Source: Citrus sinensis (lineage: Eukaryota; Streptophyta; Magnoliopsida; Sapindales; Rutaceae). Taken from it: DNA of 64,000 nucleotides. Under the pieces are notes generated by a model that saw only the letters and a list, made by a program, of their open reading frames with translations, had not been told where the DNA came from and ran no database searches. The stretch's first letter is position 1. Each line of letters starts with the position of its first letter. The position numbers and the translations under genes were made by a program. Shown piece by piece: positions 1 to 64,000 of this stretch. The stretch covers positions 24,558,501 through 24,622,500 of the forward strand of contig NC_068561.1 in assembly GCF_022201045.2 (NCBI RefSeq), in the 5' to 3' direction.

Positions 1-1612
1 TCTTACCCGGAACTGTATGCACAGAAGTTCTTCTACCCCATGCCTCTCACCCACTGGAAAGGATCTTCAGGAAAGAGATCTCAGTGGTCCAATTGAGATA
101 TTGGGATACTCAAATCACTTTTCCACAGCAAAACAGCTGGTCAAGGAAATTGTTAAGGCAATGAAGAAGGGGATTGATCCAATTCCTGTCCATAGTGGGC
201 TTGGAGGTGCATACTATTTCAGAAATTGTGCGGGTGAAAATGTTGCTATTGTGAAGCCAACAGATGAGGAGCCTTACGCCCCAAACAATCCAAAAGGTTT
301 TGTTGGCAGTGCTCTTGGGCAGCCAGGCCTCAAACGTTCAGTTCGGGTTGGGGAGACAGGATTCAGAGAAGTAGCAGCTTACCTGCTTGACTATGATCAC
401 TTTGCCAATGTGCCCTGCACTGCCCTTGTGAAGGTCACACACGAGATCTTCAACATCAATAATGGAGTGAATGGAAATAAGATCCGCAAGAGAAGGCAGG
501 TCAGCAAGATTGCATCATTGCAGCAGTTCATCCCTCATGATTTTGACGCAAGTGACCATGGGACTTCAAGCTTTCCAGTTGCTGCTGTGCACAGTATTGG
601 GATCCTAGATATTCGGATTTTGAATACAGATAGACATGCCGGAAATCTCTTGGTCAAGAAGTTTGAAGGAACCGGGAGCTTTGGTCAAGTGGAGCTTGTA
701 CCCATCGATCATGGACTTTGCCTTCCTGAAAACTTGGAGGACCCATACTTTGAGTGGATTCATTGGCCACAGGCGTCAATTCCTTTTTCAGAGGATGAGC
801 TTGAATATATTAATCAGCTTGACCCATTTGGGGATTCTGGAATGCTTAGATTGGAACTGCCCATGATCCGAGAGGCGTGCCTCAGGGTTTTGGTTATTTG
901 CACCATTTTCCTCAAGGAGGCAGCAGCTTTTGGTTTATGCCTTGCAGATATAGGTGAGATGATGAGCAGGGAATTTCAAGGCCATGCAGAGGAGCCAAGT
1001 GAGCTTGAGTTTATTTGTATTGAGGCTAGGAGATTATTAGAGGAGAGTAAACCGCTCTTTGATCATGGAAAAACAGGAGATAATGAAGAATTTCAGTTTG
1101 AGATTGACTGTGAGGAACGGGAGTTTGATTTGACTTTGAATATGGAAGAGAAATTATCATCAAAATGTTTATCTTCCGGGTCAAAAGGTGTAAATGGTCA
1201 GAATTCACTTTACAGGCTGGAGGAGAGTGTGGAGGAGGAGGGAGAGAATGAAGGGAATGTGACTCCTTTATGTTTAGAGGATTCTGCTCCCCCTGTGTGG
1301 CACATGGGTCCATCTTTTTCAAAGCTGTCCGTGTCTTTAAAAAACATCACTATCGGTGAAAAGAGTTGGCGACATGAGGGAACAATGCAGAAAAATGGCT
1401 ATTTGGCTGGTACGTCATCTGGAAACATGAGTGTGCATGAGCACCTACCAGCAAGCACTAGTTTTGTGAAGCTGGCTGATATGAACGAAGAGGAGTGGGC
1501 TCAATACCTTGAGAAATTCCAGAAGTTGCTCTACCCAGCTTTTACTAATCATAAATCAGTGAGTGTAGGTCAGAGGCAGAAACAGAGGCTTGGAGCTTCA
1601 TGCCAGTTTTAA
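1..1612 (+). CDS. PI4KG: Phosphatidylinositol 4-kinase gamma (ubiquitin-like-domain kinase), 3' part
   Basis: Plant gamma-class phosphatidylinositol 4-kinase, closest from memory to Arabidopsis PI4Kgamma5/7. The frame is open to the left edge (LTRNC precedes the Met at 17), and in relatives the same MHRSSSTPCLSP segment follows N-terminal ubiquitin-like sequence, so Met 17 is internal and the N-terminus lies outside the window. Counting from Met 17, the PI3/PI4-kinase-like domain shows a glycine-rich turn (SGLGGAYYFRN, 60-70), the nucleotide-binding lysine region VAIVK (76-80), catalytic-loop DRHAGN (205-210) and the metal-binding DHG (231-233). An acidic, variable tail ends in the conserved GASCQF. 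No intron is seen in this part. Some plant gamma members are reported to act as protein kinases on ubiquitin-pathway partners rather than on lipid; the sequence cannot decide this. It converges with the kinase gene to the right. Confidence 0.93.
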   Translation, partial: LTRNCMHRSSSTPCLSPTGKDLQERDLSGPIEILGYSNHFSTAKQLVKEIVKAMKKGIDPIPVHSGLGGAYYFRNCAGENVAIVKPTDEEPYAPNNPKGFVGSALGQPGLKRSVRVGETGFREVAAYLLDYDHFANVPCTALVKVTHEIFNINNGVNGNKIRKRRQVSKIASLQQFIPHDFDASDHGTSSFPVAAVHSIGILDIRILNTDRHAGNLLVKKFEGTGSFGQVELVPIDHGLCLPENLEDPYFEWIHWPQASIPFSEDELEYINQLDPFGDSGMLRLELPMIREACLRVLVICTIFLKEAAAFGLCLADIGEMMSREFQGHAEEPSELEFICIEARRLLEESKPLFDHGKTGDNEEFQFEIDCEEREFDLTLNMEEKLSSKCLSSGSKGVNGQNSLYRLEESVEEEGENEGNVTPLCLEDSAPPVWHMGPSFSKLSVSLKNITIGEKSWRHEGTMQKNGYLAGTSSGNMSVHEHLPASTSFVKLADMNEEEWAQYLEKFQKLLYPAFTNHKSVSVGQRQKQRLGASCQF

Positions 1613-2375
1613 GGAGTTAATATTACAGGTTATAGGAATCGGAACACTGAAATTTTATGTAGGGTCATGAAAGCCCCAGAAATGTAGGTGGCCCTATTCT
1701 ATGTAGCGGCTTAGTTGGTGATTTGGAGTTGCACTTGGATAAATGGCTACATTCAGATGATTATAGCTCCTACTTGTTGGCTGCTGATGGATGCACCGTG
1801 TTTTTATTTCCCTATGTTGCTTTCTTCCATTTCGCGATTTTCTGTTTTTCTAATAACTTTGGCTTGGATTTCTCTGATACCCTAGTCCAGTTGTGTTAAC
1901 TTCAATAGAAATGAGAGTGAGGGAAATAAACTATGTGTACAATAATGTTATCTGCTTCAAAATGCAAACAGTCCTGGCTTGTATAAGTTTCTTTTGCAAA
2001 AAGATTTTAGTTGTCTTCCATACTAAAGTTTCATTGGCTTTCTAATTATGTATATGTTTGCTTCTATTTGCATATGTTCTTTAATCGTTATTAAGCTTCT
2101 TGGCAATGGCCTATTGCGTTACTACCAACTCTGTTATGTTGTTTCTACAATGGATTGACAGAAGGAGATTGAAAAATGCCTGAGGCTCTTTTGTATCATT
2201 TGACATAGATTTGAATAAAATTTTCTCCATTAAGTATGTACGTATGTTCTGCAGTTTCTGCTTTGCTTCAGACATATTCGCCTGGAGGAGAGAGAAATGG
2301 TTGAAACTTACTTCCTAAACCAAATTAGATTTGAAACCTTGAAGCAGATTATGAGAAAAGAAACATTGGGGTGAT
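1613..2375. other. Convergent 3' untranslated region between two genes
   Basis: 763 bases between the stop codons of two converging genes. AT-rich with several AATAAA-like signals; it should hold both 3' UTRs. No further gene, RNA or repeat is visible. Confidence 0.6.
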
Positions 2376-5076
2376 TCAGCACTCCTCGTGCCTCTCTTTC
2401 ACTTCAGCCAACTTACTAAGCTCAACCTGTTGGTCTTCTATCCGGCTTACTGCTCGTGAAAATTCTCCATCGGCAAAAGACATAGTGTCTTGTTTAGCAA
2501 GGTGTCTCTGTTTTATCTTCAGCAAGGCCTGTGTAACTTCTCCTATTGAAGGTCGCTTTCTTGGTGTTTTGTGCAAGCATTTGTGACCAATTCTAGCCAG
2601 CTCTCTTACTTCTTGAATATTGCATGCTCCAACTAGTTGCTTATCAAGTATTTCATCCACTCCATCTTGACTCATAGATGCCTTCAAAAGAAAAGGACAA
2701 AATGCAACTATCATAATAGGTTCAGGTTGATATGATTAATTTAGAGGTACTAGAGGACAAAGATTCTATAACAGAAAATAGAAGACTTACAAGATTCACG
2801 TATTCCATCAAGTTTTGGTGTGGGTGGATGGCTGTTATGAGCTCAAAGATGATAACGCCAAAACTGAAGATATCACTCTTCATTGTGAACTTGTTTGTTG
2901 AAATGTAAGCAGGGTCTATGTATCCATAGGTACCTTTGAGGCCAGAGTTCCGACCATCAAAGACCTCTTCTTTTGACAGCCCGAAATCAGCAACCTATTA
3001 TACAGCAATCGTAAAGGTCAATAAGCCAAGGGAATTTAGATGCCTAAAACTGACGCATGAAACAACCATAAACCCCACTTTCTTCCTTTCAAGGTGTTGA
3101 CTAAACTGAAAAAGGAAATTACTAAAATACTATGTTATCTGCATTTTCAATCCGATCTTCTGATAATTTCCAATTAATGTCTAACAATGGAAGAAGATGC
3201 ATGCTTTCGAGTGCTAGCTCACCTTAGCTCTCATGAAGTGGTCCAGTAGTATATTAGCAGACTTTAAATCGCGATGAATAACAGGTGGCACCGCCTGTTC
3301 AGACAATTATCACATGAAGGGCTTAGAATAGATGAGTCATTTATTTCGCCAAGAAAACATGACATTATATCATTACAAATACCCCTTCATGAAGATACTC
3401 AATTCCATGTGATATATCAAGAGCTATTTGAAGCCTTTCTTCCCAATTCAAAACCCGTTCTTCACCTGAATGCATGAACAGCAGGATGTTTTCAACAGAA
3501 GTTTCAGCAAATGATAAGCTACAGTTCAACATAATTCTGCCATTCAATGGCTTTTGTGTGGGAATATTTTTCGTATTAAGTATTCCAATATGCAGTTATC
3601 ACAAGGAAAGAAATTCTCATAAAACATAAAATGTAGGCCTTTAAGCTTACTGTATATAAGGTTTGACAAGCTCCCATTACTCATAAACTCGTAAATCAGC
3701 ATGTATTTTCCTTTATCTACACAATATCCTATCAAATTCACAAGATTCCTATGATGCAATCGTCCCAGCAGACTTACCTGCAAAAACACCAAGCAATATA
3801 ATGGAAGACCAGGGGTGGTTCAAGCATAAATACAGAAGAATCTTGAAACTAATTTAGAAACCTGAAGAAAAATGGATATAACTCGCGACAATTGGAACTT
3901 CTCCATAATAAAATGAACACTCTATGTAATAATGTAAGAGAAATAGGAACACAAAATTGTTGGTCAGGCAATGTCTAGAGATTTTTTGCTTTATCCATTT
4001 TCTCCTAAATGAAAACTAACAGGGATTATCCTTAAAACAATTCCGAACAGAATAAATTCAAAATATTCTTCGCCAACTAAATAAATTCAACTGTTCTTGG
4101 GGCATAAGAATAAAACATTCTATCTGCAAATCAATAATTTGTGATGCATGGTTCTCTCAGGCAATGGGCTGGTGAAAAATCATAGATTTGAAAAAAAAAT
4201 TTCTCATCAAAGGAACTGTATAACTCTTGAAAATACAAACACAACAAGGCCAGTTGCTAAACCCTCAAAATGTCTGTTCAAAATAAAGAGGCTGCCATGA
4301 TCCATTATATGTTCTTAATGAGCCCTTACCTCTGTTTGAAACTCTTTTTCTCCTTGATGTGAATCAGAGGCCAGCACCTTTATAGCTGCTACTCCTCCAG
4401 AAGGCATTGTAGCTTTATATACCGGACCAAAAGCCCCTTGTCCCAGTATGTTAGTGAAGTTTTGGGTAGCTTTCTGAATATCCCTGAAAAGCAAAGTGAT
4501 GATATACCGCATTATATTGAATTCAATACTTTCTGTGTTACACCAAAAACTTCAGAAGTTCTATATCTAGTAACCATTCAGCCCTGTACAAATCAGAGGG
4601 GAGCTGCACTACAGCTTATTTCTAGGTCTACTCTATATAGGTTGAGTTACTCCTTCAGACTAAGAAATTGTCTAACATGACATAACTTTGGTATACCATT
4701 AAAGAATATCAAGCTTGTCTATAATTTGGGAATCTACTCACTTGTAAGCATATCTAGGTATGCCTGAAGCAGAAGGAGCAGAAGTGAACCGATCTTTACT
4801 GTGATTACTCCACCAAGAAACCTGAGATTTTTTCTGAGGGAACCCTGACGCCTTAACAGCCACAGAATTTGCAACAGGCGCACTAAAATCAATGCTTGTA
4901 CCCAAACCATTTATGCGTATAGGATGCGTAGCAACACTACGTTCATTAGAGCACCGCCGGAGATGATCATGCTTCTTGTACCACCTTAGGCCGAAAAATA
5001 CAAGTGTAGCTATCAAGATACCAAGGGCCAAACCAACACAGATGCCAATAATAACTAAATCGCTTTTATGAACCAT
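2376..5076 (-). CDS. CRLK2: Calcium/calmodulin-regulated receptor-like kinase, CRLK2 type
   Basis: Single-pass membrane kinase of the CRLK family, which relays calcium signals, notably in cold responses. Coding exons on the minus strand: 5076-4742, 4483-4330, 3777-3651, 3465-3383, 3294-3223, 2994-2791, 2681-2376. All junctions are GT-AG and close the frame to 426 residues (Arabidopsis CRLK2 is about 436). There is no extracellular domain: residues 7-30 are a hydrophobic membrane segment. The kinase shows the P-loop GQGAFG (126-131), AIK with Lys147, HRD (240-242) and DFG (260-262), so it should be active. The start MVHKSDLV was chosen because relatives begin at the same place; an in-frame Met 20 codons upstream lies in the likely 5' UTR. 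A 5'-UTR intron is likely, with a donor near 5603 and an acceptor near 5100. Calmodulin binding is family knowledge and not visible as a motif. Confidence 0.93.
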
Positions 5077-6093
5077 TCTTTGGTCTCTTATAACATTCAG
5101 GCAATGAAAACATCTTGCAGGAGAACAGCACGCCAAGCCCGTCGCCCAACAAGGAACCGAATTTCACACAAGTCGGAACACCTTTTCATGGAAGAATCAA
5201 AGAACACAGCAAGTCAAAATATGAAGCATAAATAACACTGCGAACATATAACATGATCTTCAGTGGGAAAATAAACCTCTTTGAATCACTTGCCAATATG
5301 TTTCTCAGCTCAGAATGCCTTAATTCTTCTTATGCTACTAATACACTCTTAGATGCCAAATTATTCATTTACAGATCACATGATCTCCAGGCTGAAGCAT
5401 TATTGAACATCCACATTTAAAAATATTATCCAGATTTTCAAATAGCAGAAAGCCCAAGTTTCAAACTTTTAACATCAAACACTTTCGTTAAAGCTCCAAT
5501 AGTAGCCACGCCCATTAAAAGAACAGAATTGAGGACGCAAACACATCTAAAACACAGCCAAAGAAAAAAAAAATCAAATGAATCATTACGAAGAACTACA
5601 TACCTTATCAGCCGAAAGCAAAAACAAAACCCACAAGACTGATTATATGATCAGTCAACTTCTGTGCGCCAACCCAGAAGCTATATTAACTTGAACTGTT
5701 GATTCGCAATGACCCCAGTTCAAGAAAAGAAGTTTAGAAACTGTAAAGATATTAAAAAAAGAAAAAGAATAAAGACAGAAAGAGTCTGAGTTGGAGGCTC
5801 GCTCGGACGAGTAAAAGGCAAAATAAATAAAGAAACGCGGTTGGTTGGTCTTAGTGTCCTAATTTTTTCTATGAAGGGCACAGCCGGTGAATTTCGGTCA
5901 TTTGGATTTTAGTAAAGAGTAAAACTTAGACGCATCCGCCACTCCTATTTTTTTTGTTTTTTTTTCCCTTAATATTTTTAAGTAATGATACTTTGATATG
6001 ATCGTATCCATAATTTTTGTATAATTAAATTAATTACCCAGGCTTTCACCTATGCTATGTGACCTTTTGTAGGATCAAGAAGTTTTACTTATG
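5077..6093 (-). promoter_or_regulatory. 5' UTR, probable leader intron and promoter of the CRLK2 gene
   Basis: On the minus strand a donor-like GATAAG|GTATGT near 5603 and a pyrimidine-rich acceptor ending CTGCAAG near 5100 suggest a leader intron. The first exon would lie around 5610-5850 in a purine-rich stretch. The promoter runs left-to-right towards the duplicated block beginning at 6094. No distinct TATA box was assigned. Confidence 0.4.
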
Positions 6094-7043
6094 AAGCCTG
6101 CTGGCTCTCAATCTCATGCTCCAAACCTCTATTGAAATGACTAAAGTTAATTGTTCGGAAGTTGATTTGGTCGACAAAAGATTTGACTTCGGAAAGATTA
6201 TTTAAAAAGTCCTTTTGATATGGGGCATTTTTATCTCAGTTATATATTAAACCATTGAATACATAAAACACAAAATTCAACAACTGCGTACAATAATGGC
6301 ATCCTTTATGTATCATTCTTCTTTTCATTTTTTGTTGGTTGAGAAATTTCAAAAAAAAAATGTTAGACTTACTTCACATTTCATAAAAGTAATATTTTGA
6401 TAAATTAGTAGAGGATTTGGTAGCTCTTTGCCGGCTGAACCCTTGAATAATAATTCTATAAGATCTCAACAAAATACAATATTATAAGAAAGGGAATATA
6501 TAGGTATGAGTTATTTTTCATTTTGCAAACTTCATGAGGATGAGGATTTTGTTTATTAATTAAAATGAGATAGAACAAAGTTTGGGCAGACATAATTAGC
6601 TTGCTAACTAGATAATAATTCATTCATAAAAATAACCAAAATGGAAAACAACGCCCAAAACAAATATAAAAAAGGCACAACAAGAGATAAAACAAATATT
6701 TGATCTTGATGAACTGCAACACTCGAAAACTCCTCCACAAGCATCATGCATACATGAACAAGAACAAAGCACACACAAACAATTGCAGTTGCATCAAAAT
6801 ATGTAATAGTTTAGAATTATTTTTTCTTCACTTGTACACAAAAGAAGATCTATAATTAACTCTAGGCTATAATTCATAAGAGTAACACCACACTTGAATA
6901 TTGTTAATTAACACCAATTAATCGATCATTGTCACATGTTATCTAACATCATGCATCAATATCTCATTAATATTGTGAACGTTAATTCTATATAGCACCA
7001 ACTAATTAGTGATTCATTGAATATCATCATCTTGAGATATAAT
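6094..7043 (+). repeat. Spacer duplication, copy A (about 950 bp)
   Basis: Near-identical by eye to 13848-14950, from the shared AAGCCTGCTGGCTCTC start to the shared ATATCATCATCTTGAG end. Copy A lacks about 140 bases present in copy B (around 13902-14042) and has small indels elsewhere. No gene is visible in it. Copy B sits directly upstream of the first GDSL gene and copy A upstream of the CRLK2 gene, so the two enclose the RNase H fragment and the riboflavin synthase gene. Confidence 0.85.
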
Positions 7044-7562
7044 GGGATAAAGGTTAACATGGATGCTACAACTAAACTAGAAGATCATATTACAGGTTTG
7101 GGTTTAGTAATTAGAGACTCATTTGGAAAGTTCGTAGCCGCTACTATGCAACAATCCAAGTTTTACGGAGATGTTATGTACGCCGAAGCTGAAGCTGCTA
7201 GATTGAGGATGGAAATTGCAGAGCAAGTGGATTGCCTTCCTTTGATACTTGAAACAGATGCCCAAGAGAAGGGTAGTAGAACTGAATTTTTTTCGATAAT
7301 CTCTAAAATTCAAGACAAGCTAAAACGTTTAAAGATAATCAAGTTCCGACATGTTGTAAGAAATTGTAATGGTTTTGCTCATTCTTTAGCAAAGTTAGCT
7401 CTTGAAAATGTGGAACCTATTTACTGGATGAGCAATGTCCTAAAACAATTTTTGTACCTATTTAATGAGTTCTCTCAACGAAAGGTTTACTTTCGTTTCA
7501 ATATATATATATATACACACACACACACAATAAGTGAAATAGTTCCAATGACTAATGAATGA
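7044..7562 (+). mobile_element. RNase H-like (RVT_3) fragment of a LINE-type element
   Basis: An open frame starting at or just after the end of duplication copy A reads like the RNase H-like domain found at the C-terminal end of plant non-LTR elements and in many genome-scattered fragments. Visible landmarks are VNMDATTK (first Asp), the AEAEAARL helix (Glu), LILETDAQ (Asp) and CNGFAHSLAKLAL near the end. No reverse transcriptase or endonuclease lies upstream, so it is a fragment of about 170 codons. Its final third and the downstream non-coding tail are repeated at 9553. Expression from this spot is doubtful. Confidence 0.65.
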
Positions 7563-8027
7563 ATGAACAATGCAGTCACAGAATCAGACTAATTAGTACC
7601 TATAAATATTAGGAAAATTATCAATCATATACCTTTGGTTTACTTCATTATCAAATTTATTACAATATTTTTAGGGTATATCAGTCGTTCACTCTAAGTT
7701 GACAAAATGTATTTATCATCCACCAAGCCGTTAGTTGCTGTTTAAATATGATAATATCAGATGAGTAATATTATTTTTTTATATAATATAAGTGATAAGG
7801 ATATATAAGTGATAATAAAAGATTTTAAGGGTATACAAGTGATAATTTTTAAGGGTAAAATCATCAATTCACTATAGTTCCGTTAACTTTCAAACAACAG
7901 TTAACATTTTAGTAGTCAGTAGATAATTTTTATCAATTTAAAATAAATAATTGATACATTCATAAAATTTTATAATATTTTTAATAAAAACACAAATTTG
8001 ATGTACACGAATGAATGATAAATATTA
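7357..8027 (+). repeat. 671-bp direct duplication, copy 1
   Basis: Matches 9553-10230 almost base for base. It begins inside the RNase H-like frame (TAAGAAATTGTAATGG), runs through a TA/CA microsatellite and ends at ATGATAAATATTA. Differences from copy 2 are a shorter TA run, a 4-base indel near 7797 and a few substitutions. The ends are not TG...CA and no primer-binding site follows, so this is a duplication rather than an LTR pair. Confidence 0.85.
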
Positions 8028-8041
8028 GGGTTCCTCTATGA

Positions 8042-8110
8042 TGCTGTAATTTTTTTACAGCATTAATAATATTTTTAATTGTGCACCATTGGATTTAATC
8101 AATGGTACAC
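8042..8110. other. Two adjacent short hairpins
   Basis: TGCTGTAA (8042-8049) pairs with TTACAGCA (8055-8062), and GTGCACCATTG (8081-8091) pairs with CAATGGTACAC (8100-8110) with one mismatch. They lie just after the end of duplication copy 1, as sub-terminal hairpins of a DNA transposon would, but no matching second end was found. Confidence 0.4.
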
Positions 8111-8669
8111 AATATTTGTAGGCAAAAATAATAAAAAAATAATGGTAAACGGTTAACAAACGTGTTAGGGTGGAGAAGTTTGTAAAATAACTATTACCAC
8201 CCTTAGAGTTTGAAATAATTTCACTTAAATAGCATATTTTATTTAAAATTATTTTTCAATCCCCCTTTAAATTTGAAATGTGATAATCTTTTTTAAATAA
8301 ATCTTCCAAAATCTATTTCCATTAAGTATAAAATATAATGGTAGGTTATTTAACACAAATCAAATAAATATGTTGCAATTACAAAATTTATACATGATAT
8401 AACACTAATAAATAACACAACTAAGTACATATACTTAAGTAAATGTTATAGTTACATCAATAAACTCATTGTTGAGATTGCTTGCAACATAAAAATTACT
8501 TGATCACACATGTTTTAATAAAATTTAATATCGTATATTAAAATACTCATTATTTTATATAATACTAAGGGTCATTATATAATTGATCATGAAGTATGTA
8601 TTATTTTTAATACCCATTTAACATACTTATTTTCTTAACTTTATACTTATCTTATAGTTAATATCCTTA

Positions 8670-9266
8670 CATGATAGGAGTTTTAAGTTTTATAAGCTTA
8701 TATATTTTCATTTTATTTTCAAATATCACTTTGTTAATTTCATAAAAGTTAAATTGAATATATATTCCTAATGAGCTTTAGTTTATAAATCGTGAAAGAT
8801 TATTTTATTGATATCATTTTATTGTAATTATAAAATTTTATATTATGACGAGTCATTACTTTTGTTATGATAGTTAATAGTGACAATAAATAAAATATTG
8901 CCTTCAATAATATTTACGTGGGAACAAAAGTGAAAGAAAATCATTTATATTTTTAGATTTTTATTGACATGGTAGGAAATTATCTCAGTCTTATAAAATT
9001 TAACTTTCACAAGCTTGTTTTTATTTTATTTTCAAATGTCACTTTGTTAATTTCATAAAAGTTAAATCTAACACATATTCCTAATTAACTTTAGTTTATG
9101 AATCATGAAAGATTATTTTATTGTTATTCTTTGATAGTAATTATAAAATTTATATGCTACGAAGAGTCATTACTTTTATTATGATAATTAATAGTGACAA
9201 TAAATAAATATTACATCAAATAATATTTAATGGACAAAATGAGGAAAACAATCATTGTATGTTTTT
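8670..9266. repeat. Diverged tandem repeat, two units of about 298 bp
   Basis: 8670-8968 and 8969-9266 share blocks such as TCACTTTGTTAATTTCATAA and TTAATAGTGACAATAAAT in the same order, with many substitutions between. It is AT-rich, non-coding and much older than the 671-bp duplication around it. Confidence 0.6.
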
Positions 9267-9552
9267 ATATTTCCATTATAAAGATATGGTTTGTGATCCT
9301 TTAACTTAAAATTTTGGTACAATATTTGAGCCACTAATATCTCAAGTCTAATGGTTGATATTGAAAGTCAAAGCGCCATTTCATAATGTTATATCCTCCA
9401 CCATTGAATTGCATGAAATAAAATAGTTTAATTTTTTGATTAAAATTTAAATCAAAATATTTCTCACTCTATAGTTATATAGACATATATATTTTTCAAT
9501 AATAATTGGTGAATAAAATATTTCTCATTTGTGGTGACTCATATAGTATTAT

Positions 9553-9696
9553 TAAGAAATTGTAATGGTTTTGCTCATTCTTTAGCAAAGTTAGCTCTTG
9601 AAAATGTGGAACCTATTTACTGGATGGGCAATGTCCTAAAACAATTTTTGTACCTATTTAATGAGTTCTCTCAACGAAATGTTTACTTTCGTTTCA

Positions 9697-9727
<31 letters not shown>

Positions 9728-10230
9728 ATAAGTGAAATAGTTCCAATGACTAATGAATGAATGAACAATGCAGTCACAGAATCAGACTAATTAGTACCTA
9801 TAAATATTAGGAAAATTATCAATCATATACCTTTGGTTTACTTCATTATCAAATTTACTACAATATTTTTAGGGTATATCAGTCGTTCACTCTAAGTTGA
9901 CAAAATGTATTTATCATCCACCAAGCCGTTAGTTGCTGTTTAAATATGATAATATCAGATGAGTAATATTATTTTTTTATATAATATAAGTGATAATTTA
10001 AGGATATATAAGTGATAATAAAAGATTTTAAGGGTATACAAGTGATAATTTTTAAGGGTAAAATCATCAATTCACTATAGTTCCGTTAACTTTCAAACAG
10101 CAGTTAACATTTTAGTAGTCAGTAGATAATTTTTATCAATTTAAAATAAATAATTGATACATTCATAAAATTTTATAATATTTTTAATAAAAACACAAAT
10201 TTGATGTACACGAATGAATGATAAATATTA
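9553..10230 (+). repeat. 678-bp direct duplication, copy 2
   Basis: Second copy of 7357-8027, carrying the last part of the RNase H-like frame without its start. It ends at 10230, about 200 bases before the riboflavin synthase start codon, so it forms most of that gene's upstream region. Confidence 0.85.
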
Positions 10231-10435
10231 AGAGGGCTTATCGCATTCAATATAAGCTATTTCAACAAGAAGTCGGTTTACTAAGGCTGTGCCAACTGCC
10301 GAGTGCCAAGGAGTTGAAAAATTTATTCGAACGAACCACGTCGTTACAACTTACAAGCTCTGTACTCTTGCTCTGCAAAAGAAAAGAAAATTACGGTTTA
10401 GGGGTTTTGTAAGAAATATCAAACAACGAAAAAAA

Positions 10436-11284
10436 ATGGCTGCTTCAGCTAAATTCTCTCTCACACCCTCCTTCAAAATCCCAGAATCCTATCCCCCTAA
10501 AACCCTAGTATCCAATTTCCTAACGATCCCTTCAAAATCTTACCTCAAATTCAACCCCTATTTCAAACCCAGCTCTCTCTCTCACCTCACCACCATACCC
10601 AAACCCAAATTCAAATCTGGAACCCAGTTTCACAACCGGATGATCCGCTGCCTTTTCACCGGGATCGTCGAAGAAATGGGGGAAATCGAGCAGCTGGGTG
10701 CTTCCAACGACGGCGGATTCGTCATGAAAATACGTGCGAAAACTGTTCTTGAAGGCGTCCACTTAGGCGACAGCATTGCTGTTAATGGAACGTGTCTCAC
10801 TGTTACGGAATTTGGTACCCAATTGGAAGATTTTACCGTTGGATTATCGCCTGAGACTTTGAGAAAGACTTCTTTGATTGAATTGCAACCGGGTTCGTTG
10901 GTGAATTTGGAGAGGGCAGTACAGCCGACGAGTCGTATGGGCGGGCATTTTGTGCAGGGGCATGTGGATGGCACGGGGGTGATTGTGTCAATGGAGCCTG
11001 AAGAGGATTCTTTGTGGATTAAAGTGAAAACAGATAAAAGTTTATTGAAGTATATAGTCCCTAAAGGGTTTATAGCCATCGATGGTACTAGTTTAACGGT
11101 GGTGGATGTGTTTGATGAGGAGGAGTGTTTTAACTTCATGCTTGTGGCGTATACGCAGCAGAAAGTTGTTATTCCTTTGAAGAAAGTGGGGCAAAAAGTG
11201 AACCTGGAGGTTGATATATTAGGCAAGTATGTGGAGAGGCTGCTCAGTAGTGGGTTTGTGGACTCTTTCAAAGCTTCTTTGTGA
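10436..11284 (+). CDS. RIBE: Riboflavin synthase (alpha chain type), plastid-targeted
   Basis: Catalyses the last step of riboflavin synthesis, dismutation of two 6,7-dimethyl-8-ribityllumazines to riboflavin plus a pyrimidinedione, in the plastid. The product is 282 residues, intronless. Residues 1-68 are Ser/Pro/Lys-rich and poor in acidic residues, as in a transit peptide. Two lumazine-binding repeats follow: the first opens with FTGIVEE (74-80) and holds VNGTCLTV; the second opens with GGHFVQGHVDG (about 168-178) and holds IAIDGTSLTV (about 212-221). The start ATG at 10436 was chosen over an in-frame Met at 10289 because MAASAKF begins a normal transit peptide and the upstream part reads as leader. 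Plant relatives are about 270-280 residues. The gene sits in a block bounded by direct repeats, unlike its neighbours. Confidence 0.95.
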   Translation: MAASAKFSLTPSFKIPESYPPKTLVSNFLTIPSKSYLKFNPYFKPSSLSHLTTIPKPKFKSGTQFHNRMIRCLFTGIVEEMGEIEQLGASNDGGFVMKIRAKTVLEGVHLGDSIAVNGTCLTVTEFGTQLEDFTVGLSPETLRKTSLIELQPGSLVNLERAVQPTSRMGGHFVQGHVDGTGVIVSMEPEEDSLWIKVKTDKSLLKYIVPKGFIAIDGTSLTVVDVFDEEECFNFMLVAYTQQKVVIPLKKVGQKVNLEVDILGKYVERLLSSGFVDSFKASL

Positions 11285-13847
11285 TGGTTCAAGGTACTCA
11301 AATGTGGTTTTTAAGACATTGCAGGTTTTTTCTTTAAACATTTTTCTCGTTTTGCTTAAGTTCTGGTGGCAGAGTGGTGATCTGCGGGAAAGCTGCTGCT
11401 GATGTTATTTGCTACTGCAATGGTGGCTTTGAATGTTAATTTTGGGCTTAGCAAATTTCAGATTATTGTGCTAAACTGAAAATAATGTGGCAGAACTGTA
11501 ATACTACTATTTGGAACATTCTTATCATAGACCTTAAGTAGTTAGGTTCAGATATTGTTGAGTTGGCGTTGATACAAGGGTTTATTTAGTTGATTAGGAA
11601 TGTACTTTGACTTGCCTAACAAATCTGATAGAGCAAAGATATTGTTATAAATTAACTTTTATCTACTTGCAATTAATTGTATGTTGTTTGTATGTTTCTC
11701 CGAAATATTCTTTAGTTAATGCATTTTAGAAGTGGCTGCAATGGATTGAAAATCTTCTGTTTTGTATATGAATTCTGATGTGTTATGTCAACCGTTGATT
11801 AATTTCAAAAGTACGGCATTATCATAGATCTCAGCTTTTAGTCTCGAACCATTAATTTAGTTTGGGATAGCGGCCCCGTGGAGATGAAGCATTTTTCTTT
11901 CTATTGAGGCAAGCAGATGCTGAGATTTTAAGTTAAATAAAAATCAAAATAAGTGTTTTTAATGTCTTAGGTGGAGTGAGGTGAGGTTTTTTGTTTGATC
12001 ACTAGATGGTTTCCTTAATGAAGCCTAGCTTTCAATTATGACAGCTTATTGTTCTTTTTGTAGTATAATTAATTCACCTGTCATTCTTGTTTCTGTTCTG
12101 CATTCTGATAGCTATTGGTGGAACTAGGGACTGCAAAACCATCAATAAGGCAGTGGCAGTTGTTTTTGTATTAGCACATTTTCATTTTTTTCTGTCATTT
12201 GAAGGAAGGAGCGCGCTACAAGATTGGTAAAATTCTCATAAATGGCATCTCTTGTAGCTACCTGGCGCAGCGTGGATGCATGTCATATTGTGAGTGACCT
12301 TTTGCATGGAGATTAAACTCTAGATATTGGACTCTTTTTCTTCGTACCCTGGACATGACAAGGTAGATGGTAGAGTGTATTCGTCTTCCTTCCTGATGAC
12401 CATATGATTTCATGCCCTTGTGATGAAAACTAAGGATTACATTACGGCAATTTAAGCTCACTGATGTCTGACAGAGACTGCAATTGTAATATTAGTTGCT
12501 GTACTGTATAGCTTTGACATGAACGGAAGTTTAGAACCGAACTTAAAATTTGTAGTTAAACCCTGCAATCCACTAGAGCACTGGAGCTGTAGTTGAGGAT
12601 TGTATTTATGCAATGGATCCATCCCTTCCGTGTTGTTACTGCTTTTCCATTTAGGTTTTATGCATTCGAATCAAGATTATTGCTTTGTCCTTGTTAAGAA
12701 ATTTTAATTTTACACTTGATTGTAACTTTGGGTCTGGTTTGTGCTTAAGTAGTCAATGATTGTTGAGAGATTATGCATTTTTTTTTTCAATATCTAGTGA
12801 GATAACTGTTGGTGACTTGGTCACAGAAGTGCGCCTATAATTTGACAGAAGTGCGCTTGTAATTTGATAAAATCTGAATTTGTCACGAACTATTTTCAAT
12901 TTTGCTTCTCAAGATAATAAGAAGAAGAATTAAAGATATTTTGAGCATACATATCCTATCCCGTGGCAAATAAATCTTTGGAATGTAGCATCAGTACATG
13001 CAAGAAACATAGAATCAGAACTGAATGCGGACATGTGTATTCAGGATTTAATAAGCCTCACCTACTCCATGCCTGAGTTAAGATGAGATCATCTTTAGTT
13101 TGGTTTAAGCCTGTAACTAAGGGTAGGTAAATTCGGGTTTTGATTGAGTTTGAATCAATTGGATTGGATATTGGGTTGATCGAGTTGGGAAAAAGGTCAT
13201 TGGAACTCAACCCAAACATGTAATTCGATCCAATCAGGTTAGGAATAAGACATCAATAAACTTTGTTTCTTCTTCTTACGGACTTTCTCAACTCTTCTTT
13301 TGTTTCTTGTTCTCATCTAGAAATTGCATTCAATTTCATAAACTTTGGTGATTGCAATTGCACCGTGATTTGACACATCAATATATCTAACAATAAACCC
13401 CTTTATAATTATTTAATATAATATAGCAATATACCATGGAAAATTCGGGTTAGAGGAACTTGGTAATGATGGCTGTCGGTCGGGGTGGAGCAACTTGCAG
13501 AAGCAGTCGCGATGGCCGGTGAAGCAAGTGGCAACAAATCGTGTCGGCACGTCGCATACTCGTGGTGGCTTGGCTTCACGCGATTGCATTTGTGAGTTGG
13601 CAATACTACCGAGTACCAACTGCGGTGCTTTTCGGATTGGATTAGATTGGGTAAAATAGCAGGTTATGTTATCTAATCCGATCCAAATCTAAATTTTTTT
13701 GAATCAATTCGGCTTGGATTGAATTGAATTGGATTATTTGCATATCTCTATCTGTAATTTGTCGAACTTATAAATTTTTTGGTGCAAACACTACTTCTCG
13801 ATTTATTCTATTATTTATTTATTTAGTAAAAAAGGTAAATGGCGGGC
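11285..13847. other. 3' UTR of the riboflavin synthase gene and spacer
   Basis: No second gene is seen. The first several hundred bases are likely 3' UTR. A 20-base motif around CAGAAGTGCGC is tandemly repeated at about 12825-12865. Around 13110-13240 and 13630-13740, GGATTGGAT-type motifs face their complements and could fold back, as in old non-autonomous DNA elements; the ends could not be set. Short frames here are uninformative. Confidence 0.4.
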
Positions 13848-14950
13848 AAGCCTGCTGGCTCTCAATCTCATGCTCCAAACCTCTATTAAAATGACTAAAG
13901 TACCCATGTAAGATTGAGTAGTGGCCATTATAATATATTCGATCTTGGAATAGATTGAATATGTAACGGGAAAAAAAAAAAAAGGGATCTGAAGGTTGTT
14001 GTTTAATTAAAGTTGAAAATATATCAAAATACTTTTCTTGCTCGGAAGTTGATTTGGTCGACAAAGGATTTGACTTCGGAAAGATTATTTAAAAAATCCT
14101 TTTGATATGGGCCATTTTTCTCTCAATTATTTATTAAACCATTGAATACATAAAACACAAAATTCAACAACGGCGTACAATAATAGCATCTTTTGTGTAT
14201 CATTCTTCTTTTCATTTTTGTTGGTTGAGAAATATAAAAAAAAAAAAAATGTTAACACTTACTTCACATTTCATAAAAGTAATATTTTGATAAATTAGAA
14301 GAGGATTGGGTCGCTCTTTGCCGTGCTAAGCCCTTGAATAATAATTCTATAAAATCTCAACAAAATACAATATTATAAGAAAGGGAATATATAGGCATGA
14401 GTTATTTTTTTATTTTGCAAACTTCATTAGGATGAGGATTTTGTTTATTAATTAACATGAGATAGAACATAGTTTGCGCAGACATAATTAGGCTGCTAAG
14501 TAGATAATAATTCATTCATAAAAATAACCAAAATGGAAAACAACGCCCAAAACAAATATAAAAAAAAAGGCACAACAAGAGAGAGGACAAATGTTTGATC
14601 TTGATGAACTGCAACACTCGAAAACTCCTCCACAAGCATCGTGTATATATGAACAAGAACAAAGCGCACACAAACAATTGCAGTTGCATCAAAATAGGTA
14701 ATAGTTTAGAATTATTTTTTCTTCAATTGTACACAAAGGAAGATCTATAATTAACTCTAGGCTATAATTCATAAGAGTAACACCACACTTGAATATTGTT
14801 AATGAACAACAAGTTAACACCAATTAATCGATCATTGTCGCATGTTATCTAATATCATGCATCAATACCTCATTAAACATTGTGAACGTTAATTCTATAT
14901 AGCACCAACCAATTAGTGATTCATCCAATATCATCATCTTGAGGTATAAT
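13848..14950 (+). repeat. Spacer duplication, copy B (about 1.1 kb)
   Basis: Partner of 6094-7043 in direct orientation, with about 140 extra bases near its left end. It lies directly upstream of the first GDSL gene. Together the copies flank 7044-13847, which holds the LINE-type fragment and the riboflavin synthase gene. Confidence 0.85.
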
Positions 14951-15000
14951 TAAAGTTGGTATCCTGACCATGTAAGTATATAATATATATATATATATAT

Positions 15001-15105
15001 AAAAAACGAGAGCAACTCTTTCCCATCCACATAAGTGGGTTTTGAACCTTAGATCTCTAGTTTTCAACGCAAGTGAATTTACCAACACAATTAATTAACA
15101 CCCGC
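15001..15105 (-). repeat. Possible short retroelement piece with a tRNA B-box-like motif
   Basis: Next to a TA microsatellite is a segment with GGGTTTTGAACC on the plus strand, resembling the pol III B-box found in tRNA-derived SINEs and in many plant repeats. No clear tail or target duplication was found. Confidence 0.2.
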
Positions 15106-15532
15106 ATAAAAAGTCTCTTTGTGCACGTACTATCTTTCTAACTATCTACATCAAGCACACAAAACACTAGGGTTATTTTTCCTATGGGCGATTCATACTA
15201 GGATATATACAACATTCAATTGTGACGTTCACACATGGAATCTATTACTGTCAGAAACTGAGTATCACGGAATCCACATTGCTGAGGTTTACGATAAAGA
15301 AATTTGAAGGTGAATGGCTGGATGATTGTGGCTCCAAACAACAAAAGATTAGGTGACCTAGGCGAGGACCAAAAAAAAAAAACCTTGTTCTATTATATTA
15401 TGCATTAGTCACTTAATAAAAAAAAAGGGACAGAAGCCATCACCCTTAACTCCTTTAAATTCTTCGTCACCAAACAGATTTTACACATATCAATTCTTTG
15501 CATCGCACTTTCGATCTCCTATAAAGTACTCA

Positions 15533-17462
15533 ATGATCAGCAAATACTCTATCACATCTTCATTTATTTTTCTCCTGTTTATCACCAGTAGTACCGATGC
15601 GACATCTCGGCTTGCACCGGCGTTGTATGTATTGGGGGATTCATTGTTGGACAGTGGCAACAACAATTATTTGCAAACAATTATTAAGGCAAATTACTCA
15701 CCATATGGTGAAGATTTTGTAAATAAATCCACTGGAAGGTTCTCAAATGGTAAAACTGTGGCAGATTTCATAGGTACAATTACAAATGATTAAAATGCAT
15801 TTTCTTAATTAGGAATTATCATACGAAGCACGCACTTGCATATTGCTTAATTTTGTTACTCTTCCTTTTTTCTTTTTTTTTTTCTTTCTCTTTTAGCTGA
15901 ATTTCTTGGGCTGCCGTATGCTCCACCATTTTTGAGCTTTAAACCTCGTGACAAGCTACCATTAACTGGGTTGAATTATGCATCTGGCGCGTGCGGCATT
16001 CTCCCTGACACTGGACATCATTTGGTAATTAATTAAGTATATTATTAGTTTACAGCAAAATTTTCCTATAGTTTTTACAACATTAATTTCTTTAGATTAA
16101 TTTTTAATAGCATTATCTATTCTTCGTCGACAAAGATTCTATCATAATTTAACCATTTAAAGATCTAACACGTGCATCTATATATTTTTTTTCAAAGAAG
16201 TTTTTCTTCGCCCCCCCCCCCCCCCCTAAAAAAAAAGAAAAAGCACATCATATATCTAAATTGTACGTGAAAAATGCATTTAGGATGCTTGTCCATTTAT
16301 GTCGACGGAGTAAATATTGTAATTAATTAATTAATCCCACTGACATCATCGTACTAAATTTCAATGATTTTTTTTTCTCAATTAATTTCTACTTTGTTTG
16401 CAGGGAGATTTGTTGAGTTTGGAAGAACAAGTGGGTCTATTCCAAGACACTCTTGTTAGGCTGCAAGGGAGATATTTTAAGAGCTCGAAAGAGCTTTCAG
16501 AATATTTATCAAAGTCGATATTCATAATATCCATAGGCAGTAACGACTATATAAGTAATTATCCTGCCACCTTGTTGCACGATACAAACAAGCGTTTTGC
16601 CCGACTCCTCACAAGCAAGCTGTCCCACCAGCTCCAGGTTCTCTCTCTCATCATCATCATCATTATTATTATTTTACATATATAATCGTTATCAGGTGTG
16701 CAGATGTTATCGTTTTTAAATTCGGATGGGTCTATTCACTAGATAATAACGATAAAAAGAAATCTTGTAATAAGCAGCTGTTTGCATGGCATGAACATTT
16801 TGTCCGTGTATCTGCAGAGGCTGTATAACTTGGGAGCAAGGAAGATCGTCGTGTCCGAGATCGGCCCGATTGGTTGCGTGCCGGCGATTACGAGCCAAAA
16901 CAAACACAAAGGAAAATGTGTTGAACACAAAAACCGGCTTGTGGCTGAGTACAACAGCATGCTTCCGGCAATGTTGCAGAACTTGACATCTAGTCTCCAA
17001 GGCTCCAGCTTTCTTAACGGTCACGCATATCGCCTAGCCTATGATGCTATCATAAATCCTTCTAATTACGGTAAGGGGTGGTTATTCATATGGTCAGCGT
17101 AGGCTACTACAAGTGTCCTCACTCGTTCATGTGAGCGAGCGAGTTCGAATATCATCAACTCAGACCTATTATTTCAACTCAAAAATTTAATACTGTTATA
17201 ACTTGAAATTGTAACGAATTTCCGCTTGACATATACTTGTTTTGCAGGTTTAATGGATGCAAGCAATCCATGTTGTAAAACTTGGTTGAGTGGGATTGAA
17301 GGGTGCATTCCATTTGCTGAGCCATGCGACCGCAGAGATAAATACTATTTTTGGGATGGGTATCATCCTTCAGAAATTGTGTATTCACACTTTGCATCCC
17401 GTTGTATCAACAATGCATCGTTTTGCTCTCCTTTCAGCTTGAAGGAGCTCGTGAAAATGTGA
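15533..17462 (+). CDS. GDSL esterase/lipase, tandem copy 1
   Basis: Secreted SGNH-family esterase of the plant GLIP type; it hydrolyses ester or lipid substrates outside the cell, substrate unknown. Exons: 15533-15773, 15897-16024, 16404-16637, 16818-17070, 17248-17462, all GT-AG, giving 356 residues. An N-terminal hydrophobic signal peptide (about 1-23) precedes [16 protein letters not shown] with the nucleophile Ser37 (block I). Block III has SIGSNDY with Asn170, and block V has WDGYH with Asp322 and His325, so the active site is complete. Intron 3 is short and intron 2 carries a poly-C run near 16210. The five-exon layout and intron phases are the same as in the copies at 21917 and 28360, so the three arose by tandem duplication. 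It is related to Arabidopsis GLIP7 by position (recalled). Confidence 0.93.
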
Positions 17463-18140
17463 AGAAATGTGTGTCAAAAGTCTCAAATTAATTGTTAAGA
17501 ATGAAGGAATTTGAATGAGTGGCGAGGGAGTTTGATCTTGTACTAGGACTTTATTTGTGAGTTCTTATCAAAACTAATAAAAAGGAATTAATTAATGTGA
17601 AATACTACTGATCTTTGACTTTTTCCAACTCATTGCGATTCACAAAATCAGCCCACTCCCAGTTTTTAATTTCAAAGAAGGTGGGGAAAACAGAGAACCC
17701 GGTCATCGAAAATTCTGAAATTGCATTCCCCATGGTTAAGCTATTAGCTGCAAATCCATCATGCATCCCAAGTCAGAAGAGCAAAAATAGAGAATATGAT
17801 TTGTTCAGTAGTAGAAGGATTACACATGATCTGGTGCAAATTATGCCCTAAACCAGCAGAACTGTGATAAGTGCCACAAGATATTATTTACCAAACTTTT
17901 CCATGTGGTAATGTAAATTTCAATCCAGGCAAGCAATCCAATATCCACCTAAAGATAGACAATACCATCAAGACACATCAGTTCGAAACTTACATATGCT
18001 TCCAGAATATGTTCTTATATTAGAAAGAAATGAATAAGAAGAATGAATAATTGTCAATGTGCTAAAAAAAAAAAAAAAAAAAAACTCTCTGATTAGTACT
18101 GACCTCATGTTGTTAAACAGAGTAAATGTATTTATCAATT
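17463..18140. other. Spacer between GDSL copy 1 and an F-box gene
   Basis: Holds the 3' UTR of the GDSL gene and the 3' flank of the converging F-box gene. A block near 17665-17705 (ACAGAGAACCCGGTC) resembles 21275-21315 after the F-box remnant, suggesting both flanks belong to one old duplication. Confidence 0.4.
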
Positions 18141-19277
18141 TTAATTTCTTTTTCCTTTCCTCCTCTTCCTTGTCTTTTTCTTCTTCAATGATCTATTACT
18201 CTCTGCAAAAGGTGAAACAAGAGTATCCACACAAACGTGGACATCGGAAGGACCTTTCACCAGCAAACTCTCGACTCTATGCATATCTAAGTGGTACCAA
18301 CAATGATCCTTACTGTTTTTCTGAAATAGAACCTTATCCCCCCTGCTCGAAAATGCCAAAGGTATCACACGGTAACCATTTTCGTTCATAGTAAAAAGCT
18401 TACTCCAGGAATCCTTCACTCCATATTCCTTCATCACCCATAAATCCCAAGGCTCAGAATACTTGCAAAGTAAAGATAAGCATCCTTTCAAAACATACAC
18501 CCCACTTAACTCTCCTCCTCCTCCTTCATTCCCGAAGCTAGGCATTGGCATTGAGTAAAATGTCTCAATATTTAAATCAAAAGCAAGAATTAAGTCATTT
18601 ATCATCTCATCTTGATTCTGATTTGCAAGCCAATGCAAGGCCCCATTTACAAAAGCTCCATTCCCTCCGTAACTGTGGTCTGCCCATGAATATGGAAAGT
18701 TTTTAATATTTTTAATTCGTCTCCACAGGTTAACTTTCAAACCATAAACGGTAGCTTCAATGTGGTACACTGGAGATTTAAACACATGAATTCTGACTAA
18801 CTTATAATCATCGCTGCCAACATCATATCCAAACCCATGTAAAGAAGGCTTGTCACCGTGCAAGTCTCCACAAAACTTGGGCAATACTCGGTGTTTCTTA
18901 GTTAATGGGTTCAACAAAATTATACCTTTCGGATAGTTTTTCAAAGCCAGCAATCCATTGCAAGAACCAATGATAATATCAAACATTTCATTGACACGGA
19001 GATCAATTATTGAACCATCATCATCACCGTCACCCAGTGAATCCAGGCTTAAAGAGTGAAACCTTGTTTTCGAGTTATAATCCAGCTCTCAGCAAATAAC
19101 CAGGCTGCGGTTGGAGCTGGTTTTGATGGAACGACTGAGATGGAGGTTGGTGAAATCTTTGCTGTCGATTAAGGAACGGAATGACTTGGAAATGCACCTG
19201 AATCGTAGGAGACTCTTCCCGGGTAGTCGGATTAATATGTCGATGATTACATCCAACGGAAGCTTCCAAGTCGCCAT
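18141..19277 (-). pseudogene. F-box/FBA-type gene with one in-frame stop
   Basis: SCF ubiquitin-ligase adaptor of the F-box plus F-box-associated (FBA) interaction domain class (CPR1/CPR30-like). The frame runs from MATWKLPLDVII, a normal F-box start with LIRLPGKSLLRFRCISK, through the FBA motif GSCNGLLAL to a lysine-rich end, 378 codons. Only codon 63 (19091-19089) is TGA, between RSLVIC and ELDYNSK; the frame on both sides is the same and no splice pair was found that would remove it. It is either a young pseudogene, a null allele in the sequenced line or a sequencing error. An internal Met at 18986 could start an FBA-only protein of 281 residues. Confidence 0.8.
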
Positions 19278-19785
19278 TTGTCATTGGCCTCTCCCCAAAT
19301 TCTCTCCTTTGAAAACCTAACTTCTGCCGTAAGTCTTCTTACTTTAAAGATTTTCTCATGATCTAAAACTTCTCACTGGTTAATAGATTAAAGAGATAAA
19401 GAAGTTAAAGTTTAATCATAAACTATTACTTAAAGATATATGACATAAGATTTTTAAAAGCTCAGCAAAGGACCTTAATCCACTAATTAGTTTTAATTTT
19501 TAGAAGTCTCAAAGAAATAAAAAAATTTATTAGGAACTACTGCTAAAAACAATATGTAAGATGAATTAAACTAAAATCACTGTAGAGGATTTTTTGGGCA
19601 CTCAACCCCAAAGACTAATTTTTTTAAGTGACAAGCCCATGTATAAATCACCCCATGTACTAATATCATCATTTTCCTTGCAAATGTAGGATAACAGAAC
19701 TACATACAAACAAAATGTAAATATATGAGACAAAACCTGAAGTCGACAGTCAGAATGAACTGCTAAGCAAACAAATGCGTTTCCG

Positions 19786-19906
19786 TGCATTCATGGAACA
19801 TGTACATGGCCTGGAGAAGATGGATGGCTTCTCAAGAATCCATATTCATGGAAGTTATGAAAGAATTTGTTTTGATCTTTATCAACTGTTTGATTGTTTT
19901 TGTTAT
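19786..19906. repeat. Flank repeat of the F-box cluster, copy 1
   Basis: About 120 bases from TGCATTCATGGAACA to CTGTTTGATTGTTTTT, diverged from 20914-21036. It marks an ancient tandem duplication in the F-box stretch. Confidence 0.6.
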
Positions 19907-20564
19907 CATGCCTACAAACTCTAAACACAAGCTCAGATTACAAATTATGGAATGACCTCAATAGTAGTAGGCATTTGCTTCTTGATTAACAAACAATGTT
20001 TAGCCGATTAATCAGCTTCGATAAAGTAGGCATGATTTGGGATATTTCACCTGACGATAATTTGAGATTCGTTGTGAATTGATATATTGGAGGAATTTCC
20101 ACGGTACAAGGACTCTGAAAACTTAAATTGATTATTGTCACTATGTGTTCCGCAATCGATGTTGCAACGGTTAAGAGACCTTAACAGGAGAGTTTCTATT
20201 AATCCAAGATATGGGTTTATGTAAAATTTATTAGTCAACATAAAATTTAAGCGCGAAATATACACAAGTCCAATATTGAAACAAACACAGTACACATATA
20301 ATGCATCAAACCATTAATCCAATATAATTCTCCAATTTAAGCATATGTAGAATACACAAGTACTTTTAACCGGAAAAATAAAATGAACTACAAAATAGCA
20401 TCGAATAGTAGCATCTATCTCATTTGTCTCATTCAACACCAAGAGCTGAGATCTTCTTCTCATTCATCAGAAGCACCCATCCAATATGAGTAAAGATATT
20501 AAAATTTGAAATGCATCTACCTCTCTGAACTTGTAGTTCCTTTTATCTTCCTAGTTGTCAACAA

Positions 20565-20918
20565 TCAATCACCTGATATAAGCAACAGTGAAACAAGAGT
20601 ATCCACAAGAGAATCCCCACAAGCAGTGAGATTGCGACAATCTCGCAATTGATCATGAATCTCAAGAATAATACTCTCAACTCCATGCCTCTCCAAGTCG
20701 TACAGCCAAAGGTCCCCACGGGTTGAATGAACTAGAACTTTAGCCAAATGTCCCACAAAACCGCCACATCGAATTTCTCTGAAATCAAAAGTAGTTAGTT
20801 TAGTCCAAGAATCCTTGACTCCATATTTCTTCATCACCCATAAATCCGAAGGCAGCATAGAATGATCATCACACTTGCAAACCAAACACAAGCATCCTCC
20901 CATTTGGTTTTGGTGCAT
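20565..20918 (-). pseudogene. F-box-associated domain remnant
   Basis: About 110 codons matching only the C-terminal half of the FBA domain of the neighbouring gene: DLWVMKKYGVKDSWTKL here against DLWVMKEYGVKDSW there, followed by a similar end with SLVDTLVSLL. The F-box and the first half of the FBA domain are missing upstream, where the flank repeat begins at once. It is a truncated duplicate and unlikely to act in an SCF complex. Confidence 0.75.
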
Positions 20919-21036
20919 TCATGGAACATTGTCCTTTCCAGCGTGGAGATGATGGACAGTTCCTCAAGAATGAATTATCATGGAGCTTCGATATGATTTT
21001 GTTTTGATCTTTATCGACTGTTTGATTGTTTTTTTA
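20914..21036. repeat. Flank repeat of the F-box cluster, copy 2
   Basis: Partner of 19786-19906 in the same orientation. It abuts the truncated end of the F-box remnant, so it marks the edge of a rearranged duplicate. Confidence 0.6.
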
Positions 21037-21671
21037 TGATCTGTATCTTACAGTTACAAGTAAATATTAGATAGCAACGAATTCGTTATACATTGAGACC
21101 CCTTAGAGTTGGATTTTCATACTCAAAAGCAAGCTCCGATTACAACTGATGAGTCTCAAGAAATAGCATCTACTCAGAAAATTTCCCAAGATGCAGAACA
21201 ATTAAATAATAACTGTGAAACTTAGAGCTTCTATTCTAATTTAACAAGCCTCCATCATCTGATTAGCATCTACTGTTTGATTTCAAAAAGAAATTGGCAA
21301 AGCAGAGAACCTGGTCGCAACTTTTAGATATATATTACTTCTCTGGTCAATTCGGATTTCGACCATCGACCAAACTGAACCAAAATCCCAAAATATAGAC
21401 CAAAAACCGACTGGTACTCTTCCTGAAACATTATTATTGATATGCCCTTCTGAAAATTAGTTCAGAATTATCCTTTTGATCAAACAGAAAATTAGATAAT
21501 GCAATATACAATTGCGGATACCGTTTACACACGAGAAAAAGATTGGATTGATGATGATGAATACAGATTTCGAGCCCCTCGCAGAAAACGAAAACAAATA
21601 AGAAGATATGGTCTATAGCTAGGCCATATATTAATGATAATTCTTGTCATATATGTTTGTTCAGTTTTCAA

Positions 21672-21795
21672 ACGTAAAGGCTTAACAAACCTTACGTTAT
21701 CATTCAATAACGCAAGCGTCATCGCCCCCTCATTTCTCCTTTAAATGATCATTTTCCATGTGAATGCACGTATGCCCTTCATTTAAGATCCTTAA
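21672..21795 (+). promoter_or_regulatory. Upstream block shared by GDSL copies 2 and 3
   Basis: About 125-245 bases before the start codon. Contains GGCTTAACAAACCTTA, then CATCGCCCCCTCATTTC and GCCCTTCATTTAAGA, each with a close match in the same order at 28174-28275. It may be a shared promoter or simply the edge of the gene duplication. Confidence 0.45.
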
Positions 21796-21916
21796 AGCAA
21801 AAACATTTTCTCATACGTTACATAAATTTAATTTTCCTCCTCACCAAGCAGCGGCATTACTATTCTTAATTTCTTCATTCTTTCTATAACTCTCTAAATT
21901 AATATTTGAAACGTAT

Positions 21917-23849
21917 ATGACGATGACCATGAGCAAAAACTCTGTAATATTTTCTTTCATTTTTCTCCCGTTTATCAGCAGTGCAACGACTCAACTTGCA
22001 CCGGCGCTGTATGTTTTCGGGGACTCGTTGCTCGACAGTGGCAATAACAATTTTTTGCCAACAGTTGCTAGGGCAAATTACTTACCATATGGTGCAAATT
22101 TTGTCAACAGAAGCACTGGAAGATTTACTAATGGCAAGACAGTTGCAGATTTTATAGGTACGTAATATCTTGTAAGAAATTAGACAACTATTCATTTTCT
22201 TTAATTCTTCATCGTATATATATACATATATGAAGTTATGAACTACTTGTAGTATTTGCTTAGTTATGTTATGATAACTATTATAATAATAATAATTATT
22301 ATTTTTTAAAAGCTGAATTTCTTGGACTGCCATATTCTCCACCATTTCTGAGCTATAAACGTGACTTGCTACCACTCACTGGATTGAATTATGCATCTGG
22401 CTCATGCGGCATTCTTCCAGAAACTGGTAGCCCCTTTGTAAGTATTCAAACACCCTAATTAATTGTGCCCTCTTTCAACTTTGCATTGTTTCTTTCAATT
22501 TTAATATCTGTGAATTATCAATATCATTAAAAGGAACACGCGTTTATAAAGTTGGATACAAAGTTTGTATTTAAAATGATGTGGCACATGTTTTATCATT
22601 GCTGTAAAATAATATAGTCAATTATGATATAAAAAGTCAACTATTACCAAATAAATGACAATTACTGATTGGTGATACATTATTTGGATACAAAGTCTGT
22701 ATCTCAACTTTAAAACTTATCATTATTTCATTTAGCATACTAAAAACTAATCTCTAAGTGTATGAATTTAATTCATAGCTCGCAAAATTGAACATTCCAT
22801 CAAACATGTCATATGTAAGTCAACTGTAAATAATCTATAATAACTTTGAATATTTTAGTCAACTGATGATTTATGCGAAAGGTAATTAATTAGTCCCACT
22901 AAGTTTTGATGATTGTTCATTAATTTATATCTTCTTTTCAGGGGCAATGCTTGAATTTTGAAGAGCAGGTGGGTTTGTTCCAGGACTCCGTTAAGTCGCT
23001 GCAACAACGATATTTTCAAATCTTAGTTGATTTTTCAAATTATTTATCGAAGTCGGTATTCATAGTATCCATAGGCAGTAACGACTATATAAACAATTAT
23101 CTTGAAACCTCATTATACGATACGAGCAAACGTTACACTCCGCAACAATTTGCTCAACTCCTCGTATATAAACTCTCCCAGCAACTGGAGGTAAATATAT
23201 GCACGAACGTATATATGTATGTGTGTAACCGTAATTAATATTTTTTGTTAATCTTATTTTTGTATGCATTTGCAGCGGCTATATAACTTGGGAGCGAGGA
23301 AGATAGTCGTGTTTGAGCTTGGTCCAATCGGATGCTTACCGTGGATTACAAGGAACAATAAACACACGGGACAATGTGTTGAAGACACAAACCAGATTGT
23401 GTCCTATTTCAACAACATGCTTCCTGCAATGTTACAAAACTTGACAACCAGTCTCAAAGGTTCCAACTTCATTAATGGTCATGGTCATGGGGTAGGCTAT
23501 GATGCAATTATAAATCCCTCTAAGTATGGTAAGTTTGAAGCTATAGCTAGCGTATCACACTAGAAGTTCTTCAAATTTGATAATTTCACAATTTTACCGA
23601 GAACATTTCTTGTTGTTCATATAAAATTTTACAGGTATAGCAGATGCAAGCAATCCATGTTGTACAGCTTTCTTTAATGGGACTTCAGGGTGCATTCCAT
23701 ACCTCAGGCCTTGCAATAACACAAATAAACACTATTTTTGGGATGGCTATCATCCTACAGAAGATGTATATTCAATCTTAGCATCTGGTTGTATCAACAA
23801 TGCGTCATTTTGCACTCCTCATAGCTTAAAGGATCTTGTTAAGGTGTGA
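21917..23849 (+). CDS. GDSL esterase/lipase, tandem copy 2
   Basis: Second secreted GLIP-type esterase. Exons: 21917-22157, 22313-22437, 22942-23190, 23276-23528, 23635-23849, giving 360 residues. Signal peptide about 1-25, then [13 protein letters not shown] with Ser37, [11 protein letters not shown] (block II), [11 protein letters not shown] (block III Asn) and FWDGYHPTE (catalytic Asp and His). The start is one of three in-frame Met codons (21917, 21923, 21929); the third aligns best with the MISK/MISN starts of the other copies. Intron 3 is about 500 bases, longer than in copy 1. Compared with copy 1 it has one codon fewer in exon 2 and five more in exon 3. The F-box genes lie between copies 1 and 2 on the other strand. 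Confidence 0.93.
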
Positions 23850-24319
23850 ACAAATGCATCTCATATGCATGCCGTACTTAGTGACGCCATAAGGCTAAAA
23901 TTAATTGTGGAATAATTAATAGCAATGAAATTAATTATAAACAATTCTTGTTGTTTTGTTAAAGTGATCTTTCTTTCATTTGTTGTTGTTTATTTGTGTT
24001 TTCTTATATACAATGACATGTGAACGAAAAAAATTAATGAAGAGTTTGAATAGTTATGTAACAAAGTAATGTAACAGCAAGGGAACGTTTGGAATTCCCG
24101 AATTGAATTATATTTAGTACTTCCTTTTGTTTTGGGTACAACTTGATTTTAACTTAAAGAAAATTAAATGTACTAATATTAATTTATTCTTGATTATATA
24201 TTTAAAATTATTTTATTTATATTAAAAAATTATATTTTACGTATGACATGTCATTTATAACTTTATTACAATGCCTACATGTCATAGTAAGCTATATATA
24301 TAACATAAACGAAATAACT
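23850..24319. other. 3' UTR and AT-rich spacer
   Basis: Follows the stop of GDSL copy 2. Nothing gene-like is visible before the LTR fossil. Confidence 0.4.
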
Positions 24320-25688
24320 TGATGCAAACTCTTAAAATAATTAAAATTATTTTAATTTACTTAATTTTATGGTATTAGTTAATTTTGAACTAGTCAAAAA
24401 TAGTTGCACTTATTTTGTGGAACTACATGTAAGTAGTGGAGTATTATGTGAAAATACGCTCAATATTACTAATTTTTAGGTTGTAATTTTAAATAAGATT
24501 TATTATATGAGGTTGATATTATTCAATAAAAAGTGTCATGAATTTATTATTTTGGCAACACAAGAGTTGTCTTTGGTAGTTTATTGGTATCTCAAATAAC
24601 CAATACTTATTTAGAGGTTTGAGTTCCCTTCTATTAACCCATTTGTCATTTAATTTTTTTGTTTCATTTGATTTATTTTCATAAACTTTAGTGTTCATAT
24701 GATTTGGTATCAGAGCTAGCTAAATAAATAAGGAGTAAATCCTTACAATGGAGCATAGATTAGAGAGGACTCAGAAGATGATGGAGGTTGTGATTCTTGA
24801 TTAGAAGGAACTCACCAAGAAATTATTGTGTAAAATGGATGAAATATTAAGAACATGGGATGCAAGAATGAACTCGCCCGGCCATTGTATATCAACCATG
24901 TGGAAGAAAATTCTACATGTTCAATTGAATATAAAAGTTCCCAACAAGGTGGCCTTGTGGCAATCTCAAAGGAAGATGAAGTTGTTCAACAATACAATAA
25001 TCTTGTGGGTTCATTGCAAACTCAACGTATTTAGTAACTTCGCATTGTAAAGTATAGAGGTCTATTTAGTTGGTCAAAGGTGCAAGGGGTCTCATTTAAG
25101 TAAGCTGAAATGGTTTGGCGCCATTATCAGAAATCATTGATCAATAAAGTACCAAAATCTGAGATGAACAATATAGTTCAATTAATGGAGAATCTTCAAA
25201 AGAGTTTCAAGGCATCGTTATAATTATGAATTGGAAAATGAAGAGAAAACAAATTATTTTAGAAAAATGTACACTTGAGGACAAGGGAATTTTCAAGGGG
25301 GAAGGAATGATGCAAGCTCTTAAAATAATTAAAATTATTTTATTTACTTAATTTTATGGTATTAGTTACTCTTGAACTAGTCAAAAGTAGTTGCACTTAT
25401 TTTGTGGAACCACATGCAAGTAGTGGAGCATTATGTGAAAATATGCTCAGTGTTACTAATTTTTAGTTTGTAATTTTAAGTAAGTTTTATTATATGAGGT
25501 TGATATTATTCAATAAAAAGTGTCATGAGTTTATTATTTTGGCAATATAAGAGTTGTATTTGGGAGTTTATTGGTGTCTTAAATAACCAATACTTATTTA
25601 AAGCTCTGGTTTCCTCCAATTAACCTATTTGTCATTTAATTTTTCTGTTTCATTAGATTTCTCCTCATAAACTTTAGTGTTCGTATCA
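24320..25688 (+). mobile_element. Small LTR-retrotransposon fossil, non-autonomous
   Basis: Two direct LTRs of about 382 bp (24320-24702 and 25308-25688) enclose only about 605 bases. Two bases after the left LTR is TGGTATCAGAGC (24705-24716), the usual primer-binding site for initiator-Met tRNA in plant LTR elements. A purine-rich tract (AGGGGGAAGGAA) lies just before the right LTR. Flanks read TAACT and TAACA, a probable five-base target duplication. The inside keeps only traces of a gag-like region and no polymerase, so it is broken and non-autonomous. The LTRs differ at roughly 9% of sites by eye, which suggests an age of a few million years. Copia or gypsy origin is undecided, with copia favoured by size and primer site. 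Confidence 0.85.
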
Positions 25689-28171
25689 TAACATTTTATA
25701 TACAGAACATAGATGACATATTGTAAATTTATTAATTCGGCGTAAACAAGGAATGATTTAGTTTTTATAACTTAAGACCAAATATGAATGTCGTACTACT
25801 TCATATACATGTATGACAATTCTTTTATACTTTTAGCACAAAGATGTATTTGTTATTAAATTTTTACTCCAAAGTAAAATTGTATGATATATTGTTTGCA
25901 ATTACATCATGTAGATAACATGTATTATTGCTTACTAGACTTTTCAATGACTTTACACAAATTAGAATATTTGATCAAATTAAAAAAAAGTATCCATAAC
26001 AGTTGTCAAGCTTGTCTTTTAGTGATTTACTCAAAGATGGCACCTAAGTACCCTTCGATGATACAGTGCAAAATGTGGAAAGGTTGAAAGAATGAAGCAG
26101 TGAGTATATCGACAATTCAACAAGAGAATAGCTAGACTTGACAAAGGCAAGTCGATTAGGCAGTCTATCGGTATTCGCCAGGGTAAAAGCCCATTTTCAA
26201 CTTCACTTTGAAGATCTCGCCCATGAGATCCTTCGCGCAGTGTGTTCTTGAGTACTAAAACCGGAAGTCCTAGTGTCTTAAGAAACTTAAGAGAATATTA
26301 ACATAGACTAAGTAAACATTAACGTATACTTTTAGTGAGCAATAATATGTGTACTCATTTTAAATATTATCTTTAGTATTCCTTGAAATATCAATCAAAT
26401 TTGTAAAGAGGTCATCTTTTTCAAAATATTCTAGTCTTTTCCTCCTCACAATGAGAACATGCTTGTTTGAATAGGGTAAGAATTTTCTTAGAAAGAAAAT
26501 GATAACCTCCTCACTTGTCTGACTAATGTTTTAAAGAAAATCTTATAATATCTTACTAATATTTCAAAGAAAATTAGTTTCTTTAGGCCTCGAAGACGTA
26601 TAAGGCCCTGTATGTCATTGAGTAGCCCTACATATTCCCATAAATTTTTCAGAGATTTTTGTATCAACCACCGTTAAATAATATAGGTGTGGAAAAGGAG
26701 AAGAGGAGCATTTGTATGGAAGATTGTTACCACAAATTATTCAATTTCTCGGAAAAGATCTCTATCTCAAATTAAGGATCTATTTGACAGTAGAGTGTAC
26801 ACAAGATGGTTTACATATTATTGTTTTAAAAAGAGACATCGTAGTTGGAGATCTCGCAATTAAAATTAGAAATAAAGAAATTGATTGCACAAGAGGCTAA
26901 CAACCTACACAGTATCATACCTGAAAAAAAAAAGTAAATTTGTAATGTCTAATGCAAAATTTGTGCTGAAAGTAGAGATGAAGATTGTTATCTCGCAATG
27001 TTTAATGCAATATTTGTGTTGTTAGTAAAGAAGAAGACCGTGTTTGATATGTAAGAATAAAATTAATTTTATGAGACTAGTAGCATAATTCTCACATATT
27101 TTGGTATGCTTTATGTGGCAACTAGATATTTACAACAAGAAATTAGATATAAATTAAAAACTCGGTTCTTGGATTATTTGATGGTAATCCTATGTAATCC
27201 AAACACTTTCAATTTATATGTTTGGATCTAAATCTATGGCTGGAAGTTTAATGATACTAGATATAACATAACTTTGGCTATTACCCAATGATTTTGAAAA
27301 ATATAAGGTATACAAATTACGCGAATAAATTTTGTCTAATTATGATAGAATGAACCTCAAAACAAAGTGAGGCCTGAAGTCATATGTGAAAAGTAATGAT
27401 TTACAGGAAAAAGAATTAAAAAAATGGAGAGGAAAATGTATGTATGCGTGTGTGTGTCTATATATATATATAGTATGTATGTATATATGTATGTTAAACT
27501 ATTTGCTATGTCATTTGCTACTTTATCACATAGGTGGAAGTCTTACTTTTTAATTGTATAAAATATTCAAATAAAACTAATTTAAGTTTATTATTTTACA
27601 TTAGTAAGTACTAATATATTGATTTGAATAATACTAAAGAATTTAAATCATCCATTATTAAATTTTTTAACTATTGAAGTATAATTATAAGCAAAATAAT
27701 TATTTATTAATAAACTTAACAAATTAATATTGTTTATACTATCAATTAAATGTAAATGTTATTATTTAATATTAAAATTATTATCTAAATAAAATTAATT
27801 AGTTATACAAACTTTGATTTAAATATCATATCATATAATATTACTTTTCAGTTACTCATATAAAACCATGTGTTGGCGAAATAATTAATCACGTTTAGCA
27901 TTATATTACTTGTTCAACATTAGTGCTTCTAGAGGCATAACTCAGAAAATTTCATTGTGATGGTATGAATTGAATCTCCTTTTGAAATCGCATATAATAT
28001 GTAATCCTAAAATGTTGTACATGTTCACACACAAAAATGGTGGGCTAAAGGGGGAAAAATATAAAAATATATTAGAAAAGTTAATTAAAGCTTTGATCCA
28101 GGTGATAATACTCTTAAATTAAAAAAAAAAAAAAAAAAACTGTTGGTGGTGTACGTTGATTAGTTTTCGTC
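25689..28171. other. Gene-free spacer before GDSL copy 3
   Basis: About 2.5 kb of AT-rich sequence with a TA/TG microsatellite at about 27435-27495 and a poly-A run at 28121-28139. 26100-26290 is less AT-rich than its surroundings and may be a piece of an unrecognised repeat. Short frames at 25884 and 26712 match nothing known to me. Confidence 0.35.
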
Positions 28172-28173
28172 AA

Positions 28174-28275
28174 AGGGCTTAACAAACCTTATCACTATTA
28201 TTAATTCAATAAAATAAATCATGTGTCATCACCCTCAATTTCCGTGTGAGTAGCCCTTCATTTAAGACCCTTTTT
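28174..28275 (+). promoter_or_regulatory. Upstream block shared by GDSL copies 3 and 2
   Basis: Starts with GGGCTTAACAAACCTTATC, about 185 bases before the start codon, and ends with GCCCTTCATTTAAGACCC. It matches 21672-21795 in order and spacing. Copy 1 retains only a weak trace (CATCACCCTTAACTCC near 15438). Confidence 0.45.
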
Positions 28276-28359
28276 CTCCACAATTCACAAAGAACATCAA
28301 ACAGCTAGCGCTATTAATTCTTTCTTCATTCTTTCTGCAAACTCTCCAATATTGAAAAT

Positions 28360-31300
28360 ATGATCAGCAACAGTTACTCTATAATATTTTCAGTCTTTTT
28401 TCTTCGATTTATCAGCAGCAACGCAACTCAGCTTGCGCCGGCACTGTATGTTTTCGGAGACTCGTTGTTTGACAGCGGCAACAACAATCTTTTGCCAACA
28501 ATTGCTAGGGCAAATTACTTACCATATGGTGCAAATTTTGTCAATAAAAGCAGTACAGGAAGATTCACAAATGGTAAAACAGTTCCCGATTTTGTAGGTA
28601 TGCTGTAGCTGGCTTATTGACATTTTCTTCATAATATAAGTGCACGAACTACTTGCATTTTGCTAATTATTAATTCTTCTGATATGATTTAATTGATTTT
28701 TCGTTTTTAGCTGAATTTTTGGGGCTGCCATATTCACCACCATTTTTGAAAATACGTGACAAGTTACCACTTACTGGGTTGAATTATGCATCTGGGTCAT
28801 GTGGCATTCTCCCTGAAACCGGACGCCCCTTTGTAAGTTTAGATTCAAAACTAATTTTTTCTTCTTTCAGTAATATTTTCTTTCTTTTGAAAAAAAAAAA
28901 ACTCTTAGAGAAAGATAATTAATCCACTTTCATAGTCACATTATTTGTGTTCGCTATTGTATATGCTTCTATTTAGTTAAAGGGTATACTTTTTTCTTGG
29001 TCCCTAAAGTTGTAGTTTATAATTTCTAATTAATCACCGTATCATTTTGCGCGCCGCTATTTTTTTTGGGAAAAAAAAAAAAATTTACTAGTCCGATGTA
29101 TAACGACATAAATATTTACCGCTGATAATAAAGTAGTTTCTTTGCAACGCTCAAAATGTTACCTTGAGCACTAGTAAAAGTAACAAGAAGGATGTTATTT
29201 TTACTACAATAACTAACGCTAGTAGAATTAATGGCTAACGCTAAGAAGTTATGAGAAATATACTCTTTAATTCAGTACATTAAACCAGTAGAAGAGATTT
29301 ATTATATATATATATATATTATTTGATACCAAAGGTATGTGAATGCTAGTTAGATGATCTTTTATTTGTTAAATAAAATTATTAAATGTCAAACATCTAT
29401 ATCTTATAATTTTTTTTTTTTTTGGGACACTAGAATCATTTACGCGAACGGCGAAGTAACGAGTCAAACCTAATTTAGACTAAGTCAATTGTGCAGGCAC
29501 GTCTGATTATTAGGTCCCGTCAACATATCTGAGAGTTTGTTTAATAAATTGAAGAATGACCAATATTCCCCTCTCATTTGGGAAAACTAATTATTTTCCC
29601 GTCATGTTTAAAATTCACTTGAATCCTCTTGACAATACAGTGTTAAACAACTCCATACATGTTTAGAATGACACAGTTTAATGAACATAAATAGACTTTA
29701 ACCCTAATTTTGGAGTAAAAATTTGAAATTTAACAAAGCATAATTAACAACGTTGTATGATTCTAGTGGATCCTAGAAAAATGAGGAAATGGTTAGTCTT
29801 GCTAAATGAATTGGATATTTTGGTAGTTTTTTTTTTTTAATTTCCTCAGGTAACAGTGGGGTTCGATTCCTTGAATTTGCTTGTGAAGTTTGAGAACATC
29901 CTTGTAATGTAAGGTTTTTCATTAATTTCTATCTTTAACTAATTAATGCTTTTGCAGGGGAAATGCTTAAATTTTGAAGAACAAGTGAGTTTATTCGATG
30001 AGACAGTTAAGTTGCTGCGGAGACATTTTACAAGCTCAAAAGTGCTTTCAAATTATTTGTCGAAGTCGATATTTATTATCTCCATTGGCAGTAATGATTA
30101 CTTGAGTAGTTATCTCGGAACCTTGTCTTTCAATACAAACGTACGTTATACTCCCCAACAGTTTGCTCAACTCCTCATAGAAAAGCTCTCTCACCAATTC
30201 CAGGTTATCTCTATCACTCTCGCATTCATACGACGACGTTGTCATGAATAATAATTTAGTGGGTAACGCCACTCATTTTATGGTTGACGACACTCTTATA
30301 TGGCACTATCTGATTGATTTACTACCTCGACATTATTTACATAAGTTACAGAATTGCATTTACTGTCTAATAATTAATTATTATAAAGTGTGCGAAATTG
30401 CTCGCTAGATCATTCATATGATCGGTGTCATCAAGTATAATATTTATGTGTTTTTAAAATGTGGACAATCAATTTTTGGCACAATCATTTAATTTATTAT
30501 GTATAATTAAGCAGAGGCTATATAACTTGGGAGCAAGAAAGATTGTGATGTTCGAGATCGGTCCGATCGGTTGCATTCCCTCGATTACAAGGAAAAATAA
30601 ACACTCAGGAAAATGTGTTGAAGACAAGAACCAGCTTGTGTCTTATTTCAATAACATGCTTCCTACAATGCTACAAAACTTGACATCATGTCTCGAAGGC
30701 TCCACCTTTGTCAACGGTCATGCTCACTGGCTAGGCTATGATGCTGTCATAAATCCTCCTAAATACGGTAAGTTTAAGAGTGAATAACAACATAATTTGC
30801 CGTATAAGAACAATAGCTTTTCACTAATGGCCATCAATTTATAGAAGAGAAAATAATATTAAAAGAAAGAAATTAATAATAAAATATCATAATCCAGGCC
30901 ATAATTGGGGATTCATATCCCATTTTCGAATTCTCTTGAATATATACATATACCAATTTTAGAAAACATATTGCTCATATAAGTAATGATTGTTCCGTTT
31001 AGAACCATCTTCTTGTGATTCTTACCAAAGAAAAATATTACCAAAAAAAGTTCTTTAGAATATGAAATCGAGTATAATTATGATATACTCACATCGTTTG
31101 CATAGCTTATTATTAATTTATACATGTAAGTTGCTGGTTAGCTTTATTTTCTATTATTAAGGTGATAACCTTACCTCATCAATTAATAAATGAATGACAC
31201 GACAATTAAGTATGTCATATATCAGCTATGTAAGTACGGTATTACTCATTCTAATATGATAAGGACTTCATTGTCATATAGGCATATTCCAGCAGTCACT

Positions 31301-31610
31301 CAGCATATCTCTTGTAACCAATGCGTAGCTTAAATAGACCTCTATTGTACATAATAAATCATGAGCTAATGCAATTTTCTAAAAACCTTTTGCAGGTTTA
31401 GTGGATTCAAGCAATCCATGTTGCATAGCTTGGTTCAATGGGACTTCGGGGTGCATTCCGTTTCTGAAGCCATGCAGTAACGCAAATCAACATTATTTTT
31501 GGGATGCTTATCATCTTACAGAAGCTATGTATTCACTCTTTGCATCCCATTGTATCAACGATAAATCGTTTTGCGAACCTTTCAATTTAAAGGAGCTCGT
31601 AAAAATGTGA
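28360..31610 (+). CDS. GDSL esterase/lipase, tandem copy 3
   Basis: Third intact secreted GLIP-type esterase. Exons: 28360-28597, 28711-28832, 29958-30203, 30515-30767, 31396-31610, giving 357 residues. Signal peptide about 1-22, [13 protein letters not shown] with Ser35, [22 protein letters not shown] and FWDAYHLTE. The catalytic Asp and His are present, although the usual DGYHPTE has become DAYHLTE, the least conserved version in the cluster. Introns 3 (1.1 kb) and 4 (0.6 kb) are larger than in the other copies; intron 3 has poly-T runs near 29410 and 29830 and a GGGGTTCGATTCC motif near 29860 that hints at old short retroelement insertions. Intron phases match copies 1 and 2. Confidence 0.92.
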
Positions 31611-32741
31611 ACAGATGAACCGTATATTTATCAAATATATATGTGATTGTTTGAAACGATGACAAATATTATATAGTCATCATTTTCAAGAAAATCTAGA
31701 AAATTATTTGAATTATTACTTTTTTTTTAAATATGAATTGTATTGTTGCTATTGGTGTTTACTAAAATACTTTTTTTAAAATGGGATTTTAAGTAATTAC
31801 TCCTTTAATCTTGTTTTCATTAACATATACATTCAATTATTCTTTATTTTTCACCCACAGTACTATGTCATATTTGTTAATTAAATTACACTGTAGGAAT
31901 TAAAAGTAACATTTATTCATTGTGTTTTAACTAGAACTTGATTTGGGCGATAATTTTTATTCACAGGGACGCATTCCTTTAAGGGCTCTTTAAAAAGTTT
32001 GGAGATCAATTTTGTTCTAGAGTTAGAGAAAAGTTTCTCCAATTCTGATAAAAGTAACCTACTATAAGTTTTTAACATGGAAACTTGCAGGTTTAAAATT
32101 GATTAATTGCCACGTAGATTGATGTACGCAACTAATGAGAATTAAAGAGTATTAAGATTTTTCAATTTAATGATTAGTGTGAGAGAACTGTTTATTATAA
32201 AATATTAAGCTATTTCAGTGCATTGTGTCTCAAGAGGCTGAGTTATTGGGCCAAAAATGGGCTTAGGGAGATAGGCGTCTGACAGAATGAACACATTGAC
32301 GGTCATGAAATTTTAACTTTAATTTTATGTTAGAAAAATTATTCAATCCGAAAAATTTAACGAATAAATAAGAGCTCAACATTATAATTAAAACATGGCA
32401 CTGACAATTGTTAAAAAAAAAAAAAAAGAACACGGCACATAACTCTCCAGAAAACTAGTTTTTTTTTTTCCCCAGAAAAGATGAAGGAATTATGAAGGCA
32501 CACTTCATGTACAGAACTTTTATATTTCTACTATACTTAATGTCCTTGTAACTAAAAACAACCAAAATTTGCCTGTTCCTATGCATGCCTTTATGGCTTC
32601 ACAAAAACTAAGAAATACAAAACCAAAAAGAAGCTTACTTAATCCTATATTATATTATAGGTTAAGCGAGACTTCGCTTCCTGTTAGGGCAAAACTGTGA
32701 GAGCCTAGCTAGCGAGCTAAAATAACACAACTAAACACTGA
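31611..32741. other. Spacer between GDSL copy 3 and the RGF locus
   Basis: Convergent 3' flanks, AT-rich, with a poly-A run near 32414 and a poly-T run near 32459. No gene, RNA or defined repeat is seen. Confidence 0.4.
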
Positions 32742-33378
32742 TCAGTGTCGAGGCTCGTGATTGTTGATTGGAGGCTTGCGGCGAGGCTTTGACATTCCTC
32801 TGTAATCCTTCTGCATCAAGTTCTCGATCTCTTTAGCCGCGATGAGAAGCCTTTGAGTGTCGACATCAGGACGCTCTTGTGAGACTTCATTTTCTTGATC
32901 ACGAGGTTGCATTTGCTTGGGGTTCGAAAGAGAAACAGCTGGCTGTTGTGAAAACATAAAGTAGTGTGAAATGTTAGAATATAGCCATAGGTTAGTGGAA
33001 AAAGCAATATACTTTTTTTTTTTAGGGGTAAAGTGCATGTGTTTGATATAATACATTCTTTCTGTTGTGTCATTGTGTGTGTGAAAAAGAGAGACAATCA
33101 CCTGATCATCATCTTGGGGGTGATCAAAGCTTTCAAGATACTTCTTTGAAGCTTCGGCACTTCGCTTTCCTGCATTAAAAAGAACAAATATATATCATAA
33201 ATTAAACCATGCATTATTTAATTAATTACTTTCGCAACACACATATATCTCAAACTTTGATTAATAAAATAAACTAAGAAAAAAACTAGTTAATACTCCC
33301 ATGTAAAAGATTGGATAGCATTAAGATAAGTAACAATGTACTGCGACTGATGAATAGCTCAAGCATACGAAAATCCAT
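32742..33378 (-). CDS. RGF/GLV/CLEL-type secreted peptide precursor B
   Basis: Precursor of a tyrosine-sulfated root-growth peptide. Proposed exons on the minus strand: 33378-33297, 33169-33102, 32942-32742, GT-AG junctions, 116 residues. Exon 1 encodes a short hydrophobic leader (ISRSTLLLILMLSNLLHG). Exon 2 gives a basic RKRSAEASKKYLESF stretch. The last exon ends with DYRGMSKPRRKPPINN followed by HEPRH. The Asp-Tyr sulfation site, the Arg/Lys-Pro-Pro core and the terminal Asn-Asn fit the RGF family; the five extra residues after the motif would have to be trimmed. The first exon is the weakest part: its donor is poor (GGGA|GTATTA). The alternative is that exon 2 is spliced to exon 1 of unit A, which is also in phase. 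The start lies only 114 bases after the stop of unit A. Confidence 0.7.
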
Positions 33379-33492
33379 TTTATACACAACAAAATTTCTT
33401 GCAAATTAATACAAGTATACGATACATATAATTTCCTAGCTTGCTGGCACATTACTAAGGCAAACAAAGTGATCTGAAATCACTGCTCATCA

Positions 33493-34193
33493 TCAGTTAT
33501 GTTTAGGAGGGTGGCGTTTAGGCCCATGATAATCAGAATTGAAGGCTACAAAACCAGCTGCATTATTCAACTTATGACTATTACTTTTATGATCCTCAAA
33601 TTTTCTTTTGCCTAAAAAATCTCCTCTCCCTTCAAAGTGAAAATTTCCATCAGAATGACTGGCACCTGAAATCTTCAAAGTCCCTGATTTATCCATCCCT
33701 TTGGGGTTCTTCTCATGCTCTTTCCAAACCATATGTACTGCCATTTTCCTTCCTTGAAGCCATAGTTTACTCATGCTGATTGCGCCAGCAACGCCATGAT
33801 CATCAGCAACCTCCTGCGTAAATGTTTGTATTTATGAAATAATCAGAATTAGCTAATCAAAATAATTGATGACAAATTATCATAGCTAATGCAATAACAA
33901 GCTTAATTAGCTAACCTTTCGAGGAGAAACAGCATGTCCTTGATCAATTGCACCAAGCCCATTTCTTGATGTTGCTTCATCTAAAAAAAAGAGGGAAAAA
34001 AATAAATAAAGAAAGAAAACATAAGCTCAATCAATCTGTAACCCATGTTGCTTATTGAATTTCAACAAAATTAATGGAGAAGAAATTAAGCATTAATTAT
34101 TTTACCTTGAGCAAGTGCAAAAGAGCAATCTCTAATGCCATGCATAAGAAAGAGAAACCCTATCGCAATAATTAAAAGCCTTATGGGAGCCAT
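33493..34193 (-). CDS. RGF/GLV/CLEL-type secreted peptide precursor A
   Basis: Secreted peptide precursor that signals through RGI-type receptor kinases to control root meristem or gravitropism in relatives. Exons on the minus strand: 34193-34106, 33980-33916, 33813-33493, all GT-AG, 157 residues. Residues 1-28 form a strong signal peptide (RLLIIAIGFLFLMHG ... SFALAQ) with an ALA-type cleavage site. A variable, basic, Gly/Asn/His-rich middle follows. The last 13 residues before the stop are DYHGPKRHPPKHN, with the Asp-Tyr sulfation site, a Pro-Pro pair open to hydroxylation and the terminal His-Asn, the same length and end as RGF1. It is a clear family member; which Arabidopsis gene it matches cannot be told by eye. 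The region shares its strand and possibly its promoter with unit B. Confidence 0.85.
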
Positions 34194-37100
34194 CTTTTAA
34201 TCTGTGATTCTTCTTTTTGTTTGAGAATGTGTACTTGTTCAGCGAAATAAGGAGGGGAACTTTGAAAACCTAGTGTGAGCTTTATAGAGAGTTGAAACCA
34301 AGTCAAAGCTAGGGTTCCGACACCTACCCGATTATAAAATATTGCTTCTTGTACTGGAGCACAGCCAGAACACTGAAGCAGTGCCATACTGCCATATAAA
34401 TATTACAATCTATATTAAAATTAAATTAATTATTAAATTAAAAAAAAATGAAAACAGTGTTCTCCATTTGTATTGATTTCATATGGGTTGAATGAAAGGA
34501 CCAATTGGCCTCGAGGTCTACAATATTGAATAGAATGTATATGCGTATTGCCAATGGTGCCATGCATGGACGAAAACCTCACTTACAATTTAATAGAATT
34601 CTAAAAATAATTTATTTATATCGAAAAATTGTGGAAAGTAGCTTATATAAAATAAAACTATTGTTATCAATTAGTTGTACAAAATATTTCTATGTATGTT
34701 TATATATATGTAAATAACAATTTTGTAATTATTATCATCCATTGGACGGTTGTATTATCTCCGATGTATAGAAGATTTTATCCGGTATAACACTTAGTTC
34801 GGTCATGAAAATTACTCCAAGTTGACGATATTTGATGAACAATCTAGGTCTTTCTACATTTACCGCGGCAATTCCAAAATGTAAAGCACATATATTTGAC
34901 TGAGCACAAAGAATTGTGAAATTTGAAGCAGCTTTCTTATTTTACTAATGAAATTATTAAGTTATATATCTACCAGCTGGCAGCCCGATGATTATGGTTT
35001 TGGCATGTCTATTTCACACATAGCTATATAGCATTCAATAAAAAATTAATAATAGGGTTTAGTTTTCATGAAAATCATGCTTGGAAGCCTAATTAGTCTA
35101 TTTGATATTCGATGTTGGTTGATATCCTTGTATAATTTTACACTAAGTAAACGAGTTTATTCTTTGTGAAGGTATTTATAAATTCAGACAATTGGGTCAA
35201 TTCTTACAAAGGTCATCTCAGTCAGAGATTCGGTCTAAGCTGTGCAAATTAATTACTAATTACGAAAAATAAAAGAATGTTATAAAATTAACAAAGGGAT
35301 TTGTTCCATTGGATCCCCTAACCAATTAGGGCTTAGGCTATTTATTTTTTTTGCTTTCCCTCTTTTTACTAAACCAGCAAAAATAAAAAATAAAAGAGGC
35401 TGTAGATTCTTTCAGCTGGTGAATTTTGTATGAATTGCTACGTATTTAATTTCCACTTCATCATGATTCAAAACTTGAAAACTCACAAGGACTCAAAATT
35501 TCCATATATACACACTTGACCCAAAGTTAGAAGACTTACCATCAAAGTTAGAGTTAATTACACAGTGCAGAATGTCTTTATTTGAAACAGAAACTTTATT
35601 GAAAAAGGATTTAGTATGCAATAAAAATTAGAATATTCATGTAATTAATGAAAGCTTGAAAGTGGAGGTGGTGAAACATAGTTCCCAAAGAGAAGCGTGC
35701 ATGAGCTAGCTAGCATAAGCATCAAATTAAGAGCTTGGTGGAACATGGCAAGTGATTGTGCATAGAATTTCTAAATAACACCAACTTTAACGATGAATCT
35801 TTTATAATAAATTAGAGTTTGGTGTTAGGATTTTAGAACACGAGGGCGTGTCCTCCAACTTGTTGCTTGTGATTGCTCCTTGATATTGGTGTTGCTTCTC
35901 ACTAAGTCGGTTCTCCAAGTTTTCTTCCTTACATCTAATCTTTATACAAATTCATTCAAAAAAGTTTTTTTTTTTTAAATACTACTTCATTATTATCTTT
36001 TTAACGCTAATATGTGTATACTACAATTAGAAATCTATTAATATTTAAAATTAAAAATTCATTAAATTATTATAAATTAAATCAATTATGTCACGGCCTA
36101 AGTTCCTGCTTTCGATAATGCTAGTAAAAGAATTGAAACTCCCTGACTTGGAGACGAGTCTGTCATCTTACTGTACATGGCTTCAGCCAAATGTATGGAC
36201 CACATAAGCTCCAATTAACAAGATAAAAAGAATAAAATAAACCTCTCTTTTAACTACATATAATCTCAAAGCGCTCAATACACAATATTTGCTCTCAATT
36301 CAATGCTGCTCCTGCAATCTTTTAATAAAAAAGGCTGGTATAATAGCAAGCCACTTGTTGGAATGCTGTGTCCCTTTGCTTGCTTGCTGTCACTTCACCT
36401 TGTTTAAATGTCAAATTTTTATGAGTTCATGAATTCTTTCTAAGCACTGCAAACGAGATTTGGACACTTGGAGAACAAGTATGGCTCCGTTTACCAATGT
36501 CATGTCTTTAATCTTAATGAAGTAATTAATTAGATTAATCTACTGTTAACAAAATGATACTGATGATTGCGTCTATAAACTTTTGTGGGTCTAGGATTTG
36601 TGTCAATCCTGTACGGATTTTGATCCTTTGAGTTATGGGGATTCCAAGTTTCACGTGGATGATTAAAAGTGCTTTTTGGGTAATTAAACGAGATTGCAAC
36701 ATTTTGATGTATAATTTTCAATTTTATGATATGGGCCTGAAAATTTTAGTTATTTTCATTATGGTGCAAATTAAATGCATTGTCATCCTCTGGCCTCTGC
36801 AAATTATGTTTCTTTTCAGTATGACCCTCCAACTTCCCAAGTCTGCTCTGCCCCTAAGCCCATTGACCACAAAATTCTTGGAGCCAATGCTAGGCAGCCG
36901 AAGCTCAACTTGGGTCCATATCACTGCAGCCCAGCACCAGTAATTGCCATTTACTAGTAACACCCTATGTATGAGCTAAGCAAAACCAGACAAAGCAAGG
37001 CAAAAAGCCCAATTGGCTATTGCCAGTTTGCCAGCCAAGAGCCAACGAGGCAACGTTTGCACTAGTCATGCATAACTCCCAACTTCCTGCCGAAATTTTT

Positions 37101-37340
37101 TTTGCTAGTTCTACTGCAAAACCAATGCCGTGCAAATCTCACAAGCTATGTGCAATGATAGCTACACTTGTGTGAGAGATGGATTGAGACATTAGAAATA
37201 ACGGCAGTGGAAAAGACAACACAAATTTTGGGTCTGTTAGTTAATGCAGATTAAAAACACAGTAAGACTTAACCACCCAGCTTATTGAGTATGCTCATGC
37301 CAAATTCTCCTCACTATACGGAGAAAGAGAAAACAAAATT
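34194..37340. other. Gene-free spacer upstream of the RGF locus
   Basis: Contains the likely promoter of the RGF unit A just right of 34193 and otherwise about 3 kb without a supported gene. The stretch 36550-36960 is less AT-rich with overlapping frames on both strands, but none has recognisable motifs. Confidence 0.35.
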
Positions 37341-39560
37341 ATGGAGAGAGAAAAAATAAGTCTTGCTATTCTGTTTCTTCACGTCTTGATCATGCAGCAG
37401 TTTCTTGCGTTTGCTCATGGACAAGCAAGTAATACTTCTCTAACACCGGCCATGTTCATCTTTGGTGAGACTATGATTAACAGTGAAAACAACAACTCCA
37501 TAATGACCATTGCACGAGAAAACTATAGGCATCCTCATGGGATTGATTTTGGCTATCCTACTGACCGCTTCTGCAACGGTATCAGTGCTGCTGGTTGTGC
37601 AGGTACTTAAAAGAAATATACACATCATTTTCATTTAGCAAGGACGTTACTGCTTTATATAGTAAGAAAGTTCTTTACATTTTGCAGCTCATTACCTTGG
37701 TTTGCCATTTATTCCACCTTGACTATGTCCGCTGTCTGAAGGTAAAAACATCATGAAGGGACTAATTAGGCATCTGCTGCAACTGGGATTCCTGACGAGA
37801 TTGGGCGACATTATGTCAGTTCCATATTTTCAGTTCATTGTATGTTACTTGGTTTAACTATTTTATAAAGTTGCACTAGAAATACTTCTCTTCCATTTTA
37901 GCTGAGTGTTTACCACAATTTAACTCATGACTCATGAGGCCAGCAAATAGTTCAGTACCCTTGTTGACAAAATTTTGAACGTATGTAGAAAAATAATCAC
38001 ATCAGTGCACAGTAAGTTTAGTATAGCATATGAAGCAAGTAAATTACGTGCAGAAAAAGACTAGGCTAGTGACTGGACACACCTTCTAATCTCAGTTCTA
38101 CATACCTCTAAAGTGCAGAAAAAGACAAGGCCAATGACCCGAACACCTTATCTCAGTTTCTATAGACCTCCTAAACTAACTTGTCCCCTTCATTTCATAA
38201 ATAACTGATCTCAATATTTGAAAACTACGTTACTAAAAGATTTGACTCAAAGTATTACTATTTTCTGGGAGCAAGGATAACATGTTAAGGATAGATCACT
38301 CTATTTAAGACCACAATCATGTACAACCAATTTTCCAAAAACCAACCGATCTAACCCAGTACATTGCCAAATCACTATTCCTTATTAGTATAGGCAGCAA
38401 TGACTATATAAACAATTATCTCCAGCCAAGCACGTATGCCAGCAGTCAAATCTATAGCGGAGAAGGTTTTGCTGTTCTCATAATAAATAATTTCTCAGAG
38501 CAATTATCAGTATGTCCTTATCATAAGCCTTGAGGGAGTGTGTGTGTTTGTATGTAAGTTTATCTTGTATCGTATTTTGTCATATAAAATGTTTATATTA
38601 TTCTAGGAAGATGGTTTGAGAAGGCAATATATCAATCATGAAATTAGGAAAGGAATGGAATGTACATCTTCCCAGAAAATGGCTTCACATCTTCCTAGAA
38701 AATGACTTCAGCTCCACCTAATCTCATACATTCTCTCAAGATAATACAATAACAACCAATATCAGGTACACTTACATAGATATTATAGATTCCCAAAAGG
38801 ACATGGATGGAATGCAGACCAAACCATACCTGATTTGAATATAATCAGAAGTAGCTTATATAAGTAAACCAGACAAAGTGGCATAAAAGTGATGCCTGAA
38901 CTACGGGACTAAGTGGTTATCATCTTGGTTCCACCGGATTAAATTCTCTCAACTACCCAGTAGTCATCTTTGTAACACCTGCATCACAAAGAAACCGAGA
39001 ATTCTGTAGACCCAACGTTTATTAACAAAGAATATATTGCGTGGTTCATGCAAATATATATCTACCTGCAAGAATTTCTCCATTATTTTGCTCTTTTCTT
39101 TTTCCGAGGTTACATGTATGCTGAAATGCCCAAAGTAGAAAGCTTTATCCGAGCAAGAATTAGAAAAACTAGGTTATGTAACCTAAAAAAACATAGCCCG
39201 GATACATTTCACAATAAAATGTAACAAAAATACAAGTGGATTGTGACAGAACTTGTGCGTGCTAAATATTTACAAGCAGCTTAAGAAAAATCCTCCATTT
39301 CTAACTCAATGTGTAACTGCTTAGGAAAAAGCTGAATACTAACCTGAAAAATGATAATAAAATAATAACCATAAATGATATTTTCTTGTATCTCTAGAAA
39401 TTGTACATCTTGGGAGTGCGGAAAACGGTGTGTGCTAGACTTGGACCACTTGGTTGCATACCCAGTAAATATCTTTGGCAAGCAGCAACAACAGCTGTAA
39501 TTGAGCAGGTCAACAACTTGGTTACAATATTCAACAGCATCTCATTCAGCTCACCTTTTG
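37341..39560 (+). pseudogene. Dead fourth GDSL esterase copy
   Basis: Exon 1 (37341-37602) is open with a good signal peptide and keeps the phase-1 donor, but the active-site block reads FIFGETMINSENNNS where the family has [12 protein letters not shown], so the nucleophile Ser is gone. The exon 2 equivalent (from 37688) starts AHYLGLPFIPP, meets TGA and then continues as ASAATGIPDEIGRHY in another frame. A piece of exon 3 ([13 protein letters not shown]) is at about 38385-38440, and a piece of exon 4 (LYILGVRKTVCARLGPLGCIPS) at 39398-39465. The exon 5 region is not found. About 950 bases of unrelated sequence separate the exon 3 and 4 traces. It is more distant from copies 1-3 than they are from each other. 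Confidence 0.85.
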
Positions 39561-39652
39561 TCTTCTTTCAATTCATCAATACTGAAATTTTTCAAGACTC
39601 AGCATCAGTGTTGCAAGTTCTTCAGCCTCTCTATCATTCAAATTTCTTTTAA

Positions 39653-41798
39653 AATTGGACCTCCAATTCCAATTATTCTGGATGAAACATTCCTAGAAAG
39701 GCATAATATGTACAAATGGGGGAATTTCTCACAACAAAAAAACAGCCCTCTATTTATCCTCCCAAAAATGATTATACTTCCCATTTCCCACTTCTAAGGC
39801 AACATGATTAAGAAAATTAGGGTAGTCCTTAGATATAGCTTTCCGAGGGTTTCTATTGAATATTTCAAATACTATTCAATCTAAATATAACTTTTTCACA
39901 ACCAAAAAAAAAAAAAAAAATCGACATCAACCCTTCTTTTAATTTTCTGACCCTTTTTGCATTTCCAAATGAAAAATTTATCTAAATAGTACAATGGCAC
40001 CAATTTCCAAGGTTTCTCGTCACAAACAAAGCTTGTTGTGGAAACATGAGAAATGGAGGGCATCTTACCTGCCTTCCCCTGCAGCAACCATGGGCTAACA
40101 GAAATCAAAACATCTTCTGGGATCCTTTCATCCAAAACTGCCAATGCAATTGTAGTTGATAAAAGTAACAAACACTTGCTTTTCAATAAGCATTGACCAC
40201 CTGGCAGAACTATGGAGGATATAAGAGAGAAGAAAAGTCCAGTGTAACAGCCTTCATTTCTATTACTCAACAGTATGGCGGCCTTTATTTCTGTTACTAC
40301 TCTAGTTTTCATGTAGATGATGCAAGTGAGCAACAAAATACATGGCATTGCCATACTATCTAAAAAAGCTTCAGTAAACCAAATCTGTAGAACATTTTCA
40401 TTCTTCCTTGATTAAGGTGACTGTTAGTCTTACCTTGAAGCTGATGGCCCAATCAAAAGAGGACATCATTATCTCCAAAACATCTAGACTTGTTTTAAAA
40501 CAAGGCTACCAAGCTAGTAGAGAACCTAAAGCAGCCAAAAAGAATACAGATTAATTCTCTGTGAAAAGCATTTCGTAAGAATTAGAAACGATCAAACTGA
40601 ATAACTCCAGCCATGATGCACCCTATCCCACAAGAGACTCTTCTTGCTGCTGGACATGAAGAAACACTCATACCGGATTCTTGAGAAAGAATTATGGTGA
40701 AAATTGCAGTTTGTCCAACAAAATTGCTGTACAAATCAACAAAGGAGTATTCCCCTCTCTTATCCAACAATTGTGAAATCTCCACGTAACTCCATGCAAA
40801 ATATGACAAAACTCAGGGAAAAGATCGGTTGACACCCCCTACTTGGCTAGATATTTGACAGATTACAGATGGGACATGGAAAGAATGATTAAAACCCCTA
40901 CGATTTCACCTGAGCATGGGAATAAAATTAAAATTTTGTGACAAATCAATTAGTGATGTACATTTGAGTACCCCTTTAACCATCATAAATAATTTCAAGT
41001 AACTTTTGAAGTTCTAACCATATTTACTTGAGAAGCAGTGATAATATAAATTACACCGTGCTATCCTTGACTAAAAATCTAAGAGGGTTCGTTATATATC
41101 TTTTAGCTACTTATGTCAATTTCAGAAGAAGGGAAAAAGGACAATAGTTCTAAATTTGAGCAAAAGAAGCAGCACAAAAAAAAACCAGCTAACTTAAGCA
41201 ACAAAGGCTCGAGATATATGAACAAGAATCAACACTAGACGATTGTATAAATGAACCAACATGAATAAATAATAAGAAAGTAACAAAATTTCAATATAAG
41301 ATACTTGCAAGTGCTAAACAATTTCAAAAAGTGTACAAAAACTTTAAAGGTAAAAAGAAGGAAAAATTCTTCTTACAATTGTTCCTAGGCATTAGCATAC
41401 ATTTAAGTACATTCTATATTTAGCCCAGCTCTATTCCAGTTATAAATTACAACAGGGCGCCCATTCCATATGCACAGAGCCCAGACCAGACGATGCCAAG
41501 GAATGCTTTCTAGAAAATTCAGTGACAAAACCTGCTTGGCTGCTTCCAAGCGTAATTACTCTATTCACCATAATGGTGTGATGTAAGCACATGCTCCACC
41601 CTTCATACTGATGCAACATGCAAAACTCAATGAATTTGGATCATAAATCAGCCAGAAAAGGTCAGAGAACTTTGGGAGGATCCGTCAGACAATCAGAAGT
41701 GGAATTAGTAAAAGAGGAGGTTAAAAGTGAAGATTATACCCTCATAAACCTCTCAATAGAAAATAAAATGTTAGGCCCCGAAGCTAAAAATTTCCAGC
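39653..41798. other. Spacer and 3' flank of the F-box gene
   Basis: The part right of about 41380 is probably the 3' UTR of the minus-strand F-box gene. The rest has several loose frames, one of 152 codons (40354-39896, minus), but it ends in a poly-Phe run from poly-A and shows no domain. I see no supported gene. Confidence 0.35.
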
Positions 41799-43094
41799 TC
41801 AATAGATGGAAGCATCAAATCTTGGCTCATAAAAGCAGACCTGGCTATTATACGACTGAAGAGCACATCCAGCAATCCAAGACCAAGCTTTCTTATCCAC
41901 ATCGTAAAGAAGGCCCTTCCCTTGGTTCCACGATGTAAAACAGATTAAATTATCCTGTCCAAAGCACTCAAATCTTTCAGCTGATAGCCTTAATAAAGCT
42001 CGAAAATATTTTGGCGGCATCCTACTCATCTCCACCCACATAATCTTTGAATGATCCAATTCCCAAATTCTCATGCTCTGGAGGGTACTATAGAGACCAA
42101 TCCTTCCAACAAGAAACAGACGCTTCTGTGTACCAGCAACCAAATACCCGTCTAACAAGGAACGGGGGAACTTCGCCGGGATGTGTTCCCAGTAACCTGT
42201 GTCTAGCCTGTACATCATCAAACCCAGTGGCGAAAGAGTTTCCAAATACAACCGGGAGTCACAATACGCCATCTTTGAAGAGCAAAGATTAACTGCAGGC
42301 ATTATCTGGTGGACAGCCCATCTGTCAAGTTTTGAATCATACACTTCAGTGGGCAATGACTTGTCACCATATATATCACTAGTCGCAATCACTTTGAATG
42401 AACGGTCCACCCGGTCAACAACCATTATCAACTGTCTTTGCTGATTATAATGCATGCTCGGCAATGTCCTCCATGATTGGGTAAGCGGATTGCACACGAG
42501 TGTTCTGAAAGTTAGCCCATCAAGCCCAGAAAAACAAACAAGACCACCTGAAGAACCAACCAACCAGAATGCCCACAGAGGCAAAAAATTAAATGGAATC
42601 CTATACCATGTTTTCAGCGGCAAGCTAAAAACTGAGCATTGCGGTGTCTGAGAGTTCTTCCAAAATGTAAGAAGACAAGGCCCATGAGATGGCACTTGTG
42701 AATGAAATTTAAGAAAACTACCATCCTGAAGTATAGAATTCCACCGTCTACAAACAGAACGAAGCCGAAAGATCATAAAAGGAGGAACCCTGGCTAAAAT
42801 CTCATTCAACAAGTCTTCAGGCAACATCGCCCAGATGTTATCTTCCATTTGGACATCTGGATGGATTGCTTTACCAAATGTAGCTGCCGTTTCCTCATCT
42901 AAACCACGAGGTTTTGTCTTAATCACCTTTTGCCTAGAAGGGCTAGTATTTCTCGATCCAACACGACCCATAGGGCTTGTGTTTCTTGAACCACCACCCC
43001 TAATAGGTGACACTTGCTTAGGACACCTCTCTTGTGAACTAGATAATGTAGCTTCCCCGGACCTAGAATCAGAAGCTTGACCAATGCCTTCCAT
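41799..43094 (-). CDS. F-box/kelch-type protein, At5g15710 type
   Basis: Adaptor of an SCF ubiquitin ligase that brings a target to the complex, target unknown. A single coding exon gives 431 residues; Arabidopsis At5g15710 is about the same length and, from memory, nearly identical over long stretches such as [21 protein letters not shown] Ser-rich N-terminal region with two GSRNTSP repeats (35-41 and 46-52) precedes the F-box at about 88-130 ([20 protein letters not shown]). Kelch-like repeats follow, with [13 protein letters not shown] and [12 protein letters not shown]. The Met at 43094 (MEGIGQ) was chosen to match relatives; an in-frame Met at 43148 lies in likely 5' UTR. The unusual conservation and single-copy state contrast with the decaying F-box pair at 18-21 kb. 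Confidence 0.93.
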
Positions 43095-43650
43095 GTTAAC
43101 AATCCCTAAAGACTCAATTAACCAAAGACAAGCTCTTATATACACCAAATGTATACTCTATTCCAAGTTTTACACACCAAAAAGATCCAAACTTTCAAGC
43201 TCAAGTGCATTCAGTCACAACCCAATAAGAAATTCTGATCGGAAACACCAAATGTAAGCTCCCAATTCACTTTCCAGATAACAAAAATTCAAACTTTCAA
43301 GCTCAAATATTGATTTCAAGCCTCAAACAACAATACCCAAAACCCCAAACAATCAAATAACAACTGTCCTTCAAAAGCCCTAACATTTAGCCAGATCCCC
43401 AAATGACCCACTTTCAATAAATGGTAAAATTAAATCAACAACTATAATATTAAATGAGCTACAGAGCGAAGATCAACTAACAATAATTCAAAGATCGAAA
43501 CTTTGAGGGTTATTTAGCAGGTGGGTTACCTTTGAATTCAAGAATCATGAAACTCACTTTTGGCTTTTAGTGGGATAAAGCTTCCTCAGAGAACTCAAAA
43601 GAAGAAAACTTGGGCATTGAAATGAGAGAAGAAAGAAGCCAACCCAAAAG
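43095..43650 (-). promoter_or_regulatory. 5' UTR and probable leader intron of the F-box gene
   Basis: On the minus strand a donor AAAG|GTAACC at about 43533 and AG sites before 43150 allow a leader intron of roughly 400 bases. The first exon would lie at about 43535-43650, rich in GA. Confidence 0.4.
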
Positions 43651-44553
43651 ACTTTTTTTTTTCCTAACATTGCTTCTGATTTGTTTTGTCATTATTTGGT
43701 GTAATTAATGAAAAAAAATTGATTTTTGGAGACACTTTATGCTGTGCCATCTGTTGATCCTGATTATGATGCTTGCCTAATCAATGCTTGCCATTTCAGC
43801 AAACTTTCAAAATTCGTTAGTCAATACGCCATGACAATGCGATTTCATTTCAATTAGTTAATATGGACAGTCAATTTATTAATGAAATTAGGTTTTTATT
43901 GATTTGTTTCTTTTTAGTTTTTGTTTTTCCTTACCTATCCAATAATAATAATAATAATAATAATAAGCTGGAGTGTTAGGTATTTTGACAAATACTTTAA
44001 AATAACCCTCTTATTAAAATGTATAAAATCAATGGAGTCTATATTAAATTATATTTTAACATATGAAAAATAAATTTATAAAATTTCCTTTAAAATGAAG
44101 ACTGGAAATCCTCAACAGTTTAAATATACATATACAGAGATAAATAAAAGTTAACAATGGATATTATTAGAATGGACGGTGAGGATCGATGGGCAATTAT
44201 GAGAAGAGAAATGTTTGTGACGGAGAATATTTTTGTTTCGTTTAAAAGAATTATAAAATACAAGTTAATCGGGTCCACTAAATGCTGTTGATCTTTCATC
44301 GTTGGGCTCCACTAACTCATCAAGCGGTTGTTGATATCTTTGATTAAAAAACAGTTGTTCGTTCAACTGACGCTCCGAGTGGGGCCTACCTGATAGCGCG
44401 CCCCTTCAATTTAAGCATGACCAAAAAATATTTAATTAAAAAATTGTGGAAAATAATTGTTGTCACAGAAAATTTGAGGCCCCTTCAATTTAAGTTTTGG
44501 ATAAAAAACAAGGAATACTGAAAATTGTAAGAAAATGTGTTTGCCAAATCTTA

Positions 44554-44589
<36 letters not shown>

Positions 44590-45708
44590 ATATTATTCTA
44601 GCTTTTAGTTCAAAATTTGAAAACAATTTAAAATTTGTTTTTCCGTGTTTTCATTTAACAGTTTCCAAATCAAATATTATATTAAACACATTTTAAAATA
44701 CTCAAAATGGTAAGAGATCAAATCAAGTTTTTGAATTACGGATTTAAATGAAGAAGTATTTAGTGTTAAATTTAAAATGCATTTTCAATTTTAAGAACGA
44801 TGATGATTTTATTAAGGAAACAAAAAGAATAAATAATCTTATATTTAAAAGTAATTTATTTTGTCATAGGCGTTCCTCGACTAAACATGAATGTGTCTTG
44901 TGTTCGCAATCATCTAAAGAGAAATTTTAAAATACATCATAGATACTATATTAGTCGTACAATAAAAAAATCATGTTATGTATTTACTATGAAAAAATAT
45001 CATGCAAGTAGTAGTTATATTAAATCTAAATACATATATCATACATGTATTAGTTAATTGTATTATCTTGACAACAAATAACAAAGTTATAATTCTTAAA
45101 TCTAAATACACAGAGAGAGACATTTGTTGATTAGGTGATATCGAAGTTTCCTCACCTGCAAATTTTTTTTAAAAAAATTCAATAAAATGTATGAAGGCAA
45201 TTGTAGTCAATTATAAATTTATAAATTCATATTCTTATTACACCAACTATAATTATCTAAGTAGAGTCTTGACAAAATTTTATCGTAAATATCATTAATC
45301 TGCATTCAATTATTTAAAAACAAAAGCAGAATTAAAAATCATTTTATTTTTGGGTTATCGTCAATTAGCGATTTGAATTTTGAAGCATCATGCCACTCCG
45401 GCAATGAATCGAGGCATGGACAATTCAAGCCACAACCAGAGCCCCATAAATATTGTATTACGTGAGGCCACCACCTTTCAAATAACACCACTACTAACCC
45501 ATAATTGATTTTTTTTTTTTTGGTTATAAGATGAACACCGGGTAAAAATTTATTTAGTCCCTATATTTTAAGATTATTATCCATTTAGTCACTGTATTTT
45601 TAAAATTATCTCGAAACATCCCTACTGTTAAAGTATTGATACAACTACCATTATTTTTTATTTCTTTTGGCTTACTTTTACAATATTACATTTTTATAAT
45701 AATTTTTT
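43651..45708. other. Gene-poor spacer with microsatellites
   Basis: AT-rich. Holds an (AAT)n run at about 43941-43966 and an (AT)n run at about 44559-44587. Around 45545-45600 is TTTAGTCCCTATATTTTAAG, a motif common near plant transposon ends. No gene seen. Confidence 0.4.
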
Positions 45709-45929
45709 TATTTGGACATTAATAAAATAAAATAATTAAATTACTAAGTTAACTTTAAAAAATAAAATAAAAATTATATTAATTTTTTTGCAAGTACCAT
45801 TTGCCCACTTGATAGTTTGCATATAATTTTTGGCAATTTAATTTTGACAATTAAAAATTAATATAATTTTTTTTATGTTTAGGGTTAAATTGATAATTTA
45901 ATTATTTTCTTTTTATTAATGTCCAAATA
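45709..45929. repeat. Foldback element with about 80-bp inverted arms
   Basis: TATTTGGACATTAATAAAA starting at 45709 is the complement of TTTTATTAATGTCCAAATA ending at 45929, and the match continues inwards over AATAATTAAATTA-type sequence for about 80 bases with small gaps, leaving a loop of about 60. It is compatible with a MITE or an inverted duplication. No clear target duplication was seen. Confidence 0.6.
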
Positions 45930-46579
45930 GATAAAATAAAGTATACATATATTATATTAAGCAAAAAATGGAGAAACTATACAATAATTAAATTCATGGG
46001 AAATTTTAATACACAGACATTTTATGGTACATTCGACAGTGTTCTTCACTGTCTAGTTTATTACAATATAGGATGTAACCACCGCAAAAATTCACAAGAT
46101 CTATGATTGAGCATGGTCTACTATATTTAAATAACACGGAGAAATGCACGGTTTCTCTCTAATTATTTTAATATACCGCCAAAGTTAGGAATAAGTTTTA
46201 AAAAGCTCCATTTGACAAAATTATTATTTTGTCAACGATTTAGTATTGATATCATAGTAAATTAGTTGAAATAAAATTTTATATTTTACGAAGAACATAG
46301 TGACATCAACAATTTCCTTATCGAATTAGATAAAAAGTGAACCACAAGCATCTTTTTGTGACAACAATGCCTTGTGCCTTTTTTGATTCATGATGTAACA
46401 GTGAGTATTGATAAAATTACAAAACTTAAAAGAGTCTGTCACTGGATGATAATACCATCCATCCAATCGAAATCAAAGAATTATAAAGACAGTGCTACTT
46501 TTGTATGAATTAAAATCTCTTAATTTATTATGTGATCAAGACTTGTCTAATATATTCGCCACTAATTTGGTATCTTGTG

Positions 46580-46611
<32 letters not shown>

Positions 46612-46713
46612 AATGGTAAACAAGACATGTATACATTTTTTTTTGTTTTGTTTTGGGATATAGTAGATAGAAAAACACACTATAGACGATTTTTAATCGT
46701 TGATACATATGCA

Positions 46714-46920
46714 TTTTTTTTTTTTTTGACCACGAGGTATCTTGGGGAGAGTCCCAACTGTGGAAGACACCTTTAAGCCCGTACCACAACTTAGATTAGA
46801 AGTCATCACTCGAACGGAGATGCACAGGTTCTCCCAACAAAAGCGACTTTTCTGGGGAGCAAACCCAGTCAAGCCACTTAAGGAGACTCCATTGCCATTA
46901 GAGCCAACACTTTGTTGGTA
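46714..46920 (-). mobile_element. SINE with 11-bp target duplication
   Basis: A 207-base insert flanked by perfect ATACATATGCA copies at 46703-46713 and 46921-46931. Read on the minus strand it has a tRNA-like head (TGGCTCTAATGGCAATGG as a loose A box, ACTGGGTTTGCTCCCC as a loose B box), a body and a run of 14 A (46727-46714) at the 3' end. These are the marks of a tRNA-derived SINE moved by LINE machinery. The perfect duplication points to a fairly recent insertion. I do not recognise the family name. Confidence 0.8.
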
Positions 46921-47369
46921 ATACATATGCACTTTTATTATACTAAAACAACTCTCTTTATTAGTATTAAACCAATACCGATTCATGCAAATTAAATATT
47001 TTAATCGAGAATTGGCGCAAGTAAAGATTTTTAATTTAATAACAGGGAAAAGAGAAGTAAAAAAATAATCAAAATTAAAACTGTAAAAAAAATTCCAAAA
47101 CATTAAACATTTACAACTGCTGCTTGCGTTCTAGCCGGAGGGCTCTCACTCTACTGGGCGAGCATCCCCAGCTGATGACTGGACAAGAGATTTCTTGCCA
47201 AATCATTCAGAGAAGTTGCTAACTGACGCAAAGCACTAACTTAATATACCTTCTTTTCGGTCGTGCGAAGTTAAATAAACTTAAAAAATATTCAAATAAG
47301 AATTCGTCCCCACGTGCAAACATTAATTTATCATCCGGATGGAACTGAAAAAATTGAAGAAACTCTTAT

Positions 47370-48190
47370 CTATATTTTAAAATCGTTTGGACGTCTGCGC
47401 CTGAGCGCCATTCTTCAAATAAGTTCAACCCTTCAACACCTGCGGTGACTTCAGGTGGTTCAAAAAATTGGAAAAACTTTCCTTTGCCTTCTCTATCAAA
47501 ACTGTCCTGGATACCAATGAATGACCGTCCTAAAAACACTACCAGCAGCAGCAGCAGCAAGCAAAATTTAGATTGTTTAAGCTAGTAATAGTATATATAA
47601 AACAATAGAGAACGACGAGACTTATCTCAATGATCGATCTTACTACAAATAATATAGCTCTCAAATAGACGTTACCTGACAGCTTCCCTGAGAACAAGAT
47701 TAGCTTCATCAATCACGCGATAAGTCTATTCCAAGACAGAATTCTTGAAGTCTGGATTGGGGCCACAGGTGAATTCAAGCTTGAGTTCCTCAGAATCATT
47801 AATCCCAGACCACTTAATGTCCGTTAGATACTTGACCATGGCGATACCAAAATAAAAAAAAAACTTAATACTCAAGTAACTTACTTCTGGATGAAGCAAA
47901 TGGTAATATCTCATTGCAATGAGCCAGAAAATCTAGTACTTTTCTCTCTGCATTGTGAGTTTATGTACATAAACAATCAAATACAATTCCACGAGGAATT
48001 TGCCACAATAATATTTTAAGGAATTTCATAATTCCTGTTTTGATATGCAAAGGGTGTCCTTGTTAGCCTTATCCTCTTCCTAGACCATTGCACCATAATT
48101 TGGGGCCCCTTGGACTTCATTAACACCGCTAATAATATCACATCTCTGCAAGAACACTACAACCAACTGTTGCAAAGTGCAATCGGTAGA
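47370..48190 (-). pseudogene. NAP1-like nucleosome assembly protein pseudogene
   Basis: Pieces of the histone chaperone NAP1 occur in order on the minus strand: CDIISGVNEVQGAPNYGAM (about 48150-48090), FWLIAMRYYHLLHPE followed by a GTAAG donor (about 47926-47883), VKYLTDIKWSGINDSEELK and FTCGPNPDFKNSVLE (to 47727), TYRVIDEANLVLREAV (to about 47678), then TVIHWYPGQF and FFQFFEPPEV (47550-47440). NAP1 proteins have the matching order of NGVVEVEGA, PDFWL, LKYLKDIKW, NPYFKN and IEWYPG. In-frame stops and frame changes break it, for example a TAG after KNSVLE. Intron-like gaps with splice signals remain, so it is a decayed duplicate and not a processed copy. Confidence 0.75.
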
Positions 48191-48596
48191 TAGATCCTAT
48201 GTTAATGACTTAATGTTAGTAATTAAAACAAAAATCTTCTTCAAAAACATTATCGCTTTTATATATCAAACCTATACAGCATTCAAAAGAGAATGCTTTG
48301 ATTTATTTAAAAAAAAAATAACAAAATGATAATATCACCGCTGATAATATTTGTACGGTTAGTGTACTAATCAGATGTTTTTATCATTTGATTTGCAAGT
48401 TTCCAATTTTTGAAGTAGAATGATGTTGGTTTGTTGCAATCTTAATCTTAACGTTACACCTACTGAGATTTTTGATGGTTTGGCGAACTTTCTTAAAGAG
48501 TTTAGAGAAGAATCCAAAAGAAAAGAAAAAAAAGAACGAGAGAAGAAAACGGAGGAAAAAAAAGAAAGATTATGCAAAAATGTTTACACTGAGTTC

Positions 48597-48657
48597 ATCC
48601 AGGTGAAACTCAGACGATTATGCAAAAATGTCGGCTCCCTTATCCCAAAGCAAAAGT
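48597..48657 (+). repeat. 61-bp direct repeat, copy 1
   Basis: CATCCAGGTGAAACTCAGAC through CAAAAGT, repeated at 49748-49809 with one extra base there. Both are followed by A-rich runs. Nothing else around the two copies is shared for long. Confidence 0.75.
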
Positions 48658-49747
48658 AAGAAAAAAAAAAAAGTCTACACTGAGTTTATAATTAAAAGGT
48701 GTCTCTCATAGTAGGGGCCCTATCCAGAATACCTTGTGGTCAAACAGAAAAAAAAAAAAGAAAAAAATCATGACAATATGTCTGTCGGTTAGTTTTATAA
48801 TTTTAATTAGTCTAAAAATAGTGTGTTTAGAATTTTAATTAGTGTAGACAGCTGAGTTTTTGTATTTATTAAAGAAAATTAAGAATAGATCTAATCCTAT
48901 TCATAAAATTATTTAATTACTATATATTAAAATCTCCTAAAAGAATTAAAAAAACATTAAATCATGAGAGGATCTAAATTTCTCGTAATAATGCCTACAA
49001 AATTGCACCTTTTAAGATTCACGATATATGTTTAATGATGAAACATGTCACTAGATAATATAAATTGTCCATCCAATCAAGCTCAACGAATGTCAAACCA
49101 TACAAAGCTACTTCTGTAAGAATGAAATCTCAGAAAGTGGAAACCCCACAAAAATTAAGAGCAAAAAATCATGCCCAAATTTTAAAAGAAAATTGATGCA
49201 ATAATGTTATGTACAGATGCTATGGCCCATGAAAGCTAACAATTTGAAAAGAAAGATAAGTAGAAGATGACTATCAAGTCCTTGTATTCTTGAATGATTG
49301 ATAAGTGGAGCCTTTTGTGAATTGAAATTCTTTAAATTTTTCACTAAATGTCAAAATATATTGAGACGTTCATTTGCAATTATGTGACAAGTGCTTCAAT
49401 TTTCTCCTCCCTTTGTGACCCGAACCCCATCTCGCATTTTTTCTAATTGGTCCTGACCCCACCTTGTGACTCTGTGATTGCAAGTGTACAACCATGCGTG
49501 ATGGTTTGAATTTTATTTTAAACCGTATCATTTGTGCAAATTTCAATTTGATTGAAGAATTATATATATTCGTCATCAAATTTGCCTCATCTGTTTAATT
49601 TCAATTTGATATGAAATTAATAAAATTCCAACTTTATATGTTTAATTAGTGAATTAGATTATTTAAAGGTAATTTTTCACTAAATACTTTCAAATTTACA
49701 TTCAAAATTTTTTTTTTTTTTTTGAGAAAATAATTTCGCAAAAAATG

Positions 49748-49809
49748 CATCCAGGTGAAACTCAGACGATTATGCAAAAATGTCGGCTCCCTTATCCCCA
49801 AGCAAAAGT
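49748..49809 (+). repeat. 62-bp direct repeat, copy 2
   Basis: Partner of 48597-48657, same orientation, about 1.15 kb apart. Confidence 0.75.
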
Positions 49810-51906
49810 CAAAAAAATGCTGCGAAGAGGAGATTCACTTGTGCACATTAATTAATGGCTGCCCACATGATTACTTAAATTTATTTATCATTATTTGCTG
49901 GCCGTGTGATCTTTTGCATATAATTCAGCAAAAGGATGCATGTTTCAATATTATTATATAAAAAAAAAAGTTCGAAGCTTGCAAAGGCGAGGCTATTATT
50001 GATTCTATGAGTATCATTTTGATTAATTTATTGTTTTCGCGTGCAAACCCATATATCTTATCTTAAAACAATTTAGTTTTTAAATATTAAAAAAGATAAA
50101 AATGTTACGATCTTTTTATTATTTGATTAATCAAGTGAATAATGAATAATAATTAATACAAATGATGGCAATAAAGTGTTCATGGATATTGCTCAAAAAT
50201 GTGATACTTAAGGATCAATATTAGTATTTAAAAAAAAAAAGGAAAAACACAAACTTCCCAATTTAATAACGTCACATAATATGATGTAAGAATTTTAGAT
50301 CGGATATGAGTTGTGTTGAAATTTTAAAGATCTAACACATGTGCAAAACAATGTTAGTTTTTGATATTGTATATTAAGATGGATTTCTTTCTTTTTTAAA
50401 TTATATAAGAGTGTTTCTGAAAGTATCAATATGATATTATCAATTTTTTTAATAGTTAAACCTTACCGAATAAATCAACTATTTTTAATCATTTATTGTG
50501 ACAACAAAAACTTTAAATACAACATCATTCAAGAATCTTTAAATACAAAGTGTATGTATGTATGCATAATCATTTTCTCATATTTTTTTATACGAACATA
50601 CTATTAAATCATATGATTTAATAGAGTCATTATTTAATTAATTGTAAAAATGTATGAATTAATATTATGTTGCATTAAAAAAGTACACGTACTTATAATC
50701 TTATATATATTTGAGTGAGGGCATTGTCATTTTAATGAAATAAGAATACTATTAATAGATAAACTTTTTTAATATATTAATAACTAAAAAAATAAATTTT
50801 AACATATTAAAATTTATATTTTACTGAAATTATCATTTTGTTAAAGTAAAGAAAAAGGACTTTCTATATATGGGGAGAGAAAAAGGCAAGCCGTGAGTGC
50901 CTAATAAGGCCACAAAACAACTGAGCAATAAAAAACAAGAATCCTAAAATCACCGCCTGGTGACGGACCTGTCCATACACGTCTTTTTCCAGCTAGCCGT
51001 TACAAATCTCACCGTAGACTACATCAATCCGACAGCCACAAAAACAATAAATTAAAGAAAATGTCATAATAACAGTAAACTCGCTGATCTTTTACATATT
51101 TATGATTAACTATGGATGACATGACATTTTGATTCATACTGTTGTGTTTGTGTATTTTTTATTTTATTTTATTTTTTTGAAACTTAAGATAATACAAGCT
51201 AAACTAATTTATTAATTGTGTAAAAAAATAAAATACTAGTTGAACATAATTATCAGAATTATTCAAAAGTGTTTTGCTCATTTTTTATATTTTCAATTTA
51301 ATTTTTTTTTAGTTATTATAAATTTATAACATCTATATTAGATACCATTATTATTCAAGGACATTTATATTATATCATACAACACCTCCAGGGGGACATT
51401 CCATACAAATTGAAAAAGAATGTCCTTTTTCAAGAAAATAGAAAATCTGAGGGATCCGGCATAGTTACCCTAATTAAAAAATAGAAAAGGCAGGAGAAAA
51501 TCCAAAATTCAGCTGGCATCTTATGACAAGAATACAAACAAATAAATGCTTCATTTGCCCTACTTCGACACGTGTCATAGTATCACGCAACTTCACCCTT
51601 TTCAATCAAAACATCACCATCACCAGATAATTTCCCAGAGCTTTAATTATAAATGACACGTGCTTCTTTCCTATCTTTCGCCGGAATATCCTCCACTTTC
51701 CCACTGATTTTCCTTTTTTTCGCTTTCCCTAACTTTCTCGCCGTCCAAACACTCCGAAGCTGCTCCTAATAATCTTTTTTAGCTCATTTCTCTCCTACCC
51801 ACTTCAGTTCAAAACATATTCTCCTTAGATTTGACCATGTTTTGACCAAACGACTTCGAAAAAGGATTAAAGTTTTAATTTTTGATTTTTTAAGTTTTCA
51901 TAAAGG
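49810..51906. other. Spacer and promoter of the alpha/beta hydrolase gene
   Basis: No gene seen. The last 250 bases are pyrimidine-rich, as in a 5' UTR, and 51545-51580 holds ACACGTGTC, a G-box-like (ACGTG) abscisic-acid or light response motif. A second GACACGTG is at about 51655. Confidence 0.4.
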
Positions 51907-54710
51907 ATGGGGGCGGTCACGTCGACGATGGCGGCGAAGTTCGCTTTTTTTCCGCCGAGTCCGCCATCGTACGAGCTGGAGGAGGTGGTGAAAGGGAAGC
52001 TGGGTATGTCGGGAGTGGCGGAGAGGGAAACCGTCGACGTTTTGAGACTTGATACTAAGAGAGGGAATCAAGTGGTGGCGGTGTACATTAAGAATCCTAC
52101 TGCTAAGTTGACTTTGCTTTACTCTCACGGTAACGCCGCTGATCTGGGTCACATGTACGAGTTGTTTTATGAACTCAGTGCTCATCTTCGAGTTAACTTG
52201 ATGGGGTCAGTACATATTTAATTTTTCGAATTATCTCAATTTGCATGCTTTTAAAATGAAGATAAAATTACTAGTCAAGTTTGCAAATTCAGTACAGTGG
52301 ATCACGGTAGTCATATTTTAGGATATGTTTGGAATAGAAGTGAATGAGGCTCTTAATTTGCTGTTGCTGTGGAATAGAATCTGGATAGTTGTAATTGGTA
52401 AACATTAGCTATCTACGTAAAATTGTTAATAACACGTTAGTTGTGCTTTCGAGGTTTGGACAACAATTGGTACATACCCTTGACTCGAAGGTTAGTGGTG
52501 ATTAAGAGTATGCTTGTAACGGTTGTACTTCTACTTAATTTTGAAAGCAGAGATATACACATTTATGCTTGACTAATAATGATTTTATTCCACAGTAGCT
52601 ATGAATTAAAAGCCACACACATCAAATTCCAAACATCCCTTAAATACATTGACCAAGTAAGTTATGATGTGTATGTCTCTGTGTGTGTACAGGGTGCTTT
52701 GATGTTTACACTTTAGTACTGTTACGAATAAAGTCACTGAATTTGTGGAGGGTTTATGCAGGTATGATTATTCTGGGTATGGGCAGTCTACTGGGAAGGT
52801 ATGGTTTTTGGATTTTCTTGTGTTTGGTTGCTGAGAAAAATGAGGAAACAAGAATTTTGAATTTCAGTTTTTTTTTTTGTTAGTAATTGTTTTTTTAGTT
52901 GAGAAAATGGAGGATAAGAAAGGCAACCATATGATTTTTGGAGTTTTGATCCTGTTTTATGCTCGGTTAAGTGTTCATAGTGGAAACTAAAACAGTGTTT
53001 TAGCATACCACTGTTTTTCTGCTACCAAGATTAATTGATTTTTGAATCTCTATTTATGATTGCTGAAATATAGCTTTCATACTCTTTGACCAGCCAAGTG
53101 AGCAGAACACTTATTATGACATAGAAGCTGTATATAGATGCCTTGAAGAAAAATATGGGGTGGAGGAGGAAGATGTTATCTTGTATGGGCAATCAGTGGG
53201 GAGTGGACCCACTCTAGATTTGGCAACCCAGCTACCTAGATTGAGGGCTGTAATTCTCCACAGTCCAATCTTGTCTGGTATTCGAGTCATGTATCCGGTG
53301 AAACGAACATACTGGTTTGACATTTATAAGGTTTTTTCTCTATAGATTTTGAAATTTCAGAAACTTTGATGCATTGCCTTTTAGTAAAATAACTCTATTT
53401 TATTGATTGTTTCTATTTATGGTGCAGAATATTGATAAAATACCATTGGTCAGTTGTCCAGTCCTGGTGATTCATGTAAGTATTTTTCCACTTATGAGGC
53501 GTTAGTTAACACTACTGCTCTTAGATAATGTGGTGTTTAGGTGTGTGCTATATTCTGAATATTTGCCATCTGAGCCCTTGCTTCACATACTCCCTCCTCA
53601 GATTCTTTCTGTTTCTTTCTAAGCCCTTATAAACTTTATTCACCGGGAAACTCAACAGTCTTTCAAAATTCTTATGGGCTCATTTCCAGTTGGCCTTTTC
53701 CATATCAACTGAGAAAGACTATAAGATAATCACAAAATCTTTCAACTTTAACCATCGTATGTGAATATACCATACTCTGGAATGGCCATTGGATTTGAAG
53801 GTCTAAATGCATGCACTTTTTATTGTCAAGATTTGAAATGGTATCCCATCTTGATATAAATTTGCATAACTTGAACATACCAGCCATTATTCAATGTTTC
53901 TGTTCATGAAGTGATATCAATATTGCACTATTTGGTTTCATGCAATGTGGAGTGATCTGGGGGAACCAAGCTCATGAGTGAACTTCTTGCTTTGTGGTTC
54001 CTTGTGCCTCTTGCAGGGAACTGCCGATGATGTTGTGGATTGGTCCCATGGTAAGCAGCTGTGGGAACTCTGCAAAGAGAAGTATGAACCATTATGGATC
54101 AAAGGGGGCAACCATTGTGACTTGGAGCTTTATCCCCAATACATCAAGCATCTAAAAAAGTTCATATCAGCCATTGAGAAATCACATTCGAGAAACGGAT
54201 CTGCGCTGACTATGGATCAACCAGGGAATCACCGAAAGAGCAAAGATTTTAGAGACACATCCACACCAATTATAGATCAGAGGGAGAAGTACAGGCTGAG
54301 TACCAACCAAGGAGATAAACCGAGACAAAGCACTGACCGAAGAGAGAAATCAAGAACCAGTGTTGATGGGAAAGAGAAATCAAGAACCAGCGTTGATGGG
54401 AAAGAGAAATCAAGAACCAGCATTGATAGGAGAGAAAAATCAAGAAAAAGTATGGATCACCCCGACAAATCAATTAACGGCACAGACCCACCGGAGAAAG
54501 CGAGAAACAGCATTGACCGGTAAGTCATTTTTTAACTACATGAGAATTTTTATCCATATAGCTTTTCTGAACCAGTTGTGCCCATATGGTGGCACAAGTT
54601 TGTACAAGTCTAGTTGAAACTGAATTGCCTGTGGCAGGTTAGGTGGCATGATGAGATCAGTCAAACTATACAATATTGATTGTTTCAAGCCTACGGCAAC
54701 AAGTATGTAG
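51907..54710 (+). CDS. ABHD17-type alpha/beta hydrolase (BEM46/WAV2-like)
   Basis: Serine hydrolase of the ABHD17 family, which in animals removes palmitate from membrane proteins; the plant role is largely unknown. Exons: 51907-52205, 52762-52798, 53094-53330, 53428-53475, 54017-54519, 54638-54710, all GT-AG, 398 residues. Gly2 in MGAVTSTM may be myristoylated. The fold motifs are [12 protein letters not shown] (oxyanion region), [12 protein letters not shown], nucleophile GQSVGSG with Ser146, HGTADDVVD with Asp211 and [11 protein letters not shown] with His240, a full triad. After residue about 265 the tail is a hydrophilic, basic repeat with a ten-residue unit ([10 protein letters not shown] and variants) in at least four copies, then a conserved-looking end in exon 6 ([17 protein letters not shown]). 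Arabidopsis At5g14390-like proteins share the body and a similar but different repeat tail. Confidence 0.94.
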
Positions 54711-54770
54711 GAAGAAGAAAGGTCAGTCCGTGGATAGCAGTTGTATTTTGCTTCGCTTTTATTTATTTGA

Positions 54771-56058
54771 CTAGGAAATAGAACCGCACTTCGTGCGGTT
54801 TTAAAAAAAAAATTTAGTATTTTCTTTTTTATTACTTTGCACTTGATGAAATTAATAAAAAATATTAATTATTTTTTTTAAAGATGACGCAGCCTTATAA
54901 AACTAATGTTATTTATGAAAGTTAATTATTTTTTGTTAACATTAAAAAAATATATTAATGTGTATAGTTAAGTGTACACAACATTTTCATCAATAAAAAT
55001 CATATTCACATTAACCAACTCTCTATTTTTCTTGGTATTAACAGACTCTCACATCTTACAAAGGTTAACCCTTATCATTCAACTATCTTTATCATTATTT
55101 AACTCATGAAGAAAAAAATACTCCATGAAGCACACAATACTAAAAATTTAAATAAGTCAAAAATAAAAACACAATAACATTTCTAAAGAGGATGTTGGTT
55201 AAATAATAAAAAAAAAAACCAAACATAACAAATCTTAAATGCTTAATATTTATAGAGTTTGAAGAAGGTAAAAGATACTAAATAAAAAGTTGTATAATTA
55301 AATATGAGATTATGACATTCAAATTGGGTTCTAATGGCATTGGTGAGGGAAGATGAAGGAACATTCCTTCCTATATTAATTAGTTGATGTATTTTAAACT
55401 ACTAAAATTTAGTTCTTGGCTTAATAAAATAAATAAATGTTTCAAAACTTATAATTAATTTATTATTAATGGTTACATATTGTTGAATTTAAATATAAAG
55501 AGGAAGAGACATGTAATCTTTTGTAATCTATTAATTATTTTCTATTTTTAATATTTTGTAATGTAATTATTTTTTAATCTCAACTAATATATTAGATAAT
55601 AGAAAATATAAAAAGATGAGAAATAATAATGCCACAAATCTTAACTTATTAATATTTATAGAGTTTGAAGAAGCCAAAAGGCATTAAACAAAAGGTTGCA
55701 TAATTAAATATGAGATTATAGCATTAAAATTAGACCCTAATGGTATTGTTGAGGGAAGAAGAAGGAACATTCATTCATATATTAATTAATTGATATATTT
55801 AAACCACTAAAGTTTAATTATTGGCATAATAAAATAGATAAATGTTTCAAGATTTATAATTAATTATTATTAATGGTTACATATTATTGAATTTAAATAG
55901 AAAGAGGAAGAGACATGTAATCTTTTATAATCTAATAATTATTTTTTATTTTTAATATTTTGTAATGTAATTATTTTTTAATATCAACCAATTTATTAGA
56001 TAATAGAGAATACAAGAAGATGAGAAATAGTGATGCCACATCATCTCCTCTAGTCCCA

Positions 56059-56099
<41 letters not shown>

Positions 56100-57414
56100 T
56101 TGTAATGTAATTATTTTTTAATCTCAACCAATATATTAGATAATAGAGAATAAAAAAGATGAGAAATAATGATGCCACAAATTTTAAATATTTAATGTTT
56201 ATGGAGTTTGAAGAAGCCAAAAGGTACTAAACAAAATATTGAATAATTAAATATGCGATTATGATATTAAAATTATGCTCAATGGCATTGTTGAGGGAAG
56301 ACGAAGGAACCTTCCTTCTTATATTAATTAATTGATGTATTTTAAGCCACTAAAATTTAATTATTTGCATAATAAAATAAATGAATGTTTCAAAACTTAT
56401 AATTGTATATTATTAATGATTACATATTATTGAATTTAAATAGAAAGAGGAAAAGACATGTAATCATTTATAATCTAATAATTATTTTCTATTTTAATAT
56501 TTTGTAATGTAATTATTTTTTTTTAATTTCAACCAATTTATTAGATAATAAAGAATATGAAATGATGAGAAATGGTGATACCACATCACCTCTTGTAGTC
56601 TCAACTTTATATAGATATATAGATTCATGTATTTTAAGCCACTAAAGTTTAATTGCTAGCATAATAAAATAAATGAATATTTCAAAAGACTTATAATTAA
56701 TTATTATTAATGGTTACATATTGTTGGATTTAAATAGAAAGAGGAAGAAATATGTACAAAGAATATCCACTAATATTTTAGATAATAGAGAATATAAAAA
56801 GATGAGGTTGAGGGAAGATGAAAGATGAAAGAACTTCTCTTCCTATGTTAATTAGGTGATGTATTTTAAGGCACTAAAGTTTAATTGATAGCATAATAAA
56901 TTTTGAAGAAGCCAAAAGACACTCAACAAAAGGTTGTATAATTAAATATGAGATTATGACATTAAAATTAGGTATTAGTAGCATTGTTGAGGGAAAATGA
57001 AAGAATCTCTCTTCCTATGTTAATTAATTCATGTATTTTATGCCACTAAAGTTTAATTACTAGTATAATAAAATAAATAAATGTTTCAAAAGACTTATAA
57101 TTAATTATTATTAATGATTACATATTGTTGAATTTAAATAGAAAGAGAAAAAAAAGTACAAAGAATATCCACCAATATTTTAGATATTTTAGATAATAGA
57201 AAATATAAAAAGATGAGGAATGATATATATTAATAAAGTTACTATTTATTAAATGAGTTAAATACAATCAAATTAATTATGAGAAGATGAAAAGTCAAAC
57301 TTAAAAAAAAAAATCTCTATTTATTAGATAATAGAGAATATACAAAGAAGCAAAATGGTGATGCTACATCACCTCCTCAAGTCTTAGTTTTATATATATA
57401 TATAGATAGATAGA
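54771..57414 (-). mobile_element. Non-autonomous Helitron with internal tandem units
   Basis: Read on the minus strand the element begins TCTATCTATC at 57414, preceded by A, and ends CTAG at 54771, followed by T, the usual A|T target of Helitrons. Seven bases before CTAG is the hairpin AACCGCAC/GTGCGGTT (54800-54782), the expected 3' stem-loop. There are no terminal inverted repeats and no Rep/helicase frame, so it is non-autonomous. Inside, a unit carrying TAGAGTTTGAAGAAG and TGAGGGAAGA recurs at about 55231, 55638, 56182 and 56903, with copies from full to partial. The element lies 60 bases after the stop of the hydrolase gene, inside its 3' flank. Confidence 0.75.
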
Positions 57415-58641
57415 TTGGTTAGTGGGGCTGTTTGGGTGATAGAAAAAATGTGTTATTGTTTATTATCCAATCTTTTGAGTTAACATAGGAAATTAATTTA
57501 TCAGCAAAATTATGTATTACGGTTTATTTGTCTTTACGGGCTAATAAATCTCACTTGCGACCTCTCTATGTTTACATGTATTTGCATTCATGTTCTGGTT
57601 TATTCAAACTACTTTGGGTGTGTCGCTCCTGAAAAGTGTTCATATTGACAGGCCATTTTGCCAGCAGCAGTGTTCCAATAAAATTGAAAAAATAATGCAC
57701 TCTTTTTCATGCCAGCATTATGGGTGTACACAGATCAAATTTTATGCATCGGACATTAATTCATATTTAATTCATAATTTTATGAATTATAAAATTTTAA
57801 TTTAATCCAATCTGCGGATCGATAAATTCAATTAATATGTATGCAGATCGAATACGGATTTGACTCAATTCATATTCGATTCACTATTTTTAAAATGATT
57901 TATAGATTAATTTTTTTTTATTTTGTTCAATTCATAAATTAATTAAATAAAAAATCTAATATAAAATAATTTTATTTAAATTGAATTTTTTTATTTTTAA
58001 AAATTTTAAAATAAGTACTAAAAATACTTTAATGCTACGTTTCACGATTATTAACAAAAATGAGATAATTGCATTTTCATTAATAAAATCATTTAAATAA
58101 GTGATGTGAAACACATTTTTCATTTTTTTTTAATACTGATTACACATTACACATAAATTTTTTAGTACATACCTCGCAGATATTTAATTGAATTGAGTGA
58201 ATTTGAGTTTAAAAGGATTCGAACAATTATCCTTGTAATTCTACTTTAACTGTGAAGGTCCCAAAGACCTGTTGGCCGCATTTTTCACTTTTTTTTATTT
58301 TTCAAAACGAGACAAAATGAGAGTTAAAAAACCGGTGCCAAAATGCACCCTAAATAATTCAAAATTGATGATAAACCCCCATGCTTTTGTCATTTCAGTT
58401 ATCAAGCCAGCAAGTGCTAAAACTCAACGGACAAAATATCGAAGAATGTAGAATTAGATAATCCAAAAGAAGGTTTAAGGAGGGTTTAAAGGCGGCTTCT
58501 TCTCACTGAAACTCGCTTTTCAATTCTCTATGAATTCATTTCCTTCCACAAAAGCCTTCACAGTCCTATTCCATTTCACTACACGGCCATTCCAATTCCA
58601 CTTAGATTCCATCATTTCCGTTTCTCAAATTCTCCCATCAT
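57415..58641. other. Spacer and promoter of the RNA polymerase gene
   Basis: AT-rich with no gene. 57720-58170 has repeated TAATTCAT/ATGAATTA-type short inverted motifs. The 5' UTR of the polymerase gene likely starts near 58480. Confidence 0.35.
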
Positions 58642-61600
58642 TTGATGTCCAATAATAAAACCCCAATATTCTTCTCCGCCAATAAATTCGATCACTTGCC
58701 TGTTTGTTATTATAATCATAACAATTATAATAACAATAAACCTACAATTCGTTTTCCTAGCCCAGAAAAGATTTCCTCAGTTATGTGGAGGAACGTTGCC
58801 AAACAAGCCATTTCACTACATTTGAAGAAACCCTTTTCACGTGCTTACAGTTTTTTAGGCATTTCTCAGGATTCAATTCTTCGTGAGAAGGTTAAATTTG
58901 GGTGTTTAGATATGGTTCCTAGGGGTATTCATGAAGTGGGTTCCGGTCGGATTGGTGAAATATTGAATCATGAGGATTATATGGGGAGGACAAGTTTTGG
59001 TGTTTTGAAAAATGATAATTTTTGGTGTCCTAGAGGGTATGCAACTGTAGCTGAGGCTGTGTCTTCAACTGACGTTGAAGAGGATGTGTCAATTGTTGAA
59101 GAAATTCAAGAGCTGTTGCAAGAAATGAAGAAGGAACAACAAAGTGGGGGTGGAAGAAACAGGCGAAGAGTTGCAAGGGGAATGGGATCTGGGAAGTATC
59201 GAATGTTGAAGATGAGGCAAGTGAAGATTGAGACCGAGGCATGGGAAAAAGCAGCAAATGAGTACAGGGAGCTTTTAATGGATATGTGTGAACAAAAACT
59301 TGCACCGAATTTGCCTTATATGAAGTCATTGTTTCTTGGATGGTTTGAACCTTTGAGGGATGCTATTGCTAAGGAGCAAGAGAGATGTAGAATGGCAAAG
59401 CATAAGGTGGCATATGCTCCATATTTTGATCAGTTGCCGGCTGATATGATGGCAGTTATTACAATGCATAAGTTGATGGGGCTGTTGATGACGGGAGGTG
59501 AACATGGACGAGCTCGAGTTGTACAGGCTGCATGCATAATTGGTGATGCCATTGAGCAAGAGGTGGGTGAGATTGGATGTTGTTTTGGTTGTTTTTATTC
59601 GCTGTTTGATTAATCAAGTGATGTTATATTGTTCTAGTATGATTGAGCTTTTCAGTTGAAGTTTTCTTTTCTCTCTAGCTAGGCCTAGGTAATGATAAGT
59701 AATTTCAGTTTAATTTACTATAATAGTGAGAAAGTAGAACCATGGATATTTTTTATTCTTTGAGAATGAGGATCTGAGGAAACAAATTTTAAGCTTCACT
59801 TCGTCCAACCTTCCCCTTCTCTTTTCTTTTGAATTGAGCATTAATCTATTGCTACTGCTGTAATTGTTCAGGTCAGAATCCACAAGTTTTTGGAGAAAAC
59901 GAAAAAGAAAAATGAAACTAAAAACAAGGAAGATGAAGAAGGAGATGAATCTAATACTGTAACTACAGAACAAGAAAAGCTGAGAAAAAAGGTCACCGAT
60001 TTAATTAAGAAGCAAAAGCTGCCAGCTGTGAGGCGGATTGTGAAAGGCCAGGATGATTTCAAACCTTGGGGTCAGGATGCTAGAGCAAAGGTTTACACGA
60101 TCTCTTGTGATCATTAGTAAAACTTTGCTTCCTCTTTGATTATATGCTTCATAAATTTTTTATCTCCATTCTTGTACTCTCCAGGTTGGAAGCCGTGTTA
60201 TTGAATTGTTGACTCAGACTGCTTATATACAGTCACCGGCTGATCAGTTAGCTGATGCTCCACCCGACATTTTTCCTGCATTTACACACGCGTTAAGAAC
60301 TGTGTCAAAAGAAACTAAGTAAGTAGTCAGTCCTTGCTGTTGCTATTACAGGTTTATGTTTCCTTTGGATCATCTCTAACATGTGCTTTGGGCTTTTCTT
60401 TGAACAGAGGTGGTTCCAAAAAATATGGTGTCATTGAATGTAACCCACTGGTTCTGAAAGGACTAGAGAGAACTGTGAGTGAATCCTGTTATTGTTCCAT
60501 TTCTTTATACTTAAGATATTGAAGTTCCATGTTTTCAAACTTTTTAAGTTGTGAATTTTCTTACTTCCACTTTCCTTATATAAGGAATCATAAGAGTTGT
60601 TTCTTAAGCAGGCAAGACACATGGTGATTCCTTATATGCCAATGTTGGTGCCTCCAGTCAAGTGGACAGGGTATCTTCCGATTTCATGTCATTAGTGTTT
60701 CTGCCTTTTCTATTACTTGTGCATATGATCATTTTGACTTCAAGCCTTGGACAAAGAAGTACTTATGTTTACACAAGACAGTTTGTTGTTGGGGGACGTT
60801 CCGTGTTTTTTCTTCCAACGTTTAGCAAACCATTGTCAGCCATGTTAATGCAATTGGCACTCCTAGCTTGAGCTACTTTTACGAGTTTCTAGTGTCAGCG
60901 AGTTTCCCTTGCTGAAGGATTGGTATTCCTCTTACATAAAATCATGATGGAGAAGTTGGCAATCGAGCACCAAAAGAATTTAGTACATGTGCATTTGAAG
61001 ACAGAAATTCTCATAACTTAACAATCCAACATTGCTTATTAATGGGGCGACATAGATTTGTGGAAGTTCAACATGCTTTTTGTGTCAGAATAGCTTGCCA
61101 GATCATTTACTTCAGGGTGCATTGTTAATTCTTTATAAACTGTGGCAGTTATTTTTTTCTTTTTATCCTTTGCAGTTATGACAAAGGAGCACACTTTTTC
61201 TTACCTTCCTATGTCATGCGCACGCATGGAGCTAAACAACAACGAGACACAGTTAAGAGGACTCCGAAGAAGCAACTAGAACCAGTTTTTGAGGTATGAA
61301 GGATATTTGTATTTGCTGTATTATTATTGTTGTTGTGTCTGTAATATTTGCTGTTTAATCTGACACTTGGCCATGGGATTGGATGCCAGCTGTATATGCT
61401 GGTGTTCAGATATGGTTAGTTCATCTGCCAAATTCTGCTTTAGAAAGAATGCTGTAATTATCTGCCTAAATTAACTGGGCAGGCATTGGATACTCTTGGA
61501 AATACCAAATGGAGGGTAAATAATAGGGTACTTAGTGTCCTTGATAGAATATGGAGTTGTGGTGGCCGTCTTGCTGATTTGGTGGACCGTAATGATGTGA

Positions 61601-63909
61601 GTTACTCTCTTGATCTGTCATTATTTTTGTTTTTTGCTCTGAAGCAATCTTTTTTCGCTGTTTAATATATTCTAGCTGAGATAAGTTTGATTTGGTGACA
61701 AGCTAGAAACTTCCACATTGCAGGTTCCTTTACCAGAGAAGCCAGAAACTGAAGATGAAGCACAGCTTAGGAAATGGCAGTGGAAAGTCAGAAATGTGAA
61801 AAAGGAAAACAGAGAGAGGCATTCACAGCGTTGTGACATAGAACTTAAGCTTTCTGTAAGATCACCTTCTGTCGTGTACTGCAAATAATCACATTGTATT
61901 TCCTAATAGGATTTTATGCTGGTAGGTAGCACGAAAAATGAAAGATGAAGAAGGTTTCTATTACCCACACAATGTTGACTTTCGAGGGCGTGCATACCCC
62001 ATGCATCCTTACTTAAATCATCTCGGTTCAGATCTCTGTCGGGGAATCTTGGAGTTTGCTGAGGGACGCACTCTTGGGAAGTCTGGTTTACACTGGTTGA
62101 AAATACACCTGGCAAATCTGTATGCTGGTGGTGTGGACAAATTATCTCATGAAGGTCGATTGGCTTTCACTGAGAACCATTTGGATGATATATTTGATTC
62201 CGCAGATAAGCCACTTGAAGGTAGACGGTGGTGGTTAAAGGCGGAAGATCCATTCCAGTGCCTGGCTGTGTGCATTAATCTTACTGAAGCTTTGAGAAGC
62301 TCCTCTCCAGAGACATTTATATCACATATTCCTGTTCATCAGGTACCCACTTTGTTATTTCATATTATCCTGCCCATGTCATATCTTTGTATTAAACTCA
62401 TTTGCCTTGATTGAATCCTTATTATTCTCTGAGCAAAGGATAATAAGTTTAAGTTGCGGATATCTCATGGCTATGTTTTCTTTGATGGACATATTCTTTA
62501 CTGCATCAAGAAAAGCTGTAATGAGAAATAGGTAGATTATGTGTTTGTGCCAAAAGCTCCCACAACTCTTTTTCTAGCATTGCTTTTGTGTGTGTTACTT
62601 TTTCTTTGGGTTGTAATAGCTAAACTTGATTGGATTTGTTTCTTATGTCTTATTTTTCGGTAGAAACAATCTAAAAGCTAAAGTTACTTGTATATGTTGA
62701 CAACTGCTTAGGTACTGGAATTGTTCTTTTGGTTATAATATCATAAGACTGCTCCATATTCTGATGGGAGACTATCAAATTATAATCTCTTAAATTTCTT
62801 TTCCTATATGATACAAGTACCTGAGCTTGTTCGTATCTTTCTAACACATTCTAGTAGGTACAATGTATCTTAAGGTTCTTCATTCTAGTGCTGAATGGTT
62901 TCTCTCCTCTTGTTTTTCTCTAGGATGGTTCCTGCAATGGACTACAACACTATGCTGCACTTGGAAGAGACACGGTAGGGGCCTCGTTTTCTTTCAGCAG
63001 TTGGAGATAAGCTGCTTTTCCATTTTTTTATTTTCTCACAGAAATTTTTTTGGCAGTTGGGAGCAGCTGCTGTCAATTTGGTTGCACGAGAGAAGCCTGC
63101 AGATGTTTACTCAGGAATAGCTGCTAGGTAAGTTCATTTGTCTCTTTGTGAAATTAGGATCTTTTCAGGTCACAATTTTCGTTATTTTCGATTAAAATGG
63201 TAAGATTCAAGAAGGTATTTTAATTTCTTATACTTGTTTCTGGTACTCTGTTTCCCCTAGTCATGAAGGAAGAAAAGAGGTAGTTTATTGTAGGATAAAT
63301 GTGTTTATTGAGCAAAGCACCCGTTGTGATCAGTTCTATCAAAACTCAAAAGTTTTATTATATTTTAGTAACATAAATAATTTTCTGTTTAAAAAAAATT
63401 TCCTGAGCTCTAACTTTTCATCTGATATGATATGAGAAAAATGAAGTTTTTGTTTTCTAGATTTATTCATGGATGTATGTATGGTAGGATGATGCATGCA
63501 AATTTCTTTACATGTGCTTGCATAAGGACACGTGCAAGTATTGTCAGACAAAGTAGTCCTGTAAAGCTTAATGGGTGGTGGGGAAAGGCTTTCAGAAACC
63601 CAATTTGACATTAGAATTTCTGTTCTTAATGAGCTGGCTATTGCAGTTGGTGCTAAAATATTGGTTATGCAATACCTGAAAATTAGAAAGAGGCACAATT
63701 TACTGTGTGTTCTTTTATTTTTTGATTTTATATTCTTAAACATGAGTCATTTATATGAATATTTCTTCATGAGGTCGGTTTGAGGGAAGCAATATGGTGA
63801 TAAGGGGTCATATTTTCTTTTCAGAGTTCTTGTCATCATTCAGAGAGATGCGCAGAGGGATCCTGCAGTATTTCCAGATGCTTTGCGTGCAAAGTTGTTG
63901 CTGAGTCAG
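58642..63909 (+). CDS. RPOT2: Phage-type organellar RNA polymerase, RPOTmp (RpoT;2) type, 5' part
   Basis: Nuclear-encoded single-subunit T7-like RNA polymerase that transcribes mitochondrial and, in dicots, also plastid genes. Exons: 58642-59562, 59872-60090, 60185-60318, 60408-60474, 60612-60670, 61176-61293, 61483-61596, 61724-61855, 61926-62342, 62924-62974, 63057-63127, 63825-63909, all GT-AG and in phase, 796 residues so far; about 215 more are expected beyond the edge. Two in-frame Met codons occur, 58642 and 58783 ([11 protein letters not shown]), matching the double start of Arabidopsis RPOTmp used for dual targeting. Landmarks are [20 protein letters not shown] in the N-terminal domain, [15 protein letters not shown] and the palm motif [10 protein letters not shown], whose Asp (residue 728) is the first catalytic metal ligand. 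The second Asp and fingers Lys/Tyr lie outside the window. Confidence 0.95.
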
Positions 63910-64000
63910 GTTTTTGCCCAAACGTTTCACATTTTGATTATGGGAAATTAGAAATTAGACTAGTTATCCCATTATGTTATTCAGAAGGTATGATTAAGGC
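63910..64000 (+). other. Intron 12 of the RNA polymerase gene, cut by the window edge
   Basis: Begins with the GT after the in-phase CTG AGT CAG at 63901-63909 and has no acceptor that restores the frame before the edge. Confidence 0.6.

Follow-up and report, generated by a model that had tools for sequence, protein, structure and literature searches.

The minus strand of the window analysed here (the whole 64,000-nucleotide stretch of Citrus sinensis, on contig C6) carries two complete three-exon genes between positions 32742 and 34193, with 114 bp from the stop of the first to the start of the second. From the observed gene structures, motifs, paralogous copies and neighbourhood, we put at roughly 0.8 the probability that these are two separate, intact genes of the RGF/GLV/CLEL type, which go back to an old tandem duplication and whose motifs diverged before an ancient eudicot block duplication. 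Tandem RGF genes are already known, pairs within 200 kb being recorded for Arabidopsis, poplar, Medicago and soybean in PMC8708909, and what this pair of unlike genes adds, modestly, is its age. Among the papers listed by the literature searches, none described an RGF pair in citrus, which does not prove that no such report exists.

Gene 1 (34193-33493) encodes a predicted protein of 157 aa in an in-frame CDS of 474 bp. Its first exon (34106-34193), which the splice context closes in phase 1, holds the start codon and a signal-peptide-like stretch, MAPIRLLIIAIGFLFLMHGIRDCSFALAQ; the second (33916-33980) was placed by splice context, and the third (33493-33813), fixed by frame and splice context, ends in the hormone motif DYHGPKRHPPKHN followed by the stop codon. 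The predicted mature peptide 1 is this C-terminal 13-mer (33496-33534), as delimited by the motif and by comparison with Arabidopsis peptides. Gene 2 (33378-32742) encodes 116 aa in an in-frame CDS of 351 bp. Its exons, assigned in the same manner, contain the start codon and the signal-peptide-like stretch MDFRMLELFISRSTLLLILMLSNLLHG (33297-33378), a middle segment (33102-33169), and the hormone motif with its tail and stop (32742-32942). The C-terminus, DYRGMSKPRRKPPINNHEPRH, is made up of the motif DYRGMSKPRRKPPINN and the 5-residue tail HEPRH, so written from 32759 to 32745; the motif itself is the predicted mature peptide 2, a 16-mer at 32760-32807 with a genome match at C6:24591260-24591307. 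The ends of the interval are exact, being the stop of gene 2 (32742) and the ATG of gene 1 (34193), both on the minus strand. GT-AG borders were found at all four introns, which measure 125 and 102 bp in gene 1 and 127 and 159 bp in gene 2, and the intron phases are equal, 1 then 0 in each gene, those of gene 2 having been derived from its exon lengths of 82 and 68. The first-pass annotation had proposed two different RGF/GLV peptides encoded back to back on one strand, the second unit starting 114 bases after the stop of the first precursor; the intact frames, splice sites and motifs confirm this, and the spacing is exactly 114 bp. A scan of the gap (33379-33492) revealed one TATAT, 52 bp before the gene 2 ATG, and no AATAAA anywhere in it; the first AATAAT-like poly(A) signal past the gene 1 stop comes 274 nt on, within intron 1 of gene 2. 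A gap of 114 bp is short for an ordinary 3' UTR plus a promoter, and independent transcription of gene 2 is not obvious.

Judged by their sequence, both products are precursors of the RGF/GLV/CLEL type and belong to a known family rather than to something new. Each N-terminus is signal-peptide-like, with an 11-residue hydropathy peak of 3.25 at residue 6 in gene 1 and a peak of 2.61 at residue 15 in gene 2, hydropathy being the sole measure behind these calls. Each protein has a single motif of the form Asp-Tyr ... Pro-Pro-x-x-Asn, at the very C-terminus in gene 1 and just before HEPRH in gene 2. The two introns of each gene agree with a usual, though not universal, trait of the family, since introns are described as present in most RGF genes (PMC8708909). 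A loose RGF regular expression matched exactly two sites in the six-frame translation of the window, as against 10 matches when the whole window was simulated 300 times with a first-order Markov model, and a stricter one gave two in the window and one in the 300 simulations; both expressions were composed with the peptides of gene 1 and gene 2 in view, which somewhat favours these sites. A chance occurrence of the motif was rejected, the matches in the window being far above those in simulated windows. Neither protein matched a Pfam family at E values up to 1, a database that may hold no RGF model, and the gene 1 peptide matched no solved structure at E values up to 10, a query of 24 residues that is too short for this to mean much.

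To place the two hormones within the family, we compared them with 12 Arabidopsis mature peptides from the table of PMC11534595, a set that leaves out RGF1. Gene 1 scored highest with RGF5 (9/13), RGF2 (8/13) and RGF10 (8/13). By these peptide scores it shares the 13-residue style of the RGF2/RGF3/RGF5 group (8/13, 8/13 and 9/13), RGF10 being about as close. RGF1 joins RGF2, RGF3 and RGF5 in group H of PMC8708909, whose members are described as active in the root tip, where the meristem requires them. Gene 2, in turn, is closest to RGF4/GLV3 (At3g30350; DYPIYSKPRRKPPVNN), with 12/16 identical residues, followed by GLV8 with 10/16 aligned. The RGF4/GLV3 precursor is considerably longer (180 aa in PMC11534595, against 116 aa for gene 2) and its locus number is far from At3g02240 and At3g02242. 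When the RGF4/GLV3 peptide was searched against the orange genome, the single candidate was gene 2 of the window (E 0.716); a seed-based search has little power with so short a query, and this does not imply the absence of other RGF4/GLV3-style members. Overexpression of RGF4, like that of RGF6 and RGF9, is stated to disturb gravitropism (PMC11756074).

Neighbouring GLV genes on Arabidopsis chromosome 3, which the first-pass annotation had mentioned, are borne out by the same table (PMC11534595): GLV4/RGF7 (At3g02240; DYGQRKYKPPVHN) and GLV8 (At3g02242; DYQGPKPRSKPLKNN) have adjacent locus numbers, and their peptides, 13 residues long in the one and 15 in the other, are unlike. These peptides nevertheless differ from the window pair, gene 1 sharing 7/13 residues with GLV4 and gene 2 the 10/16 already given with GLV8. 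A role of GLV4 in leaf immunity has been proposed in the literature (PMC9066070). GLV9 (At5g15725; EYPSPVKPRKRTPVHN) is a 16-residue peptide with a KPR core, as in gene 2, but it carries Glu-Tyr and shares 7/16 positions with gene 2, and the table of PMC11534595 lists no second GLV beside it.

We infer that both genes are expressed and that their products are processed, sulfated and bound by receptors, perhaps with some division of labour. The first-pass annotation suggested that one locus may supply two ligands with distinct receptor preference; its view of the pair is largely sound, and this functional part may or may not hold. The signal peptide would lead each precursor into the secretory pathway, TPST would sulfate the Tyr of Asp-Tyr, and subtilases would release the C-terminal peptide, so that gene 1 would give a 13-mer of the RGF2/RGF3/RGF5 style and gene 2 a 16-mer of the RGF4/GLV3 style; once secreted, both peptides would act on RGI/RGFR receptor kinases. 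The 16-mer is within the known size range, since PMC9066070 gives 13 to 18 residues for mature GLV peptides. In RGF1 the final Asn makes contact with the RxR motif of the receptor (PMC6749341), and the HEPRH tail of gene 2 therefore probably needs trimming as well, which would leave Asn last. The tail also resembles letters in a monocot RGF domain, DYYGASVHEPRHH, given in PMC8708909, probably by coincidence.

Searches of the complete genome (299.7 Mb in 11 contigs) indicated that the pair has a history outside the window. Gene 1 gave four candidates in all: itself, C3:8670066-8670131 (E 3.5e-4), C4:24268415-24268474 (E 0.014) and C3:51252924-51252977 (E 0.39). Gene 2 gave two in all, namely itself and C3:8669457-8669549 (E 1.26), and the latter is found some 0.5 kb downstream of the first C3 copy of gene 1, on the same strand. 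This second match is weak genome-wide and convincing only by position; its E value is 1e-4 when just the window and four selected loci are searched, and with the C3 sequence as query the sole match besides itself is gene 2 of the window (E 0.33). In the alignment, the stop of gene 1 and exon 2 of gene 2 are separated by 323 bp in the window and by 335 bp on C3. The C3 copy of gene 1 is open, DYHVPKSHPPRNN. Its companion has NKVSSGHSGARQKPLNKNN in place of the window's QKDYRGMSKPRRKPPINN, with Asp-Tyr lost; no frame is free of stops in its middle part, and no signal-peptide exon was seen in it. C3 carries a decayed copy of the same unlike pair, an open gene 1 with a relic of gene 2. The gene 1 copy on C4 reads DYRAPRHHPPKNN; in the 9.9 kb around it a search for gene 2 gave chance-level matches only, as did a search of the 9.9 kb around the C3:51.25 Mb locus (best E values 4.2 and 2.3). 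That last locus (C3:51248000-51257900) contains, on the minus strand at 5505-4922 of the piece, a further RGF-type precursor with the C-terminus DYSPPKTHPPSHN.

Gene 2 is accordingly intact in one of the three copies (C6), decayed in another (C3) and was not found around the third (C4). Together with the little room for a promoter in the 114-bp gap, the degenerate C3 counterpart and the failure to find one near the C4 copy could mean that in the window, too, gene 2 is only a remnant, decaying or unexpressed, and that the hormone comes from gene 1 alone. We regard this as unlikely, since in the window its splice sites, frame, signal-peptide-like start and full motif are all intact, whereas the C3 counterpart has lost the motif. 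Loss of the second motif was thus seen in one paralogous copy of the same genome; it means that gene 2 was dispensable in that copy, and it is not proof that gene 2 of the window is dead. The C3 relic offers a naturally occurring duplicate in which the motif was lost.

The preferred reading, of two intact genes with an old common history, draws further on the neighbourhood. On C6 the order is an RGP gene (24.419 Mb), a BIG-type gene (24.525), the RGF pair (24.591-24.593), an F-box gene (24.600), an RNA polymerase gene (about 24.621) and a FRY-like gene (24.637), the genes around the pair all lying within about 220 kb. The BIG-type and FRY-type genes flanking the pair were each matched at one locus only. 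The gene order available for Arabidopsis places RGP1 (At3g02230), GLV4, GLV8 and BIG (At3g02260) in one region, and RGP2 (At5g15650), an ARM-repeat gene (At5g15680, which we take to be FRY-like), a polymerase-family gene (At5g15700) and an F-box gene (At5g15710) in that of GLV9; GLV9 there adjoins GLIP7 (At5g15720), and matching families surround the window pair. Two of the markers fall within the window. The F-box gene (41799-43157, minus strand) probably corresponds, by sequence match and primers, to At5g15710 and to the citrus FBOX reference gene: the sweet orange reference primers of PMC9857262 match it exactly (forward, 42226-42245; a primer that also occurs in a grapefruit paper and in one on banana and tomato) or with one mismatch (reverse, 42134-42153), the sweet orange FBOX gene is given as the At5g15710 counterpart in PMC7986492, and the other four F-box matches in the genome are 30-32% identical. 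An open frame on the plus strand (61926-62414) takes in one exon of a gene for a phage-type RNA polymerase; that gene extends past the window and has an At5g15700-like position. A table for apple (PMC3953208) has genes of both Arabidopsis regions interleaved on one chromosome. The flanking genes are shared, and the window pair is thus at the place corresponding to the Arabidopsis GLV4/GLV8 and GLV9 regions.

The same neighbours allow an estimate of age. The distance from an RGP gene to the RGF copy is about 170 kb on C6, 255 kb on C3 and 304 kb on C4, and the chance for a random place to be that near an RGP gene is about 1% (arithmetic that takes some five RGP loci over 300 Mb). Over 320 codons, Ks between the RGP genes was 1.67 for C6-C3, 1.48 for C6-C4 and 1.09 for C3-C4, values that come from one gene family and are near saturation. 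The calculation took in the three block copies of RGP; the locus at C4:16.12 Mb was left out, as the peptide anchors were not found in it, and the loci at C4:16.10 and C6:4.97 Mb are also outside the set. The RGF copies on C6 and C4 have RNA polymerase genes nearby, and a third such polymerase locus, on C9, is away from any RGF copy found. COBRA genes adjoin the RGP gene of C3, where a cluster of about five genes of that family occupies C3:8382493-8405076 in the paralogous block. With a decayed pair on C3, RGP genes near all three copies and RGP Ks values of 1.1-1.7, the unlike pair would therefore predate an old block duplication, and its origin probably lies before C3 and C6 split. Three blocks of such age probably fit the core-eudicot triplication; to our knowledge, citrus has had no later whole-genome duplication.

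The two genes of the window are themselves only 22% identical in the alignment. Aligned as DNA, the units reach a score of 141.6, moderately above 200 single-base shuffles (mean 103.7, sd 10.6, maximum 132.6), which counts against the preferred reading. A fresh tandem copy, already doubted in the first-pass annotation, was rejected on the 22% identity, the decayed pair on C3 and the RGP Ks values. A lineage-specific tandem duplication followed by fast divergence, independent of Arabidopsis GLV4/GLV8, is a further possibility: At3g02240 is listed in PMC3756979 as a lineage-specific new duplicate of At3g02242, by which the Arabidopsis pair would be independent of the window pair, and the Brassica study PMC11939866 gives no tandem RGF genes in its three species. 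Against it stand the 22% identity and the decayed pair on C3 near an RGP copy at Ks of about 1.7 from the one on C6, and we hold it to be quite improbable. The conflict with PMC3756979 means that either the dating there is wrong, or Arabidopsis re-duplicated one member of the pair after losing the other. Under the preferred reading of an old unlike pair, the neighbouring GLV pair of Arabidopsis is suggested to be one of its descendants and not a recent accident.

The narrow gap raises the question of whether the two genes are separate at all. In a single transcription unit with alternative last exons, the promoter and signal-peptide exon of gene 1 would serve both hormones, gene 1 exons being joined to the gene 1 last exon or skipping to gene 2 exons 2-3 or exon 3. 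The 114 bp without a clear core promoter and the position of the first AATAAT-like signal, 274 nt past the gene 1 stop in intron 1 of gene 2, would agree with this, as would the chimeric splices, two of the three tried being in frame (gene 1 exon 1 with gene 2 exons 2-3, and gene 1 exons 1-2 with gene 2 exon 3) and combining a signal-peptide-like start with the gene 2 hormone. Gene 2 nevertheless comes with a start codon and a signal-peptide-like exon of its own, common descent alone would give equal intron phases, and At3g02240 and At3g02242 are treated as two genes with different expression patterns in PMC3756979; a shared unit is, in our view, very unlikely. Because the 114-bp gap and the common phases allow in-frame splicing to either hormone exon, the locus might even be a hormone switch, in which splicing picks an RGF2-style or an RGF4-style ligand and which has been kept since before the core-eudicot triplication, a possible but unsupported idea to which we give the least credence of all. 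The pair makes a compact locus for comparing two hormone styles in their native neighbourhood.

Several other features of the window were recorded by eye. Four GDSL-lipase-like genes stand in a row on the plus strand (15362-17462, 21890-23849, 28318-31610 and 37266-40159); the RGF pair sits between the last two of them, on the other strand. The fourth has FGETM in place of the GDSL of the other three, and its catalytic Ser motif looks lost. When four exons were scanned with Pfam Lipase_GDSL, one scored above the cut-off, one below it, and two had no match. Further along, an alpha/beta-hydrolase-like gene (53978-54523, plus strand) has short repeats in its C-terminal exon, and this repeat-bearing exon gave no Pfam match. 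Finally, two pairs of look-alike open frames were noticed near the start of the window (6604-6810 with 14496-14705, and 6996-7562 with 9513-9731); one of these frames has an RVT_3 domain, and both pairs are probably the remains of mobile elements.
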